Shown piece after piece: positions 1 through 64,000 of a DNA stretch of 64,000 nt. Made by a program: the position numbers and the translations under genes. The first letter of the stretch is position 1, and every line of letters starts with the position of its first letter. The notes under the pieces were generated by a model. The model saw nothing but the letters and a program-made list of their open reading frames with translations. It had not been told where the DNA came from and searched no databases. This DNA is from Methylophilus sp. QUAN (GTDB lineage Bacteria > Pseudomonadota > Gammaproteobacteria > Burkholderiales > Methylophilaceae), in assembly GCF_015354445.1 (NCBI RefSeq), contig NZ_JADKYT010000001.1:1488001-1552000 (forward strand), in the 5' to 3' direction.

Positions 1-410
1 TCAAAGTCGATGCCTTGTTTAAATTGCAGCGCTTTACCAATGTGCATCATCTGGTGAGTATCGTGCGCGGTTTACTGGCACCAAAGTATCATGCGCTGCA
101 TCTATTGCGCGGTTGCTTCCCTGGAGGTTCTATTACTGGCGCGCCCAAGTTGCGTGCCATGGAGATTATCGAAGAGCTGGAGCCGCACCGGCGTGGCATT
201 TATTGTGGCAGTATTGGTTATATTGGTTTTGATGGTAGTATGGATACCAATATCGCGATAAGAACCGCCGTGATATGCAATGAAAAAATGACTTTTTTTG
301 CCGGCGGCGGCGTGGTAGCTGACTCGGATTGTGCCAGGGAATATCAGGAAACATTTGATAAAGCCTCGCAGTTTTTCAAGTTGGCAGCACATTTTAAAAT
401 GGCAAAATAA
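1..410 (+). CDS. pabB: Aminodeoxychorismate synthase component I, C-terminal part
   Basis: Only the 3' end is present; the frame is open from base 3. The protein is the chorismate-binding half of aminodeoxychorismate synthase, which adds ammonia to chorismate on the way to p-aminobenzoate for folate and methanopterin-type cofactors. The fragment carries the family's C-terminal signature PGGSITGAPKLRAMEII (window residues about 36-52), followed by YCGSIGYIGFDGSMDTNIAIR and an acidic GGGVVADS stretch that helps build the active site. TrpE and isochorismate synthases share this fold, so the assignment rests on the short PabB-like ending and on the pterin-linked neighbour. The kinase gene starts 11 bp downstream, suggesting co-transcription. 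Confidence 0.85.
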   Translation, partial: KVDALFKLQRFTNVHHLVSIVRGLLAPKYHALHLLRGCFPGGSITGAPKLRAMEIIEELEPHRRGIYCGSIGYIGFDGSMDTNIAIRTAVICNEKMTFFAGGGVVADSDCAREYQETFDKASQFFKLAAHFKMAK

Positions 411-421
411 TACTCGGGAAC

Positions 422-1102
422 ATGCATATGTGGGTGATCAAGCTAGGGGGTAGCGTGACACACTACGACAGCCTGGTGCAATGGTTGCGCCTGGTTGTCC
501 GTTGGGGCGATGGTAAGGTGATTATTGTGCCTGGCGGCGGTTTGTATGCCGATGCCGTTCGCGATTTTCAGCAGATGCGGGCAGCACACCCAGACGGCCA
601 TATTGATGACTCGCAGGCCCATGCACTGGCCATTTACGCCATGGATCAAATGGCGCGCAGCCTGGTGGCCATGGTGCCTGAACTTGCACTGGTGCGAAAT
701 CCACTCGAAATTGCAGAAAGCGGCTGGCAGCATCGCGGCCTGGTATGGTTGCCCAGCGAAATGGCCTTAAACACCACGTTTGCCAATGAACATGTTTTAG
801 CCGAAAGTTGGGATGTGACCTCAGATAGCCTGTCCGCCTGGCTTGCATGGCAGCTAGAAGCGCAACATTTATTACTGGTCAAATCAGACGACAGATTGTT
901 AGAGACGCAGGGCAGTCTTGGTTTGCCAGCGTTGCAGGCGATGGACATTGTGGACCAGGGATTATCAGGCTTGCTTGCTGGGGCTAAATTCCAGACGTAT
1001 GTGGTGCATCAAAGCGAATATGCGCTGTTTGAGCAGGGCTTTGCGGGCAATGCATTAACGATGAACCTGTTAGCTGACTATTTGTTGCAACATCAGCCAT
1101 AA
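422..1102 (+). CDS. MfnE-like amino acid kinase family protein
   Basis: A 226-residue amino-acid-kinase-fold protein. It opens with the phosphate-binding KLGGS motif (residues about 7-11) and a second glycine turn PGGG near residue 39. The block AHALAIYAMDQMA and the late SWDVTSDSLSAWLAW resemble archaeal MfnE, the kinase acting on aminomethylfuran methyl phosphate in methanofuran synthesis. Methylotrophs that oxidise formaldehyde with methanofuran and methanopterin analogues carry such homologues. It follows pabB at 11 bp, which fits a cofactor operon. A second ATG at 428 is an alternative start. The family call is secure; the substrate is inferred. Confidence 0.7.
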   Translation: MHMWVIKLGGSVTHYDSLVQWLRLVVRWGDGKVIIVPGGGLYADAVRDFQQMRAAHPDGHIDDSQAHALAIYAMDQMARSLVAMVPELALVRNPLEIAESGWQHRGLVWLPSEMALNTTFANEHVLAESWDVTSDSLSAWLAWQLEAQHLLLVKSDDRLLETQGSLGLPALQAMDIVDQGLSGLLAGAKFQTYVVHQSEYALFEQGFAGNALTMNLLADYLLQHQP

Positions 1103-1133
1103 ACTTGGTTTGACTGGTTATTGATTCAGCCGG

Positions 1134-4100
1134 TCAGGACACGGGTGCATCGCTTTTCTCAAAACGGCCAAAGTGCAGCATGATGGTCGGCAAGATCAGC
1201 AGGTTAAGGATGGTAGAAGAGATCAGGCCGCCAACAATAATGGTCGCCATTGGCCCTTCAATTTCTCGCCCTGGCTCGCCGCTGCCAATCGCTAGCGGCA
1301 ACAGTCCCAGCGCGGTCACCAGTGCCGTCATTAGCACGGACGGCAAGCGCTCAGAGGCGCCACGGATGCAAGTATCCAGATTCCATTCATAGCCTTCTAC
1401 ATCTACCAGATGCTGGAAATGCGACACCATCATAATGGAGTTGCGCAGTGTGATGCCGAACAGGGTGACAAAGCCCACCAATGTGCCGACCGAAATCCAG
1501 CCGCCGGTAAAGAAGGTCGCGACAACGCCGCCAATTAGCGCAAACGGTAGGTTGGCGAAGGTGAGCATCAAGTTACGCAGGCGGCCGAAGGCGATATATA
1601 GCATCAGGAAAATCGCCACACCAGCGACCAGCGAGTGAATAATCAAGTCTTGCCGCGATTGCGCATTGGCCTCCGCTTCGCCAGAAAATTCCAGATAGTT
1701 ACCGCTGTTTAATTGCAACTTTTTATGCAAAGTGCTGCGGATGTCTTCGAGCAGCAAGGCCTGGTCGCGGCCGACAATATTGGCGGTGATGGTTTGAATG
1801 CGCTTGGCACCCGAGTGCAGAATTTTGGAACGGCCACCTTCTTGCGCCACATAGGCAACATCGGACAATTTGAGCATTTGGCCTTCGGGGTTAAAAATCG
1901 GGATATTACGCATGTCTGCAATATCATCGCGTGAGGCATCATTGAGCAGCACACTGACGCCGATGGAGCGGTTACCCATAAATACATGGTTGACCGGCAC
2001 GCCTTCATAACAGGCTTTCACTGTATCTAGCACGTCCACTGGTTGCAGGCCCCATAAGGCCAGTTTTTCCTGTTTGAGGCGGATCACAATTTCTGGCGTT
2101 TCTGGTGGAGATTGCACCATGACATCACGGACGCCGCGTATGCTACCCAGTAGGTTGGCGACCTTTTGCGCATCGCGGTCCAGCGCATCCAGATCCTGGC
2201 CAAAAATATTAATCACCAATCCGGCGGCGTAGCCGGAAATGGTCTCTTCAATGCGCTCGGTTAAAAACGTATTAATGGCAAAGTTGGCACCGACAAAGCC
2301 CAGTTCGACTTTGCCATCGCCATCGTCGTCTTCTGTTTCACCGGCAAGCTCTTCGCGAATGTCATGGAAAATACGTTCCTGTTCTTTACCGGACACCGTG
2401 CCGATTTCGACTTCGAATTCACTGTAATGCGTGCCAAAGGTGTCTGCTGCATTGGGCGCGCGGCCTACCCATTGCGCCACGCTTTTCACGCCAGGAATCT
2501 CCAACAGCACTTTGGTGACCTGGTTGCCTAGCTTGAGTGATTGTATTTCTGAGGTACCGGGTACAGTCGTCATATGCAGGATGTAATGGCCTTCGCGCAG
2601 GGCAGGGATAAACTGGCTTCTGAAGAGCGGCAGAATCGCCAGGCCAAGCGCAATACAGACAAAGCTGGTCATGAGAATCATCTGGTAACGATGCTCAATT
2701 TGATATAACAGTTTGACGTAACGCTGTTTCAGCCAGCGCAAAACCGGAGAGTCTTCATTTTGCAACGGTGCGTTTGCCAGCAGGGCGTAGCAAAGTGCGG
2801 GTGTCAGGGTAAGGGCAACCACTAGCGATGCCAGGATGGCGGAAATATACGCGTATCCCAAGGGGGCAAATAATTTACCGGCCACGCCCGACAGGGTCAG
2901 AAGCGGCAAGAATACCAGGGCTACAATAATGGTGGCATAGACCACCGAGCTACGCACTTCCATCGAGGCGCGGAATACGACTTGCGCCGCGGGCAGCGGT
3001 TGCGCCAGTAAACGGTTTTCACGCAGGCGGCGGAAAATGTTTTCCGTATCAATAATGGCATCGTCGACCACTTCGCCCAGGGCAATGGCCAGGCCGCCCA
3101 ATACCATAATGTTCAGCCCGACGCCATACTGGTAGAGCACCACAATCGCGGTCAGCAAAGACAATGGAATCGCTGTGGCTGAAATGACGGCAGTACGCAC
3201 GTTAAACAGGAATGCAAACAGCACCAGCACCACCAGGAACGAGCCGATTAAAATATCCGTGCGCAAGCTGTGTATGGCGGTTTCAATAAAGTTGGCCGGA
3301 CGGAACAAGCCTTCATGTAGCGTCACTTTTTGCGCGGTCAGGCTGGGTTTGATGTCCGCCAGTTTGCGCTCCAGCAATTGGGTCAGCGCATACACATTGG
3401 CACCCAGCTGGCCTTGTACTGATAAATAGACCGCAGGATGGCCATTGATGGCCGCGGCGCTGATAGAAGGTGCTGCCCCTTCTGCAACTTCTGCCACATC
3501 GCTGATGCGGATAGTGCGGCCCAGTTTGCGCAATAGGGTGATATTGGCTAATTGTTGCGGCGTCGTGGTCTGGCCCTGACTGTTGAGGATAATGCGCTGG
3601 TTGTCGTTTTGAATATAGCCTGCGCCACGTACGCCGGTGGCACGGCTAGCCGCATTGACCACATCTTGCACATTCAATTGGTACAGCATCAGTTTGCGCG
3701 GATCAATCTTGATCTGGAACTGGCGCACTTCGCCGCCATAAACGTTGATATCTGCCACACCCGGGATGGCCATCAGGTGCGGCGTGAGGTGCCAGTCGAC
3801 CAATGTCCGTAATTGCATCAGCGACAGTTTGTCCGAGGTCACACCTATCCCCATGACCGTGCTGGCCGAGGAGGTGAGCGGGGTGATGTTGGGCACAACG
3901 CCTGGCGGCAACTGGCTGCCAAGCATGTTCAAATGTTCGGCAACGATTTGCCGGTTACGGTAAATGTCTGATTTATCCTGGAAAATCACCGTAATAATAG
4001 ACAAGCCGGGAATCGACTGCGAGCGCAGGCTTTTAATGCCGATCGCCCCCGAAATGACATTCTCAATCGGCTGTGTGACCAGTTTCTCGACCAGGCTGGC

Positions 4101-4271
4101 CGAGAGGCCTGGCGATTCGGTTTGAATCACTACCTGGGTCGGGGCGAATTCAGGGAAGACGTTGAGGTCGCTCTGGGTCAGGCTGTAAGCACCATAGACT
4201 ATGACCAGCAGGGCGAGCCCTATCATCACGCCGTAAAAGCGAATGGCAAACCTGACCAGTGCCGACATCAT
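1134..4271 (-). CDS. RND efflux transporter permease (CzcA/CusA-like)
   Basis: A 1045-residue inner-membrane proton/substrate antiporter, the pump of a tripartite efflux system. It has the usual RND layout: an N-terminal membrane helix (residues about 10-32), a large periplasmic loop, a helix cluster near 340-500, a second loop, and a final cluster from about 865. The fourth-helix segment reads ALGEVVDDAIIDTENIF (about 397-413); paired aspartates here carry protons in the heavy-metal (HME) branch. An acidic insert ETEDDDGDGK lies near residue 640. It is last in the outer membrane factor-adaptor-pump operon. Metal export is plausible from the family, but the substrate cannot be read from sequence. 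Confidence 0.85.
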   Translation of the reverse strand: MMSALVRFAIRFYGVMIGLALLVIVYGAYSLTQSDLNVFPEFAPTQVVIQTESPGLSASLVEKLVTQPIENVISGAIGIKSLRSQSIPGLSIITVIFQDKSDIYRNRQIVAEHLNMLGSQLPPGVVPNITPLTSSASTVMGIGVTSDKLSLMQLRTLVDWHLTPHLMAIPGVADINVYGGEVRQFQIKIDPRKLMLYQLNVQDVVNAASRATGVRGAGYIQNDNQRIILNSQGQTTTPQQLANITLLRKLGRTIRISDVAEVAEGAAPSISAAAINGHPAVYLSVQGQLGANVYALTQLLERKLADIKPSLTAQKVTLHEGLFRPANFIETAIHSLRTDILIGSFLVVLVLFAFLFNVRTAVISATAIPLSLLTAIVVLYQYGVGLNIMVLGGLAIALGEVVDDAIIDTENIFRRLRENRLLAQPLPAAQVVFRASMEVRSSVVYATIIVALVFLPLLTLSGVAGKLFAPLGYAYISAILASLVVALTLTPALCYALLANAPLQNEDSPVLRWLKQRYVKLLYQIEHRYQMILMTSFVCIALGLAILPLFRSQFIPALREGHYILHMTTVPGTSEIQSLKLGNQVTKVLLEIPGVKSVAQWVGRAPNAADTFGTHYSEFEVEIGTVSGKEQERIFHDIREELAGETEDDDGDGKVELGFVGANFAINTFLTERIEETISGYAAGLVINIFGQDLDALDRDAQKVANLLGSIRGVRDVMVQSPPETPEIVIRLKQEKLALWGLQPVDVLDTVKACYEGVPVNHVFMGNRSIGVSVLLNDASRDDIADMRNIPIFNPEGQMLKLSDVAYVAQEGGRSKILHSGAKRIQTITANIVGRDQALLLEDIRSTLHKKLQLNSGNYLEFSGEAEANAQSRQDLIIHSLVAGVAIFLMLYIAFGRLRNLMLTFANLPFALIGGVVATFFTGGWISVGTLVGFVTLFGITLRNSIMMVSHFQHLVDVEGYEWNLDTCIRGASERLPSVLMTALVTALGLLPLAIGSGEPGREIEGPMATIIVGGLISSTILNLLILPTIMLHFGRFEKSDAPVS

Positions 4272-4307
4272 GCTGGCAGTCCTCTGTGATGATTCAGCAT
4301 TTGCAGA

Positions 4308-5372
4308 TTAATCTTCATTTTCATTCTTAATCTGAAACTTGAACTCTTCTGACAGCAATAGTTGCGCACCACGGGTCACCACTTCGGTGCCTGGCGCGAT
4401 ACTGTTATCAAACCAGCCATTATCCAGCTCAATGTCAGAAGCCACAGGCTTGCGCAAAAAGGTATCCGGCTTGGTTTTAACGTAAATCCAGGCCATGCCG
4501 CCATGCCAGGCAATCGCCTGGTTAGGCACAATGACACCTTTCATGGTGGCAGAAGAAGATTGTGCCGGTACCACATTCACACGCATACCGACGCGCAAAT
4601 AGTCTGCTGGCGCACTATAGAAATAGGTTTTACCGATATTGCTGATATCGGTCTGGATGGATTGCGACACATAATCGGCCTTGATTGGCGAAATTTCATC
4701 CTGAATTGGTGAGATATACAGGCTGGAATTGCCTTCAGGGGCTTTGTAGTTAAGTGGAAAGCTTACTTGCACCAGCACTTTTTTCTGCATGAGCAGGTCA
4801 TGCAATGGGCCAGGGGAGGGGTGCTGGGTGATCAAGGTAGCCAGCGGCTGTCCCCATTGCGCAACAATGGTATCCGTGAGTGCTTTGAGTTGTGATTGTG
4901 TGGTTTTGATCTGGGTCTGGTCGTTGATGACCAATGCCTGTGCTTCCTGCACAGCCTTATCAGAGACGTTCTTATCGTCTTCATTCAGGTGTTTATAGCG
5001 TTGGTATTGTAACTGGTGATTAGGCAACACACTTTCAGCCAGTGCCAGTTGTGATTTAAGGAGTTGGTATTGGCTGTTATAGTCGACCAGGGTTTGAATC
5101 GAAATGACCGAGCCCAGTACCTTGATATTGCCGTGGTAATCGTATGGCTGTAACGGTTGTACGCTGATACCGCTGTTTTGTTGGGTTGCCAGGTTGAGTT
5201 GCACCACTTGCAGGCCATTTTGCTCAGTAACACGCACCGGGCCTTCAATTTCTTCTTCGCTATCTTCCTGAATCGATTCGTATTCATCGCGGCCAACAAA
5301 TACGATAGTCCAAATCAGAATCACAATTAAAATAATCTGGGCCCCGATAATCCAGAGTGCTTTTTTATTCAT
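4308..5372 (-). CDS. RND efflux periplasmic adaptor subunit
   Basis: A 354-residue membrane fusion protein linking the RND pump to the outer membrane channel. An N-terminal hydrophobic helix (residues about 6-26, LWIIGAQIILIVILIWTIVF) anchors it. The middle (about 120-190) is a Gln-rich coiled-coil hairpin, followed by beta-rich lipoyl and barrel segments. A run of acidic residues, EDSEEEIEG, follows the anchor. It overlaps the upstream outer membrane factor by 4 bp and lies 36 bp before the pump gene, so the three are translated from one message. The low-complexity N-terminus is shorter than in CzcB. Family call firm, substrate unknown. Confidence 0.82.
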   Translation of the reverse strand: MNKKALWIIGAQIILIVILIWTIVFVGRDEYESIQEDSEEEIEGPVRVTEQNGLQVVQLNLATQQNSGISVQPLQPYDYHGNIKVLGSVISIQTLVDYNSQYQLLKSQLALAESVLPNHQLQYQRYKHLNEDDKNVSDKAVQEAQALVINDQTQIKTTQSQLKALTDTIVAQWGQPLATLITQHPSPGPLHDLLMQKKVLVQVSFPLNYKAPEGNSSLYISPIQDEISPIKADYVSQSIQTDISNIGKTYFYSAPADYLRVGMRVNVVPAQSSSATMKGVIVPNQAIAWHGGMAWIYVKTKPDTFLRKPVASDIELDNGWFDNSIAPGTEVVTRGAQLLLSEEFKFQIKNENED

Positions 5373-6787
5373 TTTGCTGGCGCCTCTTGCTGCTGGTTGG
5401 CAAACGTCGTTGCACGCTGTGATAGTGCAATCGGTTTTTGCATCACATTTTCAATGTCCTGCAATGCACGCATGACATTCGCCTGTTGTGTAATCAGGCG
5501 TTGTTGTGCGCTATAAAACTGGATTTCTGTCTGCAGGTATTCGGTTTTGTCGATCAGGCCTTGATGCCACTGGTTCTCCAGTTGTGCTTTGCGGCGCGAT
5601 TGTTGTTCATATTCGCGCGTCAATGTCACTAGCAGGTTGGCTGAGTCGCGGTACTTGATAAAAGACTGCTCTGAAAGCTGGATGACCTGATGCTGCAAGG
5701 CATAAAAGCGAACCGCTTCATTCTGCCGCACCTGCTCGGCATGTGCCCACAGGTCAGAAGACTTGTTGAGCAGGTTGAGCATGGTGCCTATGCCCAAAGA
5801 CCAGATTTTGTCGCCATACTCATAAATCATACCCGGGTTGAGTGACAGGTCTGGGTAGCGCTTGGCCATTTCCAATCGAAGCTGTGACTCCGCTTTGGCA
5901 TATTGTGCGAGGCCGCGCTGGATATCCATGCGGTTGGTCAAAGCCGTGTTCTGGATCGTGGATGCATCCGCATACGCCTGCGATTGTGCAAATCTTGCCT
6001 TTAATATCTGTGATAACTGAATCGGCGCAATATTCAGTGGCAGGTTGTGCTGCTCGGTCAGGCCTGCATCATGCAGGATCTTTTGTTCGGTTTGCCTGAT
6101 TTGCAAGGTCAGTTGCTGTAATTGCCAGGCGGATTGGTCATGTTGCAGGCGGATGGGCAGCACATCTGATTTACCCGCTACACCATAATCCAGCCGCTTC
6201 TGGTAGGCAGCAAGCAGCGTCTGCTGGGCTTTCTGCAATCTGCTCAGGCTGCCTTGCATGGCTTGTTGCTCAGCCAGCAGGATCAGGTCCAGGCTCAGTT
6301 GCTGCCGCAAAGTCCAGGCAGTTTCCGAAATCATTATTTTGGCAATGTCGGCCTGGTATTGCGCAATGTCGATATTGATCTGCCGCTTGTTGGCGGTAAT
6401 CACCGGGAGATCAACCTGCAAACCGTAAGACCAAGGATTAATATCACCATTAGCGCGGTTGCTGTGCGATAACTGGCCATTCAGGCCGACTTGCGGACGC
6501 AAGCCAGCGCTGGTAATGCCTGCTAGTGCCACGGCGTAGTCAGACTTGGCCACTTTAAGGGCAGGGTGGAAGTAGAGCGCTGACAGCGTCAGTCTATCCA
6601 GGTCCCAGGCATTAATAGGCCAAGGTGTTTGCGGTGACTGTGTTGCAACAAAGGTTTTAAAGCCATCTGCAGCAGGCGTCGCTTGCTGGATGGTGTCAAT
6701 ATTCTGTTGCTGCGGAATAGGCTTGGCCTGAAAGGCGATGCCGCATGCCGTTAATAACAGCGGGGAAAGGTAAGCGAGCAGACGCAT
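5369..6787 (-). CDS. TolC-family outer membrane efflux lipoprotein
   Basis: A 472-residue outer membrane factor, first of the three efflux genes. The N-terminus MRLLAYLSPLLLTACG is a lipoprotein signal peptide with lipobox LTAC (Cys15). The body is made of long alternating amphipathic helices rich in Gln, Ala and Leu (for example near residues 160-260 and 340-440), the two repeated coiled-coil units of TolC/CzcC channels. Closest role is CzcC/CusC. Transcription probably begins near or upstream of the small gene at 6850-7098, which runs the same way. Confidence 0.83.
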   Translation of the reverse strand: MRLLAYLSPLLLTACGIAFQAKPIPQQQNIDTIQQATPAADGFKTFVATQSPQTPWPINAWDLDRLTLSALYFHPALKVAKSDYAVALAGITSAGLRPQVGLNGQLSHSNRANGDINPWSYGLQVDLPVITANKRQINIDIAQYQADIAKIMISETAWTLRQQLSLDLILLAEQQAMQGSLSRLQKAQQTLLAAYQKRLDYGVAGKSDVLPIRLQHDQSAWQLQQLTLQIRQTEQKILHDAGLTEQHNLPLNIAPIQLSQILKARFAQSQAYADASTIQNTALTNRMDIQRGLAQYAKAESQLRLEMAKRYPDLSLNPGMIYEYGDKIWSLGIGTMLNLLNKSSDLWAHAEQVRQNEAVRFYALQHQVIQLSEQSFIKYRDSANLLVTLTREYEQQSRRKAQLENQWHQGLIDKTEYLQTEIQFYSAQQRLITQQANVMRALQDIENVMQKPIALSQRATTFANQQQEAPAK

Positions 6788-6849
6788 GGCGCTTGTAGGG
6801 CTGGCGTCTATACACCAGCGCCTGGCGAGAGTTTATTCGGCGCCTGCAT

Positions 6850-7098
6850 TTACTCGACGATGGTCGCGTGAGCGGCATCCAGCGCGTCTTGCAATAACTC
6901 TTCTGGCAACTGATTGATGGTCGTTGCCAGCAAGTCGGCTGCTTCGACGGTGCGGATTGGTAAATCCGCAGTATTGAGCTCTGCGATTAAACCGGCAGCC
7001 ACACCAGTAATTTTGAGCAAAATCTCACGCTCTCGCATTAAAAGCTCAAGTTCCGCTCTAAGCATATTTTCTTCGGCTGAATGCATATCCTGTCCCAT
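6850..7098 (-). CDS. Small uncharacterised protein upstream of the efflux operon
   Basis: About 82 residues, mostly helical, charged at the front (EENMLRAELELLMREREILL) and Leu/Ala-rich later, with no signal peptide, membrane segment or cysteine. I do not recognise the family. The ATG at 7098 is preferred because AGAAG lies about 6 nt upstream; an in-frame TTG at 7104 has no better support. It ends 63 bp before the outer membrane factor gene, so co-transcription with the efflux operon is possible. No DNA-binding motif is evident. Confidence 0.55.
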   Translation of the reverse strand: MGQDMHSAEENMLRAELELLMREREILLKITGVAAGLIAELNTADLPIRTVEAADLLATTINQLPEELLQDALDAAHATIVE

Positions 7099-7174
7099 CA
7101 ACAACTTCTTTTATGATCTTTAATCCAGCATCTTGCAGTTGAACGTCAGGCTTGTCAATGTGAACGCCTCAAGT

Positions 7175-7204
7175 TTGTCGAATCGCTTAAAAATGGGCTA
7201 TAAT
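7175..7204 (+). promoter_or_regulatory. Sigma-70-type promoter for tRNA-Leu
   Basis: TTGTCG (7175-7180) and a perfect TATAAT (7199-7204) are separated by 18 bp. The -10 box ends 29 bp before tRNA-Leu, as expected for a stable-RNA promoter. Confidence 0.6.
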
Positions 7205-7233
7205 AGCGAATTGTCGGTGTTGGCTGGCAAGAT

Positions 7234-7318
7234 GCGAAAGTGGCGGAATTGGTAGACGCACTGGATTTAGGTTCCAGCGCCGCGAGGCGTGAGAGTTCGA
7301 GTCTCTCCTTTCGCACCA
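7234..7318 (+). tRNA. tRNA-Leu (anticodon TAG)
   Basis: 85 nt with a long variable arm typical of leucine tRNAs. The acceptor GCGAAAG pairs with CTTTCGC, the anticodon loop TTTAGGT sits between CTGGA and TCCAG, the T-loop is GTTCGAGTC, and a genomically encoded CCA ends at 7318. Confidence 0.95.
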
Positions 7319-7354
7319 CCTTATTATAATCGGGTGGTGCATGAACGAAATAAC

Positions 7355-7387
7355 AGGCTTCCGTTGCAGGAGGCCTTTATTGTTTTT
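7355..7387 (+). terminator. Rho-independent terminator after tRNA-Leu
   Basis: Stem AGGCTTCC / GGAGGCCT (one G-T pair) with loop GTTGCA, followed by TTATTGTTTTT. It lies between tRNA-Leu and ridA and would isolate the two. Confidence 0.55.
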
Positions 7388-7418
7388 AGCGTTAGATGAT
7401 TAGCGAAAGAGATGGCAT

Positions 7419-7793
7419 ATGAATATCGTACAAACACCAAATGCACCCGCTGCGATTGGCCCCTATGCACAAGGGGTTGTCGTCGGTAATATCCTTTATA
7501 CCTCTGGTCAGATTGCATTGCGCCCGGACGGCAGTTTGAATGATGGCGACATCGTGGTGCAAACCCGCCAGGTGTTGGCCAATCTGCAGGCAATTATTGA
7601 AGCCGCTGGGGGCAATTTGCAGCAAGTGGTTAAAACCACCGTTTTTCTTAAAAACCTGGATGATTTTGCGGCGATGAACCAGATTTACGCGGAAGCATTT
7701 GCAACGCACACGCCTGCGCGCTCCACCGTGCAAGTGGCTAAGTTGCCACGTGATGTATTAGTGGAAATTGAAGCCATTGTTGCTTTAAACTAA
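7419..7793 (+). CDS. ridA: RidA family reactive intermediate/imine deaminase
   Basis: 124 residues, the usual RidA length. RidA is a cytosolic trimer that hydrolyses reactive enamine/imine intermediates made by PLP enzymes such as threonine dehydratase. Family landmarks are present in order: APAAIGPYAQG at residues 9-19, LYTSGQI near 29-35, the helix NLQAIIEAAG, the strand VVKTTVFLKNLDDF, and PARSTVQVAKLPRDVLVEIEAIA-like ending with the substrate-binding Arg and Glu. It is transcribed alone downstream of a tRNA terminator. Function is conserved enough that misassignment is unlikely. Confidence 0.92.
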   Translation: MNIVQTPNAPAAIGPYAQGVVVGNILYTSGQIALRPDGSLNDGDIVVQTRQVLANLQAIIEAAGGNLQQVVKTTVFLKNLDDFAAMNQIYAEAFATHTPARSTVQVAKLPRDVLVEIEAIVALN

Positions 7794-8097
7794 TACGCAT
7801 CAGGTGGCGCTTGAAGTCTGTGCTTCTGGCGCCATATTAGGGTTAAACACAGGCTTTTTAAAAGGCTTGGCGCTATTTGCATCAGCGAAGTGATGTGCTC
7901 GTGGCGTAGGCATGGGCTTGAAGTTTATTTCAATTGAGAGTTGTGTTATATTTTTAGGCTCTTTTTTCATGATTTGATCACTATTTAAACCCTTTAGAGT
8001 GTGGTCAGGTTGTGTTTAAACATTTATTAAGGCGCACAAGCATGCGTCTACTTACATAACCCATCGTTATTAAAACGATTTTTACAGGAAGTTCAGC
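7794..8097. other. Intergenic region between ridA and tig
   Basis: 304 bases without a supportable gene. It holds an imperfect hairpin at about 7804-7833 (TGGCGC...GCGCCA with inner TTGAAG/CTTC) that may end the ridA transcript, although no clear T-run follows. AT-rich stretches before tig presumably contain its promoter. No box is convincing enough to call. Confidence 0.4.
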
Positions 8098-9408
8098 ATG
8101 GCAGCAGTATCTGTTGAAACAGTCAGCAACTTGGAACGTCGCATGACTATCAAAGTCCCTTTGGCTCCGCTGGAAGGGCAAATCAGACAACGTTTACAGC
8201 AAATTTCTCGTACAGCCAAATTTTCTGGTTTCCGTCCGGGCAAAGCGCCTATTGGCCTGGTGAATCAGCACTATGGTGATCAGGTGCGTGACGAGGTGTA
8301 CTCCAAAGCGGTTGAGACCAGCTTCGGTGACGCTGTTGAGCAAAACAAGCTGCGCGTGGCTGGCTTCCCGAATATTGAACACCTGCCATTTAAAGATGCT
8401 GCAGAAGAGTTTGAATACATCGCGACTTTCGAGATTTTCCCGGAAGTGGCCGTGGGTGACCTGAGCAAAGTGAAGATCGAACGTCCGGCACTGGAGTTGT
8501 CCGATGCTGACGTGGAAAAAACACTGGATGTGTTGGTGAAGCAGCGCGTAAGTTACGAGCCTGTGAAGCGTGCCTCTAAAAAAGCGGATCGTATTAACAT
8601 CACATTGACGGCGTCTATCGATGGTCAACAGGTTGAAAGCACGGGCGACCGTGGTATTGACCTTGTGATTGGCGAGCCAGGCCGTGTAAAAGAATTTGAT
8701 GATGCCTTGATCGGTGGTAAAGCCGGTACTGAGAAATCATTCGACATTAATTATCCAGCAGATCACAATCCAGCCCAATTGGCTGGTAAAACAGTGACTT
8801 ACGATGTGAAGTTCGTGTCTGTGTCACAACCGGTTTACCCTGAAATTGATGCCGAGTTTGCTAAAAACCTGGGCGTGGAAGATGGTAACCTCGACACCAT
8901 GAAGTCTGAAATCAAACAAAGCCTGGAACAAGAAGTCGACAAGCGTATCAAAGCGCGTGTGAAAGAGTCTGTATTCCAAGCACTGGTGGATGAAACCAGC
9001 TTCGAATTGCCAAAAGCAATTGTGTCTGCTGAAACTAACCGCCTGATGCAAGTAGCGGCACAAAACCTGCGCCAACGTGGTGTAGATCCAGCGCAAGTGC
9101 CGATGGAGCCTTCTGTGTTTGAAACACAGGCGCAACGTAACGCCAAATTGCGTTTGGTATTGACTGAGTTGGTGAATAGCAATAACTTGCAAGCAACGGC
9201 TGATCAAGTGCGTGCCATGGTAGACAGTTTTGCGCAAAGCTTTGAGAAACCTGACGAGCTGGTCAGCTGGTATTATGCAGATGTAAAACGTCTGGATGAG
9301 CCAGCAGCATTGGCAACGGAAGAAAACGTAGTGGCTTGGGTGCTGGATAAAGCCAAAGTCACTAACAAAAAAATTAAATTTGATGAATTGATGATGGCAG
9401 GTGCTTAA
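8098..9408 (+). CDS. tig: Trigger factor chaperone
   Basis: 436 residues, the normal length for trigger factor, the ribosome-bound chaperone that meets nascent chains at the exit tunnel. The ribosome-docking signature FSGFRPGKAP is at residues about 42-51. The central FKBP-type prolyl isomerase domain spans about 160-245 (with GRVKEFDDALIGGKAGTEKSFDI). The C-terminal helical arms follow. The start is preceded by CAGGAAG. It is followed after 3 bp by clpP and then clpX, the classic tig-clpP-clpX order. Confidence 0.97.
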   Translation: MAAVSVETVSNLERRMTIKVPLAPLEGQIRQRLQQISRTAKFSGFRPGKAPIGLVNQHYGDQVRDEVYSKAVETSFGDAVEQNKLRVAGFPNIEHLPFKDAAEEFEYIATFEIFPEVAVGDLSKVKIERPALELSDADVEKTLDVLVKQRVSYEPVKRASKKADRINITLTASIDGQQVESTGDRGIDLVIGEPGRVKEFDDALIGGKAGTEKSFDINYPADHNPAQLAGKTVTYDVKFVSVSQPVYPEIDAEFAKNLGVEDGNLDTMKSEIKQSLEQEVDKRIKARVKESVFQALVDETSFELPKAIVSAETNRLMQVAAQNLRQRGVDPAQVPMEPSVFETQAQRNAKLRLVLTELVNSNNLQATADQVRAMVDSFAQSFEKPDELVSWYYADVKRLDEPAALATEENVVAWVLDKAKVTNKKIKFDELMMAGA

Positions 9409-9411
9409 ACC

Positions 9412-10059
9412 ATGAATTATATGAACGCGAACGAGGGCATGATGCAACAAAGAATGGAGCCGCAAGGGCTTGGCTATATCCCAATGGTCATCGAGCAAAG
9501 TGGCCGCGGTGAGCGTTCGTATGACATCTATTCACGACTACTCAAAGAGCGCGTCATTTTCCTGGTGGGTCCTGTCAATGATATGACGGCCAACCTGGTG
9601 GTGGCGCAGCTGTTGTTCCTTGAGGCAGAAAATCCGGACAAGGATATTTCCTTGTACATCAACTCTCCAGGCGGCTCTGTGACTGCCGGGATGTCGATTT
9701 ACGACACTATGCAGTTTATCAAGCCGGACGTGAGCACGTTGTGTATTGGCCAGGCCGCCAGCATGGGCGCATTTCTGCTGACTGCGGGCGCCAAGGGCAA
9801 GCGTTTTTGCCTGCCTAACTCTCGTGTCATGATTCACCAGCCACTGGGCGGTTTCCAGGGCCAGGCTTCAGACATCGAGATTCATGCCAAGGAAATCCTG
9901 TACTTGAAAGACAAGTTGAATGGCATTATGGCGCATCATACTGGCCAGAATATTGACACCATTGCCAACGATACCGATCGTGACAATTTTATGAGCGCTG
10001 ACGCTGCCAAGGCTTATGGCCTGGTAGACCAGGTGATTGCCGCACGTAGCGCTGTTTAA
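9412..10059 (+). CDS. clpP: ATP-dependent Clp protease proteolytic subunit
   Basis: 215-residue serine protease that forms the double-heptamer barrel used by ClpX. The catalytic triad is visible: Ser117 in GQAASMGA, His142 in [10 protein letters not shown], and Asp191 in DTDRDNF. The ATG lies 3 bp after tig, implying translational coupling. The N-terminal propeptide-like extension (about 20 residues rich in Met and Gln) is typical of proteobacterial ClpP, which is processed after assembly. Confidence 0.97.
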
Positions 10060-10086
10060 TCAGCGAGCAACCAGCAGGGGAATAGC

Positions 10087-11376
10087 ATGGCAAACAAATC
10101 TGATAGCGAAAAGCTTTTATATTGCTCGTTTTGTGGCAAAAGCCAGCACGAAGTCAAAAAACTGATTGCTGGTCCTTCTGTGTTCATTTGTGATGAGTGT
10201 GTTGACTTATGCAACGACATCATCCGCGAAGAGATCCAGAGCCTCAACGAAATCAAGTCCGCAGATAAAAAACTGCCGACACCACAGGAAATCTGCCAGA
10301 TTCTTGATCAATACGTCATTGGCCAGGTACAGGCGAAAAAGAACCTGGCTGTGGCAGTTTACAACCACTACAAACGTCTTGGGTATAACCCTCTGTCTGA
10401 TAGCAATCAGACAGGTAAAGATGATATCGAAGTGCAAAAAAGCAATATTTTGCTGATTGGGCCAACCGGTTCAGGTAAAACATTGCTGGCACAAACACTG
10501 GCACGTTTACTGGATGTGCCATTCGTGATGGCTGATGCCACCACCTTGACTGAAGCTGGTTATGTCGGTGAAGACGTTGAGAACATCATGCAGAAATTGC
10601 TGCAGAAGTGTGACTACGACGTTGAAAAAGCACAGCGTGGCATTGTCTACATTGATGAAGTGGACAAGATTTCCCGTAAATCTGACAATCCGTCTATCAC
10701 CCGTGATGTGTCAGGCGAGGGCGTGCAACAAGCCTTGCTGAAACTGATCGAAGGCACGATTGCTTCTGTACCACCACAAGGTGGCCGCAAACATCCTAAC
10801 CAGGAATTTGTGCAACTGGACACGACTAATATCCTCTTCATTTGCGGCGGTGCATTTGATGGCCTGGAAAAAGTCATTCGTCATCGCTCGGAAAAAGGCG
10901 GCATTGGTTTTGGCGCTGAGGTGAAGAGTAAGGAAGATGTACGTGCGGTTGGCGAAGTCCTGCGCGAAGTTGAGCCGGAAGATCTGATCAAGTTTGGTCT
11001 GATTCCTGAGTTTATTGGTCGTTTGCCAGTGGTGGCAACGCTGGAGTCTCTGGATGAAGCTGCCTTGATGACGATTTTGGTTGAGCCGAAAAACGCATTG
11101 ACCAAGCAGTATATGAAGTTGTTCAAGATGGAAGGCGTGGAGCTGGAGTTTGAAGATTCCGCACTGCTTTTGATCGCTAAAAAAGCGCTTGAGCGTAAAA
11201 CCGGTGCACGTGGTTTGCGTTCTATCATGGAACATTCATTACTTGACCTCATGTATGAATTGCCATCACTCAAGGGCCTGGCTAAGGTGATTGTAGATGC
11301 TGGCGTGATTGAACACACTTCCGAACCAATTCTGATTTATCAGGATGCACAAAAACGCGTTGAAAACGCAAGCTAA
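10087..11376 (+). CDS. clpX: Clp protease ATP-binding subunit ClpX
   Basis: 429-residue AAA+ unfoldase. The N-terminal zinc domain has four cysteines (13, 16, 35, 38; CSFCGK and ICDEC). Walker A GPTGSGKT is near residue 123 and Walker [10 protein letters not shown] near 185. GIGFG near residue 275 is the loop that docks on ClpP. It sits 27 bp after clpP in the same operon. Substrates enter through the hexamer pore and are threaded into ClpP. All key residues are intact. Confidence 0.97.
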
Positions 11377-11383
11377 ATCCCCC

Positions 11384-11409
11384 TTGCAATAGCCGTCCGG
11401 CTATTGCAA
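11384..11409. repeat. Perfect 12-bp inverted repeat between clpX and lon
   Basis: TTGCAATAGCCG, a TC spacer, then CGGCTATTGCAA. The hairpin lies 8 bp after the clpX stop. No T-run follows on either strand, so it may stabilise the clpX mRNA 3' end or act as a factor-dependent stop rather than as an intrinsic terminator. Confidence 0.6.
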
Positions 11410-11440
11410 GATAGCATCTACAACATTAGATGCCTGCTCT

Positions 11441-11469
11441 CTTGAATTCTCAAAGAATGTTCCCATCTA
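11441..11469 (+). promoter_or_regulatory. Sigma-32 heat-shock promoter of lon
   Basis: CTTGAA (11441-11446) and TCCCATCTA (11461-11469) are separated by exactly 14 bp. This matches the RpoH consensus CTTGAA-N13-15-CCCCATNTA. It is located 43 bp before the lon ATG at 11512, in the clpX-lon gap. lon is a known heat-shock gene, which supports the call. Confidence 0.78.
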
Positions 11470-11511
11470 AATGCAAAGGACTGGCTCCTTTGACACTTTT
11501 TGAAAGACGCT

Positions 11512-13947
11512 ATGACAGAACACACTTTGCTTGACTCCGAGATACCCGAAGAAAACGCCTTGATCCCGTTATTGCCATTGCGCGATGTCGTTGTCTACCC
11601 GCATTTAGTGATCCCGCTGTTTGTTGGCCGTACCAAGTCGGTCAAAGCACTGGAGCGCGCCTCAGAAGGCGATAAAAAGATTTTGCTGGTCGCCCAAAAG
11701 TCTGCCAATAAAGACGATCCTGCGGCAGAAGACCTATACGAGATCGGTACACTGGCGACTGTGCTGCAAATGCTCAAGTTGCCTGATGGCACCGTCAAGG
11801 TGCTGGTTGAAGGCCTGCATCGTGTGCGTGTTTCCGATTTTGTGGAAACAGACGATTGCTTCATGGCATTGGGTGTAGAAGTAGAGCAAACTGACCAGGA
11901 CGACAAAGAGGCAGAGGCCTTGATGCGTACCGTCATGACCCAGTTTGACCAGTACGTCAAACTGAACAAGAAAATTCCTCCAGAAATCCTCACTTCACTG
12001 GCCACGATTAACGAGCCAGGCCGCCTGGCGGACACGATTTCTGCACATCTGACGCTCAAGCTGGAAGAAAAACAAAAGGTGCTGGAAATGCTCAGTGTGA
12101 TTGAGCGTTTGGAGCATCTGCTGTTCCTGATGGAGTCTGAAATCGACATCTTGCAGGTAGAAAAGCGCATCCGTGGCCGCGTGAAACGGCAAATGGAGAA
12201 AAGCCAGCGCGAGTACTACCTGAACGAGCAAGTAAAAGCCATTCAGAAAGAACTGGGCGAGCAGGATGAAAACGCCGAGATGGAAGAGCTGGAGCAGCGC
12301 ATCAAGAATGCGGCCATGCCTAAAGAAGCACTGGCCAAAGTCACTGCCGAGTTCAAAAAACTCAAGTTGATGTCGCCGATGTCTGCCGAAGCTTCAGTGG
12401 TGCGTAATTACATTGATACTTTGCTCAATCTGCCTTGGAAAAAGAAAACCAAAATCAGCAAAGACCTGCAAGCCGCAGAAGCGATTCTGGATGCAGACCA
12501 TTACGGCTTGGATAAAGTCAAAGAGCGTATTGTCGAATATCTGGCTGTACAGCAACGCGTGGGTAAACTTAAGGCGCCAATCTTGTGCCTGGTAGGCCCG
12601 CCAGGGGTTGGTAAAACCTCGCTGGGTCAAAGTATTGCTAAAGCTGTGAACCGCAAGTTTGTGCGTATGGCTTTGGGTGGTGTACGTGATGAAGCCGAAA
12701 TTCGCGGTCATCGCCGTACCTATATTGGCTCTATGCCGGGTAAAGTGCTGCAAAGCATGACCAAAGTCGGCGTGAAAAATCCTTTATTCCTGCTCGATGA
12801 AGTCGACAAGATGGGGCAAGACATGCGTGGAGATCCATCTTCGGCCTTGCTGGAAGTGTTAGATCCTGAGCAGAACCATACTTTTGCCGACCACTATGTT
12901 GAAGTGGACTATGACTTGAGCGACGTGATGTTTGTGGCCACGGCCAACAGCATGAATATTCCTGAGCCATTGCTGGATCGTATGGAAATCATTCGCCTGT
13001 CTGGTTACACCGAAGATGAAAAGATCAACATCGCTCAGCGCTATCTGTTGCCTAAGCAACTGAAAGCACATGCGTTGAAGTCGACAGACATTGCCGTGGC
13101 TGAAAGCGTGTTACGCGATATCGTGCGTTATTACACGCGTGAAGCGGGTGTGCGTCGCCTGGAGCAAGAAGTTGCCAAGATTTGCCGCAAGGCCGTCAAA
13201 GAGCAGTTGCTGGCCAAAGGTAAAAGCAAAACCGTTAAAAAGATCAATATCACCAGCAAGAACATTGAGCAATATCTGGGCGTGAAGCGTTACGACTTTG
13301 GTGTTGCAGCCAAAGAAAACCAGGTAGGGCAGGTGACTGGCCTGGCTTGGACCTCTGTGGGTGGTGAGCTATTGACGATTGAAGCGGTGACGTTGCCAGG
13401 CAAAGGTAAAACCATTACCACTGGTAAGTTGGGTGATGTGATGCAAGAGTCTGTCACAGCCGCGATGAGCGTCGTACGTAGCCGTTCCGAAGGCTTGGGC
13501 ATCCCGACTGATTTCTATGAGAAGAAAGACATTCATATTCACTTGCCAGAAGGGGCGACGCCTAAAGATGGTCCAAGTGCGGGTATCGGCCTGACGACGG
13601 CAATTGTTTCTGTACTGACTGGCATCCCAGCCCGTGCAGATGTAGCTATGACGGGTGAAATTACCCTGCGTGGTGAGGTCCTGCCGATTGGTGGTTTGAA
13701 AGAAAAACTGTTGGCAGCGCATAGAGGTGGCATTAAAACAGTGCTCATTCCTTCTGCCAATGAAAAAGATTTGGTCGAAATTCCGGCCAATATCAAAAAG
13801 GACTTGGACATTCATTGCGTAAAATGGATAGATCAGGTGCTGGATTTGGCGCTTGAAAGCGCACCGCAACCGTTAGCCGTCAATGCGCCAGCGGTTGAGA
13901 TTGTGGCTTCTGGCGACGCGAATCCGGAGCAAGCTGTCACGCATTAG
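11512..13947 (+). CDS. lon: ATP-dependent Lon protease
   Basis: 811-residue AAA+ serine protease that degrades misfolded and regulatory proteins. It has the N-terminal LON domain (residues about 15-210, [13 protein letters not shown] at the front). Walker A is GPPGVGKT and Walker B LLDEVDKM. The catalytic dyad is Ser in KDGPSAGIG and Lys in [14 protein letters not shown] prefer the ATG at 11512 over the in-frame TTG at 11500, because only the ATG is preceded by a GAAAG ribosome site at suitable distance and it matches LonA N-termini. A heat-shock promoter stands just upstream. Confidence 0.96.
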
Positions 13948-13988
13948 TAAAATTGATGCGAATTATTGTCAAAAGGCCGGATTAGCGC

Positions 13989-14018
13989 TTGACAGCTCGT
14001 TTTGCGGCTTGATATAAA
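13989..14018 (+). promoter_or_regulatory. Sigma-70 promoter of hupB
   Basis: TTGACA (13989-13994) and TATAAA (14013-14018) with an 18-bp spacer, about 50 bp before the hupB start. Confidence 0.65.
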
Positions 14019-14067
14019 GACGGTACAGGATGTACCTGTCTTTTTAACTAGTTATTAGGGGAAACAC

Positions 14068-14340
14068 GTGAATAAATCAGAATTGATAGATCATATTGCA
14101 AGTGCTGCTGGTATTTCTAAAGCCGCTGCGGCTCGTGCTCTGGATGCAACAACTGAGGCTATTTCCGGCGCATTGAAAAAAGGTGATCTGGTAACCTTGA
14201 TTGGTTTTGGTACATTCTATGTAGGTGAGCGTTCTGCCCGTTCTGGCCGTAATCCTCGTACCGGCGCAACAATTAATATCAAAGCTGCTAAATCTCCTAA
14301 ATTTAGGGCTGGTAAAGGTCTTAAAGATGCTGTAAACTAG
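14068..14340 (+). CDS. hupB: DNA-binding protein HU-beta
   Basis: A 90-residue nucleoid protein that bends and compacts DNA as a dimer. It has the HU/IHF signature [21 protein letters not shown] (residues about 46-66) in the DNA-embracing arm, and an Ala-rich helix at the front. Translation starts at GTG 14068, preceded by AGGGGAAA. It follows lon, the order seen in many proteobacteria. HU is preferred over IHF because the arm and length fit HU. Confidence 0.94.
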
Positions 14341-14402
14341 CATTCTTTGGTTGAGCAGCGTTTAGTTGCTCTGCCAGCAGTAGCAACACAAGTGGTTGTT
14401 AC

Positions 14403-14478
14403 GGGTGCTTAGCTCAGTTGGTAGAGCGTCGCCCTTACAAGGCGAATGTCAGCGGTTCGACCCCGTTAGCACCCACCA
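14403..14478 (+). tRNA. tRNA-Val (anticodon TAC)
   Basis: 76 nt. The acceptor GGGTGCT pairs with AGCACCC, the anticodon loop is CTTACAA, the T-loop is GTTCGACCC, and an encoded CCA ends at 14478. Confidence 0.95.
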
Positions 14479-14485
14479 AACAATT

Positions 14486-14522
14486 AAAATTAAGAGTGCG
14501 AGGTCTGCGCTCTTAATTTTTT
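14486..14522 (+). terminator. Terminator after tRNA-Val
   Basis: AAAATTAAGAG and CTCTTAATTTT form an 11-bp stem around a GC-rich loop and end in a T-run, 8 bp past the tRNA. Confidence 0.75.
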
Positions 14523-14594
14523 GAGTGACGCTGTACTTAAGAAGTTACTTTAATAAGTGAAGCTAAGTGCAAGCAAATAATTAAAAAATAGTTG

Positions 14595-14622
14595 TTGATT
14601 TTATAAGAAACAGTGTTATAAT
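14595..14622 (+). promoter_or_regulatory. Promoter of tRNA-Asp
   Basis: TTGATT (14595-14600), a 16-bp spacer and TATAAT (14617-14622), 19 bp before the tRNA. Confidence 0.55.
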
Positions 14623-14641
14623 TTCAGCTTAACGATTACCG

Positions 14642-14718
14642 GGAGCGGTAGTTCAGTTGGTTAGAATACCGGCCTGTCACGCCGGGGGTCGCGGGTTCGA
14701 GTCCCGTCCGCTCCGCCA
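14642..14718 (+). tRNA. tRNA-Asp (anticodon GTC)
   Basis: 77 nt. The acceptor GGAGCGG pairs with CCGCTCC, the anticodon loop is CTGTCAC between paired CCGGC and GCCGG, and an encoded CCA ends at 14718. Confidence 0.95.
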
Positions 14719-14722
14719 AATA

Positions 14723-14756
14723 AAAAGCCCTGATTTATTCAGGGCTTTTTTCTTTT
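14723..14756 (+). terminator. Terminator after tRNA-Asp
   Basis: AAGCCCTGA / TCAGGGCTT stem around TTTAT, followed by six T, immediately downstream of the tRNA. Confidence 0.8.
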
Positions 14757-15036
14757 CTGCATTCCTTACCTGTCTTTTGATTCCAATAACATCTTGCAGG
14801 TTTAAAACCTGATTTAAATGAATTCTTTTTTGAATGGCAGCATGCTCTTGCGAGATGGGCATCTGCGTCTTAAATGCTGCGTTTAAATGTACAAGGATGC
14901 TTGATTGACACTCTGTCATTTCTGAGCCGTTAGAACGCCACTGGTAAAGTGCGAACGCCGGGCCTGAATCCGGCGATATTGGCGGGTTTATGGTATAGTT
15001 TGCTGTTGCAAAAAATCAGGTAATGGAAACTATAAA

Positions 15037-16935
15037 ATGTTGGAAGCATTAAGAAAACACACACAAGGATGGATGGCAAAAATCATTCTGGCACTGATTG
15101 TGGTGCCGTTTGCGTTGTTTGGTATCGACTCCTATTTAAATCAGGCTGGCGGCCAAGTTGCAGTAGCTAAAGTTGATGGTCAAAAAATTTCACTGCAGGA
15201 GTTTTCCAACGCAGTCGAAAATGCCCGCAATTACATGCAGTCACAAGGGCAAAAAGTCGATCCAGCCATGCTGGAAAGCCCGGCATTCAAGCAGTCCGTA
15301 CTGGAGGGCATTATTACCCGCCGTTTGGTAGACAGCGCGGTGCAGGATTACCGCTTTAGAATCAGTGATGAGCAATTGAGCCAGCACATTCTGGGCATGC
15401 CAGAGTTCCAAAGCAATGGTAAGTTTTCTGAAGAGACTTATAACCAGTTGCTGACCCAGAACAAGCTGACGCCAGCCAAGTTTGAGCAAAGTGTGCGTAA
15501 GGATCTGGCTGTACAACAGGTGCGTGATGGCTTGACTAACCTGGTGTTTATGCCAAAAAAAGTGGCTGAGCAGTCACTGATGTCAGAGTTTGAGCAACGT
15601 GAAGTGACCGTGGCAGACGTGAAAGTGTCTGACTTCATGAGTCAGGTGAACGTCACACCGGAACAGGTGCAGGCTTATTACAACCAGCATAAAACCAAGT
15701 TCATTGCACCAGCTAAAGTGAAGTTGCAGTTTGCTTTGCTGACTGCCGCTGGTTTGATGGGGCAGGTGAGTGCGTCAGATGAAGAAGTGAAGCAGTTCTA
15801 TGACGAAAACGCAGCTAAATTGCAAGGCGATGAGCAGCGCCAGGCCAGTCATATCCTGATTGGTTTCAGCAGCACGGCAACGCCTGCTGAGAAAGCAGCC
15901 GCGAAAGAAAAGGCAGAGACGATTCTCAAGCAAGTTAAAGCCAACCCTAAGAGCTTTGAAAAACTGGCGATTGAAAACTCACAAGATACGGGCTCTGCTG
16001 GTAAAGGCGGCGATTTGGGCAGCTTTGGCCGTGGCGCGATGGTGAAGCCATTTGAAGATGCCGCGTTCTCAATGAAGGTGGGTGATATCAGCGACCTGGT
16101 TGAATCCGAGTTTGGTTACCACATCATCAAGCTGACTGGCGTTACCGGTGAGTCTTCAGATTTTGATTCTGTGAAACTCAAATTGAAAGCAGAGTTGCTG
16201 TTCCAGAAGGCGCAAGCCAAATATGCTGAACTGGCAGATGACTTTGGTAACACCGTGTACGAACAGTCTGGTAGCCTGGATCCAGTGGCCAAGAAGTTCA
16301 ATGTACAAGTGCAAACGTCTCCAGCCATGAGCAAGGAAGAAGTGTCCAAGTTCTTTAAGAGTGATCGTTTCGCCACCTTGGTATTTTCTGACGAAGTTGT
16401 GAAAGAAAAGCGTAATACTGAAGCCGTTGAAGTCTCACCAAACAACCTGGTGGCTGGACGTGTGGTTGAGTACACGCCAGAGGCACCACGCAGTTTCGAC
16501 GAAGTCAAAGGCGGTATTGAAGCACTGTTGAAAGCCGAAGCTGCAGGCAAACTGGCACAACAAAAAGGTGAAGCATTGCTGGCAGACCTTAAAGCAGGTA
16601 AAGCGACGGATACGGACTGGATCACTCCGGTGACGATCGATCGCAGAAATGCACAAGGTTTAAGCGATGGCGTGATGAGAAATGTGTTTAAGGTGAATAC
16701 GCATACCTTGCCAGCCTATTATGGCTTTAATGAAGCGAATAAGGGCTACACCGTGATTAAAGTGATTGCGGTTAACCAGAAGCTCAAAGACCAGCCAGAC
16801 GTCGCTGACAGAGCGTTTAAAGCCTATCAGGCGGCATTGGGCGATGAGATGTCCCACGCTTATGTCGGCTCACTCAAAGCGAAAAAGGATATTCAGTTCA
16901 ACGCAAAGGTATTGTTATCAAAAGGTAACGAATAA
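15037..16935 (+). CDS. ppiD: Periplasmic folding chaperone PpiD (parvulin-type, membrane anchored)
   Basis: 632 residues. One transmembrane helix (residues about 15-37, IILALIVVPFALFGIDSYL) leaves the bulk in the periplasm. A SurA-like N-terminal chaperone domain (about 40-230) is followed by a parvulin domain (about 265-365) with ASHILIGF, GGDLGSFGRGAMVKPFEDAAF and FGYHIIKL, then a C-terminal chaperone half. PpiD helps outer membrane and secreted proteins fold as they leave the Sec channel. Its place after lon, hupB and the tRNAs is the classical one. The ATG is preceded by GGTAATGGAAAC. Confidence 0.93.
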   Translation: MLEALRKHTQGWMAKIILALIVVPFALFGIDSYLNQAGGQVAVAKVDGQKISLQEFSNAVENARNYMQSQGQKVDPAMLESPAFKQSVLEGIITRRLVDSAVQDYRFRISDEQLSQHILGMPEFQSNGKFSEETYNQLLTQNKLTPAKFEQSVRKDLAVQQVRDGLTNLVFMPKKVAEQSLMSEFEQREVTVADVKVSDFMSQVNVTPEQVQAYYNQHKTKFIAPAKVKLQFALLTAAGLMGQVSASDEEVKQFYDENAAKLQGDEQRQASHILIGFSSTATPAEKAAAKEKAETILKQVKANPKSFEKLAIENSQDTGSAGKGGDLGSFGRGAMVKPFEDAAFSMKVGDISDLVESEFGYHIIKLTGVTGESSDFDSVKLKLKAELLFQKAQAKYAELADDFGNTVYEQSGSLDPVAKKFNVQVQTSPAMSKEEVSKFFKSDRFATLVFSDEVVKEKRNTEAVEVSPNNLVAGRVVEYTPEAPRSFDEVKGGIEALLKAEAAGKLAQQKGEALLADLKAGKATDTDWITPVTIDRRNAQGLSDGVMRNVFKVNTHTLPAYYGFNEANKGYTVIKVIAVNQKLKDQPDVADRAFKAYQAALGDEMSHAYVGSLKAKKDIQFNAKVLLSKGNE

Positions 16936-16954
16936 TTTAGCTGGCTGAAGTAAA

Positions 16955-16983
16955 GAAAGGAGGGCATTGCCCTCCTTTTTTAT
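16955..16983 (+). terminator. Terminator after ppiD
   Basis: AAAGGAGGGC / GCCCTCCTTT stem with loop ATT and a T-run. It may also serve the converging gene at 16999-17619. Confidence 0.8.
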
Positions 16984-16998
16984 TTTGTATAGAGGTTT

Positions 16999-17619
16999 TT
17001 ATTGCGAACTGGCAAGAAAACTCAAAGCGGTTGTACTACCAGATGAAAGCAACCAGGCAAGCGCGGCACAGTTAAGAGTAATCGTCATCCAGAATAAGAG
17101 TTGGAAAGAAAGCTTTTTCGATTTGTGGCGAAACCACCTTTGTGCCAGGATTGCGCCCGGCCAGCCACCAATCAATGCCAGTATATGTAATGTAATTTCT
17201 GGTGTGCGTCTCAGATTTCGCTTGGCTGCTGATTTATCTCGCTGATAGACGATCAGCGACAAAAGGCTTGCTGCGATATAAAGGTAAAAGATAAGTGGCT
17301 GTAGTTTGCTCAAAAAGACCGCGGTAGCCATGCAGGCAAGAAAAACAATGGCAAAAAATAACAGAAAGGTACCATCTTTGGATGGTACTGCATCATCAAT
17401 GTATTTAACGTGTTCAGCCTGCAGTTTTCCATTTGCAGCCTTTTTGACTGTGTAAGTCACAATGTCATTATTCATAGGTCGGCGATAACAATTCGTAAAA
17501 GCCGTAATATGAACAAATATCTGGTTGCCACCGCCATGCGGCGTGATAAAGCCAAAACCTTGTTCGTCTTTCCAAGAGGTGACTCTGCCTTGATAGCGCA
17601 TAACACGATTACCTAACAT
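16999..17619 (-). CDS. Cold-shock domain / DUF1294 membrane protein
   Basis: 206 residues in two parts. Residues about 7-70 form a cold-shock OB-fold (MRYQGRVTSWKDEQGFGFI, then IFVHITAF) with the RNP1-like GFGFI. Residues about 80-205 form a DUF1294 membrane unit with four hydrophobic segments and the family's RxPE...LIGGWPGAILAQRWFRHK stretch. The fusion is widespread in proteobacteria, but its function is unknown. Two starts are possible (17619 or the ATG at 17601, MRYQG), and the second fits the domain edge better. It converges with ppiD. Confidence 0.8.
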   Translation of the reverse strand: MLGNRVMRYQGRVTSWKDEQGFGFITPHGGGNQIFVHITAFTNCYRRPMNNDIVTYTVKKAANGKLQAEHVKYIDDAVPSKDGTFLLFFAIVFLACMATAVFLSKLQPLIFYLYIAASLLSLIVYQRDKSAAKRNLRRTPEITLHILALIGGWPGAILAQRWFRHKSKKLSFQLLFWMTITLNCAALAWLLSSGSTTALSFLASSQ

Positions 17620-17706
17620 TTTTAAATGTATGACTCGCCTGGCAAATTAACTTTGGCTATTTTGACAGACGAGCGCTTGTGAATACTAGAGGGATCTTAT
17701 GTTCGC

Positions 17707-17771
17707 ATCTAATGGGTAAGGTTTGGTTACGAAGTGCGCTTTAGCGCGTCCCCTTGATGGATGAGTTATGC
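17707..17771 (-). repeat. Degenerate attC-like site of the integron-type cassette
   Basis: About 65 bp immediately after the stop of the 113-residue gene. In gene orientation it starts with GCATAAC (17765-17771), has a central hairpin GCGC-TTTA-GCGC, and ends with ATTAGAT, one base off the GTTRRRY core. The outer arms pair poorly, so it may be inactive. Its first core nearly complements the start of its own cassette (GTTATGT, one mismatch), as attC sites should. Confidence 0.45.
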
Positions 17772-17772
17772 A

Positions 17773-18114
17773 TTACCGAATGATTGCCATTATTAAGGAA
17801 AGCACAAAAAATCCCCACCCAAGATACTTAAAAACATTTGCGAATAGCTTGTAATTGGTTTCGTTGTTACGTTTGTCGTAATGGTCGACGACCACTGAGA
17901 GCATCACTAAACAGGCACAAATAAATGCTGCATACATTATCCAAGCAGGGACATCGTGAAGATGAATGCCTTTAGAGCGTTTCCCCGGGATATACAGATC
18001 GTTAACCCAGACACCATATGCGCCATAGGCAGCTAGCAAAATAGAGAAAGCAATATTTTGCATTCTTTCATTTGCAGGTATGTGATTAGGAGTGTAGTAG
18101 CTGTCTTTATACAT
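17773..18114 (-). CDS. Cassette-borne small membrane protein, unknown
   Basis: 113 residues with three hydrophobic stretches (about 20-38, 58-82 and 92-112), consistent with three membrane helices; no recognisable family. Its ATG overlaps the recombination core GTTATGT of the upstream attC, so the gene starts within the first bases of its cassette. Its stop lies next to the second attC-like site. Such tight packing is typical of integron cassette genes, many of which are uncharacterised. Confidence 0.7.
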   Translation of the reverse strand: MYKDSYYTPNHIPANERMQNIAFSILLAAYGAYGVWVNDLYIPGKRSKGIHLHDVPAWIMYAAFICACLVMLSVVVDHYDKRNNETNYKLFANVFKYLGWGFFVLSLIMAIIR

Positions 18115-18227
18115 AACGCCCTAGTTAACCGGCGCCGGAGCACAAAGTGCGTAGGGTACCGCTACAGGCCATGAGAATGCCGAAGGCATGGCCTGGAGTG
18201 GCGTCCGCGTTGAACGTACAGTTAGGC
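18111..18227 (-). repeat. attC site (integron recombination site)
   Basis: 117 bp between the two cassette genes. In gene orientation it begins with core GCCTAAC (complement at 18221-18227) and ends with GTTATGT (complement at 18111-18117). Inside, CGTTCAACGCGGACGCC and GGCGCCGGTTAAC are the imperfectly paired inner arms. The centre folds through CAGGCCATG / CATGGCCTG and ATGCC-GAA-GGCAT. The leading GCCTAAC is the exact complement of GTTAGGC at the start of the same cassette (19351-19357), the defining logic of an attC site. Confidence 0.75.
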
Positions 18228-18307
18228 TGCGGCGCGTAGTGAAAGGGAGACGAGAACACATTGGCCTGTCTTTGAATTTGAATGAGTCTTCGTTCGTGGA
18301 AGAATTG

Positions 18308-19342
18308 CTAGAACGGTACCACTGATGAGTTTCCCCAGTCCGCAAGGTGGGGGGCAGCGAGCTCTGGTCGAGGCCTGTAGTGGTACTCGATGCTGGCTTC
18401 AAAAAGACCAGCGCGGCTCAACAAGTAGTCCTTGGTTGTTTCCGGCAGTGGCTCATACCATTCAGGCGAAAACGCAAAGTTTTCGCTGTTATCCAGAACC
18501 GTGTGAATCACGGCGGATGTTCGGTTGGTTGATGCCACTACAGACTCAAAAAACTGGCGTGGCGCACTGTTTGCGGTATCCAGCCATGAGAAGACGGCGG
18601 CGGCGCCTTGATCTGTGGGTATAACAGATACCGCCAAATGACTCATTTCCGCTTCGAGGTTTTCGTATTCTTGAAGTTGCTTGCCATTTAGGTCATGAAA
18701 TGGCTGAAAGACAAAGCAGGAGGTTAAGCATGGAGGCTTCTCGAAGAGGATGGCGTGACTCACCATTCGGTCCCAGCTTGCAGATACGAGTATTCCATCT
18801 AACTTTGACTTGAGTTGTTCGAGCTCTTCTGCTCCTCGTAGAGATGCCGCCTGGTGAATTAAGACATCCTCGGTGTAGACGACTTCCTCTGATATGCCAT
18901 GCATGGATTTGATTTGCTCAAGGGTTGGCAGCGACTCGCACATTTTCCGTTTGAGGTAGCACTCTCTCGCTGCTGCACGATATGCCAACATGAACAACTG
19001 CATACGACCAAACCGAAAAGGCTCGTTTTCGAGGCAGCTGAAAAGGCTAGCATCGTGTTTCGTACAAAAGCCGTTAAAAACAGAGACAGAGCGAAGACCT
19101 TGCCTAGCTATGGCAATTGGTGGCGAATCTTCTGAGAGCTTTGGGCCAAAGTCTTGTGCATATACGTGGCCATCCTTGCTGATCTTTCGTAGTACCGCTT
19201 CAAGAGACATTGTGTGCGCAGACACAATTCGCCCTTCGTGATCAGCATGAGGCGCCATACAGATTTTTGTGCTGAAGCGGCGCTTGAAGTCAGCAATCAA
19301 TTCCGCTCCGGCTCTTGGATTATGAAGGTCGCTCAGTGTCAT
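18308..19342 (-). CDS. Cassette-borne uncharacterised protein (344 aa)
   Basis: Not a family I can name. Visible blocks are SAHTMSLEAVLRKISKDGHVY (residues about 41-61), the Cys/His motif GFCTKHDASLF (about 91-101), and a long helical, acidic centre. No membrane segment or signal peptide is seen. The His/Cys pattern might bind metal or nucleic acid, but that is speculation. The gene begins 9 bp after the recombination core GTTAGGC and ends 80 bp before an attC, so it is the body of an integron-type cassette and probably acquired. I have a general impression that proteins with SAHT and GFCxKHD blocks recur in bacterial islands. Confidence 0.75.
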   Translation of the reverse strand: MTLSDLHNPRAGAELIADFKRRFSTKICMAPHADHEGRIVSAHTMSLEAVLRKISKDGHVYAQDFGPKLSEDSPPIAIARQGLRSVSVFNGFCTKHDASLFSCLENEPFRFGRMQLFMLAYRAAARECYLKRKMCESLPTLEQIKSMHGISEEVVYTEDVLIHQAASLRGAEELEQLKSKLDGILVSASWDRMVSHAILFEKPPCLTSCFVFQPFHDLNGKQLQEYENLEAEMSHLAVSVIPTDQGAAAVFSWLDTANSAPRQFFESVVASTNRTSAVIHTVLDNSENFAFSPEWYEPLPETTKDYLLSRAGLFEASIEYHYRPRPELAAPHLADWGNSSVVPF

Positions 19343-19357
19343 AGCTGAAGGCCTAAC

Positions 19358-19590
19358 GTTAATTAGACACCAAAATCGAACTTAATATTTTATTGGGGAC
19401 AGTGTATATAAACATAAAATTACTTATTGTTTTTAATAATCATATAGTTAATATTTTTTCGTGCACCACTTTTAATTCTATTTATATTTTATTGCACCTT
19501 GCCTTTGCTTACCGTTTTAGATAGCAACGAATAGGCTCTAAGTAATTTACTGCATTATTGTTAAATAATGCAAGTGCTCAGCATTGAGCT
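19358..19590. other. AT-rich intergenic region upstream of the cassettes
   Basis: About 230 bases between the cassette array and the fabI terminator, with no coding potential I can support. It is markedly AT-rich. It may hold the promoter reading into the cassettes (minus strand) or an attI remnant. I could not assign boxes or integrase-binding cores. Confidence 0.4.
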
Positions 19591-19632
19591 GTAAAAAAAC
19601 GCCTGACTTTTGACAGTTCAGGCGTTTTTATT
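19591..19632 (-). terminator. Terminator of the fabI transcript
   Basis: AAAAACGCCTGA / TCAGGCGTTTTT stem with an 11-nt loop, 20 bp past the fabI stop. The T-run on the minus strand fits the fabI direction. Confidence 0.8.
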
Positions 19633-19649
19633 TTTGCGAGCAAGTCGAC

Positions 19650-20435
19650 TTAGTCGATTTGACCTGCGGCAGTGATATTCATACCACCATCCACATAAGT
19701 GATTTCGCCAGTCACACCAGAGGCCAGGTCGCTGGATAAGAAGGCGGCAACGTTACCGACTTCTTCAATCGTGACGTTGCGGCGCAGGGCGGCGTGTTTC
19801 TCGTTAAAGCCGATCATTTTATCGAAGTCGGCAATGCCTGAGGCGGCCAAGGTTTTGATCGGGCCAGCAGAAACGGCGTTGACGCGAATGCCACGAGGGC
19901 CCAGGCTTTGCGCCAGGTAGCGAACGTTGGCTTCCAGGCTGGCTTTAGCCACGCCCATGACATTGTAGTTGGGCATGGTGCGTTCTGCACCCAGGTAGCT
20001 CAGTGTCAGCAGGCTGCCGTTGCGGCCTTGCATCATTGGGTAGGCTGCTTTAGCCATGGCAGAGAAGCTGTAGGAGCTGATATCGTGCGCGATATGGAAG
20101 TATTCGCGGCTGATATTGTCCAGGTAGTCACCATCCAGGGCGACTTTAGGCACGAAGGCGATAGAGTGTATCAAGCCATCGAGGCCATCCCAGACTTTAG
20201 CCAACTCTACGAACAGGTTGTCGATTTGCGCATCTTCAGCCACGTCACAGGGTAAGACGATGTTAGAGTCGAAGTCAGCAGCCAGGTCGCGCACACGCTT
20301 TTCGTGTTTGTCGACCTGATAGGTAAAGGCCAGCTCAGCGCCTTCACGCTTCATTGCGGCTGCAATGCCATAAGCGATTGAACGGTTGCTCAGCAAACCG
20401 GCAATCAGAATTTTTTTTCCAGCAAGAAATGCCAT
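19650..20435 (-). CDS. fabI: Enoyl-[acyl-carrier-protein] reductase (NADH)
   Basis: 261-residue short-chain dehydrogenase that performs the last reduction of each fatty acid elongation cycle. The N-terminal nucleotide-binding segment is [15 protein letters not shown] (residues about 11-25). The catalytic Tyr and Lys lie in [18 protein letters not shown] (about 151-168), with the FabI-type Tyr-X6-Lys spacing. The late [11 protein letters not shown] loop covers the triclosan-binding pocket. It follows the ABC importer genes in the same direction, 39 bp after the permease, and ends at a clear terminator. Confidence 0.95.
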
Positions 20436-20473
20436 GCTTGTTCCTGTTTGGTAATTTGGTTCAGTTAATTGGG

Positions 20474-21295
20474 TTAGCGGGTGTGAGAACGCGGGTCAAA
20501 CACATCACGCAAACCTTCGCCGAGCAGATTATACCCTAACACGGTAATTAATATGGCAAGTCCGGGGTAGAGCGAGAGCCACCAGGCAAACTGGATATAC
20601 TCCTTGCCATCGGTGAGAATGTTGCCCCAGGAGGCTTGTGGCGGCTGCACACCGAGGCCCAGAAAGCTCAGGCCGGATTCAAGCAATACCGCACTGGCAA
20701 TGCCTAACACCACGCTGACTAATACAGGCGTGAGGCTATTCGGCAGGCAGTGTTTAAAAATGACGCGCCAGTCTTGCGCGCCCAAGGCGGTTGAAGCGGT
20801 GACGAATTCGCGCTGGGTCAGACTCAGGAACTCGGCCCTGACCAGGCGTGTGACGCTCATCCATGAGGTGAGGCCAATCACGATCATGACGTTGGTAATC
20901 GAAGGACTTAAAAAGGCAATCACCGCCAGAATCAGGAAAAAGCTGGGGATAGACAGCATGATGTCGACCAGACGCATGATGACGGTATCTACCCAGCCGC
21001 GGTAGTAACCAGCCAGGGCGCCTAAAATCACGCCAATAACGGTAGAAATGCCGACAGCAACCAGGCCAACTAATAAAGAGACACGGCCGCCAAACAGCAT
21101 GCGGCTCCAGACATCCCGGCCCAGGCCATCGGTGCCCATCCAGTGCTCTGCAGAAGGGCCAATCAGGATTTGTTTGACTTGCACGGCGTCTGGGTCATAG
21201 GGTGCAATCCACGGTGCGAGCAGCGCCAGCAGTAAAATGATGCCAATGAAGCAGAGCCCGGTGATGGCCATAGGATTTTGCAGGATTCTTTGCAT
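20474..21295 (-). CDS. Peptide/oligopeptide ABC transporter permease (DppC/OppC type)
   Basis: 273-residue inner-membrane permease with an N-terminal helix, an OppC N-terminal segment ([37 protein letters not shown], about residues 28-70) and five further helices. The ABC coupling loop is near residue 185-205 ([20 protein letters not shown]). It pairs with the DppB-type permease just upstream in the operon. No ATPase gene is present, so the importer must use an ATPase encoded elsewhere or pair with YejF-like subunits outside the window. Confidence 0.9.
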
Positions 21296-21324
21296 AGTCT
21301 TTTTTGCCTTCGCGTATTGTTTGC

Positions 21325-22350
21325 CTAGCGTTGTGGCATCACGCCTCTGCGCAGGCGCGGGTCTGCCCAGGCGTAGGCTAAGTCTGCCAGCAGGTTGCCC
21401 ATGAGTGTGAGTGCTGAGCCGATGGTGAGTATGCCCATGATCACCGGAAAATCGCGCATCATGACGGCGTCGTAAAACAGTTTGCCCATGCCGGGGATGG
21501 CAAAAATGGTTTCGGCGATCACTGAGCCGCCAATCAGGCCGGGGAGAGATAAGCCGACCAGCGTAATGAGTGGCAGTAGGGCGTTGCGCAAGGCATGGCG
21601 ATAAGTGACGGTGCAGTCACTGAGGCCTTTGGCACGTGCTGTGGTTACAAAGTCCTGGCTGAGGACATCCAGCATGCCATTTTTGACAAACATGGTGATT
21701 CCGGCCAGGCCTGTGATTGCTGGAATCACCACTGGCAGGAACAAATGCATGAGCAGATCCTGGCATTTTTGCCAGGTATCCAGTTGCGCATAATTAAGGC
21801 TATGCAGGCCAGAAATCGGGAACCAGGGGTGAATGACGCCCAGCCAGTACATCAGCAATAACGATAGCCAGAAACCCGGGATAGAAAAGCCGATAAAGTT
21901 AAACAGGGTAATGCTGCGGTCTGGCCAGCGGCCATATTTTTTGGCCGCGATGACGCCTAAGGGCACAGCCAGCGTCAGGGTTAGAAACAAGCCGACCACA
22001 TTCATCAGCAGCGTAATCGGTAGCGCCTCCTGGATCATGCCGGGGGTGGTATTGCCGTCTTTATCGGTTTCTGCCCAAAACACCGGTTTTTGGTGGCTGG
22101 CAAATGAGTGGCCAAAGTCCAGATGCACCATGCGCTCCAGCCAGAGGCCATATTGCACAATCACGGGTTTGTCTAAATGATAGAGCTCGCGCAGCTTTTG
22201 ACGAGATTCTTCAGATGACTTGGGGTCAAATGCGGCCTCGGTGCTGGTGATATCCCCGGGCGCCAGGTGCATGATGAAGAAAGAAATCAGACTGATGCCG
22301 ATCAACATCGGAATCATCCACACTATGCGTCTGATCAGGTAATTGAGCAT
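21325..22350 (-). CDS. Peptide/oligopeptide ABC transporter permease (DppB/OppB type)
   Basis: 341 residues. An N-terminal helix MLNYLIRRIVWMIPMLIGIS is followed by a periplasmic part and five helices. The EAA-like coupling motif is DFVTTARAKGLSDCTVTYRHALRNALLP (about residues 243-270). Its ATG lies 2 bp after the solute-binding protein stop, so the two are coupled. The length and the AFDPKSSEESRQKLRELYHLD insert resemble YejB-like or DppB permeases for peptide import; which peptide is not evident. Confidence 0.9.
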   Translation of the reverse strand: MLNYLIRRIVWMIPMLIGISLISFFIMHLAPGDITSTEAAFDPKSSEESRQKLRELYHLDKPVIVQYGLWLERMVHLDFGHSFASHQKPVFWAETDKDGNTTPGMIQEALPITLLMNVVGLFLTLTLAVPLGVIAAKKYGRWPDRSITLFNFIGFSIPGFWLSLLLMYWLGVIHPWFPISGLHSLNYAQLDTWQKCQDLLMHLFLPVVIPAITGLAGITMFVKNGMLDVLSQDFVTTARAKGLSDCTVTYRHALRNALLPLITLVGLSLPGLIGGSVIAETIFAIPGMGKLFYDAVMMRDFPVIMGILTIGSALTLMGNLLADLAYAWADPRLRRGVMPQR

Positions 22351-22352
22351 GC

Positions 22353-24068
22353 TTATTCTGCCTGTATTTGCGTGCGTCTGAGGGGCTCAGGAAGATACCA
22401 TTTATGTGAATCATACCCCACACCGGCAGGAGGCACCGGGTTCATAATGCCTTGAACACGCTTATGAATCGCCGTCAGGCCGTAGCCGGCAGACAGATAC
22501 ACCAGCGGACTATCCTCATATAACACCTTGGCAAAGTCGTGGTAGATCTGCATGCGCGTTTCCGGGTCAAACTCCATGCGGCCTTGTTCCAGCAATTTAT
22601 CGACGGCCGGATTGTTGTAGCCAATAAAGTTAAACTGGCCCGGGCCTTGCTGGCTGGAGTGCCAGATGGAGTATTGGTCAGGGTCCAGGCTCAAGCCCCA
22701 GCCCATGACGACGGCATCAAAGTCGCCTGGTTTAATAAAGTTGGTGAGCAGGCTGGCCCATTCCAGGGTACGGATACGCGTTTCAATGCCCACTTCTTTC
22801 AATCGGCGCTGAATAATCACCGTCGTTTTTTCACGTTGTTTATTACCCAGGTTAGTCAGTACTTCAAACGATAGTTTTTTGCCGTCGCGCTCCACAATGC
22901 CATCGCCATTGCTGTCCACATAGCCTGCCTCAGCCAGCAATTGTTTGGCTTTGGTCGGGTCAAACGGGTAGGGCGTCAAGTTGGGATTGCTCCAGCGCGT
23001 CCCTGGTTTGTAGGGCGAGGCAATCGCAATGCCCAGGCCGAGGTATACGCCGTCGATAATCTCTTGTTTGTCTATGGCGTAATTAATTGCTTTACGTACA
23101 CGCACATCGTCAAACGGTTTGCGCTTGAGGTTAAAGCCAAGGTAGGTGTAACTATTACCAAGCTCTTTGTACTGGTTAAGCTTGGCTTGTAGCGCCGGGC
23201 GCGACGGGATAATGCGCGCATAGGTAATCGGGTCCAGCGTCATGCTGTCAATGTTGTCGGCCATCAGCTCCAGAAACTGCGCGGCCGGGTCTGGGATAAT
23301 CCGCTCAACCACGTTATCGATATTGGCTGGGCCCAAGACTGATTTTGGATTTCTTTCCAGTTTTAAATACTCACCATGCCGCCATTCTTTTAACTGGTAG
23401 TAGTGGCTGCCTAGCGGTTTTTGCGCAAAACTGGTGGTATGAATATCTTGCCCGGCCAGCTTGTGTTTTGGTAGCACTTGCAAGTGTGCCCAGCTTTCGA
23501 GGGCAGGCGCAAAGGGTTGGGCATAGTGCACGATAAATGTCTGGGCATCAGGCGCTTCGGCCTTGGTCACCAGTTGATAGTCTGATGCATACGGGCTATG
23601 CGTTTTTTCGTCAATGATCAGTTGCCAGGTAAATAACACATCGGCGCTGGTGAGTGGCTTGCCGTCTGCCCATTGCAAGCCTGGCTTGAGTTTAAACGTA
23701 ATGGTTTTTTTATCATCTGCAACTTGCCATGATTCCGCCAGTTCACCAGCAAGATCAAGGTCCTGATTGAATGTAAGCAACGAGTTAAACAAATAAGCAC
23801 CGATTGCCAATGAGGCCGACTCACCCGCCACCATGCCTATCATACCGCTGGGGTCTGAGGGCATGGCACTGATCAGAGTGCCGCCCGTTTGTGCGGGATA
23901 TGGCTGGTTTAACGCTGCCGTATTCTGGTCTGGGCTATCTGCACTGCAAGCCAGTAACGTGCTGCATAGCATGCCGATAACGAGTTGTTGACCAATGGAC
24001 GCATATTGCTTGGTGCAAGTGTGGTGCATCCCGGTCAATCGTCGATTCGTCATGCGTCGTTTCATCAT
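22353..24068 (-). CDS. Peptide ABC transporter substrate-binding lipoprotein
   Basis: 571-residue family 5 extracellular solute-binding protein. The lipoprotein signal ends at lipobox LLAC (about residues 38-41). The mature part has the typical opening GGTLISAMPSDPSGM, the FKLKPGLQWADGKPLTSADVLFTW stretch, and the late FDAVVMGWGLSLDPDQ block. It binds peptides or related ligands in the periplasm and delivers them to the two permeases downstream. The start is uncertain: ATGs at 24068, 24065 and 24029 (MHHTC) all leave a usable signal, and the Arg-rich front (MMKRRMTNRR) is unusual but possible. Confidence 0.88.
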   Translation of the reverse strand: MMKRRMTNRRLTGMHHTCTKQYASIGQQLVIGMLCSTLLACSADSPDQNTAALNQPYPAQTGGTLISAMPSDPSGMIGMVAGESASLAIGAYLFNSLLTFNQDLDLAGELAESWQVADDKKTITFKLKPGLQWADGKPLTSADVLFTWQLIIDEKTHSPYASDYQLVTKAEAPDAQTFIVHYAQPFAPALESWAHLQVLPKHKLAGQDIHTTSFAQKPLGSHYYQLKEWRHGEYLKLERNPKSVLGPANIDNVVERIIPDPAAQFLELMADNIDSMTLDPITYARIIPSRPALQAKLNQYKELGNSYTYLGFNLKRKPFDDVRVRKAINYAIDKQEIIDGVYLGLGIAIASPYKPGTRWSNPNLTPYPFDPTKAKQLLAEAGYVDSNGDGIVERDGKKLSFEVLTNLGNKQREKTTVIIQRRLKEVGIETRIRTLEWASLLTNFIKPGDFDAVVMGWGLSLDPDQYSIWHSSQQGPGQFNFIGYNNPAVDKLLEQGRMEFDPETRMQIYHDFAKVLYEDSPLVYLSAGYGLTAIHKRVQGIMNPVPPAGVGYDSHKWYLPEPLRRTQIQAE

Positions 24069-24082
24069 GGTGGCTCGCCGTG

Positions 24083-25627
24083 TCAGTGTTTGGTTTTTTT
24101 ACTATGCGTTGTCGTGGTTTTTTTGTGCGTAGGGGATTGCCCGCTGCTACGCGTTTTGCTGTTAGCCGTTGTTTTCTTATGGCCCACTCTCGCACTGGTT
24201 TTTGAGCCATGTGACTGGCTGGCACTGCTTGTGCTGCTTTCCTGTTTTTCCAACTGCAATACCTGGCCAACGGCCAGGTTTTTGGACTTCAGGTGGTTTT
24301 GCTGCATGATTTGTTTGCTGCTGACGCCATAACGCTTAGCCAGTTTTGCCAATGTATCACCTTGTTTCACCTTATGCGAGATAGAGACTGATTTGGCGGA
24401 GGATTCTTTTTCGACCGGCATTTCAATCGGCAGTTGCGCCATGGCGGCGACATCAATGGGGCGCGTCAGGCCAGATTGCACACTGGCAGGCACTAATAGA
24501 GGCCTGCGAACAATCAGGTTGCGGTTAGGCTTGAGGTTGTTGGTGGCGCTCAGCTCATAAATACTGATGCCAAACTGGCTGGCAATGGCGCCCAGGCGCT
24601 CGCCACGTTTGGGTTGGTAGCTATGCCAGTTAGATAATGGGCGGTTATAACCACTGAGGTTATTGGTGAAGTTACTGGCAGCCCAGGTAGGCAGCAACAG
24701 TTTTTGATAGCTATTTTCGGTAATCAGCACCGGGCGCGTAAAGCTGGGGTTCAGCGCGTTAAACTCTTCCAGGGAAATCCCTGCCAGCTCAGCCGCTAGC
24801 TTGGCGTCAATTTTATTGGGCGCTTGTACCGTGGTGAAATAGGGTTTGTTAGGAATCTCGTTGAGCGTTAACCCATAGTTTTCTGGGCGGAAAATGATGT
24901 TTTTAATCGCCTGCAATTTTGGTACGTAATTACGCGTTTCGTCAGGCAAAGACAAATGCTGGTAGTCGGTTGGCAAGCCTAACTGGCGGTTACGCTCAAT
25001 CGCACGTGCCACGGTGCCTTCGCCAGCATTGTAAGCAGCCAGCGCCAGGTCCCAGGCGCCAAACATGGTGTAGAGCTTTTGCAGGTAGTTAAGCGCAGCC
25101 TGGGTGGCTGCGGTGACATCTTTACGCGAGTCTTTCCAGTAGTTTTGTTTGAGGCCAAAGTCTTTACCGGTAGAGGGGATAAATTGCCAGATGCCAGAGG
25201 CTTTGCTGGTTGAAAGCGCCTTCGGGTTAAACCCACTTTCAATCATGGGCAACAGCGCAATTTCGGTCGGCATGCCTCTTTTTTCAACTTCAACCACAAT
25301 GTGGTAAAGGTACTTTTTGCTGCGCTCCAGCATGCGTGACACGTAGTCAGGGCGTGAGGCGTACCATTGTTCGTGCTTGTTGGTGTAGGTAGAGTCAATG
25401 TCCGGCATGTTAAAGCCGTCACGGACGCGATCCCACAGGCTGTCTTGCAGCGTTAACGAGTCTTCAAACTGGTAACTGGAGTTGTAATTTTCTGATTCCG
25501 GGCCGCCATAACTTTCATCATAACTGCCGTTGTCGTCCGACATGCTGGCTGGCTCTACATATTCAGCCGATACCAGTAATGGAAAGGCTGAAAGGGCGGC
25601 ACATAGCAGTAATTTTTTAAAACGCAT
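24083..25627 (-). CDS. mltD: Membrane-bound lytic murein transglycosylase D with LysM repeats
   Basis: About 514 residues from the preferred ATG at 25627, which opens a clean signal peptide (MRFKKLLLCAALSAFPLLVSA); an upstream frame to 25750 would bury it. The SLT domain (about 85-200) has the catalytic Glu in PMIESGFNPKA, then GIWQFIPSTGK and ALAAYNAGEGTVARAI. LysM-type glycan-binding repeats follow, near 335 and 415 (KVKQGDTLAKLAKRYGVS). The tail is Ser/Lys/Thr-rich and low complexity. The enzyme cleaves peptidoglycan to give anhydromuropeptides. The peptide importer genes run on behind it at 15 bp, so muropeptide uptake is one possible link, though unproven. Confidence 0.88.
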   Translation of the reverse strand: MRFKKLLLCAALSAFPLLVSAEYVEPASMSDDNGSYDESYGGPESENYNSSYQFEDSLTLQDSLWDRVRDGFNMPDIDSTYTNKHEQWYASRPDYVSRMLERSKKYLYHIVVEVEKRGMPTEIALLPMIESGFNPKALSTSKASGIWQFIPSTGKDFGLKQNYWKDSRKDVTAATQAALNYLQKLYTMFGAWDLALAAYNAGEGTVARAIERNRQLGLPTDYQHLSLPDETRNYVPKLQAIKNIIFRPENYGLTLNEIPNKPYFTTVQAPNKIDAKLAAELAGISLEEFNALNPSFTRPVLITENSYQKLLLPTWAASNFTNNLSGYNRPLSNWHSYQPKRGERLGAIASQFGISIYELSATNNLKPNRNLIVRRPLLVPASVQSGLTRPIDVAAMAQLPIEMPVEKESSAKSVSISHKVKQGDTLAKLAKRYGVSSKQIMQQNHLKSKNLAVGQVLQLEKQESSTSSASQSHGSKTSARVGHKKTTANSKTRSSGQSPTHKKTTTTHSKKTKH

Positions 25628-25841
25628 GACGGTAATACTTAATCCTGAGACTGTTGCACAAGGTAATACTGAGAAAAACTTGCACATGCATTGATAAACC
25701 CGGGTGGCCGTTAGGGCCATGCCAACCAGCACGTGATTGGCGTAACGCATACAAGCGCTTTAAGGAGGACATCATTCTACGTTAATTTTTCAGTGAGACA
25801 AGTTTTTATGTCTACACAAGCGATTGCTATCAGCGTTGGCA

Positions 25842-26621
25842 TTAGAAGTGGTTGCGCCGTGCGCGCAGCTCGGTAAACACATCAATCGCTGACCAGTGCT
25901 GAAAGGCGGCTTGTTGTGACAAGGCCTCGCAGCGCAAAAACGGGTTAGTGGCTAACTCCAGCGCCAGTGTTGTGGGCAAGGTAGGCAGATTCTGTGCGCG
26001 CAAGTGTGCGGTATTGCGTGCGCGTTGCTGCAAGTCTGCATTGTCGGCATCTATTGTTTGCGCAAAAGCAATATTGTGCGCGGTGTATTCATGTGCTGGG
26101 TAGATCAGCGTGTCTGCAGGCAGCGCTGCGATGTGTTGCAAGGAGGCGTACATTTGCGATGGCGTCCCTTCAAACAAGCGGCCACAGCCTGCGCCAAACA
26201 ATACATCGCCGCTAAACAGGTACTGGCGATTGAGGTAATAGGCAATATGGTCCAGTGTATGTCCGGGCAGGGCCAGTACGTCGCAACTGAGCGCACCAAA
26301 GTGTTTGAATGTCAGGCGATCGCCTTGTTTGACGCGTGTGGCCTGTAAAGCCTGGTAAGCTGGATGATCACTCTCGGGGGCGTAGACGGTACATTGCCAG
26401 TGCTGCTGTAGCGCTGCGGCTCCGCCGACATGGTCAGCATGGTGATGGGTGAGCAGGATGCCATCCAACTGTAACTGGCGCGCCTGCAACGCCTGCTCAA
26501 CGACCTCGGCATCACCAGGGTCAACCACCAGTGCATATTGGCCGCGGTGAATCAGCCATAAATAATTATCGCTAAAAGCGGGCAGTGCGGTGATCTCTAT
26601 GCTTGCAGAAGTGTCGTGCAT
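25842..26621 (-). CDS. gloB: Hydroxyacylglutathione hydrolase (glyoxalase II)
   Basis: 259-residue metallo-beta-lactamase-fold enzyme that hydrolyses S-lactoylglutathione in the glyoxalase pathway. The metal-binding motif THHHADHVGG is at residues about 57-66. Further ligands are His in LPGHTLDHIAYY, Asp in FSGDVLFGAGCGRLFEG, and His in YPAHEYTAHN. The C-terminal substrate-binding helices end in RARRNHF, including the glutathione-contacting arginines. Its start overlaps the divergent methyltransferase frame. Confidence 0.93.
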   Translation of the reverse strand: MHDTSASIEITALPAFSDNYLWLIHRGQYALVVDPGDAEVVEQALQARQLQLDGILLTHHHADHVGGAAALQQHWQCTVYAPESDHPAYQALQATRVKQGDRLTFKHFGALSCDVLALPGHTLDHIAYYLNRQYLFSGDVLFGAGCGRLFEGTPSQMYASLQHIAALPADTLIYPAHEYTAHNIAFAQTIDADNADLQQRARNTAHLRAQNLPTLPTTLALELATNPFLRCEALSQQAAFQHWSAIDVFTELRARRNHF

Positions 26622-26638
26622 CCCGCATCATTGAAAAA

Positions 26639-27517
26639 ATGGTCATGATTGTCAAGGCACAATCGTGTTTAGCCGCCTGTTTTACACTTTGTGTTATTTC
26701 TGGCATTTTTGGGAGCTTCATCTTGCAATCCAGCCAGCCAGCCAGCTTAAATGAAACTGCTTTTGATGCCATGGCGTTGGGCCGCTATATTGCCCAGCGC
26801 GAGATCCCGCTGTATGCACAAACGGTGGCAGATGTGTTTGGTTTCCATGCCTTGCAGATAGGCTGGCCGACGCACGATTTACTTGAGCATTGCCGCATCC
26901 CTTATAAACACTCCTTACAGCTCTCGGCGACACCAAAGGCTGCGCTATTGTGTGAAAGCGAGTTTTTGCCGTTTGCCGAACAGTCGGTTGACCTGGTGTG
27001 CATGCCGCATGTGCTTGAGCAGTGTGCTGACCCGCAACAAACGCTGCGCGAGGTATTTCGCGTGCTGGTGCCTGAGGGCACGGTGGTGCTTACAGGCATC
27101 ACGCCAGTCAGTTGCCTGGGGTTGCGCGCCCGCGTGGGCCAATTTAAGCAAGCCGGGCACTTTGAGCGTTTGTTTACCGCCTGGCGTATACGTGATTGGC
27201 TAAGTGTGCTTGGCTTTGAAGTCGTGCATAGTGGCAGTTTGATTCATGCCTTGCCAATCAATGACCCGGTATGGCTGGCAAGGCAATCTTGCCTTGAGCG
27301 TTGGGGGCGGCACACCTGTGGCATGACCGGTGGCGTGTATTTTCTGATTGCCAAAAAAAGGGTCTTGAATGTGCGTTTGCTCAAACCTGACTGGAAGAAA
27401 TCACCGCTCAACCATGCTTTGCAGGTGCGAAAAGGCCAGTCCAGCATACAAAAACAGGCACAAAAACAGTTAGAATGCGCGGATGTCGACTCAACAATGG
27501 ATAGAAATGTACGCTGA
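26639..27517 (+). CDS. SAM-dependent methyltransferase, type 11 family
   Basis: About 292 residues from ATG 26639. The recognisable part runs from [61 protein letters not shown] is the acidic-loop and post-loop region of class I methyltransferases. The first SAM-binding glycine motif is weak here (LQIGWPTHD), as in the glyoxalase-linked group next to gloB and rnhA in many proteobacteria. The hydrophobic first 30 residues look unnatural, so the true start may be downstream, near 26723-26771. The stop lies inside rnhA, a 35-bp overlap. Its substrate is unknown. Confidence 0.75.
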
Positions 27518-27932
27518 TGGTGCCTGCAAAGGCAACCCTGGCGTCGGGGGCTGGGGCGTTTGGCTCAAGGCGGGTGAACACGAAAAATCACTGTTTGGCG
27601 GTGAAGCACTGACCACCAATAACCGCATGGAGATGATGGCGGTGATTCAAGGGCTGCAAGCATTGAAAAAGCCTTCACAGGTGAAGGTTTATACAGACTC
27701 CAGTTATGTGCAAAAAGGCATGACAGAGTGGCTGGCAGGCTGGAAAAAGAAACAGTGGCGTACGGCGGATAAAAAACCAGTTAAAAATGCCGACTTATGG
27801 CAATTACTGGATGCACTGGCGGTCACGCACCAGATCGAATGGATCTGGGTAAAAGGCCATGCCGGTAATGAAGGCAATGAGCGCGCGGATGCACTGGCTA
27901 ATCAGGGCGTGCTGACGGTTGCTGCGAGTTAA
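27483..27932 (+). CDS. rnhA: Ribonuclease HI
   Basis: 149 residues, the standard length. RNase HI cuts RNA in RNA-DNA hybrids, removing primers and R-loops. The catalytic residues are Asp in [12 protein letters not shown] (about 10), Glu in [12 protein letters not shown] (about 49), Asp in VYTDSSYV (about 71) and Asp in [11 protein letters not shown] (about 134). The ATG lies inside the end of the methyltransferase gene, and dnaQ follows 12 bp later, the usual rnhA-dnaQ pair. Confidence 0.96.
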
Positions 27933-27944
27933 GAGGGGCTATTG

Positions 27945-28625
27945 ATGAGACAGATTTTTCTTGATACGGAAACCACCGGTTTATACCCGGACCAAGGGCA
28001 TCGTATTATTGAAATTGCCGCAGTAGAAATATTTAACCGCCGGCCCACCCAGCGCCATTTCCACATTTACATTAACCCCGAGCGCGAGATCGACCCTGGC
28101 GCGCAAGAGGTGCATGGTATTTCGCTGGAGTTTTTGCAAGATAAACCTTTGTTTGCCAGCATTGCCGAAGAGTTTGTCGCGTTTATCCGTGGTGCCGAGT
28201 TAATTATCCATAATGCGCCGTTTGATATCGGCTTTTTGAATATGGAACTCGCCAAGCTGGGCCAGGACAAGCTGGAAACCTATGTCAGCGGCATTATCGA
28301 TACCTTGAAAATGGCCAAGGAAATGCGGCCTGGTCAACGTAACAATCTGGATGCCTTGTGCCGACACTTTGGCATTGATAACTCGCAGCGTACCTTGCAC
28401 GGCGCCTTGCTGGATGCGGAGTTGCTGGCTGAAGTGTATATCGCCATGACGCGCGGCCAGGAGAGCCTGCTGATGGAGTTATCGAGCCCGGTAGAGCAAG
28501 CGACACATGCGCATCTGGCTGTAGACTTTTCTGCATTAAAGCTGGTCACTGCAGATGCAGAAGAATTGGGTGCGCATCAGCAATATATTGCAAGCTTAGC
28601 CAAGGCGGGCGCAAGCACCTGGTAG
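27945..28625 (+). CDS. dnaQ: DNA polymerase III epsilon subunit (3'-5' proofreading exonuclease)
   Basis: 226 residues. The DEDDh exonuclease motifs are all present: FLDTETTGL (residues about 4-12), HNAPFDIGFLN (about 97-107), and LHGALLDAELLAEVY with the general-base His and last Asp (about 152-166). The C-terminal tail (from about 180) would bind the polymerase alpha subunit. ATG 27945 is preferred over the in-frame TTG at 27942 because AAGAGGGG stands at the right distance. Confidence 0.95.
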   Translation: MRQIFLDTETTGLYPDQGHRIIEIAAVEIFNRRPTQRHFHIYINPEREIDPGAQEVHGISLEFLQDKPLFASIAEEFVAFIRGAELIIHNAPFDIGFLNMELAKLGQDKLETYVSGIIDTLKMAKEMRPGQRNNLDALCRHFGIDNSQRTLHGALLDAELLAEVYIAMTRGQESLLMELSSPVEQATHAHLAVDFSALKLVTADAEELGAHQQYIASLAKAGASTW

Positions 28626-28746
28626 CCACTTTAGTGACTGATTAGCGCGGTGTCATATGTGTTAATCATGTCTTTGAATGGCCTGTTAATGCGCTAGTAT
28701 GAAATTGTGTATTAATCAGTAAAATCACTTTGAATGTAGGTCTTTT

Positions 28747-29832
28747 ATGCTCACAGAAACCATTGTAGTCACCGGCGGTGCCGGTTTTATTGGCAGCAAC
28801 TTTGTGAATGCCTGGGTGGGGCACAAGCTAGGCAAAGTGATTAACCTGGATAAATTGACGTATGCTGGCAATATGGAAAATCTGGCTGGCATTAGCCAAA
28901 ATCCTCACCATATTTTTGTGCACGCGGATATCGGTGATAGGACGGCGGTGAAATCCTTGCTGGAAACCCACAGACCACGCGCGGTACTTAACTTCGCTGC
29001 CGAGAGCCACGTTGACCGTTCCATTCATGGGCCTGATGCCTTTATTCAAACCAATGTCGTGGGCACCTTTAATTTGCTGGAAGAAGTACGCGCATATTGG
29101 CAAGCCTTACCGGTAGACGAGCAAGCGCAGTTCCGCTTTCTGCATGTTTCTACCGACGAAGTATACGGCTCACTGGGGCCGAATGACCCGGCGTTTAAAG
29201 AGACCAATACTTATCAGCCAAATAGTCCGTATTCGGCCTCCAAGGCCGCGTCTGACCATCTGGTCCGCGCCTATCACCATACCTATGGCTTGCCGACATT
29301 GACCACCAACTGTTCCAACAATTACGGTCCATATCATTTTCCGGAAAAACTGATTCCGCTGGTCATCCACAATGCTTTGTCTGGCAAACCGCTGCCGATT
29401 TATGGCAATGGCAGCAATATCCGCGACTGGCTGTATGTAGAGGACCATTGCAGTGCCATTCGCGAAGTGCTGGCCAAAGGCACGCCAGGCGAAACTTACA
29501 ATATCGGCGGCTGGAATGAAAAAACCAACCTGGACGTGGTGCATACTTTGTGTGACATCCTCGATCAGGAACGGCCAACAGCGCAAGGCAGTTACCGTGA
29601 CCAGATGACGTTTGTCAAAGACCGCCCTGGCCATGATGCGCGCTATGCGATTGATGCCAGCAAAATTGAGCAGGAACTTGGCTGGAAGCCGCAAGAAACC
29701 TTTGAAACCGGCATCCGTAAAACCGTGCGCTGGTATCTGGAGCATCATGAGTGGGTGGCACGTGTCACTAGCGGGGAATATCAGCATTGGCTCAACAAGA
29801 ATTACCACGAACGTGGAGAGGAGCTCGCATAA
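28747..29832 (+). CDS. rmlB: dTDP-glucose 4,6-dehydratase
   Basis: 361-residue extended short-chain dehydrogenase. The NAD motif [16 protein letters not shown] is at residues about 8-23, the [10 protein letters not shown] active-site loop near 139-148, and [11 protein letters not shown] carries the catalytic Tyr and Lys near 166-176. It converts dTDP-glucose to the 4-keto-6-deoxy sugar, the second step to dTDP-L-rhamnose for surface polysaccharide. It is first of the operon rmlB-rmlA-rmlC-rmlD; its TAA overlaps the ATG of rmlA. Confidence 0.95.
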
Positions 29833-30713
29833 TGGCAAGAAAAGGCATTGTATTGGCAGGTGGCTCTGGCACACGCTTGTATCCGGTAACCCAGGTGGTT
29901 TCCAAGCAATTGTTGCCGGTCTACGACAAACCCATGATTTACTATCCCTTGTCGGCACTCATGCTGGCGGGGATACGCGAAGTGCTGATTATTTCCACGC
30001 CCATGGATACGCCGCGTTTTAAAGAGTTATTGGGCGATGGCAGCCAGTGGGGCATGCGGATTGAATATCAGGTACAACCGTCGCCAGATGGTTTGGCACA
30101 GGCATTTATTCTCGGTGAGTCTTTTATTGGCAACGATACCAGCGCACTTGTGCTGGGCGACAATATTTTCTATGGCCATGAGCTCGGTGAAATGGCCATG
30201 GCAGCAGGACAGCGCGAGCAGGGGGCGACAGTATTTGCCTATCCGGTGAATGATCCTGAGCGCTATGGCGTGGTCGAGTTTGATGCGCAAGGCACCGCGA
30301 TTAGCCTGGAAGAAAAACCGACACAGCCTAAATCGCGTTATGCCGTCACCGGCCTCTATTTTTACGACCAGCGTGTGGTCGATATTGCCAAAAACCTCAA
30401 GCCTTCACCGCGTGGCGAGCTGGAAATTACCGATGTGAATAAACAGTACCTGGCTTGGGGTGACCTCAATGTGGAGGTTATGGGGCGTGGTATGGCCTGG
30501 CTGGATACTGGCACGCATGAGTCTTTGCTGGAAGCCAGTGGCTTTATCCAGACCATCGAAAAACGCCAGGGTCTGAAAATTTCCTGTCTGGAAGAGATTG
30601 CTTACCGCCAGGGATTTATCACGGCTGAGCAACTAGACAAATTGGCCGATAAATACGCCAAAAACGGCTATGGGCAATATCTGAAACAAATTCTCAAAGA
30701 GCAGGTGTTTTAA
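29832..30713 (+). CDS. rmlA: Glucose-1-phosphate thymidylyltransferase
   Basis: 293 residues from ATG 29832, which overlaps the rmlB stop (TAATG). The nucleotidyltransferase signature [20 protein letters not shown] is at residues about 8-27. Further conserved blocks are [22 protein letters not shown] and [15 protein letters not shown]. It makes dTDP-glucose from dTTP and glucose-1-phosphate and is normally inhibited by the end product dTDP-rhamnose. A longer frame from 29787 exists but would run inside rmlB and lacks a ribosome site. Confidence 0.95.
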
Positions 30714-31264
30714 TGCAAGTGGTGGCAACAAAGATTCCAGAGGTATTGATTCTGGAGCCTAAAGTCTTTGGCGATGCGCGTGGTTTTTTCCTCGAAAGCT
30801 TTAACGCCAATACCTTTAAAGACTGCACCGGGCTGGATGTGCAGTTTGTGCAAGATAACCACTCACGCTCTGGCAAAGGCGTGTTGCGCGGTCTGCATTA
30901 CCAGATACAGCAACCGCAGGGCAAACTGGTGCGCGTGGTGCAGGGCGAGGTATTTGATGTCGCGGTGGATATGCGCAGTGATTCGCCTACCTTTGGCCAA
31001 TGGACGGGGGTCCATTTAAGTGCAGAAAATCACCGTCAGTTTTGGGTGCCTGCCGGGTTTGCGCATGGCTTTGTCGTGTTGTCTGAGACGGCGGACTTCT
31101 TGTATAAAACTACCGATTATTACGCACCACAGCATGAAGCCTGCCTGAAGTGGGATGATGCCACGGTCGGCGTGGACTGGCCATTGACGCAGGCGCCTAG
31201 CCTGTCAGCCAAGGATCAGCAAGGCTTATCCTGGGCAGATGCACCTAAATTTGATGCTATTTGA
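30713..31264 (+). CDS. rmlC: dTDP-4-dehydrorhamnose 3,5-epimerase
   Basis: 183-residue cupin-fold epimerase, third step of dTDP-L-rhamnose synthesis. The signature RGFFLESFN is near residue 22, QDNHSRSGKGVLRGLHYQ near 43-60 (catalytic His in GLHYQ), and the base Asp region and VPAGFAHGFVVLSE follow. The ATG at 30713 overlaps the rmlA stop, so translation is coupled. Confidence 0.95.
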   Translation: MQVVATKIPEVLILEPKVFGDARGFFLESFNANTFKDCTGLDVQFVQDNHSRSGKGVLRGLHYQIQQPQGKLVRVVQGEVFDVAVDMRSDSPTFGQWTGVHLSAENHRQFWVPAGFAHGFVVLSETADFLYKTTDYYAPQHEACLKWDDATVGVDWPLTQAPSLSAKDQQGLSWADAPKFDAI

Positions 31265-31281
31265 CCAACATTGATGCAGCC

Positions 31282-32202
31282 ATGAAAAAAATTCTGTTAA
31301 CCGGCGTCAGTGGTCAAGTGGGTCACGCATTGCAGCAACAATTGGCTTTAGAGCTAGCCAGTGAGTGGCAAATAGTAGCCTGTGACCGCCAGCAACTGGA
31401 TTTAACGCAGCCTGAGCATATCAGGCGAACAGTGCGTGAAATCGCCCCAGATTTGATCATTCACCCGGCGGCCTACACGGCGGTAGATAAAGCGGAGTCT
31501 GAGCGTGAACTGGCTTATGCCATTAATGCGATAGCGCCTGGCGTATTGGCTGAGGAAGCCGCAACACTCAATGCCGGCTTGATTCATTTTTCTACTGATT
31601 ATGTTTATGACGGTGCAAAGGATGCCCTTTATACCGAAACCGATGCCGTGAATCCGCTCAGCGTCTATGGCGCCAGCAAACTGGCTGGGGAAGAGGCGAT
31701 TCGGCGTGTTGGGTTGCCGCACCTGATTCTACGCACTAGCTGGGTGTATGGCAGCTACGGTAAAAACTTCCTCAAAACGATTATCCGCCTGTCTCAGGAG
31801 CGCGAATACTTGCGTATTGTGGCAGATCAGTACGGCGCACCGACTGCGGATACGGCGATCGCCAAAGCTGTGACAGAACTAGTCACGCGCTGGCATCAGG
31901 GAGATGTGACACAAAGTGGTGTGTATCATCTGGTGAATAGTGGTGAAACCTCATGGTTCGGTTTTGCCAGTGAAATCGTGGCGCAGTATCGCGCGTTAGA
32001 AAGTGTACGTGGTTGGCCACCATTGGCAGTGAACGAGGTGCAGCCTATTGTGGCAGCTGAATATCCAACGCCAGCCAAGCGTCCGCAAAACTCAAGGCTT
32101 TCTACAGCCAAACTTGAGCAAACGTTTGGCGTGACTCTGCCTGAGTGGTCAATCGCGTTAAATCAGGTGATGGCCGAGTTGGCGATGATTGCGGCTGGTT
32201 AA
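31282..32202 (+). CDS. rmlD: dTDP-4-dehydrorhamnose reductase
   Basis: 306 residues from ATG 31282 (MKKILLTGVSGQVGHALQQQ); the frame is open to a TTG at 31261 but the Rossmann motif starts at the ATG. The short-chain dehydrogenase Tyr and Lys lie in PLSVYGASKLAGEEAI (about residues 122-137). FSTDYVYDG is the conserved loop before it. It reduces the 4-keto sugar to dTDP-L-rhamnose. It is the last gene of the rml operon; no clear terminator is visible before the converging queD. Confidence 0.94.
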   Translation: MKKILLTGVSGQVGHALQQQLALELASEWQIVACDRQQLDLTQPEHIRRTVREIAPDLIIHPAAYTAVDKAESERELAYAINAIAPGVLAEEAATLNAGLIHFSTDYVYDGAKDALYTETDAVNPLSVYGASKLAGEEAIRRVGLPHLILRTSWVYGSYGKNFLKTIIRLSQEREYLRIVADQYGAPTADTAIAKAVTELVTRWHQGDVTQSGVYHLVNSGETSWFGFASEIVAQYRALESVRGWPPLAVNEVQPIVAAEYPTPAKRPQNSRLSTAKLEQTFGVTLPEWSIALNQVMAELAMIAAG

Positions 32203-32231
32203 TTGGTCCGGCTAATTAAGTCGCCGTCAAA

Positions 32232-32678
32232 TTAAGCTAGGTCAAACGCATCCGTCCAGCTATTGGGCGTTTCGTAAAGCCTGACTTTCATCAGCTTGAG
32301 ATGGTTGCCAAAAGTGTCCCTGTATTGCGCTTTGAGTAACCTGAAAGCTTCTGCAGCCATGTTTTCGGCCGTTGGAATGGTCGGGAAGATAATGGTTTTA
32401 TGATTGGGCAGGCTGTTGAGGAAGTCCAGCACAGCGGCATCTCCCTGAAAGACGAGGAAAGCATGGTCCCAGCGGTCAACAATGGTTTCGCGGGCAATGC
32501 GCTTTACGTCGGCAAAATCCATCACCATCCCGTTTTCTGAAGCATGCTCAGCGTGAATGATGTCACCCGAGAGCGTAATCTCTATGGCGTAACGGTGGCC
32601 GTGCAGATTGCGGCATTGACTTTTATGATCAGGAATACGATGTCCGGCATCAAATTCCAAGCGTGTAGTAATTTCCAT
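32232..32678 (-). CDS. queD: 6-carboxy-5,6,7,8-tetrahydropterin synthase
   Basis: 148 residues from ATG 32678 (a GTG at 32681 is less likely). The protein is of the pyruvoyl-tetrahydropterin synthase fold. Zinc-binding histidines are in FDAGHRIP and NLHGHRYAIE, and the active-site Cys is in HKSQCRNLHGH. The later DHAFLV stretch and the terminal Glu (VRLYETPNSW) bind the pterin. It turns dihydroneopterin triphosphate into the queuosine precursor used for tRNA modification. Confidence 0.9.
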   Translation of the reverse strand: MEITTRLEFDAGHRIPDHKSQCRNLHGHRYAIEITLSGDIIHAEHASENGMVMDFADVKRIARETIVDRWDHAFLVFQGDAAVLDFLNSLPNHKTIIFPTIPTAENMAAEAFRLLKAQYRDTFGNHLKLMKVRLYETPNSWTDAFDLA

Positions 32679-32794
32679 CACGGCATTATATCAGGCAACG
32701 ATATATCAGTAACCTTGCAGCACAGCCAATTGATGCATGCTGTGCGTGATGACGTTGTCAGGCACTATGGCCTGCATGCATACTGTCGGGCAGA

Positions 32795-32968
32795 TTAATA
32801 CAGGTCGTCAATATTCATTAAAGCATCTTCGTCAGCAGAGTAGTGCTTGTGGCTCTTCTCATAGCTGCCGTAGCTAGATTCGAAATCATCGACTTCATCG
32901 CCGGCAAAATCTTCCAGCATTTGATCAATTTTTTTAAATTTGTCGGTAGGCGTTGCTTTTTGTAACAT
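32795..32968 (-). CDS. Small acidic protein, unknown
   Basis: 57 residues from ATG 32968, which has GGAGATC 5 bp upstream on its strand. It is strongly acidic (EDFAGDEVDDFESSYG, ADEDALMNIDDLY), with a basic front (ATPTDKFKKID). No domain is recognised, and there is no membrane segment or cysteine. It stands alone between queD and the glutathione peroxidase. Confidence 0.5.
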   Translation of the reverse strand: MLQKATPTDKFKKIDQMLEDFAGDEVDDFESSYGSYEKSHKHYSADEDALMNIDDLY

Positions 32969-33189
32969 GGTGATCTCCCAGTACATCGTTAATTTACTCA
33001 AACATGTCAGTCCTTACTGTTCTTAATAATGCATTAGCATAGACTATGCCAATCATCAGTTTTGTTCCTTACAATTTTATTAACGGCAACTATTAAAAAA
33101 AGTAAAATATGCGCCATTCATACAGAACAATCAAGCTAACTGGCTGTCTGTAAAGGCATAACATACACAAAAATGACAGGAGAGATGCA

Positions 33190-33720
33190 ATGCGAGGTGT
33201 GATATTCATGTTGTTGGGCTTGGGAGGCTATTCATTGGCGCAGGCTGAATGCCTGCCAATATATCAACACCAATTTAAAACCCTGCAGGGGCAAACTGTC
33301 GATTTTTGTCAATTTCAGGACAAACCCATCCTGATTGTGAATACCGCCAGCAAGTGTGGCTTCACGCCACAGTTTGAAGCGCTGGAGTCTTTATATGACC
33401 AATATAAGGACAAGGGCCTGGTGGTGATTGGTTTTCCGTCTAATGACTTCAGGCAAGAGCCAGGCAATAACAAGCAAATTGGTGACTTTTGCAAGCTGAC
33501 ATATTCCGTCAAATTTCCCATGGTAGAAAAGTCCAGCGTCACCGGCAGTAGCGCAAACTCTTTGTATCAACAGTTAATCAAACAAACAGGGCAGGCACCG
33601 CAATGGAATTTCTATAAATATGTCATTCTGCCTGGCGGGCAAAAAGTGTATTCGTTTAATAGCATGACGCGGCCAGAGAGCGAAGACATCATGAGCAAGA
33701 TCAAGCCTTATCTTAAATAA
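33190..33720 (+). CDS. Glutathione peroxidase, exported Cys type
   Basis: 176 residues. A signal peptide (MRGVIFMLLGLGGYSLAQA) puts it in the periplasm, which is less common than the cytosolic BtuE type. The peroxidatic Cys lies in NTASKCGFTPQFEALE (about residues 50-65). Gln and Trp of the catalytic tetrad are in PSNDFRQEPG and WNFYKY. The usual FPCNQF motif reads FPSNDF, so the resolving Cys is missing at that place. It reduces peroxides with thioredoxin or glutathione. Confidence 0.88.
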   Translation: MRGVIFMLLGLGGYSLAQAECLPIYQHQFKTLQGQTVDFCQFQDKPILIVNTASKCGFTPQFEALESLYDQYKDKGLVVIGFPSNDFRQEPGNNKQIGDFCKLTYSVKFPMVEKSSVTGSSANSLYQQLIKQTGQAPQWNFYKYVILPGGQKVYSFNSMTRPESEDIMSKIKPYLK

Positions 33721-33736
33721 TGCTCGTCACCACCGG

Positions 33737-33768
33737 CTGATTTGCTGATTTTTTCAGCAGGTCAGCGC
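33737..33768 (+). terminator. Possible terminator after the glutathione peroxidase gene
   Basis: Nested repeats GCTGA...TCAGC and TGCTGA-TTTT-TCAGCA form a hairpin 17 bp past the stop. A T-run occurs only inside the loop, so termination strength is doubtful. Confidence 0.35.
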
Positions 33769-33817
33769 GCCAAACAAAGCGATATACAGTTTTTTTAAAG
33801 ATTTATGTTGAAAGCCG

Positions 33818-33846
33818 TTGACAAGACTTCTAGCCATCATTAATAT
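33818..33846 (+). promoter_or_regulatory. Consensus promoter for tRNA-Ala
   Basis: TTGACA (33818-33823), a 17-bp spacer and TAATAT (33841-33846), about 54 bp before the tRNA. Confidence 0.7.
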
Positions 33847-33899
33847 GGCGCCTTCTTTGAATTGCACTGCAAAACAAAGAGCTGCATTACCAGGGATTC

Positions 33900-33975
<76 letters not shown>

Positions 33976-34033
33976 AGTGATTGAAAATATTGAATTTTTT
34001 AAAAATAAATATTTCAATTATTTGAAAAACTGG

Positions 34034-34039
34034 TATAAT
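34034..34039 (+). promoter_or_regulatory. -10 box upstream of tRNA-Glu
   Basis: A perfect TATAAT 23 bp before tRNA-Glu. A matching -35 is weak (TTTCAA at 34012-34017, 16-bp spacer), so the tRNA may also be read from the tRNA-Ala promoter. Confidence 0.45.
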
Positions 34040-34062
34040 GCACGGGTTGTTAAATTTCTTAG

Positions 34063-34138
34063 GTCCCCATCGTCTAGAGGCCTAGGACACCTCCCTTTCA
34101 CGGAGGCGACCGGGGTTCGAATCCCCGTGGGGACGCCA
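34063..34138 (+). tRNA. tRNA-Glu (anticodon TTC), integration target
   Basis: 76 nt. The acceptor GTCCCCA pairs with TGGGGAC, the anticodon loop is CTTTCAC between CCTCC and GGAGG, and an encoded CCA ends at 34138. The integrase gene begins 85 bp downstream in the same direction and the sequence turns AT-rich, so the tRNA 3' end is the probable attachment site. Confidence 0.95.
34109..34138 (+). other. Candidate attL of the integrative element (tRNA-Glu 3' end)
   Basis: The T-arm and acceptor end of tRNA-Glu form the chromosome-element junction. This follows from the integrase position and the composition change. The matching direct repeat (attR) should lie beyond 64,000 and is not visible, so core length is unknown. 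Confidence 0.55.
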
Positions 34139-34223
34139 GATAACTACTAAGTAGTTAATCTTAAAATATAATTCCATTCGATTCTGAATATTAAGTGACC
34201 CTGCAGGTGCACCTTATGCATCT

Positions 34224-35555
34224 ATGCGCTTATATTCATATTTATACAAAAATCGATTTGGAATTTATTATCTTCGAGTACAAAAAAACGGAGTAGATCG
34301 CAGGATTTCGCTTAGAACCCGAGATCCAGAGCTTGCGCGTCAATATTCATATCAGTTCGGTGCTAGAATCGCGCCTATGAAAATTAATGACAGAATCTCC
34401 GTTTGGGGTCTTAGAGTCACCGCCGACACATTTGAAGTTACTGACGTCAAAACAGAAGAAGAGGCTGCTCAAGTCGCAGCTCTGGCTTCAAAATATTTCG
34501 CTCACCAACAACAACTTGTTGCATCCAAAGCTTTGTCCGCTCCAGAAGATGAAGCGTTTTTTCCGCCAGTATTTCTAGCCGATGCCATTTATGAATACAT
34601 TCTCTCCATTAGAGTGAGGCAAGAGACTTCAGAGGATAAGACGCCAGAAAAATCACTTAGGATGATGCAAAGTACCCTAAATGACTTATCAAGTAGGGTA
34701 GGCAATATTTACGTACATCAATTAACAGATCAACTCGTTTTAACAAAATGGCGTGAGCCGCGCAGACTGGAAGTTGCAGATTCAACCGTAAAACGTGACT
34801 TAAGCTTCATAAGGGGATTTTCGGAGTGGTGTGCAGAGAAAGGTCGAAACTATCTCGCCAAACCAATAGAAGTTACTCTTACAGTAAAGAAGAATACTAC
34901 AGTTCATTACAATTATTTTTTAAAGGGTGAGATGGAAAAGATGATTAATCATCTTTTCCAAGTTAGAAAGCCTTGGCATTTTTGGTGCATGTTGATTGCA
35001 ATTTACACAGGAGCAAGAGCTGGTGAAATTGGAGGCATTCGGATCGAATTCTTTGAAACGTTACACGGCATTGAAACGGTTTATATCCCTGGAACCAAAA
35101 CGGAACCAAGCAAGAGACGCATACCTATACACCCTGATTTATTGGAAATTGGTTTATTAGAGTATGTTGCGCGCAGGAAGGAGAAAAAAGCGGAAATGAT
35201 TTTTCCAATTAAAAAGTCTCCTACAAATGGCTGGGGGGCAGCGCCAAGTAAATGGTTTAGCAACCTTAAAACTAACATTTTTAAATTTCCTGAGGATACG
35301 GTATTTCATTCATTCAGACCGACTATCGTTGATGTAATGAAGCAGGCACTAGTAAATGCCGAATTGCGTTGCCAATACGTCGGGCATGAGTTCGACGATA
35401 GTGAGCATATTGATACCTATTCAAGAAACAAGATAAGGTTGGAAACTGTTAAAAAGGTTTTAGAGCACATCGACTACTCAAAATACTACGAAGATTTTTC
35501 AATTGATATTCAAGCCCTAAAGGTTAAGGCTAAAGAACTATTAAAAGAGGTTTGA
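34224..35555 (+). CDS. Tyrosine-type site-specific integrase
   Basis: 443 residues. A C-terminal tyrosine recombinase domain (about 235-435) has Arg265 in YTGARAGEIGG, Lys292 in the beta-hairpin region, H362-x-x-R365 in FHSFRPT, H388 in YVGHEF and the nucleophile Tyr399 in DTYSR. The N-terminal arm- and core-binding parts (about 1-200) are of the phage/ICE kind. Its place next to the tRNA-Glu 3' end, pointing away, fits an element integrase that inserts at that tRNA. It is the only tyrosine recombinase in the window, so a second role at the pilV shufflon cannot be excluded, though its domain layout looks like that of an integrase. Confidence 0.88.
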   Translation: MRLYSYLYKNRFGIYYLRVQKNGVDRRISLRTRDPELARQYSYQFGARIAPMKINDRISVWGLRVTADTFEVTDVKTEEEAAQVAALASKYFAHQQQLVASKALSAPEDEAFFPPVFLADAIYEYILSIRVRQETSEDKTPEKSLRMMQSTLNDLSSRVGNIYVHQLTDQLVLTKWREPRRLEVADSTVKRDLSFIRGFSEWCAEKGRNYLAKPIEVTLTVKKNTTVHYNYFLKGEMEKMINHLFQVRKPWHFWCMLIAIYTGARAGEIGGIRIEFFETLHGIETVYIPGTKTEPSKRRIPIHPDLLEIGLLEYVARRKEKKAEMIFPIKKSPTNGWGAAPSKWFSNLKTNIFKFPEDTVFHSFRPTIVDVMKQALVNAELRCQYVGHEFDDSEHIDTYSRNKIRLETVKKVLEHIDYSKYYEDFSIDIQALKVKAKELLKEV

Positions 35556-35578
35556 TCCATTGGCTGAAAAAACAGGTC

Positions 35579-35611
35579 GGCGGAATCAAGAAGCTATTGA
35601 TTAATTCCGCC
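35579..35611. terminator. Hairpin between convergent integrase and downstream gene
   Basis: GGCGGAAT / ATTCCGCC, 8-bp stem with a 17-nt loop between the integrase stop and the end of the 35621 gene. It lacks a T-run, so any terminator role is tentative. Confidence 0.35.
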
Positions 35612-35620
35612 ATCTCTTCA

Positions 35621-36157
35621 TTACAGTGGTTGTCCCTGTGGGGCAAATGTTAATCCACCATTCATCCTAAAAGAGTTCGGTCTTAGATTTTGCTGCCAAA
35701 ATGCACTTTCTCTAATCAGAATGTGTTTGAATAACTCAATATTATGACTGCCATTAACGTGTTGAAAATCGTCTGATTTGCAATGCCATTCGAATGCCAA
35801 GCTTGATTCTGGATTATAAATCAAGATTTCTGCGGCTATTGCGTACAATACTTGATGGTAAGGTTGTTCTCGAATCTCATCATAAATTTTGAAAATGGTG
35901 TGGTAAATATCTCGCAATACCACTTTTTGAAGAGATTTTTCAAAGTACTTTCTAAAATATTCTTCGGTGGATAATATTGGTTTGTCTAGTTTCCATTTAA
36001 TCATGGTGTTTAACCATTCTGGATAATCATATCCACTTGTTCTGAATCTCGACTCCGCAAGTACGATTGGTGCTATTTCTGCGGCAGAATAAGCTTCTTC
36101 AATTTGAATGCATGTTACAGTAAGGTCTTGGCAAACTTTTTTTGGATAGTCTTTCAT
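35621..36157 (-). CDS. Uncharacterised protein downstream of the relaxase
   Basis: About 178 residues from ATG 36157, which has GGAG about 10 bp upstream; an in-frame GTG at 36166 overlaps that site. It is mostly helical, acidic and aromatic-rich, with no signal peptide or membrane helix. I recognise no domain. It starts 16 bp after the relaxase stop and is probably the third gene of a mobC-relaxase operon, suggesting a transfer-linked role. Confidence 0.6.
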   Translation of the reverse strand: MKDYPKKVCQDLTVTCIQIEEAYSAAEIAPIVLAESRFRTSGYDYPEWLNTMIKWKLDKPILSTEEYFRKYFEKSLQKVVLRDIYHTIFKIYDEIREQPYHQVLYAIAAEILIYNPESSLAFEWHCKSDDFQHVNGSHNIELFKHILIRESAFWQQNLRPNSFRMNGGLTFAPQGQPL

Positions 36158-36172
36158 TTTATTCACTCCAAT

Positions 36173-37246
36173 TTAACGTTTAATCAATGCGTTGCGACGC
36201 CCAAAAAACACTCCAAACAGCTCTACTCTTGCGATAAATTTTCGAGCGTAATGCATAAATAATTCAACTGTGCCTGCAACTGATTGAGTTGTTGTTGCAA
36301 GTCCAGATTGAATTTCAGTTGAGTTTGCTCGATGCTCTTCAACGATCTCTGGACTAAGTCCTCTAATTCCTTCATTTACAACCTCCGGTACTGCCTTAGT
36401 TTCTTGTGTAGGCCGTTCAAAGCGGCCTTGAATGTAGCGAGCACGTTTTGCTAATTGAGTATTTAGCTCAATCAGTAGTGCGTCGAGATCAAATAAACTG
36501 CCAGGTGAGCTCATCTTTGCTGGTATCTGGAAAGACTCTTCAAAGTAACCACCGCGCAGGCGAAGTTTTTTGCCGGATTTATCCCTGATGGAAATATAGT
36601 CTTTGCCTGCTCTGCTGATTTCTAATCCAATCGTTTCTAAATCGTGAATCACATCTTTACGAGATTGAATTTGGCCTGCTTTAGCAAGTATATTGATACG
36701 ACTGTTTATAAGCGCTAAAGCTTTTTGCTTGTTTTCTGGCAAATAAGGAGCAATCACCGTCTTACGTTTAAGCATTGGATCAGCGGGATTAGTGAAGCCA
36801 TACAATGCATTTGTGTAACGTTCCCAGGCACGATATAACGGGCGATCTGAGCGGTCGTAGTAAGGGGCAAACCTTCTACCTGTGATCAAATCCACATTAG
36901 GGATGACAAAATGTAATTCCAGCCGCCCTTTATCCTGATGCTTTACCCATAGCCAATTTATGCGCTCGCTAGATAGCCCTGCGCAGACCATGTTTTGGAA
37001 ACTCTCAATGACTTGGTTAATCTGCTCCGGCCGCATAGAGTCTGGATTTTCTGACCATGAGAGGACGCCGCTTGTGTATTTCTGCGCATACTTTGTTGCT
37101 GCAATAAGTTTCTTCGTGGTGGCTATATCTCCACGAATCAACTCTGCTTTTGGATTGCGCGGATTTCCGCCAGCATCATTGGCAGACATCAGATAATCAA
37201 TGCCTGAGGCGCTACCTTTGCCACGTTTAAATATCTTGCAGATCAT
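36173..37246 (-). CDS. Relaxase/mobilization nuclease (MOB_P-like)
   Basis: 357 residues. The front MICKIFKRGKGSASGIDYLM carries candidate catalytic Tyr18. The metal-binding motif follows at about residues 103-115, HQDKGRLELHFVIP, with the three-His/Asp type arrangement of PF03432 relaxases. The enzyme nicks oriT and stays bound to the transferred strand. It is short for a relaxase because no primase or helicase domain follows; the tail (about 290-357) is low complexity. It overlaps mobC by 20 bp, and the oriT candidate lies upstream of mobC. Confidence 0.82.
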   Translation of the reverse strand: MICKIFKRGKGSASGIDYLMSANDAGGNPRNPKAELIRGDIATTKKLIAATKYAQKYTSGVLSWSENPDSMRPEQINQVIESFQNMVCAGLSSERINWLWVKHQDKGRLELHFVIPNVDLITGRRFAPYYDRSDRPLYRAWERYTNALYGFTNPADPMLKRKTVIAPYLPENKQKALALINSRINILAKAGQIQSRKDVIHDLETIGLEISRAGKDYISIRDKSGKKLRLRGGYFEESFQIPAKMSSPGSLFDLDALLIELNTQLAKRARYIQGRFERPTQETKAVPEVVNEGIRGLSPEIVEEHRANSTEIQSGLATTTQSVAGTVELFMHYARKFIARVELFGVFFGRRNALIKR

Positions 37247-37586
37247 TTAAACGCTTCCAAACCAGTTGCAACATATGAGCAACCAGCAATGTATTAAAGT
37301 TTTGATCAGGATGGTTTTTTAGTTGGGTATTTAGGGATCTAGCAATTTGATTCAAATTATTTCCGATTAAGGCTACTTGTCGCACAAACGCTGAGTTTGG
37401 CTGCTGCAAGCCTGATAATCTTTTAGAGCGCTTCTTGCCAGGCGGCATCGGTTGATTCAACAGAGAACGCCTAGCAAAAGAAGCTAGAGGGCTGTCACCA
37501 GCAAGATTACTGAATTGATCCATCTCGGATCGATTTAGACGCACCTTAACAATGTGGGTACGCTTAAGGGGTGATGGTGTTGCCAT
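37227..37586 (-). CDS. mobC: MobC-like relaxosome accessory protein
   Basis: 119 residues from ATG 37586, preceded by GGAGAAG; a longer TTG start at 37598 would bury this ribosome site. The front has a ribbon-helix-helix-like segment (THIVKVRLNRSEMDQFSNLAG). The C-terminal half shows the bacterial mobilisation signature FVRQVALIGNNLNQIARSLN (about residues 68-87). Such proteins open oriT and recruit the relaxase encoded just downstream. Confidence 0.82.
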   Translation of the reverse strand: MATPSPLKRTHIVKVRLNRSEMDQFSNLAGDSPLASFARRSLLNQPMPPGKKRSKRLSGLQQPNSAFVRQVALIGNNLNQIARSLNTQLKNHPDQNFNTLLVAHMLQLVWKRLNDLQDI

Positions 37587-37604
37587 TCGCTTCTCCAAAG
37601 GGGT

Positions 37605-37654
37605 CTAGGGGACTTTCCCCTAGCAAGCCACGAGGTCCCTCGTGTGTGCTTGCT
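37605..37654. other. Candidate origin of transfer (oriT)
   Basis: Two adjacent palindromes lie just upstream of mobC. The first is CTAGGGGA-CTT-TCCCCTAG (37605-37623). The second is AGCAAGC-CACGAGG-TC-CCTCGTG-TGT-GCTTGCT (37622-37654), with 14 paired positions. Relaxase/MobC operons usually have oriT at this place. The nick site cannot be read from sequence alone. Confidence 0.55.
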
Positions 37655-37948
37655 TTCAGTCATCCACAATCTCTATAACGGCTCGATTTATTATAAATTT
37701 AATAAATCAATATTTAATCATTGATAATTAATATTTATAAATAAACTCTCTGATCTTTGGTTGTTATATATGTCTTCGGGAAGAATGGGGGATTTTCTCT
37801 ACGTATGAGGGCCGCGATTATATCTGCCTCCGAATGCCACCACGAACTTGGCTTTATTATATTGCCTCTTGATCAAAACGAATTTTGTCCGCAACGTAAC
37901 AATTAAGAGTGTTATAGCTTCATCTATCTTAGTGTTATCAGTCAGCTG
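37655..37948. other. Non-coding region between oriT and the proQ-like gene
   Basis: About 290 bases, AT-rich, with short runs such as AATAAATCAATATTTAATC. It may be part of oriT or hold the mobC promoter. I see no gene or strong hairpin in it. Confidence 0.4.
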
Positions 37949-38317
37949 CTATAATTTAATTGCATTTTTATTTTTGTTCAGCGTCATCATCAATTTTGCT
38001 CTAATCTCCTCTTCCGAAGTTACCTTACCCACCGAGTTACCAAGAAGGTCAATTCGGGAAGCTCCTTCGATAGTTACCGACCAATAACGTTTGCTTCTAC
38101 ACCAGGTGTTCAAGGCCAATTTGATATCAGCATGTGGTATCTGAGTCTCCTTACTTCGCTCAAGAAGATCATAGAGAATTCCAATCTTTAAAGGTACCTT
38201 AGGTATTGGTCGCTTAGGGAAAGCTTTAGGAAATAGGCTTTGCAACTTTCTAATTATGATGATGGCCGGATCTAACTCCCATCTCATAATATTCCGTTCA
38301 ATCATTCTCGCATCCAT
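37949..38317 (-). CDS. ProQ/FinO-family RNA chaperone
   Basis: About 122 residues from ATG 38317. The FinO/ProQ domain is clear: LQSLFPKAFPKRPIPKVPLKIGILYDLLE, then HADIKLALNTWCRSKRYWSVTIEGASRIDLLGNSVGKVTSEEE. Plasmid FinO proteins stabilise antisense RNA that represses conjugation; relatives bind structured RNA generally. The open frame runs up to 38473, but a good promoter (38445-38473) overlaps that start, so translation should begin later (ATG 38317, 38305 or 38287). The Ile-rich extra N-terminus would then not be made. It probably controls transfer genes of this element. Confidence 0.78.
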   Translation of the reverse strand: MDARMIERNIMRWELDPAIIIIRKLQSLFPKAFPKRPIPKVPLKIGILYDLLERSKETQIPHADIKLALNTWCRSKRYWSVTIEGASRIDLLGNSVGKVTSEEEIRAKLMMTLNKNKNAIKL

Positions 38318-38444
38318 CGCAACATACACCTTTTTGGAGTCAAAATACCTTATTACAAAACCTGTAATGAATTCCCAATTTAATTTAGAGATAACTCTGA
38401 ATAATCGAATAATTACAACAATCAACGCCCTAAAAACATCAATT

Positions 38445-38473
38445 ATAATAATTATTATTAATTTAATTGACAA
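38445..38473 (-). promoter_or_regulatory. Promoter of the proQ-like gene
   Basis: On the minus strand TTGTCA (38468-38473) and TATTAT (38445-38450) with a 17-bp spacer. It decides against the longest reading frame of the gene. Confidence 0.5.
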
Positions 38474-38488
38474 TTATCATTTTAAACA

Positions 38489-38517
38489 TTGACTTTGCGA
38501 TTTATTCAAGCTTTAAT
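38489..38517 (+). promoter_or_regulatory. Promoter of the signalling cluster
   Basis: TTGACT (38489-38494) and TTTAAT (38512-38517), 17-bp spacer, 55 bp before the first gene. It is back-to-back with the proQ promoter. Confidence 0.45.
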
Positions 38518-38571
38518 GAAAAATAATAAATTTTGAAATTATTAATTTATTAATTCACTGGGGTTATTACG

Positions 38572-38808
38572 ATGCATCTTCCATACGAAGAGATAGAAAA
38601 ATTGATTGATTTCAAAAAACAGTTATCCGTGGAAATTAACTCAAATTTCAACCAATCTAAATTCAATTTAATTGTTGCAGTTTCGGATGCGGCCTTAAAT
38701 GCTTTATTAGATGAAATGCTTAAAACACTGACAGCCAATCGAAACAAACCAAAATTTACTCATCTTGCTGATTTTATAGAGATCGAAAATGTTCGAAAGC
38801 AAAAGTAA
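38572..38808 (+). CDS. Small protein leading the signalling cluster
   Basis: 78 residues, helical, with no recognised domain. It has a GGGG stretch upstream of the ATG. The stop overlaps the REC gene by 20 bp, so translation is coupled. Being first in the row with REC, HD-GYP and kinase genes, it may be a partner or regulator of them, but nothing in the sequence proves that. Confidence 0.55.
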   Translation: MHLPYEEIEKLIDFKKQLSVEINSNFNQSKFNLIVAVSDAALNALLDEMLKTLTANRNKPKFTHLADFIEIENVRKQK

Positions 38809-39235
38809 TGGTAATGACTGGTGGAAACTTACCAAATATTTGAATTCCAGAGCCGGTCAAAAAAAACTGCTAATTGTTGAGGATCAGTTTCACACTAGAC
38901 TGTTACTAAAAACATTGCTCACTGAGGAGAATTACTCTTTAGAGTTTGCCGAGGACTCCATTACAGCCCTGTACTTGGCTGAGAAGAGTATCCCCGATTT
39001 GATTCTTTTGGATTTGATACTAATGGACAATGTTGACGGATTATCACTCTGTAAACAATTGCGTTCTCGCCCAGCACTCAATCACACATTAATTTACGTG
39101 CTTAGCGGATACAACGATACTAAAACTAAATTTGATGTTTTGTTAGCAGGGGCTAATGACTTCATAGAAAAACCTTTTAGCCCTATTGAATTATTAGAAA
39201 AAATCTCGCGTGTGAGGCAAACAAATGGAAACTGA
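38789..39235 (+). CDS. Response regulator receiver-domain protein
   Basis: 148 residues with a single REC domain (about 25-143) and a short basic front. The phosphoacceptor is Asp75 (LILLDLILMD). Acidic pocket residues are Glu31-Asp32, the switch Ser106 and the Lys128 of EKPF. There is no output domain. It overlaps the next gene by 11 bp. Likely phosphorylated by the kinase at 40055 and acting on the HD-GYP protein as a partner in trans; this pairing is inferred from context. Confidence 0.85.
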   Translation: MFESKSNGNDWWKLTKYLNSRAGQKKLLIVEDQFHTRLLLKTLLTEENYSLEFAEDSITALYLAEKSIPDLILLDLILMDNVDGLSLCKQLRSRPALNHTLIYVLSGYNDTKTKFDVLLAGANDFIEKPFSPIELLEKISRVRQTNGN

Positions 39236-40019
39236 AATGAATTTACCGAGTACACATTTCACTGAGATCATTGAGAGCTCTAAATCCAATTTGATTGAAC
39301 AATTAATAAAGCTGGCGAAAGACTTTTCTCTATTAAAGGAAGAAAGAGATTCGAATGAATTAGAGCTTATTAGAGTTCATCACAGAGCCATGCTTAAACT
39401 TGCCCTAGTAGCTTCCCATAAAGATGATGACACTGGCACCCATATCGTACGAGTAGGTTACTTGGCTGAGTATTTTTGTAAACTTCTTAATAAGTCTGAT
39501 GAATTATGCTTAATGATTAGATTAGCTGCTCCAATGCATGACTTGGGTAAGGTAGGAATTCCGGACAGTATTCTTAAAAAAAATGGCACTCTAACGCCAT
39601 CAGAAAGAGAAGTGATGAATACACACACTCTGATTGGTGAAAAAATACTTAAGGACGATATCCCAGTTTTCAATTTGGCCAGCATCATTTCCAGTTCCCA
39701 CCATGAGAAGCATGATGGAACAGGTTACCCTAGAGGCTTACGAGGGGAACTAATTCCATTTGTTGGGAAAATAGTGGCTATTGTGGACTTTTTTGATGCT
39801 CTATGTATGGATCGGTGTTACAGGAAAGCTTTCACATACGAAAAAACCTTCAATGAAATAAAAGATCGAGCAGGTACACATTTTGACCCCAAGTTGACCG
39901 ATCTATTTTTAGAAAATTACCAAAACTTTAAACTTCTTAGAGAAAGAATCGATAAAAAGAAAGTGACTTATGAGAACATCTTACAGTTCTCGGCACTTAG
40001 TTTCTTTGATGAAAATTAA
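39225..40019 (+). CDS. HD-GYP domain c-di-GMP phosphodiesterase
   Basis: 264 residues. A coiled lead (about 1-50) is followed by an HD-GYP domain. His105-Asp106 lie in MHDLGKVGIP, His159-His160 in SSHHEKHDGTGYPRGLRGE, and the GYP motif is intact, so it should hydrolyse c-di-GMP to pGpG or GMP. It is split from its usual REC domain, which is encoded by the overlapping gene upstream, as if a two-domain RpfG-like protein had been cut in two. Lowering c-di-GMP could change pili or biofilm state of the host. Confidence 0.88.
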   Translation: METEMNLPSTHFTEIIESSKSNLIEQLIKLAKDFSLLKEERDSNELELIRVHHRAMLKLALVASHKDDDTGTHIVRVGYLAEYFCKLLNKSDELCLMIRLAAPMHDLGKVGIPDSILKKNGTLTPSEREVMNTHTLIGEKILKDDIPVFNLASIISSSHHEKHDGTGYPRGLRGELIPFVGKIVAIVDFFDALCMDRCYRKAFTYEKTFNEIKDRAGTHFDPKLTDLFLENYQNFKLLRERIDKKKVTYENILQFSALSFFDEN

Positions 40020-40054
40020 TTAATAACATTAGCCTCTAAAGTTCAGGAATTAAA

Positions 40055-41200
40055 TTGAATAAGCTTTCAACTTTAACTGTATTCCATGAAACTCAAGCCT
40101 CCTTGTTAAACCATAGGTTGTACGAAGAGGATTATATTTCAGTTATTGAAAACTCTCCTGATGGGATTGTATTGACTCAGGAGGATGGCCTTGTAATTTA
40201 TGCTAACAAAAACTTTCTGTCATTCACTTCTTTGCAAAAAGAGAAGGTCATAGATCAACCCTTCAGTTCTGTAAATCAAGAGCTCATTAACAAAAGCAAT
40301 TCCATAATTCAACGTGGCGAATGGGGTGTTCTTTATAAACTCAATCAAGACAATAAGAATAATCCAAAAAAATTCTATAGAAGGAAAACTGATTTAAAAA
40401 ATCAGTTTATAAATGATCAGGGTGAATTAGTTGTTTTGCAAAAGTACGAAGTTGATCTTAATAAGCATAATATTAGAAAGGTAATTTACTTTAAGAATAT
40501 TACACAAGAGTACTTAGCCAATAATAACAAAACTGAATTCTTGCTCGCTGCAGCTCATGAGTTAAAAAACCCTATAACTAACATTATTGGGTTTTCTGAA
40601 ATTTTGATGGATAAAAAAGGAGAGGACGAAGATTTTAATTTTATGATTGATGTGATTCATTCTCAATCATTGTTTTTAAATAAAATCTTGAAGGACCTAC
40701 TGGATATTAATAACATCGAGCTAAATACAGGCTGTGACTTTGATTTACAGCAATTGGAAATCAATCATGAAGTAGAAAAAATTCAGAATCAGTATTTCGC
40801 CCCAACAAATAGAGGCAAAGTCGAGTTTATAAAGTATCCAGCCAATTTATATGCATTGATTGATCAAACAAAATTCAAGCAGGCATTATTTAACCTGCTA
40901 AATAATGCTTACAAATACTCTAAATCTACTGTTACGATTCGAGTAAATTATTTAAGCTCAAAAAAAGAAATAGCTATCAGTGTAATCGACTTTGGAATTG
41001 GACTAAGTTACGAACAACAATCCCAACTTTTTAAAAGATTCTGGAGAGCAGACACTCAAAACCAGATTGAAGGGGTTGGCCTCGGTTTAGTTCTTGTAAA
41101 AGAAATCATTGAATTAATGAATGGTCGTATAGAGATTTATAGCCGAAAAGACATTGGAACCTCAGCAATAATTTTTTTACCTCTTTCTGAACTCACTTAA
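40055..41200 (+). CDS. PAS-domain sensor histidine kinase (soluble)
   Basis: 381 residues from TTG 40055, with AGGA 8 bp upstream. A PAS domain spans about 27-150 (ENSPDGIVLTQEDGLVIYANKNFLSF). The phosphoacceptor His168 is in AAAHELKNPITNIIGF. The ATPase part has LFNLLNNAYKYSK (N box), DFGIGLS (G1) and GVGLGLVLVKEI (G2). No membrane helices are present, so it senses a cytoplasmic signal. It follows the HD-GYP gene at 35 bp and converges with the HTH-REC gene, overlapping its end by 8 bp. Confidence 0.9.
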   Translation: MNKLSTLTVFHETQASLLNHRLYEEDYISVIENSPDGIVLTQEDGLVIYANKNFLSFTSLQKEKVIDQPFSSVNQELINKSNSIIQRGEWGVLYKLNQDNKNNPKKFYRRKTDLKNQFINDQGELVVLQKYEVDLNKHNIRKVIYFKNITQEYLANNNKTEFLLAAAHELKNPITNIIGFSEILMDKKGEDEDFNFMIDVIHSQSLFLNKILKDLLDINNIELNTGCDFDLQQLEINHEVEKIQNQYFAPTNRGKVEFIKYPANLYALIDQTKFKQALFNLLNNAYKYSKSTVTIRVNYLSSKKEIAISVIDFGIGLSYEQQSQLFKRFWRADTQNQIEGVGLGLVLVKEIIELMNGRIEIYSRKDIGTSAIIFLPLSELT

Positions 41201-41777
41201 AGAATGAAGCATCTTTTTTATGCTTGATCTTTGCCAAGATATACCCATGGAGAAACTCAAAACTAAACGGTTTCTCTAAAATAATTGTTTCCTTATCGGT
41301 TATTTGTTTTTCAAGTTCGGATCGTAATAATCCTGTAACTACTATTACATCTATATGAGAAAGAGATGCATCGTTTTTAATCAATGATAGAACTTTGAAG
41401 CCATCAATCCCTTCCATTTTCAAATCAAGAATTAGTAAATCTGGCTTATTTTTGACAATCTCCATGAAGCCTTCGATACCAGAGTTAACTATCTTCAAAT
41501 CAAGTTCGACATTCCAGCTAGATATTTTATGTTCATAGAGTTTGGTTAATTGAACGTTATCCTCAATAATTAGTAACGAGAATTTTGGGAGATTATTTAA
41601 CTCAATTTTCTTAACATTTGATGCATATTCAACTACTGATTTTTTCAGAATTCTTCGATGGCCGCCTTTTGTTTTCCATGCTTCCAACATATTGTTTTCA
41701 ACCAATTTTTGAATAGTAGCAACTGACAAATTCAAAATATTTGCAACTTCTCGCGGAATCGCATGAGTTTTAATCAC
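41193..41777 (-). CDS. HTH-REC regulator (excisionase-type HTH plus receiver domain)
   Basis: 194 residues from GTG 41777. Residues about 5-50 form a MerR/excisionase-type winged HTH (VANILNLSVATIQKLVENNMLEAWKTKGGHRRI). Residues about 65-188 form a receiver domain with Asp73, phosphoacceptor Asp118 (LLILDLK), Thr148 and Lys169 (EKPF). The reversed order, DNA binding first, is unusual. Such a protein could be the DNA-acting output of the neighbouring kinase. The excisionase-like HTH suggests, without proof, action on element promoters or ends. Confidence 0.8.
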   Translation of the reverse strand: MIKTHAIPREVANILNLSVATIQKLVENNMLEAWKTKGGHRRILKKSVVEYASNVKKIELNNLPKFSLLIIEDNVQLTKLYEHKISSWNVELDLKIVNSGIEGFMEIVKNKPDLLILDLKMEGIDGFKVLSLIKNDASLSHIDVIVVTGLLRSELEKQITDKETIILEKPFSFEFLHGYILAKIKHKKDASFFK

Positions 41778-41792
41778 CCAATCTCATCTAAT

Positions 41793-41909
41793 TTGCTCAC
41801 CAGTGGTATTTAATTTAATCATTGATTGCATAAAATTGCTCAGTGATTGCATTGGAAAGTTCATCAGTGGCATATTTTTGCTCAATCTCACAAAAAAGTT
41901 CAGTCATTA
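41793..41909. repeat. Cluster of short repeats at the left flank of the IS21-like genes
   Basis: TTGCTCA recurs at 41793, 41836 and 41878, and GTTCA at 41859 and 41898, most followed by CAGTG-like bases. Multiple terminal repeats of this sort are typical of IS21-family ends. I could not find the matching inverted copies right of istA, so IS borders stay open. Confidence 0.4.
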
Positions 41910-41945
41910 GGGACTACTCTGGAAAACAGTCCCTAATGATAATAG

Positions 41946-42692
41946 CTATTTTTTAGGTGCCTTTTGTTTCCTTAAAGATTCGCCTTTAAGACTAATACTA
42001 TGAGCGGTATGTACTAACCGATCCATCACAGCATCCGCTGTAGTTGGATCTCCCAGAAAAGCGTGCCATCTCTCTGGTGGATACTGACTGGTAATTACAA
42101 AGGAACCTGTCTCCAGTCTTTCTCTTTCATCAACGATATCCAGCAGCGCGCGAGCTATTTTTTGATCGAAAGGCATGATTCCTAAATCATCAATCATTAC
42201 GATAGATGCCTTAATATACTTGGCTTTCAGTAAAGGGAGCGAGCCATTCTCAATTGCCAGGATAATTTCTTCTGCTAATTGACTGGATGTTCTATAGATA
42301 ACGGAAAAACCATTTCTACACGCTTGCATTCCAAGCGCACAGGCCACCCAGCTTTTACCCGTTCCGGTAGCCCCATCAATGACTATGTGAGCCCCTTTGC
42401 GAACCCAGTCGCATGCGGCTAGTACGGAGAAAAGATTTTTATCCAACCCTCTAGTTGTTCGATAATCTAAATTCTCCAAACATGCATTTGGATACCTAAA
42501 TTTTGCCAAGCTCAGTAATCTGCTCATTCTTTTCGTATCACGGGAAGATAACTCGCAATCGATCAATATTCCCATCTGTTCATCAAAACTTAAACCATGA
42601 AATGCTGGCTTGTCAAAATTTGAAGACAATGCCTCGGCCATTCCTGTTAATTTTAAATCTTTAAGTTTCCCCAACAATTGCTGTGTCATCAT
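41946..42692 (-). CDS. istB: IS21-family helper ATPase IstB
   Basis: 248-residue AAA+ (DnaC-like) transposition helper. Walker A is DGATGTGKSWVACALG (about residues 104-119) and Walker B MIDDLGIMPFD. It starts 2 bp after the istA stop. The length is normal and no frameshift is seen, so it should be functional. Confidence 0.92.
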   Translation of the reverse strand: MMTQQLLGKLKDLKLTGMAEALSSNFDKPAFHGLSFDEQMGILIDCELSSRDTKRMSRLLSLAKFRYPNACLENLDYRTTRGLDKNLFSVLAACDWVRKGAHIVIDGATGTGKSWVACALGMQACRNGFSVIYRTSSQLAEEIILAIENGSLPLLKAKYIKASIVMIDDLGIMPFDQKIARALLDIVDERERLETGSFVITSQYPPERWHAFLGDPTTADAVMDRLVHTAHSISLKGESLRKQKAPKK

Positions 42693-42694
42693 GC

Positions 42695-44254
42695 TTAATT
42701 TCTCCCTAATTTATAGTAGTCGCCGCCACGGATATTGATGTGGTGCCCATGTTTCTCTGTACCAATATCGTCCATATTTCTTTTATCCACCTTGCTTCTG
42801 AAAATGGATAAGATGCTGCTGTGGGTGATGGAATTAATTTTTAGAGCGTATTCACATACTTCTTCTAATCGCTCCGATGAATGTTGAATTCCCAATTTCT
42901 GTATGGCTTTTGCAGTGCGAATACCGTTTGGAAGATGGCGACTTTCAGTCAAATGCTGACCAAATACTTTTTCGGTTGACTCTCCAACCTTTCGCGCCCA
43001 TTCAATAAGTTTATCCACACCGCCATCCGCATATTGCTGATGTGATGCTGGCATATGATGCTTTTCTGTTGTGTAGCCACCGGATACAGTACTAATGATA
43101 TGAATAGCGACCTGTTTCCCGTTATGCATTAACTCTAGAGTTTTGCTGCCGGCACGAACGTCGACGAATGAATGTCGGAGCACATGTGGGACAGAGTAGT
43201 AATGCCCTTCATACAAAACATGATAGTTTTCACCTACACGAACATTTAGTCGCCACAGCCCATAGGCGTATCTGGTTTGAGGTAGCATTTTCAGCGCGGG
43301 TTTATCTAACAATTCGAATCTCTGGAGCCTAGACGCTTTATAAGCCTTCATTTCTTTATTGTTGAATATCTCAAGAAGTCTTTTAATTCCAGCGTTAGCC
43401 TCATCCAAAGAATAGAATTTGATATCACGCAATGCTGCAAGTATCCATCTCTGAATCAATTGCACAGATACCTCAACGGGGCCTTTATCGTTTGGCTTTC
43501 TAACCCTGGCCGGTAACACTACAGTTCCGTAGTGATCTGCGAATTCGGCGAATGTTGGGTTAATAATGATTGTTTGAGGAGTATTTTTTGTAACGGCTGA
43601 CTTTAGATTGTCAGGAATTAAAAACCTTGGCGCTCCACCAAAATATTCTAATGCTTTCACATTGCATTCAATCCAGTCAGGAATGGATTGAGTCCAGACA
43701 GCCATGCAAAATGAATAGCTGGATGCTCCTAAAGTGGCGACAAATATTTCGGCATCTCGCCATGTATGACCATCTTTTTCGTATATACGGATTTTTCTAC
43801 CCGCAAAATCCAGATAACTGTTCTCACCGGGAAGATTAATCTTCCTCATACTGATGCGCTGTTTTTTAACCCACTTTAAATAAAGACGCGCTGCATGAGA
43901 ATATGAAATACCTTCAGGATTTTCCTCATGCCACTCTTCCCAGAGCAATTTAACGGTTACATCTTTATCACTTTGGATATCTGTATGCCAATCTAACCAA
44001 TTCGGGTAATTATCATCACTTTTTTTATCTTGATCATTTCCACGAAAAGCGGCTAGAAACTCTGTATCGGTTAATTCTTTCAACTCACTCCAAGAGTAAG
44101 CAATATTAGGTAATTGCTTTGCAATCACATTGACGCTGTTAGGCGCAACATTTTCTCTAGCAGCTATTTCACGATTTGATAAATCGCTGGACTCACATAA
44201 GCGTTTTACAATATTTCTTATTTGATTTACTTTTAAAGCCATTCTATTCCCCAT
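42695..44254 (-). CDS. istA: IS21-family transposase IstA
   Basis: 519-residue transposase. An N-terminal helix-turn-helix (RNIVKRLCESSDLSNREIAARENVA) is followed by an integrase catalytic core with acidic residues in YLDFAG, FLIPDNLKSAV and NDKGPVEVSV, the DDE positions of the family. A beta-barrel C-terminus ends in charged residues. The gene is intact. The pair sits between the signalling genes and alpA. Confidence 0.92.
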   Translation of the reverse strand: MGNRMALKVNQIRNIVKRLCESSDLSNREIAARENVAPNSVNVIAKQLPNIAYSWSELKELTDTEFLAAFRGNDQDKKSDDNYPNWLDWHTDIQSDKDVTVKLLWEEWHEENPEGISYSHAARLYLKWVKKQRISMRKINLPGENSYLDFAGRKIRIYEKDGHTWRDAEIFVATLGASSYSFCMAVWTQSIPDWIECNVKALEYFGGAPRFLIPDNLKSAVTKNTPQTIIINPTFAEFADHYGTVVLPARVRKPNDKGPVEVSVQLIQRWILAALRDIKFYSLDEANAGIKRLLEIFNNKEMKAYKASRLQRFELLDKPALKMLPQTRYAYGLWRLNVRVGENYHVLYEGHYYSVPHVLRHSFVDVRAGSKTLELMHNGKQVAIHIISTVSGGYTTEKHHMPASHQQYADGGVDKLIEWARKVGESTEKVFGQHLTESRHLPNGIRTAKAIQKLGIQHSSERLEEVCEYALKINSITHSSILSIFRSKVDKRNMDDIGTEKHGHHINIRGGDYYKLGRN

Positions 44255-44408
44255 GATGATTCGCCTAAGGTGATGTAGGCAGAATATGATTCGAGATTGA
44301 TTTACCTATTCAATAGATAAAAGAAGGGCCTCGACCTTGACAGTCGATAAAAGTGCGTAGACAATATCCGTAAACATCAAGGCGGCAATCTTGATTGGAA
44401 AGTCAGAG

Positions 44409-44430
44409 GCTTGGGTCTATACCCAAGCTT
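44409..44430. terminator. Hairpin downstream of the AlpA-like gene
   Basis: GCTTGGGT-CTAT-ACCCAAGC, a 9-bp-class perfect stem, 27 bp past the alpA stop. It could end the alpA transcript; there is only a short T-run, on the plus strand. Confidence 0.4.
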
Positions 44431-44456
44431 TTGCACTTCTAGGCCTCAAAACATCG

Positions 44457-44696
44457 TTATATCAGTCCATCTTGATTCCCCTTTATTAAGTTTTTTCCCA
44501 TTACAATTGATGCCCCATCTTTTGGGGTGTTTGATTGGTCATGTATCCACTTATAAAAATCCAAAGTTATAAACAGGCGTTGTCGCCCAACTTTAAATGA
44601 AGGCGGCATAGGAAGTCCTAGACTAAGCCTGTTGCGCGCAGTTGCTTCCGATATTTTTAGAACCTGACTTACCTGCTTAAGATTCATAGTTTCCAT
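44457..44696 (-). CDS. AlpA-like transcriptional regulator/excisionase
   Basis: 79 residues with one winged HTH: MNLKQVSQVLKISEATARNRLSLGLPMPPSFKVGRQRLF. AlpA proteins on islands switch on the integrase or act as excision factors. It diverges from the zinc-motif gene at 44787. The spacing of 90 bp probably holds both promoters. The substrate sites are unknown. Confidence 0.75.
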   Translation of the reverse strand: METMNLKQVSQVLKISEATARNRLSLGLPMPPSFKVGRQRLFITLDFYKWIHDQSNTPKDGASIVMGKNLIKGNQDGLI

Positions 44697-44786
44697 AGTC
44701 TGCCTTCATATTCGTAGATATCACGATGTATCATGGTATGAATTTTCTTAACTCAAAGATGCAGGCCAATTTGGACACTTGCCCCC

Positions 44787-45767
44787 ATGCCGCTATATAT
44801 TGCTGACGAACAAATTGAAAATACGTTAGGTACAACTGTTGCTTGTGCTTTAAAAGCAATCAAAATGGATATACAAGACCATTCCGTGACACCTAGCCTA
44901 GCTTTAGGGCTCATCAAAAAGTATCTGCAGCCACTGATGCCTGAAGCAGATAAAGACATTTTGGGTAAGTTAAAACAAGTCACTTGGGATGAGCTGCATT
45001 GGGCCTATCCGGAGATTATTTTTCGTGGAGGACAACCAACCGGTTTGCTTGCAGATATTGGTGTAAGTATTGATTTGATTTGTAGATACACCACGAACCC
45101 TCCTAGAGAGTTCCTTAGTCAAGAAACAGTAGAGGTCGGTAATTTTTTACTACTATGTGAGCACTTGAACATAAGAATAAGTGATGAGGTTCGTTATTCA
45201 AATAATCGAAAATTCGATGTATTCAATACCTGTAAATACTGCTGGAGGCAACCTGTGCCTGGAAGATTGATATGTTCATCGCATACTGCCGGCGATAAAC
45301 ATTCTCCTGTTGTATTAAGTGCTAAAAATGAATTGTCAGAAAACTCACCCTCAGCAAATTACAAAGAGAGTAAGCGTCAGAAACCCTTTTTCGATGAGTT
45401 CATAAAGTCGACGTTAAGTAGAGAAATATGGGAGTTTCATGAAAGCGGTTTCAGCTCACCAACTTTAATCCCATCGCACAACATTTTTAAATGGTTACTG
45501 GATAGAAGGCCGCACGTAGCGAACTTACTTGCTCAGCAGAATATGGTAGTAAATGATGACGAAATCATTGATAGCTTACTTTTGTTACTACATAGTCCAG
45601 AAGGCTTCACCAACACACAACTCGAACCTTATCAAAAAACCAATCATTTGATTAAAACAAACCCTGTATTGATTTGGCCGATGTTATTGCGTGCTGAGGC
45701 ATGGTTGCATGCACGAAAAACTTTGCGGAGTAATTGGGGCGGAAAAAGAACTCAGGAAAGAAATTGA
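44787..45767 (+). CDS. Uncharacterised protein with a Cys/His zinc-like motif
   Basis: 326 residues; family not recognised. A CKYCWRQPVPGRLICSSH motif (about residues 148-165) with C-x2-C and C-x3-H spacing suggests one bound zinc. The rest is helical, with an aromatic core (TWDELHWAYPEIIFRGGQPTG). The C-terminus ends in Trp/Arg-rich sequence (AEAWLHARKTLRSNWGGKR). It is divergent from alpA, so a replication, transfer or regulatory role for the element is possible, but this is only positional. Its stop lies 15 bp past the end of the XRE remnant, tail to tail. Confidence 0.65.
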   Translation: MPLYIADEQIENTLGTTVACALKAIKMDIQDHSVTPSLALGLIKKYLQPLMPEADKDILGKLKQVTWDELHWAYPEIIFRGGQPTGLLADIGVSIDLICRYTTNPPREFLSQETVEVGNFLLLCEHLNIRISDEVRYSNNRKFDVFNTCKYCWRQPVPGRLICSSHTAGDKHSPVVLSAKNELSENSPSANYKESKRQKPFFDEFIKSTLSREIWEFHESGFSSPTLIPSHNIFKWLLDRRPHVANLLAQQNMVVNDDEIIDSLLLLLHSPEGFTNTQLEPYQKTNHLIKTNPVLIWPMLLRAEAWLHARKTLRSNWGGKRTQERN

Positions 45768-45957
45768 TTCAATTCAATTTGTATTTGATTTAAAACCTTA
45801 GTCGGATCTGTGTCATTACTTGCAATCAGGTAGGATAACGTTAATAACGTGAGGGGATGTATACCAATTACTTTTGCTATTGCATCCACTTTTTCGACTG
45901 TAGGCGAGTATAAGCCACGCTCTAATGTACTCACATACGTACGACTGGAAATTTCAG
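45752..45957 (-). pseudogene. XRE-family regulator, 5' end lost at the mer junction
   Basis: The remaining C-terminal part reads [37 protein letters not shown], the end of a Cro/C1-type HTH with its typical TYVSTLERG recognition segment. Upstream the frame runs into merD sequence at about 45,955, so the N-terminal helices are gone. A shortened product from the internal ATG at 45934 could not form a full HTH. The cut marks the left edge of the mercury transposon remnant. Confidence 0.65.
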
Positions 45958-46224
45958 GCGCAGATCAGCAAGATGCGCCACCGCTTTATCGCTGTCTGCG
46001 GCATCCAGTGCCCGACACAGCCGTGTCAGCATGTCGAGGCTGATACCCGCTTCAAAGGCAGCCCACACGAAGCACAGCCGCTACAAAGCATCCGCATCGA
46101 ACAAGCCGTAGCCGCCTGCGGCGCGTTCCACCAGCCGCAACAACCCACGCAGCATATAGTCGCGCACGACATGCACGCTCACGCCGGCATCATGGGCCAG
46201 ACGGGACACCGTGTAGGCATTCAT
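45955..46224 (-). pseudogene. merD: Broken merD (mercury operon co-regulator)
   Basis: It starts at ATG 46224 as [20 protein letters not shown], a MerR-like HTH. At codon 48 the conserved Gln is replaced by TAG (46081-46083). The same frame then continues with [33 protein letters not shown] MerD sequence to about 45,955, where it is cut by the junction with the XRE gene. So it carries both a nonsense mutation and a 3' deletion. MerD normally competes with MerR at the operator and shuts the operon down after induction. Confidence 0.75.
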
Positions 46225-46333
46225 CGCACACCTCCTTTTGGTTGGTTCGCGGCAATGCACGTACCGTTTCGCCGAGTTCAATCCGCGCCGCGAGTCCGAT
46301 GCCGGCGCCGTGGGACATTGGGTCGATATCCGA

Positions 46334-46972
46334 TCACGGTGTTCTCGATGGAATGGTTTGCAACAGATGTCGATTAAGCTTCCGGCCCAAGCCGAAAGCC
46401 TCTTGGACGCTTACGATCTCTACTCCTTGATGCTCGGAGGCCCAATCTTCCGCCGTGAGGGCAGATGCAAAGAAATGCACATGACAACAAAAGGACTGAC
46501 GGATGTCGGCCGCTGCCTGCGGAAGTACCAGTGACACTGCGGCGTGGGCCGGTTCGACATCCCGTATCTCGTCGGGCGTGACCGTGAGCGCAACGGGTGC
46601 TCCGGTTGCAGCGCAATGCGACGAGACGCGGGCCGTACGGCCGATTAGCGCCGGAAACATCAAGGTGTCCAACGCGCACCAGGCATACAGACGGCGGCTG
46701 TCAATTTCGACGACATGCGAAGTCTCGCGCAAGGTGAGGCCATACCCGATGATGTTCCCATCGTTGTCGTATTCAGTACTGGTGGCCTGTTCGAGCACGG
46801 CGGCCACTCGCTCAGCGGGCCAGTCGAGACTCACGGCAAGCGTCGTTCGCGAAACCGGACGCCCCTTGACCAGTTCACGCAGCAGCGCGACAAACAGATC
46901 CCCAAAACCTTCGGGCCGATTGGCCGGCGCGAGACTTTCGACAATCTCGGTGATGTAGCGGGTGGGTTTCAT
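46334..46972 (-). CDS. merB: Organomercurial lyase
   Basis: 212 residues, the standard length. It cleaves the carbon-mercury bond of methyl- and phenylmercury, handing Hg(II) to MerA. The catalytic Cys99 and Asp102 are in [13 protein letters not shown], Cys162 in [11 protein letters not shown], and the structural Cys120 in VSSHCAATG. It follows merA by 12 bp with AGGAGAAGG before the ATG. With merB the operon gives broad-spectrum resistance, unlike classical Tn21. Confidence 0.95.
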
Positions 46973-46984
46973 AGCCTTCTCCTT

Positions 46985-48709
<1,725 letters not shown>

Positions 48710-49117
48710 TCAGCCGCGTTTAGGTGGCAGTTCGCAGCCGTCTGGCCCGCAACGGCGATGTGCCGGCGAAACGAAATCCAAAATCGACACGGCTAACATG
48801 GCGGCCAGACCGACATAGAGCAGTTTCTCCGCCATGGTGAACGTAGCGACGAGCACGATGACCGGCCCGACCATGCCAAGCAGACTGCGGTGCCACTGGC
48901 GATGGCTCAGCCAGCCAAGCGCGTTCGCGATGAAAGCGAGCACGGCAAACAGCGGCAGCAGTCGGCTGATGAACAGGCCCTCGTATTGGCTTAGAAAGCC
49001 CAGCCCGATGGCCGCACCGAAACTGGCGATGGCCGGAAAGCAGGCCGCGCAGCCCATCGCGGAAACAATACTGCCGAGTGCTCCGGTTTTATCTGCGATG
49101 CGTGTAATCAAACCCAT
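48710..49117 (-). CDS. merC: Mercury transporter MerC
   Basis: 135-residue inner-membrane protein with four hydrophobic segments. The Hg-binding pair is in MGCAACFPAIAS (about residues 21-32), with a second Cys pair near the end (RRCGPDGCELPP). It brings Hg(II) into the cell in addition to MerT. It lies between merP and merA as in Tn21. Confidence 0.93.
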   Translation of the reverse strand: MGLITRIADKTGALGSIVSAMGCAACFPAIASFGAAIGLGFLSQYEGLFISRLLPLFAVLAFIANALGWLSHRQWHRSLLGMVGPVIVLVATFTMAEKLLYVGLAAMLAVSILDFVSPAHRRCGPDGCELPPKRG

Positions 49118-49146
49118 GATGTCGCTCCCGGTTCTGGTTCAATGGC

Positions 49147-49422
49147 TCACTGCTTGACGCTGGACGGATAGCCCGCATCTTCGGTCGCCTTGGTCAGTTT
49201 CTGGACGCTGGTCTTGGCATCGTCGAAGGTGACGACGGCCTCACGCTTGTCGAAGTTCACGTCGGTCTTGCTCACGCCCTCGACTTTGGAGAGCGCTTTC
49301 TTGACAGTGATTGGGCATGAGGCGCAAGTCATGCCCGGCACCGCCAACTTGACGGTTTGGGTGGCAGCCCACACAGGGGCAATGACGGCGGCAAGGGCGA
49401 GGAAGACAAATAATTTTTTCAT
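49147..49422 (-). CDS. merP: Periplasmic mercury-binding protein MerP
   Basis: 91 residues from ATG 49422 (MKKLFVFLALAAVIAPVWA signal peptide). A longer frame to 49458 overlaps merT. The mature protein is one HMA domain with GMTCASCPITVKKAL; the two Cys bind Hg(II) and pass it to MerT. Confidence 0.95.
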   Translation of the reverse strand: MKKLFVFLALAAVIAPVWAATQTVKLAVPGMTCASCPITVKKALSKVEGVSKTDVNFDKREAVVTFDDAKTSVQKLTKATEDAGYPSSVKQ

Positions 49423-49435
49423 GGTGAACTCCTGA

Positions 49436-49786
49436 TTAATAGAAAAATGGCATGACATAGGGAAAGCCGAGCGCGACCAATACCAGCGCAGCCACGATCC
49501 AGAAAATTAGCTTGTAGGTGGTGCGCACCTGTGGAATCGCGCAGACCTCGCCCGGCTTGCAGGCTTGCGCCGGGCGATAGATACGCCGCCAAGCGAAGAA
49601 CAGCGCCGCCAGTGCTGCGCCGATGAAGAGCGGGCGGTACGGTTCCAGCACCGTCAGATTGCCGATCCAGGCACCGCTGAATCCCAAAGCGACCAGGACT
49701 AGCGGCCCAAGGCAACAGGTAGAGGCGAGGATGGCGGCAAGTCCGCCAGCGAATAGCGCGCCGAGCCCGTTTTGTGGTTCCGACAT
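49436..49786 (-). CDS. merT: Mercuric transport protein MerT
   Basis: 116 residues from ATG 49786 (MSEPQNGLGALFAGG), the family's normal start; the longer frame to 49852 would overlap the promoter. Three membrane helices. The Cys pair ASTCCLGP is in helix one and the second pair ACKPGEVC in the loop. It takes Hg(II) from MerP into the cytosol. It is first of the mer operon. Confidence 0.95.
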   Translation of the reverse strand: MSEPQNGLGALFAGGLAAILASTCCLGPLVLVALGFSGAWIGNLTVLEPYRPLFIGAALAALFFAWRRIYRPAQACKPGEVCAIPQVRTTYKLIFWIVAALVLVALGFPYVMPFFY

Positions 49787-49821
49787 GCGTTTATCCTTTT
49801 GAATTCGTAATAGATAGCGTA

Positions 49822-49852
49822 ACATTACTACCGTAGTCATGTACGGAGTCAA
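49822..49852 (-). promoter_or_regulatory. merT promoter with MerR operator
   Basis: On the minus strand, TTGACT (49847-49852) and TAATGT (49822-49827) are 19 bp apart, the long spacer typical of MerR-activated promoters. The dyad CCGTACATGACTACGG (49831-49846) between them is the MerR site. Hg-bound MerR untwists the DNA to allow transcription. merR itself starts 5 bp to the right, so it is divergently expressed and autorepressed. Confidence 0.85.
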
Positions 49853-49857
49853 GCGAT

Positions 49858-50283
49858 ATGCAAACTATTTTGGAGAATCTAACCATTGGCGCTTTTGCCA
49901 AGGCCGCAGGGGTCAATGTAGAGACCATCCGGTTCTATCAACGTAAGGGATTGCTGCCCGAGCCGGACAAGCCCTATGGCAGCATTCGCCGCTATGGCGA
50001 GGCGGATGTAACGCGGGTTCGGTTCGTGAAATCGGCCCAGCGGCTGGGCTTCAGCCTGGACGAGATCGCAGAGCTGCTGCGGCTAGACGACGGCACCCAC
50101 TGTGAGGAAGCCAGCAGCCTGGCGGAACACAAGCTCAAGGACGTGCGCGAGAAGATTGCCGACTTGGCACGTATGGAGTCGGTGCTGTCCGAACTTGTTT
50201 GCGCTTGCCACCTGCGGCAGGGAAATGTTTCTTGCCCGTTGATTGCGTCGCTACAAGGTGGCGCAAGCCCGGCTATGCCTTAG
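49858..50283 (+). CDS. merR: Mercuric resistance transcriptional regulator
   Basis: 141 residues. A winged HTH ([25 protein letters not shown]) is followed by a dimerisation helix and the three Hg ligands Cys79 or nearby (GTHCEEAS), and the pair [15 protein letters not shown] near 114-126. It represses the mer operon without Hg and activates it with Hg. The stop codon lies inside the transposon inverted repeat, as in Tn21. Confidence 0.95.
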
Positions 50284-50316
50284 CGTGCTTTATTTTCCGT
50301 TTTCTGAGATGACCCC
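50279..50316 (-). repeat. 38-bp terminal inverted repeat, Tn21 subgroup
   Basis: Read inwards on the minus strand, it begins GGGGTCATCTCAGAAAACGG and ends with GCACGCTAAG. By memory it matches the Tn21 repeat except for one base (A for G at position 7). It overlaps the merR stop by 5 bp. The 5 bp outside (ACATT, 50317-50321) would be the target duplication, but the partner end is missing. Confidence 0.85.
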
Positions 50317-50449
50317 ACATTGAATATACTTATTGGAGGCTTCGTTCACTCTTAATCACACTCAATGTAGATTGAGTTGGGCAATCTATTACAATCGACT
50401 GATTAAGAAATATAAAAATTACTGATTAAATTCATGAGATTTAGCGATT

Positions 50450-50710
50450 ATGAATCATATGATTCCATACCCGGCAAAGCTAGATAATCTCGAAAGCGGA
50501 TTCAGGCTGACCTTATTGGACTTTGACGATGTTTACGTTGAATCTGACCAACTTGAAAATGTCATACGGAGTGCTGAAGACACCCTACTTCGTTTGATTT
50601 TTAGCAGGATTAAGGAATCGAAATTGATACCGCCACCAGATCAATACTTAGAAATAGTTGATGAAAAACAAGTGGTTATGATTGATCCTATGGCTAGTTT
50701 TACTCTTTGA
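50450..50710 (+). CDS. HicB-like small protein beside the shufflon
   Basis: 86 residues of HicB-antitoxin type: IPYPAKL, then a strand-rich FRLTLLDFDDVYVESD and the helix VIRSAEDTLLRLIFSRI, followed by IPPPDQYLEI. No HicA toxin gene is next to it, and no DNA-binding domain follows. It sits between the mer transposon end and the first shufflon site, where R64-type pilus loci carry the recombinase gene rci. From memory, the C-terminal part of R64 Rci has a similar HicB-like stretch, so this may be a relic or a separate partner of a shufflon recombinase. An in-frame TGA at 50435 rules out a direct upstream fusion. Confidence 0.6.
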   Translation: MNHMIPYPAKLDNLESGFRLTLLDFDDVYVESDQLENVIRSAEDTLLRLIFSRIKESKLIPPPDQYLEIVDEKQVVMIDPMASFTL

Positions 50711-50872
50711 TACTTTTTTTTCACGAAAGTATCAATTACATACCCTTCAAAACGGCATTTTTGCTGGATATTTACGGTTTAAATAGTTGAATTTTGTCTG
50801 TATTGGAAAGTGTTTTAAACAGCAAAAAATATTGAATAGTTGGAGGTGTGAGATTTTTTTGAAGTGATATTC
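50711..50872. other. Spacer between the HicB-like gene and the shufflon
   Basis: 162 AT-rich bases with no gene or 19-bp site visible. It is outside the invertible region. Confidence 0.4.
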
Positions 50873-50891
50873 TTGCCAATCCGGTAGCTGG
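50873..50891 (+). repeat. Shufflon site 1
   Basis: TTGCCAATCCGGTAGCTGG; opens cassette A. Confidence 0.95.
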
Positions 50892-51113
50892 AAGAAAGCT
50901 ACTGGAACGACTTCAAATACAAGGAATGGTATTGAATACTCAGATATATCGATAAACTCTTGCTCTAGCAGCTTCTGTACAGCCAGAGCTGTATGCAGTA
51001 GTGGTAAGTCTTTAGCAACCTATTATTGTTTCTCAGGAGTCTCTTTTACCGGATCAAACTTTGTTGATTGCCAGGCTGCTAGCAATGCAATAGCAGTCGC
51101 ATATTGCAAATAG
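50874..51113 (+). other. Silent pilV cassette A
   Basis: 79 codons plus TAG, in frame with site 1: CQSGSWKKATGTTSNT..., then Cys-rich SCSSSFCTARAVC and ...AVAYCK. There is no start codon of its own; it is expressed only if inversion joins site 1 to pilV. The many Cys suggest a disulfide-held tip. Confidence 0.88.
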
Positions 51114-51115
51114 TC

Positions 51116-51134
51116 TTGCCAATCCGGTTTCTGG
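51116..51134 (+). repeat. Shufflon site 2
   Basis: TTGCCAATCCGGTTTCTGG; the variable codon encodes Phe. Confidence 0.95.
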
Positions 51135-51341
51135 CGAAAGGCACAGTCAAATATAAACAGTGGGGCCGTTGGAACATTTTGCCAACCAGGTGTGTATTGC
51201 AATAGAACATCAGGGCTCGGGGCATGCTCTAATGGTGCTAACGGGGCAGCATGGACAACTTCTATGCTTACTTGGGTTTCACCCTACTACAATAATTACG
51301 CCGGATATCCTTGTACTGGAGGTATTTTCTGGTTTAACTAA
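51117..51341 (+). other. Silent pilV cassette B
   Basis: 74 codons plus TAA: CQSGFWRKAQSNINSG..., FCQPGVYCNRTSG, ending GGIFWFN. It stops 2 bp before site 3. Short and aromatic at the end. Confidence 0.88.
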
Positions 51342-51342
51342 C

Positions 51343-51361
51343 TTGCCAATCCGGTGTTTGG
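51343..51361 (+). repeat. Shufflon site 3
   Basis: TTGCCAATCCGGTGTTTGG; last of the plus-strand sites. Confidence 0.95.
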
Positions 51362-51766
51362 AAAAAATCGGCCGGAAAAGCAAGTTCAATATGGTCTGCA
51401 TCTAATGCTGGGAACATGGTTGCTGATCAAACGTTAAGTGGAATTGCCCCTTGTAGAAACTCTGGAGGCGCATCTACTGGGAACACATTCATCAATATTT
51501 CAGTAGCTTCGGATTCTCAATCAATTAATGTTTCTGTCGGTGGAAATAGTTCAAGTTGTTACAATATGTACGCCTGCAATGGGTATGGATGCTCCAATCC
51601 AAATGGTGTTTATACATTTGTTGGATACTCTGCGTCGGGGCTTCAATATCAAAAATACATGGGACTTGGTGTGGGGGCCGTAAGTAATATATTCCTTACT
51701 AACTCAGGTTTCTCTGGTTCAATCGGCTGGCAGTCTGGCTCTAACGTCAGCGGTGTATACAATTAA
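51344..51766 (+). other. Silent pilV cassette C
   Basis: 140 codons plus stop: CQSGVWKKSAGKASSI..., then Ser/Gly/Asn-rich beta sequence (GGNSSSCYNMYACNGYGC) ending GSNVSGVYN. It converges on cassette D within the same site-3 to site-4 segment. The internal ATG at 51416 is not a likely start. Confidence 0.88.
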
Positions 51767-51806
51767 TTACGGAAAAAACCGCCATTAGTTTGGCGGTTTT
51801 TTTCTT

Positions 51807-52346
51807 TTAATACTCAATGATTACAGAGCCATCTTGCCCAGTAACACCCCCTCTCGGATTACCATCCGTTAAACATGCAGCACCGACGCCACCCACACCG
51901 CTATTCGGTGAATATAACTGTGCTGAGCCTATATATTGCCCAGAGTTAACCGTAATCCCTCCAGTAGCCCCATCTGCAGGCCTAGGATTCGATTGCCGAT
52001 TACCCCCAGCCCCACCATATGCATATATTAGATTTGAGAAGGATGAAGTCCCTCCGGGTTGGCCAACGGAATTGGCGCTATATCCTGGCGCCCCACCTAC
52101 ACCGATATTAATCGTATATGTTCCGGAAATACCGCTTAAGTAAACTGTAGCGTTTCCACCTTGGCCTCCGTTGCCTCCGTAATTGGGATAATAACGACAA
52201 CCAGCACCGCCGCCGCCAGCGCCAAATATTGTAATTTTGGCTTTTGAAATATGGGAAGGCACAGTCCACGTGCCACTAGAATAAAAGCTAACAACCGTTG
52301 GCCCGCCGTATCCACCAAATGCTGTTTTCCAAACACCGGATTGGCA
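51807..52346 (-). other. Silent pilV cassette D (Gly-rich, phage tail-fibre-like)
   Basis: 179 codons plus stop: CQSGVWKTAFGGYGG..., then TVPSHISKAKITIFGAGGGG and repeated GGNGGQGG / GVGGAPG stretches, ending DGSVIIEY. The W-x-VP...K.x.I.G.GGGGAG pattern is that of Gly-rich domains at phage tail-fibre tips. It is opened by site 4. Confidence 0.87.
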
Positions 52347-52347
52347 A
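52329..52347 (-). repeat. Shufflon site 4
   Basis: TTGCCAATCCGGTGTTTGG on the minus strand. It is followed outward by an 8-bp piece of a site in the opposite direction (TTGCCAAT at 52350-52357), giving the palindrome TTGGCAATATTGCCAA. Confidence 0.95.
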
Positions 52348-52366
52348 TATTGCCAATGTTATTGCA

Positions 52367-52921
52367 CTATCTTAGTTCCCACCACGAAATGATTCCGTTC
52401 CCAGCTAAAACACGATAGCTTGAATTATTTGGAACGGGAAATGTTACTGACCCTTGGAAACTGTTACTTGCGGCTCCGTCCTCAAATGTTATCTGTTGGT
52501 TATCAACATATACATTTATATCCCCCTGAGTACTTGAATAAAAGTATCTAACAATAACCGTAATTGTTTGGCCGGTATTATTAGAATAAGTACAGTTATT
52601 ACAACGGGCTGAAGATACATTTTGATAAGATTGGCTTGTTGCACCAAGTAAAGTCCAACCGGCCCATGTTCCATTGACTTTAGTCCGAGAGTAATTTTTC
52701 CCTGGATTTGTCATTCCATAAGCAATTTGAGTTTGCCAATGGCTACCTCCAAGGTGAGTATAGTTTTCAACAAAATACCAGTTACCATCACCATTTGGTG
52801 CATTAATCATTGCTCCACCATTGAAGCAAGATCTTGTACCAGGACCATCTGTTAGAGCATTTAAGTCTTTATAGCTCCAGTCTGTGCAATTAAAGTTTCT
52901 AAGCCAAACACCGGATTGGCA
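52367..52921 (-). other. Silent pilV cassette E (pyocin-knob-like)
   Basis: 184 codons plus TAG: CQSGVWLRNFNCTDWS..., FNGGAMINAPNGDGNWYF, then a KVNGTWAGWTLLGA motif and a C-terminal beta part ending IISWWELR. The NWYFVE...YSRTKVNGTWAGW pattern resembles knob domains of phage/pyocin tail fibres. Longest cassette. Confidence 0.87.
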
Positions 52922-52922
52922 A
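52904..52922 (-). repeat. Shufflon site 5
   Basis: TTGCCAATCCGGTGTTTGG, minus strand, identical to sites 3 and 4. Confidence 0.95.
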
Positions 52923-52927
52923 GACTA

Positions 52928-53215
52928 TTAAGATAGCCAAATACCTGCAGATATGCAGTAATAACCGGAACCTAAATAACTCATACCCGTATTCGTTGGG
53001 AAATAACCGTTTCCAACATAGCGAGATCCATTCCAATTCGCGTTTGAGATGAATACGAAACTCGCACTTCCATTGCCACTACCCGCACCACCTCCAAGAC
53101 AAATCATATCGCCTGAAGCTCTTTGGCAATAGGTTTGTGCCTTACATGTTGATCCAGGCAGGCCTTTATTAAAACCTGCACCATCACCGGCTATTTTCCA
53201 ACTACCGGATTGGCA
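52928..53215 (-). other. Silent pilV cassette F
   Basis: 95 codons plus TAA: CQSGSWKIAGDGAGFN..., with CKAQTYCQRASGDMICLGGG and a terminal YYCISAGIWLS. It stops 5 bp before site 5. Confidence 0.87.
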
Positions 53216-53216
53216 A
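53198..53216 (-). repeat. Shufflon site 6
   Basis: TTGCCAATCCGGTAGTTGG, minus strand. Confidence 0.95.
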
Positions 53217-53223
53217 GATCGTT

Positions 53224-53565
53224 CTAGCGGTAGACAATCAGTGAAATGCCCGCTCTATCAGCGAAGCCACCAATATTGGCGTTATAAACAGATACATTTA
53301 AGCCAGTTGCTGACTCCGCATAAATATTCCCGATGTAACCATATCCATTGCTTGTACCGTTTGTGTATGAGTAATTAGTAACATAGTTTGAGTCAGGTAA
53401 AGGATTCTGAAAATACACTGTGTAAACGCCAGCAGAACTTCTCCATATTGATGAAACGTTATAGCTTGACCTAATAGCACACCATCCTGACGGGCAAGAC
53501 GTACCATTAAAGTTTACCCACGCGGACGCACCTCGCGTTGCTTTTTGCCAGCTACCGGATTGGCA
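53224..53565 (-). other. Silent pilV cassette G
   Basis: 113 codons plus stop: CQSGSWQKATRGASAWVNFN, CPSGWCAIRSSYNVSS, ending ISLIVYR. It is paralogous to cassette H: same length, shared first third, diverged end. Confidence 0.88.
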
Positions 53566-53566
53566 A
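53548..53566 (-). repeat. Shufflon site 7
   Basis: TTGCCAATCCGGTAGCTGG, minus strand. Confidence 0.95.
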
Positions 53567-53571
53567 GCATG

Positions 53572-53913
53572 TCATCTGAATGCTACAAAATTTGCCCAAA
53601 AAGCATCGAAATAACCAGGTGTAGGATCATTAACACCTCTTGAATGTACTGTTGCATACGCGCTTGTTTGACTAGAAATCTCAGTCGCGAATGCACCGCC
53701 AGAACCACCACTGCCGACATTCCATGATATTGCATAATAATCAGGTAATAAATTCAAATAAAAAATCGTGTAGTTTCCAGGGGAATTCCTGACTACACCA
53801 GAAACATTAAAGCTTGATCTAATTGTGCACCATCCTCCAGGACAATAAGTACCATCAAAATTAACCCATGCCGATGAACCTCTTGATGCTTTTTGCCAGC
53901 TACCGGATTGGCA
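53572..53913 (-). other. Silent pilV cassette H
   Basis: 113 codons plus stop: CQSGSWQKASRGSSAWVNFD, CPGGWCTIRSSFNVSG, ending WANFVAFR. A duplicate of G that has diverged after about residue 55. Confidence 0.88.
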
Positions 53914-53914
53914 A
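53896..53914 (-). repeat. Shufflon site 8
   Basis: TTGCCAATCCGGTAGCTGG, minus strand. Confidence 0.95.
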
Positions 53915-53916
53915 GA

Positions 53917-54213
53917 CTATGGACATGACGCTTTCTTATATATTCCCCCACCCAGTCCTATTGGAATCGAGCTAGGGCAATAAGCTGAATTACTTGCATG
54001 AATTAGTCCGCGGGTAGATATACCATAGCCACAATATAATGCGTTATCACCACCCGTTCCTGAATAATAAACATAACTTCCATCGAAGCCACCTATGAAG
54101 AATGGGCCACCATATGATGTTGCGCAAATTAACGCGTCAGGCCAACTTCCAAGGCCCTTAAGCTGAGCGACACCCATACCCGAGTAGGATTGCTTCCATA
54201 CACCGGATTGGCA
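53917..54213 (-). other. Silent pilV cassette I
   Basis: 98 codons plus stop: CQSGVWKQSYSGMGVAQLKG, Gly/Tyr-rich GGFDGSYVYYSGTGGD, ending IYKKASCP. Confidence 0.87.
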
Positions 54214-54214
54214 A
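54196..54214 (-). repeat. Shufflon site 9
   Basis: TTGCCAATCCGGTGTATGG, minus strand. Confidence 0.95.
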
Positions 54215-54219
54215 TGCAA

Positions 54220-54414
54220 TTAATAGCAGAAGTAAAACGAGTTATACCCGCCGGCAGGGTCATTCCCATATCCAAATCCGTATATCTGCTGATTTGTAGC
54301 ACAGCTGCAACTTCCGGTATTCCGATTAGGAATCCTACAACCGAGAACAGAGTTAATAGAATACCCACCTTGTACTGCACCCGCTGAACTCTTTAACCAG
54401 CTACCGGATTGGCA
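54220..54414 (-). other. Silent pilV cassette J
   Basis: 64 codons plus TAA: CQSGSWLKSSAGAVQGGY, GSCSCATNQQIYGFGYG, ending NSFYFCY. The shortest cassette. It shares the C-x-C + SGFCxG-like ending style of K and L. Confidence 0.87.
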
Positions 54415-54415
54415 A
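54397..54415 (-). repeat. Shufflon site 10
   Basis: TTGCCAATCCGGTAGCTGG, minus strand. Confidence 0.95.
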
Positions 54416-54420
54416 TGAGG

Positions 54421-54681
54421 TTATTCGCACGTATAAGTACTGGTTGTACTAACTTGAGCAGTAATGCCACATGTTGTAGAAACACCTGCAACTGAAACTG
54501 CACTTCTTCCAGATGGGCAAGAGCAACCACCAGTTACTCTGTTTACATTAACGCATCGGTTAGGTCCACAAATCCCAGCACTTGTTGTAGTGATGATGGT
54601 GTATCCACCATTACCTAACGAGAAAAAGCCCCCACTATTTGTTACGGTTCCTGAAGCCTTTTGCCAGCCACCGGATTGGCA
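54421..54681 (-). other. Silent pilV cassette K
   Basis: 86 codons plus TAA: CQSGGWQKASGTVTNSGG, CGPNRCVNVNRVTGGCSC, ending STTSTYTCE. It lies next to the expressed cassette in the same direction. Confidence 0.87.
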
Positions 54682-54682
54682 A
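54664..54682 (-). repeat. Shufflon site 11
   Basis: TTGCCAATCCGGTGGCTGG, 2 bp past the current pilV stop. Confidence 0.95.
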
Positions 54683-54684
54683 GA

Positions 54685-56067
54685 CTATCGACAGGTGACA
54701 ATGGCACTAACTGTTGAGGCTCCGGCTGCTCCAGAGTTCTGACAGTAAAAAGCTGTACTTCCTACCACGCCGCTAGCGCCATAATTTCCTACGCAAAAAC
54801 CGGTGATTCTTGTACCTGTTGTACAAGTTGCCTGCGTCACACAATTAGCTGAGCCGCACGATGACATGACAGTTGATGAGGACTGGACACCGTTCACTAA
54901 ACTTCCACCTGAACCGGAAGCCTTTTTCCAGCTACCGGATTGGCAAGAAAGTATCAAGCCGTTTGCATCGCTTGCAATTCGACCGTTTGGAGAGCACGCA
55001 GTGTTTTCTGTGGCGGTCGATGTAATCTGCAAATTACCTGACAATTTATCGATGCTCGCGGTGCCGGGAATAGTGATACTTCCATTGTCAGCGAGTGAAA
55101 GTGGTTGCCATGCTCCAGCTCCGTTGCATGTGTATGCGCGAGATCCAGAACCCGTAGTAGGTGTTCTAACTACTCTGGTCTGACCAGTGTTTGCGGCGTT
55201 GCAAACTGGCAGAGAAGCAAATGTCGCAACTGGGTCACCCCAATACGGGGATGAACCACTAGGAGCGGTCCAAACATTACTTACGCAAGATAGGAGAGCA
55301 CCTGTTGAATCACGGCCTAATGCGCCATTTGTTGTACATGCTGATCCACTAGTTTGAATCGAGCCTGCTCCCATGAGGATCGGGGTATTCATCGTATTCA
55401 GCCCTGGATTACCAGGCACAGCATCACGATAGAGCGTTGATGAAAGGTTCCCACCCGAGGTAAACCAAAGGGCCATGAATGAATGGCCAACAGATAGGCT
55501 AACAGCACCAGTTGTTAAACCATCACATTTCAGCCCAAGGTTATTTGTGTTTGTGAAAGCACTGTAGGGTGCAGTGGTTAAGTCGACGGACCAGCCGCCC
55601 ATTGACCCACGAATTTGGCCTGTGTTGGTCGAATAGATACCACCACCCTCACCTCCAACCGTAGCGGCAATCTGACCTAGAGTGAGGTCATTGATTGTTG
55701 AACCACCTTCTGTCGCAACAAGCGCCATCAATTTGTTAGCTGTTGGCTCAAGAACGAGAACGCAGGTGTCCTGTTGTTTCTCATTCTTGACGTTAAAGCC
55801 CGAATTCAGGTAGCCACCGGCAATCAAGTCACTCACCCGAATCAATGCCGGATTTGTTGCTGATGCAACGCCTGTGAGAGTCGCGTAATTGTCTTTAATG
55901 TATTCTTGAGCAGCTTGCCCTACCGCTTTGATGTGTAGTGCGTTAACAGATGCACGTGTATCTTCAGATACGTTATCCTGCAACCTCACGATACCCATAA
56001 TCACTGTGCTCAGGATACCCAGGGAAACGATAATTTCCAGTAAGGTTAAACCTCTTTGCTTTTTCAT
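54685..56067 (-). CDS. pilV: PilV-type minor pilin/tip adhesin with variable C-terminus
   Basis: 460 residues from ATG 56067, which has AAGGA upstream and gives the prepilin leader MKKQRG before LTLLEIIVSLGILS; an upstream ATG at 56085 lacks this spacing. A constant part of about 374 residues holds two copies of a module (C...NG...D..G..LSC-x-S-x-x-W), ending at C250-W272 and C364-W386 in the longer numbering. The second copy contains shufflon site 12. The last about 80 residues (SGSGGSLVNGVQSSST..., SAIVTCR) are the present cassette. In R64, PilV C-termini bind recipient lipopolysaccharide in liquid mating. The same role is inferred here. Confidence 0.9.
   Translation of the reverse strand: MKKQRGLTLLEIIVSLGILSTVIMGIVRLQDNVSEDTRASVNALHIKAVGQAAQEYIKDNYATLTGVASATNPALIRVSDLIAGGYLNSGFNVKNEKQQDTCVLVLEPTANKLMALVATEGGSTINDLTLGQIAATVGGEGGGIYSTNTGQIRGSMGGWSVDLTTAPYSAFTNTNNLGLKCDGLTTGAVSLSVGHSFMALWFTSGGNLSSTLYRDAVPGNPGLNTMNTPILMGAGSIQTSGSACTTNGALGRDSTGALLSCVSNVWTAPSGSSPYWGDPVATFASLPVCNAANTGQTRVVRTPTTGSGSRAYTCNGAGAWQPLSLADNGSITIPGTASIDKLSGNLQITSTATENTACSPNGRIASDANGLILSCQSGSWKKASGSGGSLVNGVQSSSTVMSSCGSANCVTQATCTTGTRITGFCVGNYGASGVVGSTAFYCQNSGAAGASTVSAIVTCR
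54928..54946 (-). repeat. Shufflon site 12 (expression site inside pilV)
   Basis: TTGCCAATCCGGTAGCTGG; encodes CQSGSW at PilV residues 381-386 counted from 56085. It is the exchange point between the constant and variable part. Confidence 0.95.
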
Positions 56068-56077
56068 TAAAAAATCC

Positions 56078-57187
56078 TTATGCATTTCGAATTAACTGAT
56101 ATGCGGCTGAATGGGTTGGTACAGCTTTCAAAGCGTCGGTTTTATCAACAATTCCTTTTTTCACTAACGCAACGGCAGATTTAGCAATGGTCATTGAAAC
56201 GCCATCTTCAGTCCTATCCAACGCCGTTTGTAGCGCTTCTGGGTTGCCGAAATGTTGTGAAAACTCTCTTTTATGATTTGCCAATAGATCAACAGCCAGC
56301 GCGTATGAAGTTCCATCCTTCCGAGGGATTAACACTTGATTGATTACCCCTAACAGGCAACCGGAGAGTGATTGCAATTTAGACTCACGCTCCATACCGT
56401 TAAAGAAACCCATCATCTTTGTGATAGTCCCTACAGCACTATTAGCATGTAAAGTTCCAATTACAAGATGTCCGGACTCACCCGCAAGTAAAGCTTGCTC
56501 GGCAGTTTCACGGTCACGAATTTCACCAATAACGATCACATCAGGGCGTTGGCGCATGGAAGAGCGCACGCCGTCCGCAAAGGACTGGCAATCTGTTCCA
56601 ATTTCACGCTGTGAAAAGAAAGCATGATCTGGCTTGAACTCATACTCAATAGGATCTTCTATCGTGATGATGTGGCAATTGCGAGACATGTTGATTTCAT
56701 TCAGGATGGATGAAAGCGTTGTTGTCTTGCCAGAACCTGTAGCGCCAGAAATCAAAATAATGCCACCCTGCCCTTCAGTAAGAAGGTTGATACCAGCTGG
56801 TAACCCAATCTCGACTAATCGTGGCGGTGTTTTAGGAATTCTGCGAATTGCAATTCTTGTTTGATCACCACCCTTTGCCAAATAGACATTCACTCGCAAA
56901 CGACCGCCACTGAAATTGAATGGGCGATTAATATCTTGTATGGTTAGATTTTGAGTATAGTTTTCATCAATTTTTGATACGAAATTGAGAATATCTTCTT
57001 GTGAAATTGGGTCATCAACGAGCGCTACTTTTTCCCCTTCAATTTCATATTTGATTTGATTAGCGTTAATCCAGCCCTTAGCTGTTCTAATCATTATTGG
57101 CTCATTAGTGCCTATTTGAATGTCTGAGAAATTGAGCTTGCTTGATGCCAATTTCAGAATCAGGTCGATTAAGTAGTTGTCTTCCAT
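56078..57187 (-). CDS. PilT-like type IV pilus ATPase
   Basis: 369 residues. Walker A is ISGATGSGKTTTLSSIL (about residues 144-160), the Asp box ITIEDPIEYEF, Walker B VIVIGEIRDRETAEQAL with the His box LVIGTLHANSAVGT. These are the PilT/PilU hallmarks of hexameric retraction motors. R64 has only PilQ in its pil operon, though its TraJ is PilT-like. It lies between pilM and pilV; its stop overlaps the upstream pilV frame. It could allow pilus retraction to bring mating cells together. Confidence 0.87.
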   Translation of the reverse strand: MEDNYLIDLILKLASSKLNFSDIQIGTNEPIMIRTAKGWINANQIKYEIEGEKVALVDDPISQEDILNFVSKIDENYTQNLTIQDINRPFNFSGGRLRVNVYLAKGGDQTRIAIRRIPKTPPRLVEIGLPAGINLLTEGQGGIILISGATGSGKTTTLSSILNEINMSRNCHIITIEDPIEYEFKPDHAFFSQREIGTDCQSFADGVRSSMRQRPDVIVIGEIRDRETAEQALLAGESGHLVIGTLHANSAVGTITKMMGFFNGMERESKLQSLSGCLLGVINQVLIPRKDGTSYALAVDLLANHKREFSQHFGNPEALQTALDRTEDGVSMTIAKSAVALVKKGIVDKTDALKAVPTHSAAYQLIRNA

Positions 57188-57190
57188 TTT

Positions 57191-57649
57191 TTATTTACCC
57201 ATCATGACTAAGGCCGAGTTTGGAATACCTGCTGGCAATGCAATTCCGGTATCCAAACCATTAGCGGAAATCAACCTTCCTGTAGCAGGGCTTTTTGTGC
57301 CTATCAGTGCAGAGCTGTTTGATCTCTCAAAGATTTTGTTTAAAGTGCCACTGGTTAAAGTTGTAGTTGAGTACACATAAACCAGTGAACCGTTTACCCA
57401 ATTTGTCCAGTTAGCGTTTCTGATATATCCAGGCTCCCAGTAAGGTGCCAAATCAGTATCTGCAATCGTTCCTGTAGCACTTGGGTTGGCGCTCAGATAA
57501 TTTGAAACCGCGCTTCTATAGGCGATGAAATTCAAAGCCGATACGTCCGCGGCCACCATGTATGTTTCATTTTCCTTTTTGGGGATTTCTACTACTGAAT
57601 ACACGGTAGCGATCGAGATAAACGCAAGAACCAAAAATGTCGGAAACAT
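57191..57649 (-). CDS. pilM: PilM-like thin pilus protein
   Basis: 152 residues: an N-terminal helix (MFPTFLVLAFISIATVYSVV) and a small domain with ALNFIAYRSAVSNYLSANPSATGTI and a Trp-rich ANWTNWVNGSLVYVY segment. This matches R64/PAPI-1-type PilM as I recall it. It is an inner-membrane-anchored, periplasm-facing accessory of unknown precise role. It overlaps the upstream ATPase stop by one base and ends 3 bp before the next ATPase. Confidence 0.7.
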   Translation of the reverse strand: MFPTFLVLAFISIATVYSVVEIPKKENETYMVAADVSALNFIAYRSAVSNYLSANPSATGTIADTDLAPYWEPGYIRNANWTNWVNGSLVYVYSTTTLTSGTLNKIFERSNSSALIGTKSPATGRLISANGLDTGIALPAGIPNSALVMMGK

Positions 57650-58590
57650 TAATTTGCCTTACTAGGGTTAAACAACATTTTGTTTTTTTGAAATTGGACT
57701 GCGTTCTCAATTTGCTCCCATTTCCGCAAGCGGATATTGTTGCGAATACCGGAATCATCACTTTCGGAGTTAATCCATAAGAAATTGAGCTTTGGCGCCT
57801 TTGGCTCACCGATCAGTTCCTGGTGAATAACGCATGCCAAGCCATTAGCCAATAGACTTGAGTAATCCTCAGAGCCAGAATTTGAACCACTTGCCAAAGA
57901 GTAAATACGCTCAATAGCCGTAGCAACGGAGTCAGCATGTGTTGTACAAATGACTAGGCGACCATTGATAGAAGCTTTTAACGCCTCCAGAGCAGTTTCC
58001 TGATCACGCACTTCACCCAAAAATATGATGCTTGGAGCCCATCGTGCGGCTTTACGGCAAGCGTTCGCAAATCCACCTTGATCAACCCATGTCTGATAAC
58101 AGAAACCCTCTCCATGTGGGCCTTCCAACGGCATTTCAGGAGGGTCTTCAATGGTGATAGCTACACCGCCTTGTTCATTCAATCTGGACTTAATGATTGC
58201 AGAAGCGGTTGTGGTTTTACCTTGACCGTAGGCACCTGCCACGATGATTAACCCGGTTAGACCTTTGGTCATGAGCAATTCAATGTAATTTGGATGAATA
58301 TCGATTTGAGAGAGGTTCAAAGCGACATTCGGCATTCTTCTCAAAACAAATACAGTGTCCTCAAGGGACTGCAAAAGTGCTACGCGATAAGCGATTTCAG
58401 CATGACGAATTGAGAATTCATCTTTCGAGTCCTTGTTGAAAGCATTCATACACAATTCGCGAATTTCAGATAATTCCTTTTCGTAAACTGCAGGAGCGGG
58501 AATTGGATCATTTGTTCCAGGAACGCCAGTGAACAAAGCACCAGCTTTTCCGAGGTAAATATCTTTCAAGGCATAATCTTTGAGTAGCAT
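57649..58590 (-). CDS. Second PilT/VirB11-type ATPase
   Basis: 313 residues. The P-loop is atypical, IVAGAYGQGKTTTASAII (about residues 117-134). ITIEDPPE, IIFLGEVRDQETALEAL and LVICTTHADSVATAIERI follow as Asp, Walker B and His boxes. The N-terminal half differs from PilT. It sits between pilS and pilM, where R64 has pilT (a lytic transglycosylase). It is diverged from the PilT-like gene next door, so it is probably a specialised motor or a regulator. Confidence 0.82.
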   Translation of the reverse strand: MLLKDYALKDIYLGKAGALFTGVPGTNDPIPAPAVYEKELSEIRELCMNAFNKDSKDEFSIRHAEIAYRVALLQSLEDTVFVLRRMPNVALNLSQIDIHPNYIELLMTKGLTGLIIVAGAYGQGKTTTASAIIKSRLNEQGGVAITIEDPPEMPLEGPHGEGFCYQTWVDQGGFANACRKAARWAPSIIFLGEVRDQETALEALKASINGRLVICTTHADSVATAIERIYSLASGSNSGSEDYSSLLANGLACVIHQELIGEPKAPKLNFLWINSESDDSGIRNNIRLRKWEQIENAVQFQKNKMLFNPSKAN

Positions 58591-58675
58591 TTTTTTATCT
58601 CACTTCTGTCGTTTCACAATCTTGAATAATCTGTAACCAAATCACTCAAGATTGGGGCCGAAGCCCCGACCTGTC

Positions 58676-59203
58676 TTAGTTTGTGAAAACCAATGTAGTG
58701 CCAGTATCGCAATCAGCAGCAGCCGTAGCTGTTGGGATTGGGAATGTTGTTCTGGCGGCCGCAGAGCCAGCCTGAACAGATGTCCAACCTTGAGCGCCAG
58801 TTACCAGTGGGATGCAAACGTCTACAGGGATGTTTGTGACGGTAACGTTGAAGCTTGTGCCAGTTGAAGCAACGACAATCGTGCCATTGAGTTGATGAGT
58901 CAGCACGTTAGGTGTAGCAGATGTATCTACGGTGATACTGGTTGGAATGCGTTTAGCAGTTACCAGAATAGTGTTCAGGTTAGTTCCAGATGTCCCGTAT
59001 GATTGCTGGCCACTCCACATGTTTTTCACGGCAGCGCGGATCGATGCAATGTCTGTGGTCAATTGAGTTGAGTTGTTAGTGGATGAAGCAGAGTTGTTGA
59101 GCTTCAGAGCACCGACGATAATCACCGCCATGATGGTAAGGGAGATGATCAATTCCAGCAGGGTTACGCCAGCTTGATACTTTGATTTGATATTTTTAAT
59201 CAT
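58676..59203 (-). CDS. pilS: PilS major pilin, copy 2
   Basis: 175-residue type IVb prepilin. The leader ends KYQAG before VTLLELIISLTIMAVIIVGA, giving the Gly-Val processing site and the long N-terminal helix. Two Cys near the end (VPVDVCIPLV, ADCDTGTTLVF) make the D-region loop. It is about nine-tenths identical to the copy upstream; only the leader and scattered sites differ. Tandem duplication of the main pilus subunit. Confidence 0.88.
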   Translation of the reverse strand: MIKNIKSKYQAGVTLLELIISLTIMAVIIVGALKLNNSASSTNNSTQLTTDIASIRAAVKNMWSGQQSYGTSGTNLNTILVTAKRIPTSITVDTSATPNVLTHQLNGTIVVASTGTSFNVTVTNIPVDVCIPLVTGAQGWTSVQAGSAAARTTFPIPTATAAADCDTGTTLVFTN

Positions 59204-59261
59204 ATATTTCTCTTTTTAGATGTGATTTCAAGATCGGGGCCGAAGCCCCTACCCGATTACA

Positions 59262-59786
59262 TTAGTTCGTGTACACCATCGTTGTGCCGGTTGCGCAATC
59301 AGCTGCAGCGGTTGCTGTTGGGATTGGCAATGCTGTACGCGCAGCTGCAGAACCTGCTTGAACTGATGTCCAACCTTGTGCTGTTGTCATTAATGGGATG
59401 CAGACATCAACTGGAATGTTGGTTAATGTCACTGTGAAGCTTGTGCCAGTTGAGGCAACAACCACAGTACCATTCAGTTGGTGTGTCAACACGTTAGGTG
59501 TAGCCGAAGTGTCGGCGGTAATGCTGGTTGGAATACGCTTCGCAGTTACCAGAATAGTGTTCAGGTTAGTTCCCGATGTACCGTAAGAACCTTGGCCGTT
59601 CCACATGTTTTTCACCGCAGCCCGGATGGATGCAATGTCAGTTGATAACTGCGTAGAGTTGTTGGTGGACGAAGCTGAGTTATTCAGCTTCAGAGCACCG
59701 ACGATAATCACCGCCATAATGGTCAGCGAGATAATCAATTCCAGCAGTGTTACGCCAGCTTGTTTCTTGTTTAAATTAAACTTCAT
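59262..59786 (-). CDS. pilS: PilS major pilin, copy 1
   Basis: 174 residues. The processing site is in NKKQAGVTLLELIISL and the two late Cys are conserved. It follows pilR by 24 bp, the R64 order, and the second copy follows after 58 bp. No prepilin peptidase (pilU) gene is in view, so maturation needs a host or distant enzyme. Confidence 0.9.
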   Translation of the reverse strand: MKFNLNKKQAGVTLLELIISLTIMAVIIVGALKLNNSASSTNNSTQLSTDIASIRAAVKNMWNGQGSYGTSGTNLNTILVTAKRIPTSITADTSATPNVLTHQLNGTVVVASTGTSFTVTLTNIPVDVCIPLMTTAQGWTSVQAGSAAARTALPIPTATAAADCATGTTMVYTN

Positions 59787-59810
59787 GTTTTCTCCTAAAA
59801 AAAATTAAAA

Positions 59811-60890
59811 CTATCTGTAAGCACTTTGCATGATCGTTGACATTTGAAGCTCCATATCAATGAGCCCACCAACCATGAACGCGATAAAAAGACCCACGAT
59901 GAAGATGCTTACTCCAAATACCACCTTCATCATTGAATCAATGCTTTCTACTGATTCAGCAATCCACTCACGGCCTAGAATTTCAAGGGCTTGATCGAAA
60001 CCTGAAAGCCTTGCGTAAACCGTCAAATCGTCAATGATTTCTTCGTCAGGGAAACCATATCCAGATTTACTCAAAGCCTCACCAGGGTTCATGCCTGATT
60101 TCATTCCACGAAGGCACGCGTTAATTCGTACCTTCAACCATGGGTGTGCACCGTACGAAAGCTTGTCCAGTGCGTTTTCAACCCTTACGCCCGCTGCTAC
60201 CAATGTTGCGAAACTAATTAACCAGGTACTCCCTTGCAGCATCCGATAGATGCTGTATGGAGGAAACTTGTCTAATTTGATACGCAGTCCACCAGTCCAG
60301 CGAGGTAATGAAATTAAGAAAGCTGTAATTAACCCTACAATGGCAATCGCGATAATCAAGACCCAATCGCGAGAAAAATTCGCGAAATCTACTAAATATC
60401 TTGCAGTCCCTTGCCACTTGTCAGGACTGACAACGCGAGAGAAGTTTGGAATGATCTGGAAACTAAACAGATACAAGACTGCAAAGCCCATACCAAGAGT
60501 CACTACTGGATATGCGATGCCGGAAAACACTGCTTTCTGAATGCGTTTTTTCGCAGCCATTACTTCGCTTGCGGAAGTCATCGATTCAAACAAATCGCCT
60601 GATTGCTCACCTGCAGCCAGAATCATCTGCTCATCTTTTTCTACCCAGCCTTCAATAGCTTCTGAAAAACGTTTACCGTTCTTTAATTGCAGCATCCAGC
60701 TGGCCAAGGCCATGCTCAAAGGAGACTTGCCACGACCAGACTGCACTTGACGCTGATGAATCGAATTCAAGGCTTCAATAATGGCAACACCGTTGCTCAA
60801 CAGCTTGGATAACTTCATCCAAAGTCTGCGGCGACCTGACTTATCAATACGGAAAAGCCAGGTATTAATTTTTAGCTCTAGCTCTTCCAT
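59811..60890 (-). CDS. pilR: Inner membrane pilus assembly protein (GspF/PilC family)
   Basis: 359 residues with two GspF domains, the first near residues 25-150 and the second near 220-345. Three membrane helices lie at about 125-150, 170-195 and 325-350. AAGEQSGDLFESMTSASEVM and LAAGVRVENALDKLSYG are the repeated helical signatures. It is the platform that couples PilQ to the growing pilus. It overlaps the pilQ stop by one base. Confidence 0.9.
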   Translation of the reverse strand: MEELELKINTWLFRIDKSGRRRLWMKLSKLLSNGVAIIEALNSIHQRQVQSGRGKSPLSMALASWMLQLKNGKRFSEAIEGWVEKDEQMILAAGEQSGDLFESMTSASEVMAAKKRIQKAVFSGIAYPVVTLGMGFAVLYLFSFQIIPNFSRVVSPDKWQGTARYLVDFANFSRDWVLIIAIAIVGLITAFLISLPRWTGGLRIKLDKFPPYSIYRMLQGSTWLISFATLVAAGVRVENALDKLSYGAHPWLKVRINACLRGMKSGMNPGEALSKSGYGFPDEEIIDDLTVYARLSGFDQALEILGREWIAESVESIDSMMKVVFGVSIFIVGLFIAFMVGGLIDMELQMSTIMQSAYR

Positions 60891-62416
60891 TAAGCAGCCG
60901 CCAATTCTTGTGAAGTAATGCGGTGATCGCTTTCGATGTTGCCTGCATTTAATGGGCCAACGACATCTTCTGCGAGGAATGGATCAACAAGACCTGCATC
61001 GATCTTTTCAATCGCGTGCTGAAGCATTGTCTTGTTACCGTTGTCTTTATAGACATAATTGATGGCGCCCATCCGGTCTGTATTACGAATATGCTTCATC
61101 AAAGTGTTGTCAGTCACGATAGTCTCAGCGACAACCGTACGCCCCTGTACACCAGTATTAGCGCACTTATCGCAGCCATCACCCTGAACATAAACGTTTT
61201 CCAAGGAAAGTTTCACTTCCATCAGACGCTCAAGATGCTTTTTCTCGTAGCGATCTTTTTGGTCGATCAACTTTTTCTTGCAGTGTGGGCACAATGTTTT
61301 AACCAAACGCTGGCAAATAACCCCTGCCACAACCGTAGGGTCTGTCATCAGATCCAATTCAACACCCAGGTCACGGAAACGGTCGAAAGTACCTAGGCCA
61401 GTGTTTGAGTGAACGGTAGTCCACACTTGGTGTCCTGTCATGGCTGCCTGAATAGTCAGCTTGGATGTTGGCAAGTCACGCACCTCTGACAACATGATGA
61501 TGTCCGGGTCAAGACGCATCGCTGCTTTAATCGCTTTTTGGTATTCCTTAGAGCGTTCCTCTTCTGTCTCTGCATTGGTGACCGGAGTCTGAACAGCACC
61601 TGGAATTGGATATTCAGGAGGATCTTCAACGGTAATAATGTGCTTCTTACCTTTCGTTTCGGAAATGATTGAGCCGAGCACACGTTGTAGGGTTGTAGAC
61701 TTACCAGAACCTGTAGGACCGGCGATGATAATCACCCCAGTTGGTCTGCGTTTCATGTATTCAATGGCATCGATGTGAGCGTTTGAGAAACCAAGTTTTC
61801 TCAAATCCAAATCCTCTGCTGAATCGTTGTAGAGCAAACGCAATACAAACAGGAAGCCGTCAACTTGAGGTGTAGTTGCGATACGAATACCATCCAACTC
61901 TTCTGGAATTTTCTCGCGCTCAGAAATCCTGGCATCCTGACGTGCGTTTTCTTCAAATGTAGCGTCAGATACGTCAGCCATGGCTTGATAAATCGTAGAA
62001 CACAACTTATTGCCATAGTCATAGGAGTGCTCTTCAATAAACTCCAGATCATTGTGAACGCGGAAGTAAATACGAGTGTTTTGACGCTTGGAAACACGGA
62101 TATGAATATCAGATGCTCTGCGCTTCACGGCACGTGAGAACAATTCGATGGATGCCTTTTGCATGTCGGTATGCGCAGCCTCATCGCTTGTGAAAACAGT
62201 CCGATACATTTGCTGAACGACATTTAAGTCAGTTTCAACAATGCGGAAGTTAAATCCTTGCTGAGTCAGGCGTGCTTGGAAACCGCGAACATGCGCATTA
62301 AACAAATACGCTCTTGCGATAAACAATTCACCATCTTCACGCAAAGCCAACATCCCACGAAGCTCATCACTTACGTTAAATTTGCCGTTCTGCTTGGTTA
62401 AAACATCTGTACCCAT
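60890..62416 (-). CDS. pilQ: Pilus assembly ATPase (GspE/PilB type)
   Basis: 508 residues. Walker A is IAGPTGSGKSTTLQRVL (about residues 229-245), ITVEDPPEYPI is the Asp box, Walker B is IIMLSEVRDLPTSKLTI, and WTTVHSNTGLGTFDRF the His box. A Cys4 zinc motif follows (TLCPHCKK ... GCDKCANTG, about 387-430), the mark of assembly rather than retraction motors. It matches R64 PilQ. Confidence 0.92.
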   Translation of the reverse strand: MGTDVLTKQNGKFNVSDELRGMLALREDGELFIARAYLFNAHVRGFQARLTQQGFNFRIVETDLNVVQQMYRTVFTSDEAAHTDMQKASIELFSRAVKRRASDIHIRVSKRQNTRIYFRVHNDLEFIEEHSYDYGNKLCSTIYQAMADVSDATFEENARQDARISEREKIPEELDGIRIATTPQVDGFLFVLRLLYNDSAEDLDLRKLGFSNAHIDAIEYMKRRPTGVIIIAGPTGSGKSTTLQRVLGSIISETKGKKHIITVEDPPEYPIPGAVQTPVTNAETEEERSKEYQKAIKAAMRLDPDIIMLSEVRDLPTSKLTIQAAMTGHQVWTTVHSNTGLGTFDRFRDLGVELDLMTDPTVVAGVICQRLVKTLCPHCKKKLIDQKDRYEKKHLERLMEVKLSLENVYVQGDGCDKCANTGVQGRTVVAETIVTDNTLMKHIRNTDRMGAINYVYKDNGNKTMLQHAIEKIDAGLVDPFLAEDVVGPLNAGNIESDHRITSQELAAA

Positions 62417-62442
62417 ATAACTCTCGATTCGTAATTTGCTAG

Positions 62443-62910
62443 TTATTTCTGCTCTGTAAGAGAGGAACCGCCAAACCCGATTTGCACGACATCTTTGCCA
62501 CTTTGCAATGTCACTGCATCCATTTTGATTTTTTTGATGGTCCAGCCACCAACCTTGTCGCCGACACGCACAGACTGTGTTTTGCCACCTTGTAAGTTAA
62601 TCAGTGCGCGCATCTTTCCATCTACGCCATCGATCTCTTGCACAGTTGGAAGAAAGGAGGTGTCATTGAAGTCATTGCCGCCAAGCTTCAATTTGTCCAA
62701 TTCGTCTTTCTTTTTTGCCAGATTCAGCTGGACTTCGATTTGAGCAAGTTGCGCTGACAACACCGCAATCTTTTCATTAATGCTGGCAATCTTTTCCGCA
62801 GCATTGCCAGGATCTTCAATTTCTGGCACCACTTTCGCTTTAGGTTCTGCGTAAACGCTTGGCATATAAGCAATACAAATAGCCAGTAAAACCGCTTTAA
62901 CTCTTAACAT
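62443..62910 (-). CDS. pilP: Thin pilus biogenesis protein PilP
   Basis: 155 residues. A signal peptide (LRVKAVLLAICIAYMPSVYA) is followed by a short coiled coil (EKIASINEKIAVLSAQLAQIEVQLN) and a small beta domain with GGKTQSVRVGDKVGGWTIKKI, as in GspC/PilP homology regions. The protein probably links the inner-membrane platform to the secretin encoded further right. It overlaps pilO by 14 bp. Confidence 0.83.
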   Translation of the reverse strand: MLRVKAVLLAICIAYMPSVYAEPKAKVVPEIEDPGNAAEKIASINEKIAVLSAQLAQIEVQLNLAKKKDELDKLKLGGNDFNDTSFLPTVQEIDGVDGKMRALINLQGGKTQSVRVGDKVGGWTIKKIKMDAVTLQSGKDVVQIGFGGSSLTEQK

Positions 62911-64000
62911 ATTGAATACCTTCCATAGTCCAAATTAGTGATCCGTTTTGCCAAACTGCGTCCATACTTGATAAACGCATTCCATTCCCCTCAAAGGCCT
63001 TAATCACAACCTCTGGAAACTTCACTTCATCAGCTTTCCAGGTGATTTCTCCCCATTTAGGAATGACAGCCGTTTCTTGTCCTGGGAGTGCGGCCGGAGG
63101 TGGCGGCGGTGGCTTTGCGGAAAATTTAACTCCGTACCGTTGCGCTGCTGAATACATATCCAGCAAACGTTGATTGCTATCTGTCAAAGCTTCATCTGAG
63201 AAGCTGACGCCTTCGCTCAAGGGCAGAGTTAAAGACGCAGATGCGCCGTCATAAGCGATAACAATTTTTGGTTCAATTTCCTGCAGGTGTTTAATCCATC
63301 CACCCGTTTTAGGCGCCCATGTAATCGTCAACAATGAGTCAGTACAATGAACATTCGTGAGGGACCAGTTCCCCGGGAACAGGCGAACCTGATTTAATGC
63401 AGCCTGGCATGAAGCCAGTAAATCAGACGGCAGCCGTTTTGATTTCCATGGATTTGGGATCGCAGGTTGCAATTGGTCGTTACTCTCTTGAGCAGCTAAC
63501 ATAGCTCGTTGAGCTTCCAACGCTTTCTCACGGTCCAATTCCAGCTTGTAGTTGTAGCCATACATACCGGCCATAACCAAACCAGAGAGACTTAATAGCA
63601 GGACTTTGTTGCCACCAATAAACCCGTTAGTGTTTATTCGGGTTAGCTTTGATTCTTTTGGTGTTTGAATCTTCCCATTCGATTTTCGAGTGATCGATTC
63701 TTCCAAAGTCTTTTCAATGGAATTCTTGATGCCCCAAATTGCAGGGCAGACAATTGTTTTCCAGTCAGCTAAACGCGAATCTTGGAGTGTCCTGGCTTTA
63801 GCGCCATCTTCATTTGGGAATACCAAATCACCATCCGGCAGGATGATCCCATCGCGCTGGCTTACGAAAAGCCATTTGCCGTCTTCCAAGGGTGCCGAGA
63901 AGATGAAGTCTTTGCTGCCTGTAACTGATTCAATGTGTTTGGAGATTACTGAAGCAATTGAGACAAAGCCGCTTTTTGCAACGCCATTGCTCTTGGCAAA
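62897..64000 (-). CDS. pilO: Pilin accessory protein PilO, N-terminus beyond the window
   Basis: The frame is open to the right edge (at least 367 residues), so the start lies beyond 64,000; the TTG at 63889 is not a start. A cytoplasmic part (FIFSAPLEDGKWLFVSQRDG, LADWKTIVCPAIWG) is followed by one membrane helix (about NKVLLLSLSGLVMAGMYGYN), then a periplasmic coiled coil and a Pro-rich linker (KPPPPPPAALPG). This matches PilO_2-family proteins of R64/PAPI-1 thin pili. The operon (pilL, pilN and others expected) continues off the window. Confidence 0.83.
   Translation of the reverse strand, partial: FAKSNGVAKSGFVSIASVISKHIESVTGSKDFIFSAPLEDGKWLFVSQRDGIILPDGDLVFPNEDGAKARTLQDSRLADWKTIVCPAIWGIKNSIEKTLEESITRKSNGKIQTPKESKLTRINTNGFIGGNKVLLLSLSGLVMAGMYGYNYKLELDREKALEAQRAMLAAQESNDQLQPAIPNPWKSKRLPSDLLASCQAALNQVRLFPGNWSLTNVHCTDSLLTITWAPKTGGWIKHLQEIEPKIVIAYDGASASLTLPLSEGVSFSDEALTDSNQRLLDMYSAAQRYGVKFSAKPPPPPPAALPGQETAVIPKWGEITWKADEVKFPEVVIKAFEGNGMRLSSMDAVWQNGSLIWTMEGIQYVKS

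Follow-up and report, generated by a model that had tools for sequence, protein, structure and literature searches.

The enterobacterial textbook case of a pilV shufflon is that of the I-complex plasmids R64 and TP114, which combine a thin pilus, 7–8 in-frame alternative PilV C-termini and an Rci-type invertase. Their sites have a GTGCCAA core and alternate in orientation (+-+-), most segments bear two ORFs, and rci is intact and co-oriented with pilV. Seven C-termini are given for R64 in one passage of the literature (PMC5430464), and eight for TP114, which the relevant part of a 2022 report calls the first characterised shufflon to exceed seven and describes as locked by rci deletion (PMC9045228). 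An inward-pointing shufflon has already been described for Pseudomonas koreensis P19E3, in an account whose pertinent section reports variation in long reads (PMC6158609). Nor, going by its sequence, is a pilV/rci shufflon new to the methylotroph group, being present on plasmid pMsip01 of Methylovorus glucosotrophus SIP3-4 (NC_012970); the first-pass annotation of the DNA studied here had described its host as one in which thin-pilus shufflons are little discussed.

We describe here a 64,000-nucleotide stretch of Methylophilus sp. QUAN DNA (the window) that, in our judgement, quite probably holds a twelve-cassette, inward-pointing pilV shufflon in which a transposon-like unit with mer genes has divided rci, leaving inversion likely off and pilV likely fixed on one of twelve C-termini.

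The array, its cassettes and the pil operon

A pattern scan of the window finds twelve exact copies of the 19-bp site TTGCCAATCCGGTNNNTGG within 50873–54946, three on the plus strand and nine on the minus strand, with a thirteenth match, carrying two mismatches, at 30235. Shuffled sequence is expected to give 0.62 matches at up to three mismatches, and 13 were reached in none of 100 shuffles; across the 3.15-Mb genome, these twelve are the only exact copies. The comparison with the R64 consensus that the first-pass annotation proposed holds for the 12-bp right arm, TCCGGTNNNTGG, which is the R64/TP114 arm and is present in 12/12 sites, but not for the 7-bp core, TTGCCAA, which is one base away from the R64-type GTGCCAA.

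The sites run +++---------, in two converging stacks (three + on the rci side, nine - on the pilV side), and all twelve aim at one internal position, as in an inward-pointing shufflon. Since both orientations occur, inversion is possible in principle; the layout is not the alternating one of R64, and the remaining rci stub is convergent with pilV. Between the stacks lies a terminator-like hairpin of 14 pairs (51771..51804), the top terminator-like site of a region that has 11 such sites versus 5.2 in shuffles. Neither the converging stacks nor the broken recombinase gene had been mentioned in the first-pass annotation.

After every one of the twelve sites the pilV reading frame stays open (C-Q-S-G-x-W...) for 64–184 aa, whereas only one of the 24 other frames from the same sites is open for at least 64 aa. 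By site scan and frame reading, the plus-strand units, each a site with its cassette, occupy 50873..51113 (79 aa), 51116..51341 (74 aa) and 51343..51766 (140 aa, half of a central double unit). The minus-strand units begin with the other central half at 51807..52347 (179 aa, Gly-rich, tail-fibre-like) and continue with 52367..52922 (184 aa), 52928..53216 (95 aa), 53224..53566 (113 aa, tail-fibre-like; phrog_11355, E 1e-12), its paralogue 53572..53914 (113 aa; phrog_11355, E 2e-6; 65% identity over 51 aa), 53917..54214 (98 aa), 54220..54415 (64 aa), 54421..54682 (86 aa) and, currently joined to pilV, 54685..54946 (86 aa). Judged from these coordinates, cassette stops fall 1–19 nt ahead of the next site, the two central cassettes excepted, much as the first-pass annotation had said. 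Ten of the twelve cassettes were scanned with Pfam and ten with PHROGs, giving a Pfam match in one of ten and a tail-fibre family match in four of ten, one of these merely at E 0.0017. The cassette at 51807..52347 matches PF21722 (E 2e-11), phrog_863 (E 3e-17) and the tail-fibre family phrog_6202 (E 2e-9), and that at 52367..52922 matches phrog_18834, of unknown function (E 5e-13), and the tail-fibre family phrog_26525 (E 0.0017). No window cassette matched any cassette of other loci at E<=1e-4 (122 compared).

The cassettes abut the pilV constant region (54947..56085, minus strand), which has a prepilin leader and a Shufflon_N domain (PF04917, E 1e-27; PF07963). Upstream on the same strand follow a T2SSE-family pilus ATPase (56078..57187; 48% to the corresponding pMsip01 ATPase), pilM (57191..57649; PF07419), a second T2SSE-family ATPase (57649..58590; 57% to its pMsip01 counterpart), two pilS-type major pilin genes in tandem (58676..59786; PF08805 in both, 81% DNA identity), pilR (59811..60890; T2SSF profile match), the ATPase gene pilQ (60890..62416; 53% to pMsip01 PilQ) and pilP with pilO (62443..64000; TIGR03021, PF06864), the last extending beyond the window. 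A PilN-like secretin (Secretin profile; L014) comes after pilO, outside the window. Homology identifies these genes as a type IVb thin-pilus operon, carried by a putatively conjugative element. The core of the first-pass annotation, a 12-site shufflon with 12 alternative PilV C-termini, is thus borne out by twelve exact sites, twelve in-frame cassettes and the neighbouring type IVb pilus operon.

That the repeats might instead be a product of chance or misassembly, with no shufflon at all, is barely credible. Shufflons are indeed hard to assemble, as sections of two reports state (PMC5430464; PMC6158609), and the order and orientation given here may reflect one variant or a consensus; but the site count lies beyond all the shuffles, every cassette is in frame and relatives share the layout, and as regards the existence of the shufflon the artefact reading is refuted.

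A split rci gene and the mer unit

A query with the Rci of IncK2/Z plasmids matches the genome in two separate places, the N-terminal part at C1:1682911-1683780 (57%, E 1e-101) and the C-terminal part immediately left of the shufflon (32%, E 4e-4). The query gives no second Rci-like gene in the assembly, the only other matches at E<=1 being two weak integrase matches (E 0.007 and 0.019). Because residues 1–291 (72.5%) and 290–373 (51%, E 9e-22) of pMsip01 Rci align to separate pieces, the break is placed at about residue 291. The C-terminal stub (50447..50710, plus strand; 87 codons and a stop), which corresponds to the second of these segments and encodes a HicB-like domain, still adjoins the shufflon, in the position expected for an inward-pointing layout, convergent with the constant gene. 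No intact rci stands beside the array: the gene is in two pieces, with the transposon-like unit and 144 kb between the stub and the catalytic half. The truncated frame (1682926-1683819) is open for 297 aa, retains the conserved R/H/R/H/Y positions in alignment and still has an HTH gene upstream. A 443-aa integrase at 34224-35555 might have been the invertase, but was set aside: its PF00589 match is sub-threshold, its match to Rci is 23%, and the three plasmid records that it matched do so across no more than 80% of its length, which also counts against such a role.

The interruption in rci is an 8,695-bp transposon-like unit (41752..50446) with istA/istB and merB/A/C/P/T/R-type genes, the left of two copies. 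Pfam recognises IstB, an rve/Mu transposase, MerB and a MerA-type reductase; the merC/T/P/R-type names are taken from plasmid matches. The second copy, at C1:1683794-1692493, is a direct repeat of the first, 99.97% identical over 8,700 bp, and each rci half is joined to one end of a unit copy. The ends of the unit are CGCGGAATC.../...GATTTAGCG, and each of the two insertion points is bordered by a short direct repeat, ATTAT towards rci and ACTTCT at the outer flank. Since only 3 of the 8,700 aligned positions differ, one of them in the flank, the duplication would be recent. Among the matches listed from the plasmid collection (at least 5000 records), the best covers 50% of the unit (the mer genes) and none exceeds 80%.

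The two copies bracket a 145-kb plasmid-like element carrying Rep3, ParB, a TraI_2 relaxase, a TraG/TraD-type coupling protein and Trb/VirB genes, and this element appears to be integrated in the chromosome. Its likely origin is a conjugative plasmid that entered the chromosome via the mer unit as a cointegrate, duplicating the unit around the 145 kb, although an assembly join through the repeat may be the origin of the apparent integration. A search of the 21 remaining genomes in the genus gave no empty chromosomal site (left flank 0/21, right flank one weak match in 21), and so it is solely from the repeats that the cointegrate history is read.

The intact sites and cassettes fit a recent loss of shuffling and also continued use. 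Cells lacking the mer insertion could coexist with those sequenced, and one might suppose that an undivided rci survives on other copies of the plasmid or element and keeps the cassettes shuffling, as the integrity of all twelve sites and the recency of the duplication would allow. We regard such a mixed population as highly unlikely, since the Rci query finds no rci in the assembly other than the split one, and rci would retain one copy of the unit even after the two repeats had recombined.

The severed domain and the state of the array

By sequence profile, profile–profile comparison and fold, the severed C-terminal domain of Rci resembles HicB antitoxins. It is present in all intact Rci sequences aligned (eight in one alignment, four in another), and our literature search found no paper describing it as HicB-like. 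The likeness is one of domain resemblance, and no antitoxin or HicA-binding role is claimed for it. A fold of full-length Pusillimonas minor Rci, predicted from 4 sequences, was left out because of its poor quality (pLDDT 47).

In the ancestral system, Rci would have recombined a - site with a + site, inverting all in between and preserving the all-inward order; by inversion arithmetic, a far-stack cassette would reach pilV in one inversion, and two would suffice for any of the rest. In mating, each C-terminus would presumably have served as an adhesin with its own type of recipient surface. The present protein would stop after residue ~291, keeping its catalytic residues and losing the HicB-like domain, whose presumed role is to assist the binding of a second monomer at the left arm, which is not conserved. 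The array would then probably be static unless intact Rci were supplied in trans; with rci split and no second Rci-like gene returned by the query, it is likely locked on one cassette.

The truncated frame, with R/H/R/H/Y retained, could nonetheless have some or altered activity. It is conceivable, if unlikely, that the shufflon is live, the catalytic part alone still acting, perhaps less selectively, and producing inversions together with deletions between direct sites. The open frame with its catalytic positions and upstream HTH gene would suit such an enzyme, and artificially symmetric sites yield excisions too in a model cited in one part of PMC11852207, which suggests that loss of a gating domain might broaden activity and not abolish it. 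Yet the lost domain is shared by all the intact Rci sequences aligned and has been proposed in the literature as the mediator of the cooperative binding that underlies inversion-only recombination, and nine head-to-tail cassettes persist in a stack that an excising enzyme would pare. A locked array thus remains the reading that we prefer. The first-pass annotation had proposed high-diversity recipient selection during conjugation; as a function of the present day this is unsupported, because rci is split and the Rci query gave just its two halves and two weak integrase matches. The same annotation had named the lack of a working recombinase among the things that would overturn its reading, and on sequence grounds that lack is largely real.

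More tentatively, and as a proposal that we think has a lesser though real chance of being correct, Rci invertases may be tyrosine recombinases with a captured HicB-antitoxin-like domain as inversion-only gate; the mer transposon would here have removed exactly that domain, leaving the catalytic core beside an undamaged set of twelve one-way pilV cassettes. Such a natural gate-off would either freeze the array or let direct-site deletions begin. The exact mechanism of Rci inversion is "not fully elucidated" (PMC11852207), and the HicB-like identity, together with a natural allele without the domain, makes it testable.

Comparison with related arrays

With its 12 sites, the window array is the largest among the pilV-type arrays examined (8 convergent and 4 enterobacterial; the next has 9). 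These are no census but a small sample, given that 2479 plasmid records have an Rci-like match. Its repertoire exceeds the seven C-termini of R64, as first proposed, and also the eight of TP114, taking the figures in the passages cited above (PMC5430464; PMC9045228). Longer Rci arrays, with 13 and 17 sites, do occur, but they attach to a short, secreted-looking, non-PilV constant protein and were for that reason rejected as bigger pilV arrays. Inward order is found in 12/12 loci with rci convergent to the constant gene (the window counted; eight PilV-like, four not) and alternating order in 4/4 enterobacterial loci. This count leaves out L076 (2 sites, uninformative), L044, L045, L047 and L069 (contig or record ends) and the PilV-only loci L019, L020, L022 and L023 (exact GGT-form site absent). 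Rows with 3–4 mismatches lying off the arrays were dropped from the site strings (L046:6582, L068:15941, L083:11461 and one in L076), and site 8572 of L068, at the pilV end with 4 mismatches, was not counted intact; all of these leave the inward order unbroken. A random-orientation product for the layouts was set aside because the loci are related.

Within the family (187 genomes, own included), no sites were found beyond the genome's own array and one lone site. In the order survey (399 genomes, own included), 10 had a site match, clustered in the own genome and G260 only, the other eight holding 1–3 scattered sites. By its coordinates, G260 is the MAG of L044/L045.

Among named systems, pMsip01 has the best Rci match of the plasmid matches listed (73.6%) and shares with the window a collinear pil operon with pilV, a convergent rci, inward-pointing sites and a methylotroph genus; it differs in being a free 77-kb plasmid with an intact, 380-aa Rci and six sites, of which two have one mismatch and four have two against a 17-base pattern. 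Pusillimonas minor YC-7-48 (NZ_JACJUU010000001, L046) likewise has rci convergent with a Shufflon_N gene and sites (+++++++-) that each open CQSxxW, but its rci is intact (385 aa) and its sites number eight, four of which have G for the T that follows GG, and one an additional mismatch. Plasmid 2 of P. koreensis P19E3 (CP027479) shares the 19-bp site format (core TTGCCAA, right arm TCCGGTNNNTGG) with every site facing inwards, and likewise has one-way cassettes, a convergent rci of the same Rci type and an HTH gene upstream; unlike the window, it has 17 sites (6 +, 11 -), an intact rci and a short, secreted-looking constant gene that is not pilV, with no annotated pil gene within 20 kb. Against these systems, the window array is, as far as its genes can be read, a known kind of shufflon found in a naturally broken state: a large pilV repertoire of inward-pointing, one-way cassettes that lies outside the classic enterobacterial model, on an element that a mer unit has, it appears not long ago, deprived of its shuffling enzyme.

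A twelve-site pilV array and its setting

The recombination site TTGCCAATCCGGTNNNTGG occurs in 12 exact copies at 50873-54946, with no further exact copy across the 3.15-Mb genome. The first-pass annotation had assigned an in-frame C-terminal cassette to each of 12 exact sites, and this holds throughout: all 12 open, in pilV phase, a frame that starts C-Q-S-G-x-W and stops after 64-184 aa, and 1 of the 24 other frames at the same sites stays open for at least 64 aa. The cassette presently joined to pilV (54685-54946) encodes 86 aa. Adjacent cassettes within 53224-53914 are paralogues (65% over 51 aa), which suggests cassette duplication. Phage tail-fibre families are matched by 4 of the 10 cassettes scanned, one of them weakly, which suits the part that PilV variants play as adhesins in TP114 and R64 (PMC9045228).

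Both a Shufflon_N domain and a prepilin leader are recognised in the constant part of PilV. Upstream lies a type IVb pilus operon comprising pilM, S, R, Q, P and O, a secretin and ATPases. The pilS-type major pilin genes form a tandem pair here (58676-59203 and 59262-59786; 81% DNA identity), whereas a single pilS is annotated on pMsip01, a Methylovorus plasmid with a pilV/rci shufflon. Four loci for PQQ-dependent alcohol dehydrogenase exceed the cut-off in this genome (0 of 14 control genomes), which fits a methylotroph. The first-pass annotation called thin-pilus shufflons little discussed in such hosts; one paper came up for shufflons with methylotrophs, to judge from its abstract a broad review, but the pMsip01 shufflon had already been annotated.

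An invertase split by a mer unit

An intact Rci query from an E. coli IncK2/Z plasmid matches this genome in two places: residues 2-290 align at C1:1682911-1683780 on the same contig (57%) and residues 294-374 at window positions 50447-50698 (32%); further matches at E ≤ 1 are only weak ones. The Rci of pMsip01 places the break more sharply: its residues 1-291 match the first piece at 72.5% and its residues 290-373 the second at 51%. An 8.7-kb unit bearing istA/istB and mer genes, merB included, lies between the pieces and is present twice in direct orientation (window 41748-50447 and C1:1683794-1692493; 99.97% identical), with 145 kb between the copies. With the unit's ends taken as CGCGGAATC.../...GATTTAGCG, short direct repeats are seen at both insertion points, ATTAT in rci and ACTTCT outside. 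The whole unit was not found among the plasmid-collection matches listed. A small HTH regulator gene (C1:1682691-1682918) lies directly upstream of rci, as one does, often overlapping, in the inward-pointing class (L067, L070, L071, L079-L083).

The 145 kb encode a Rep3 initiator, ParB, a TraI_2-type relaxase, a TraG/TraD-type coupling protein, Trb/VirB genes and the pil operon, and on this gene content are read as a conjugative plasmid, putatively integrated as a cointegrate via the istAB and mer unit. Whether the element is integrated or free, one unit copy remains within rci. Just beyond the left copy, integrase and MobA-like relaxase genes (34224-37246) perhaps mark another mobile element.

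The surviving N-terminal frame of rci retains the catalytic residues of the alignment, stops six codons past the break and lacks the C-terminal domain. That domain, absent from Cre, is believed to underlie the cooperative binding by which a second monomer occupies the non-conserved left arm (PMC11852207). Together with TP114, in which rci deletion left a single variant (PMC9045228), its loss here makes a locked array the most likely reading. The main rival is a truncated enzyme with altered activity. The severed domain (50447-50710) is HicB-antitoxin-like by sequence profile and fold, as are the Rci C-termini of L046 (Pusillimonas minor), L065 and others. This identity, and a natural break of rci at the domain boundary by a mer unit, both seem to be new.

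Inward-pointing layout among shufflons

From rci to pilV the sites read +++---------. The nine nearest pilV lie on the minus strand and face away from it, the three distant ones lie on the plus strand and face it, so that all twelve converge on a single internal position (51767-51806), which contains a terminator-like hairpin. If recombination is confined to opposite sites, as for Rci (PMC11852207, PMC4176322), each inversion would exchange the inner parts of both stacks and retain the inward order. Breadth-first counts for two to seven cassettes give 2, 4, 12, 48, 240 and 1440 reachable orders, that is, 2 x (n-1)!, which for 12 cassettes would amount to ~80 million orders versus only 12 expressed proteins. 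The present order allows 27 first inversions; three cassettes would reach pilV in one inversion and the other eight in two.

A two-block inward string is seen in all 12 loci examined in which rci is convergent to the array's constant gene (the window, pMsip01, Vogesella, Chromobacterium, Pusillimonas and seven Pseudomonas plasmids), with the strand switch at differing positions. Eight of these constant genes are PilV-like, called by profile in the window, by pilV annotation in pMsip01 and by scanning in six others, four of which exceed the Shufflon_N cut-off; Vogesella (E 1.5e-4) and Chromobacterium (E 4e-5) match below it. In the remaining four (P. syringae pMG4, P. sp. GXZC, P. koreensis p2, pIHMA87), the frame preceding the outermost site has just 59-111 aa and never passes that cut-off, three carry a secretion-signal-like MLKLTSxLVLSA stretch, and p2 has no annotated pil gene within 20 kb of its rci match. 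These short frames, in place of PilV, carry Rci-type arrays of 5, 8, 13 and 17 sites (L080/L090 on p2, L071, L079, L082), which may be shufflons diversifying a secreted non-pilin protein. Rci-like matches occur in 2479 plasmid records, of which a few are covered here; among the pilV-type arrays examined, the window's 12 sites are the most, followed by pTTS12 with 9, two of which have three mismatches.

In three Pseudomonas megaplasmids (L070, L081, L083) a central unit bears paired TTGCCAATCCGGTATTATT or near-identical sites that open just six codons, as though they marked where the array turns. L076, a Burkholderia contaminans plasmid, has two TTGCCAA-core sites, but its rci points the same way as pilV; it may be intermediate between the inward-pointing and the alternating layout.

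The locus is classed as a pilV shufflon with inward-pointing layout and a broken invertase. All four enterobacterial loci examined alternate (+-+-) with rci co-oriented, and their core is GTGCCAA, as opposed to TTGCCAA in the convergent class (TTGTCAA in Chromobacterium). Repeats that "all pointed inwards" were already reported for P. koreensis P19E3, the strain carrying p2, in which reads gave two major shufflon variants (PMC6158609). The two innermost cassettes of the window occupy one common central unit, the rest being one-way, and this two-cassette unit resembles an R64 segment.
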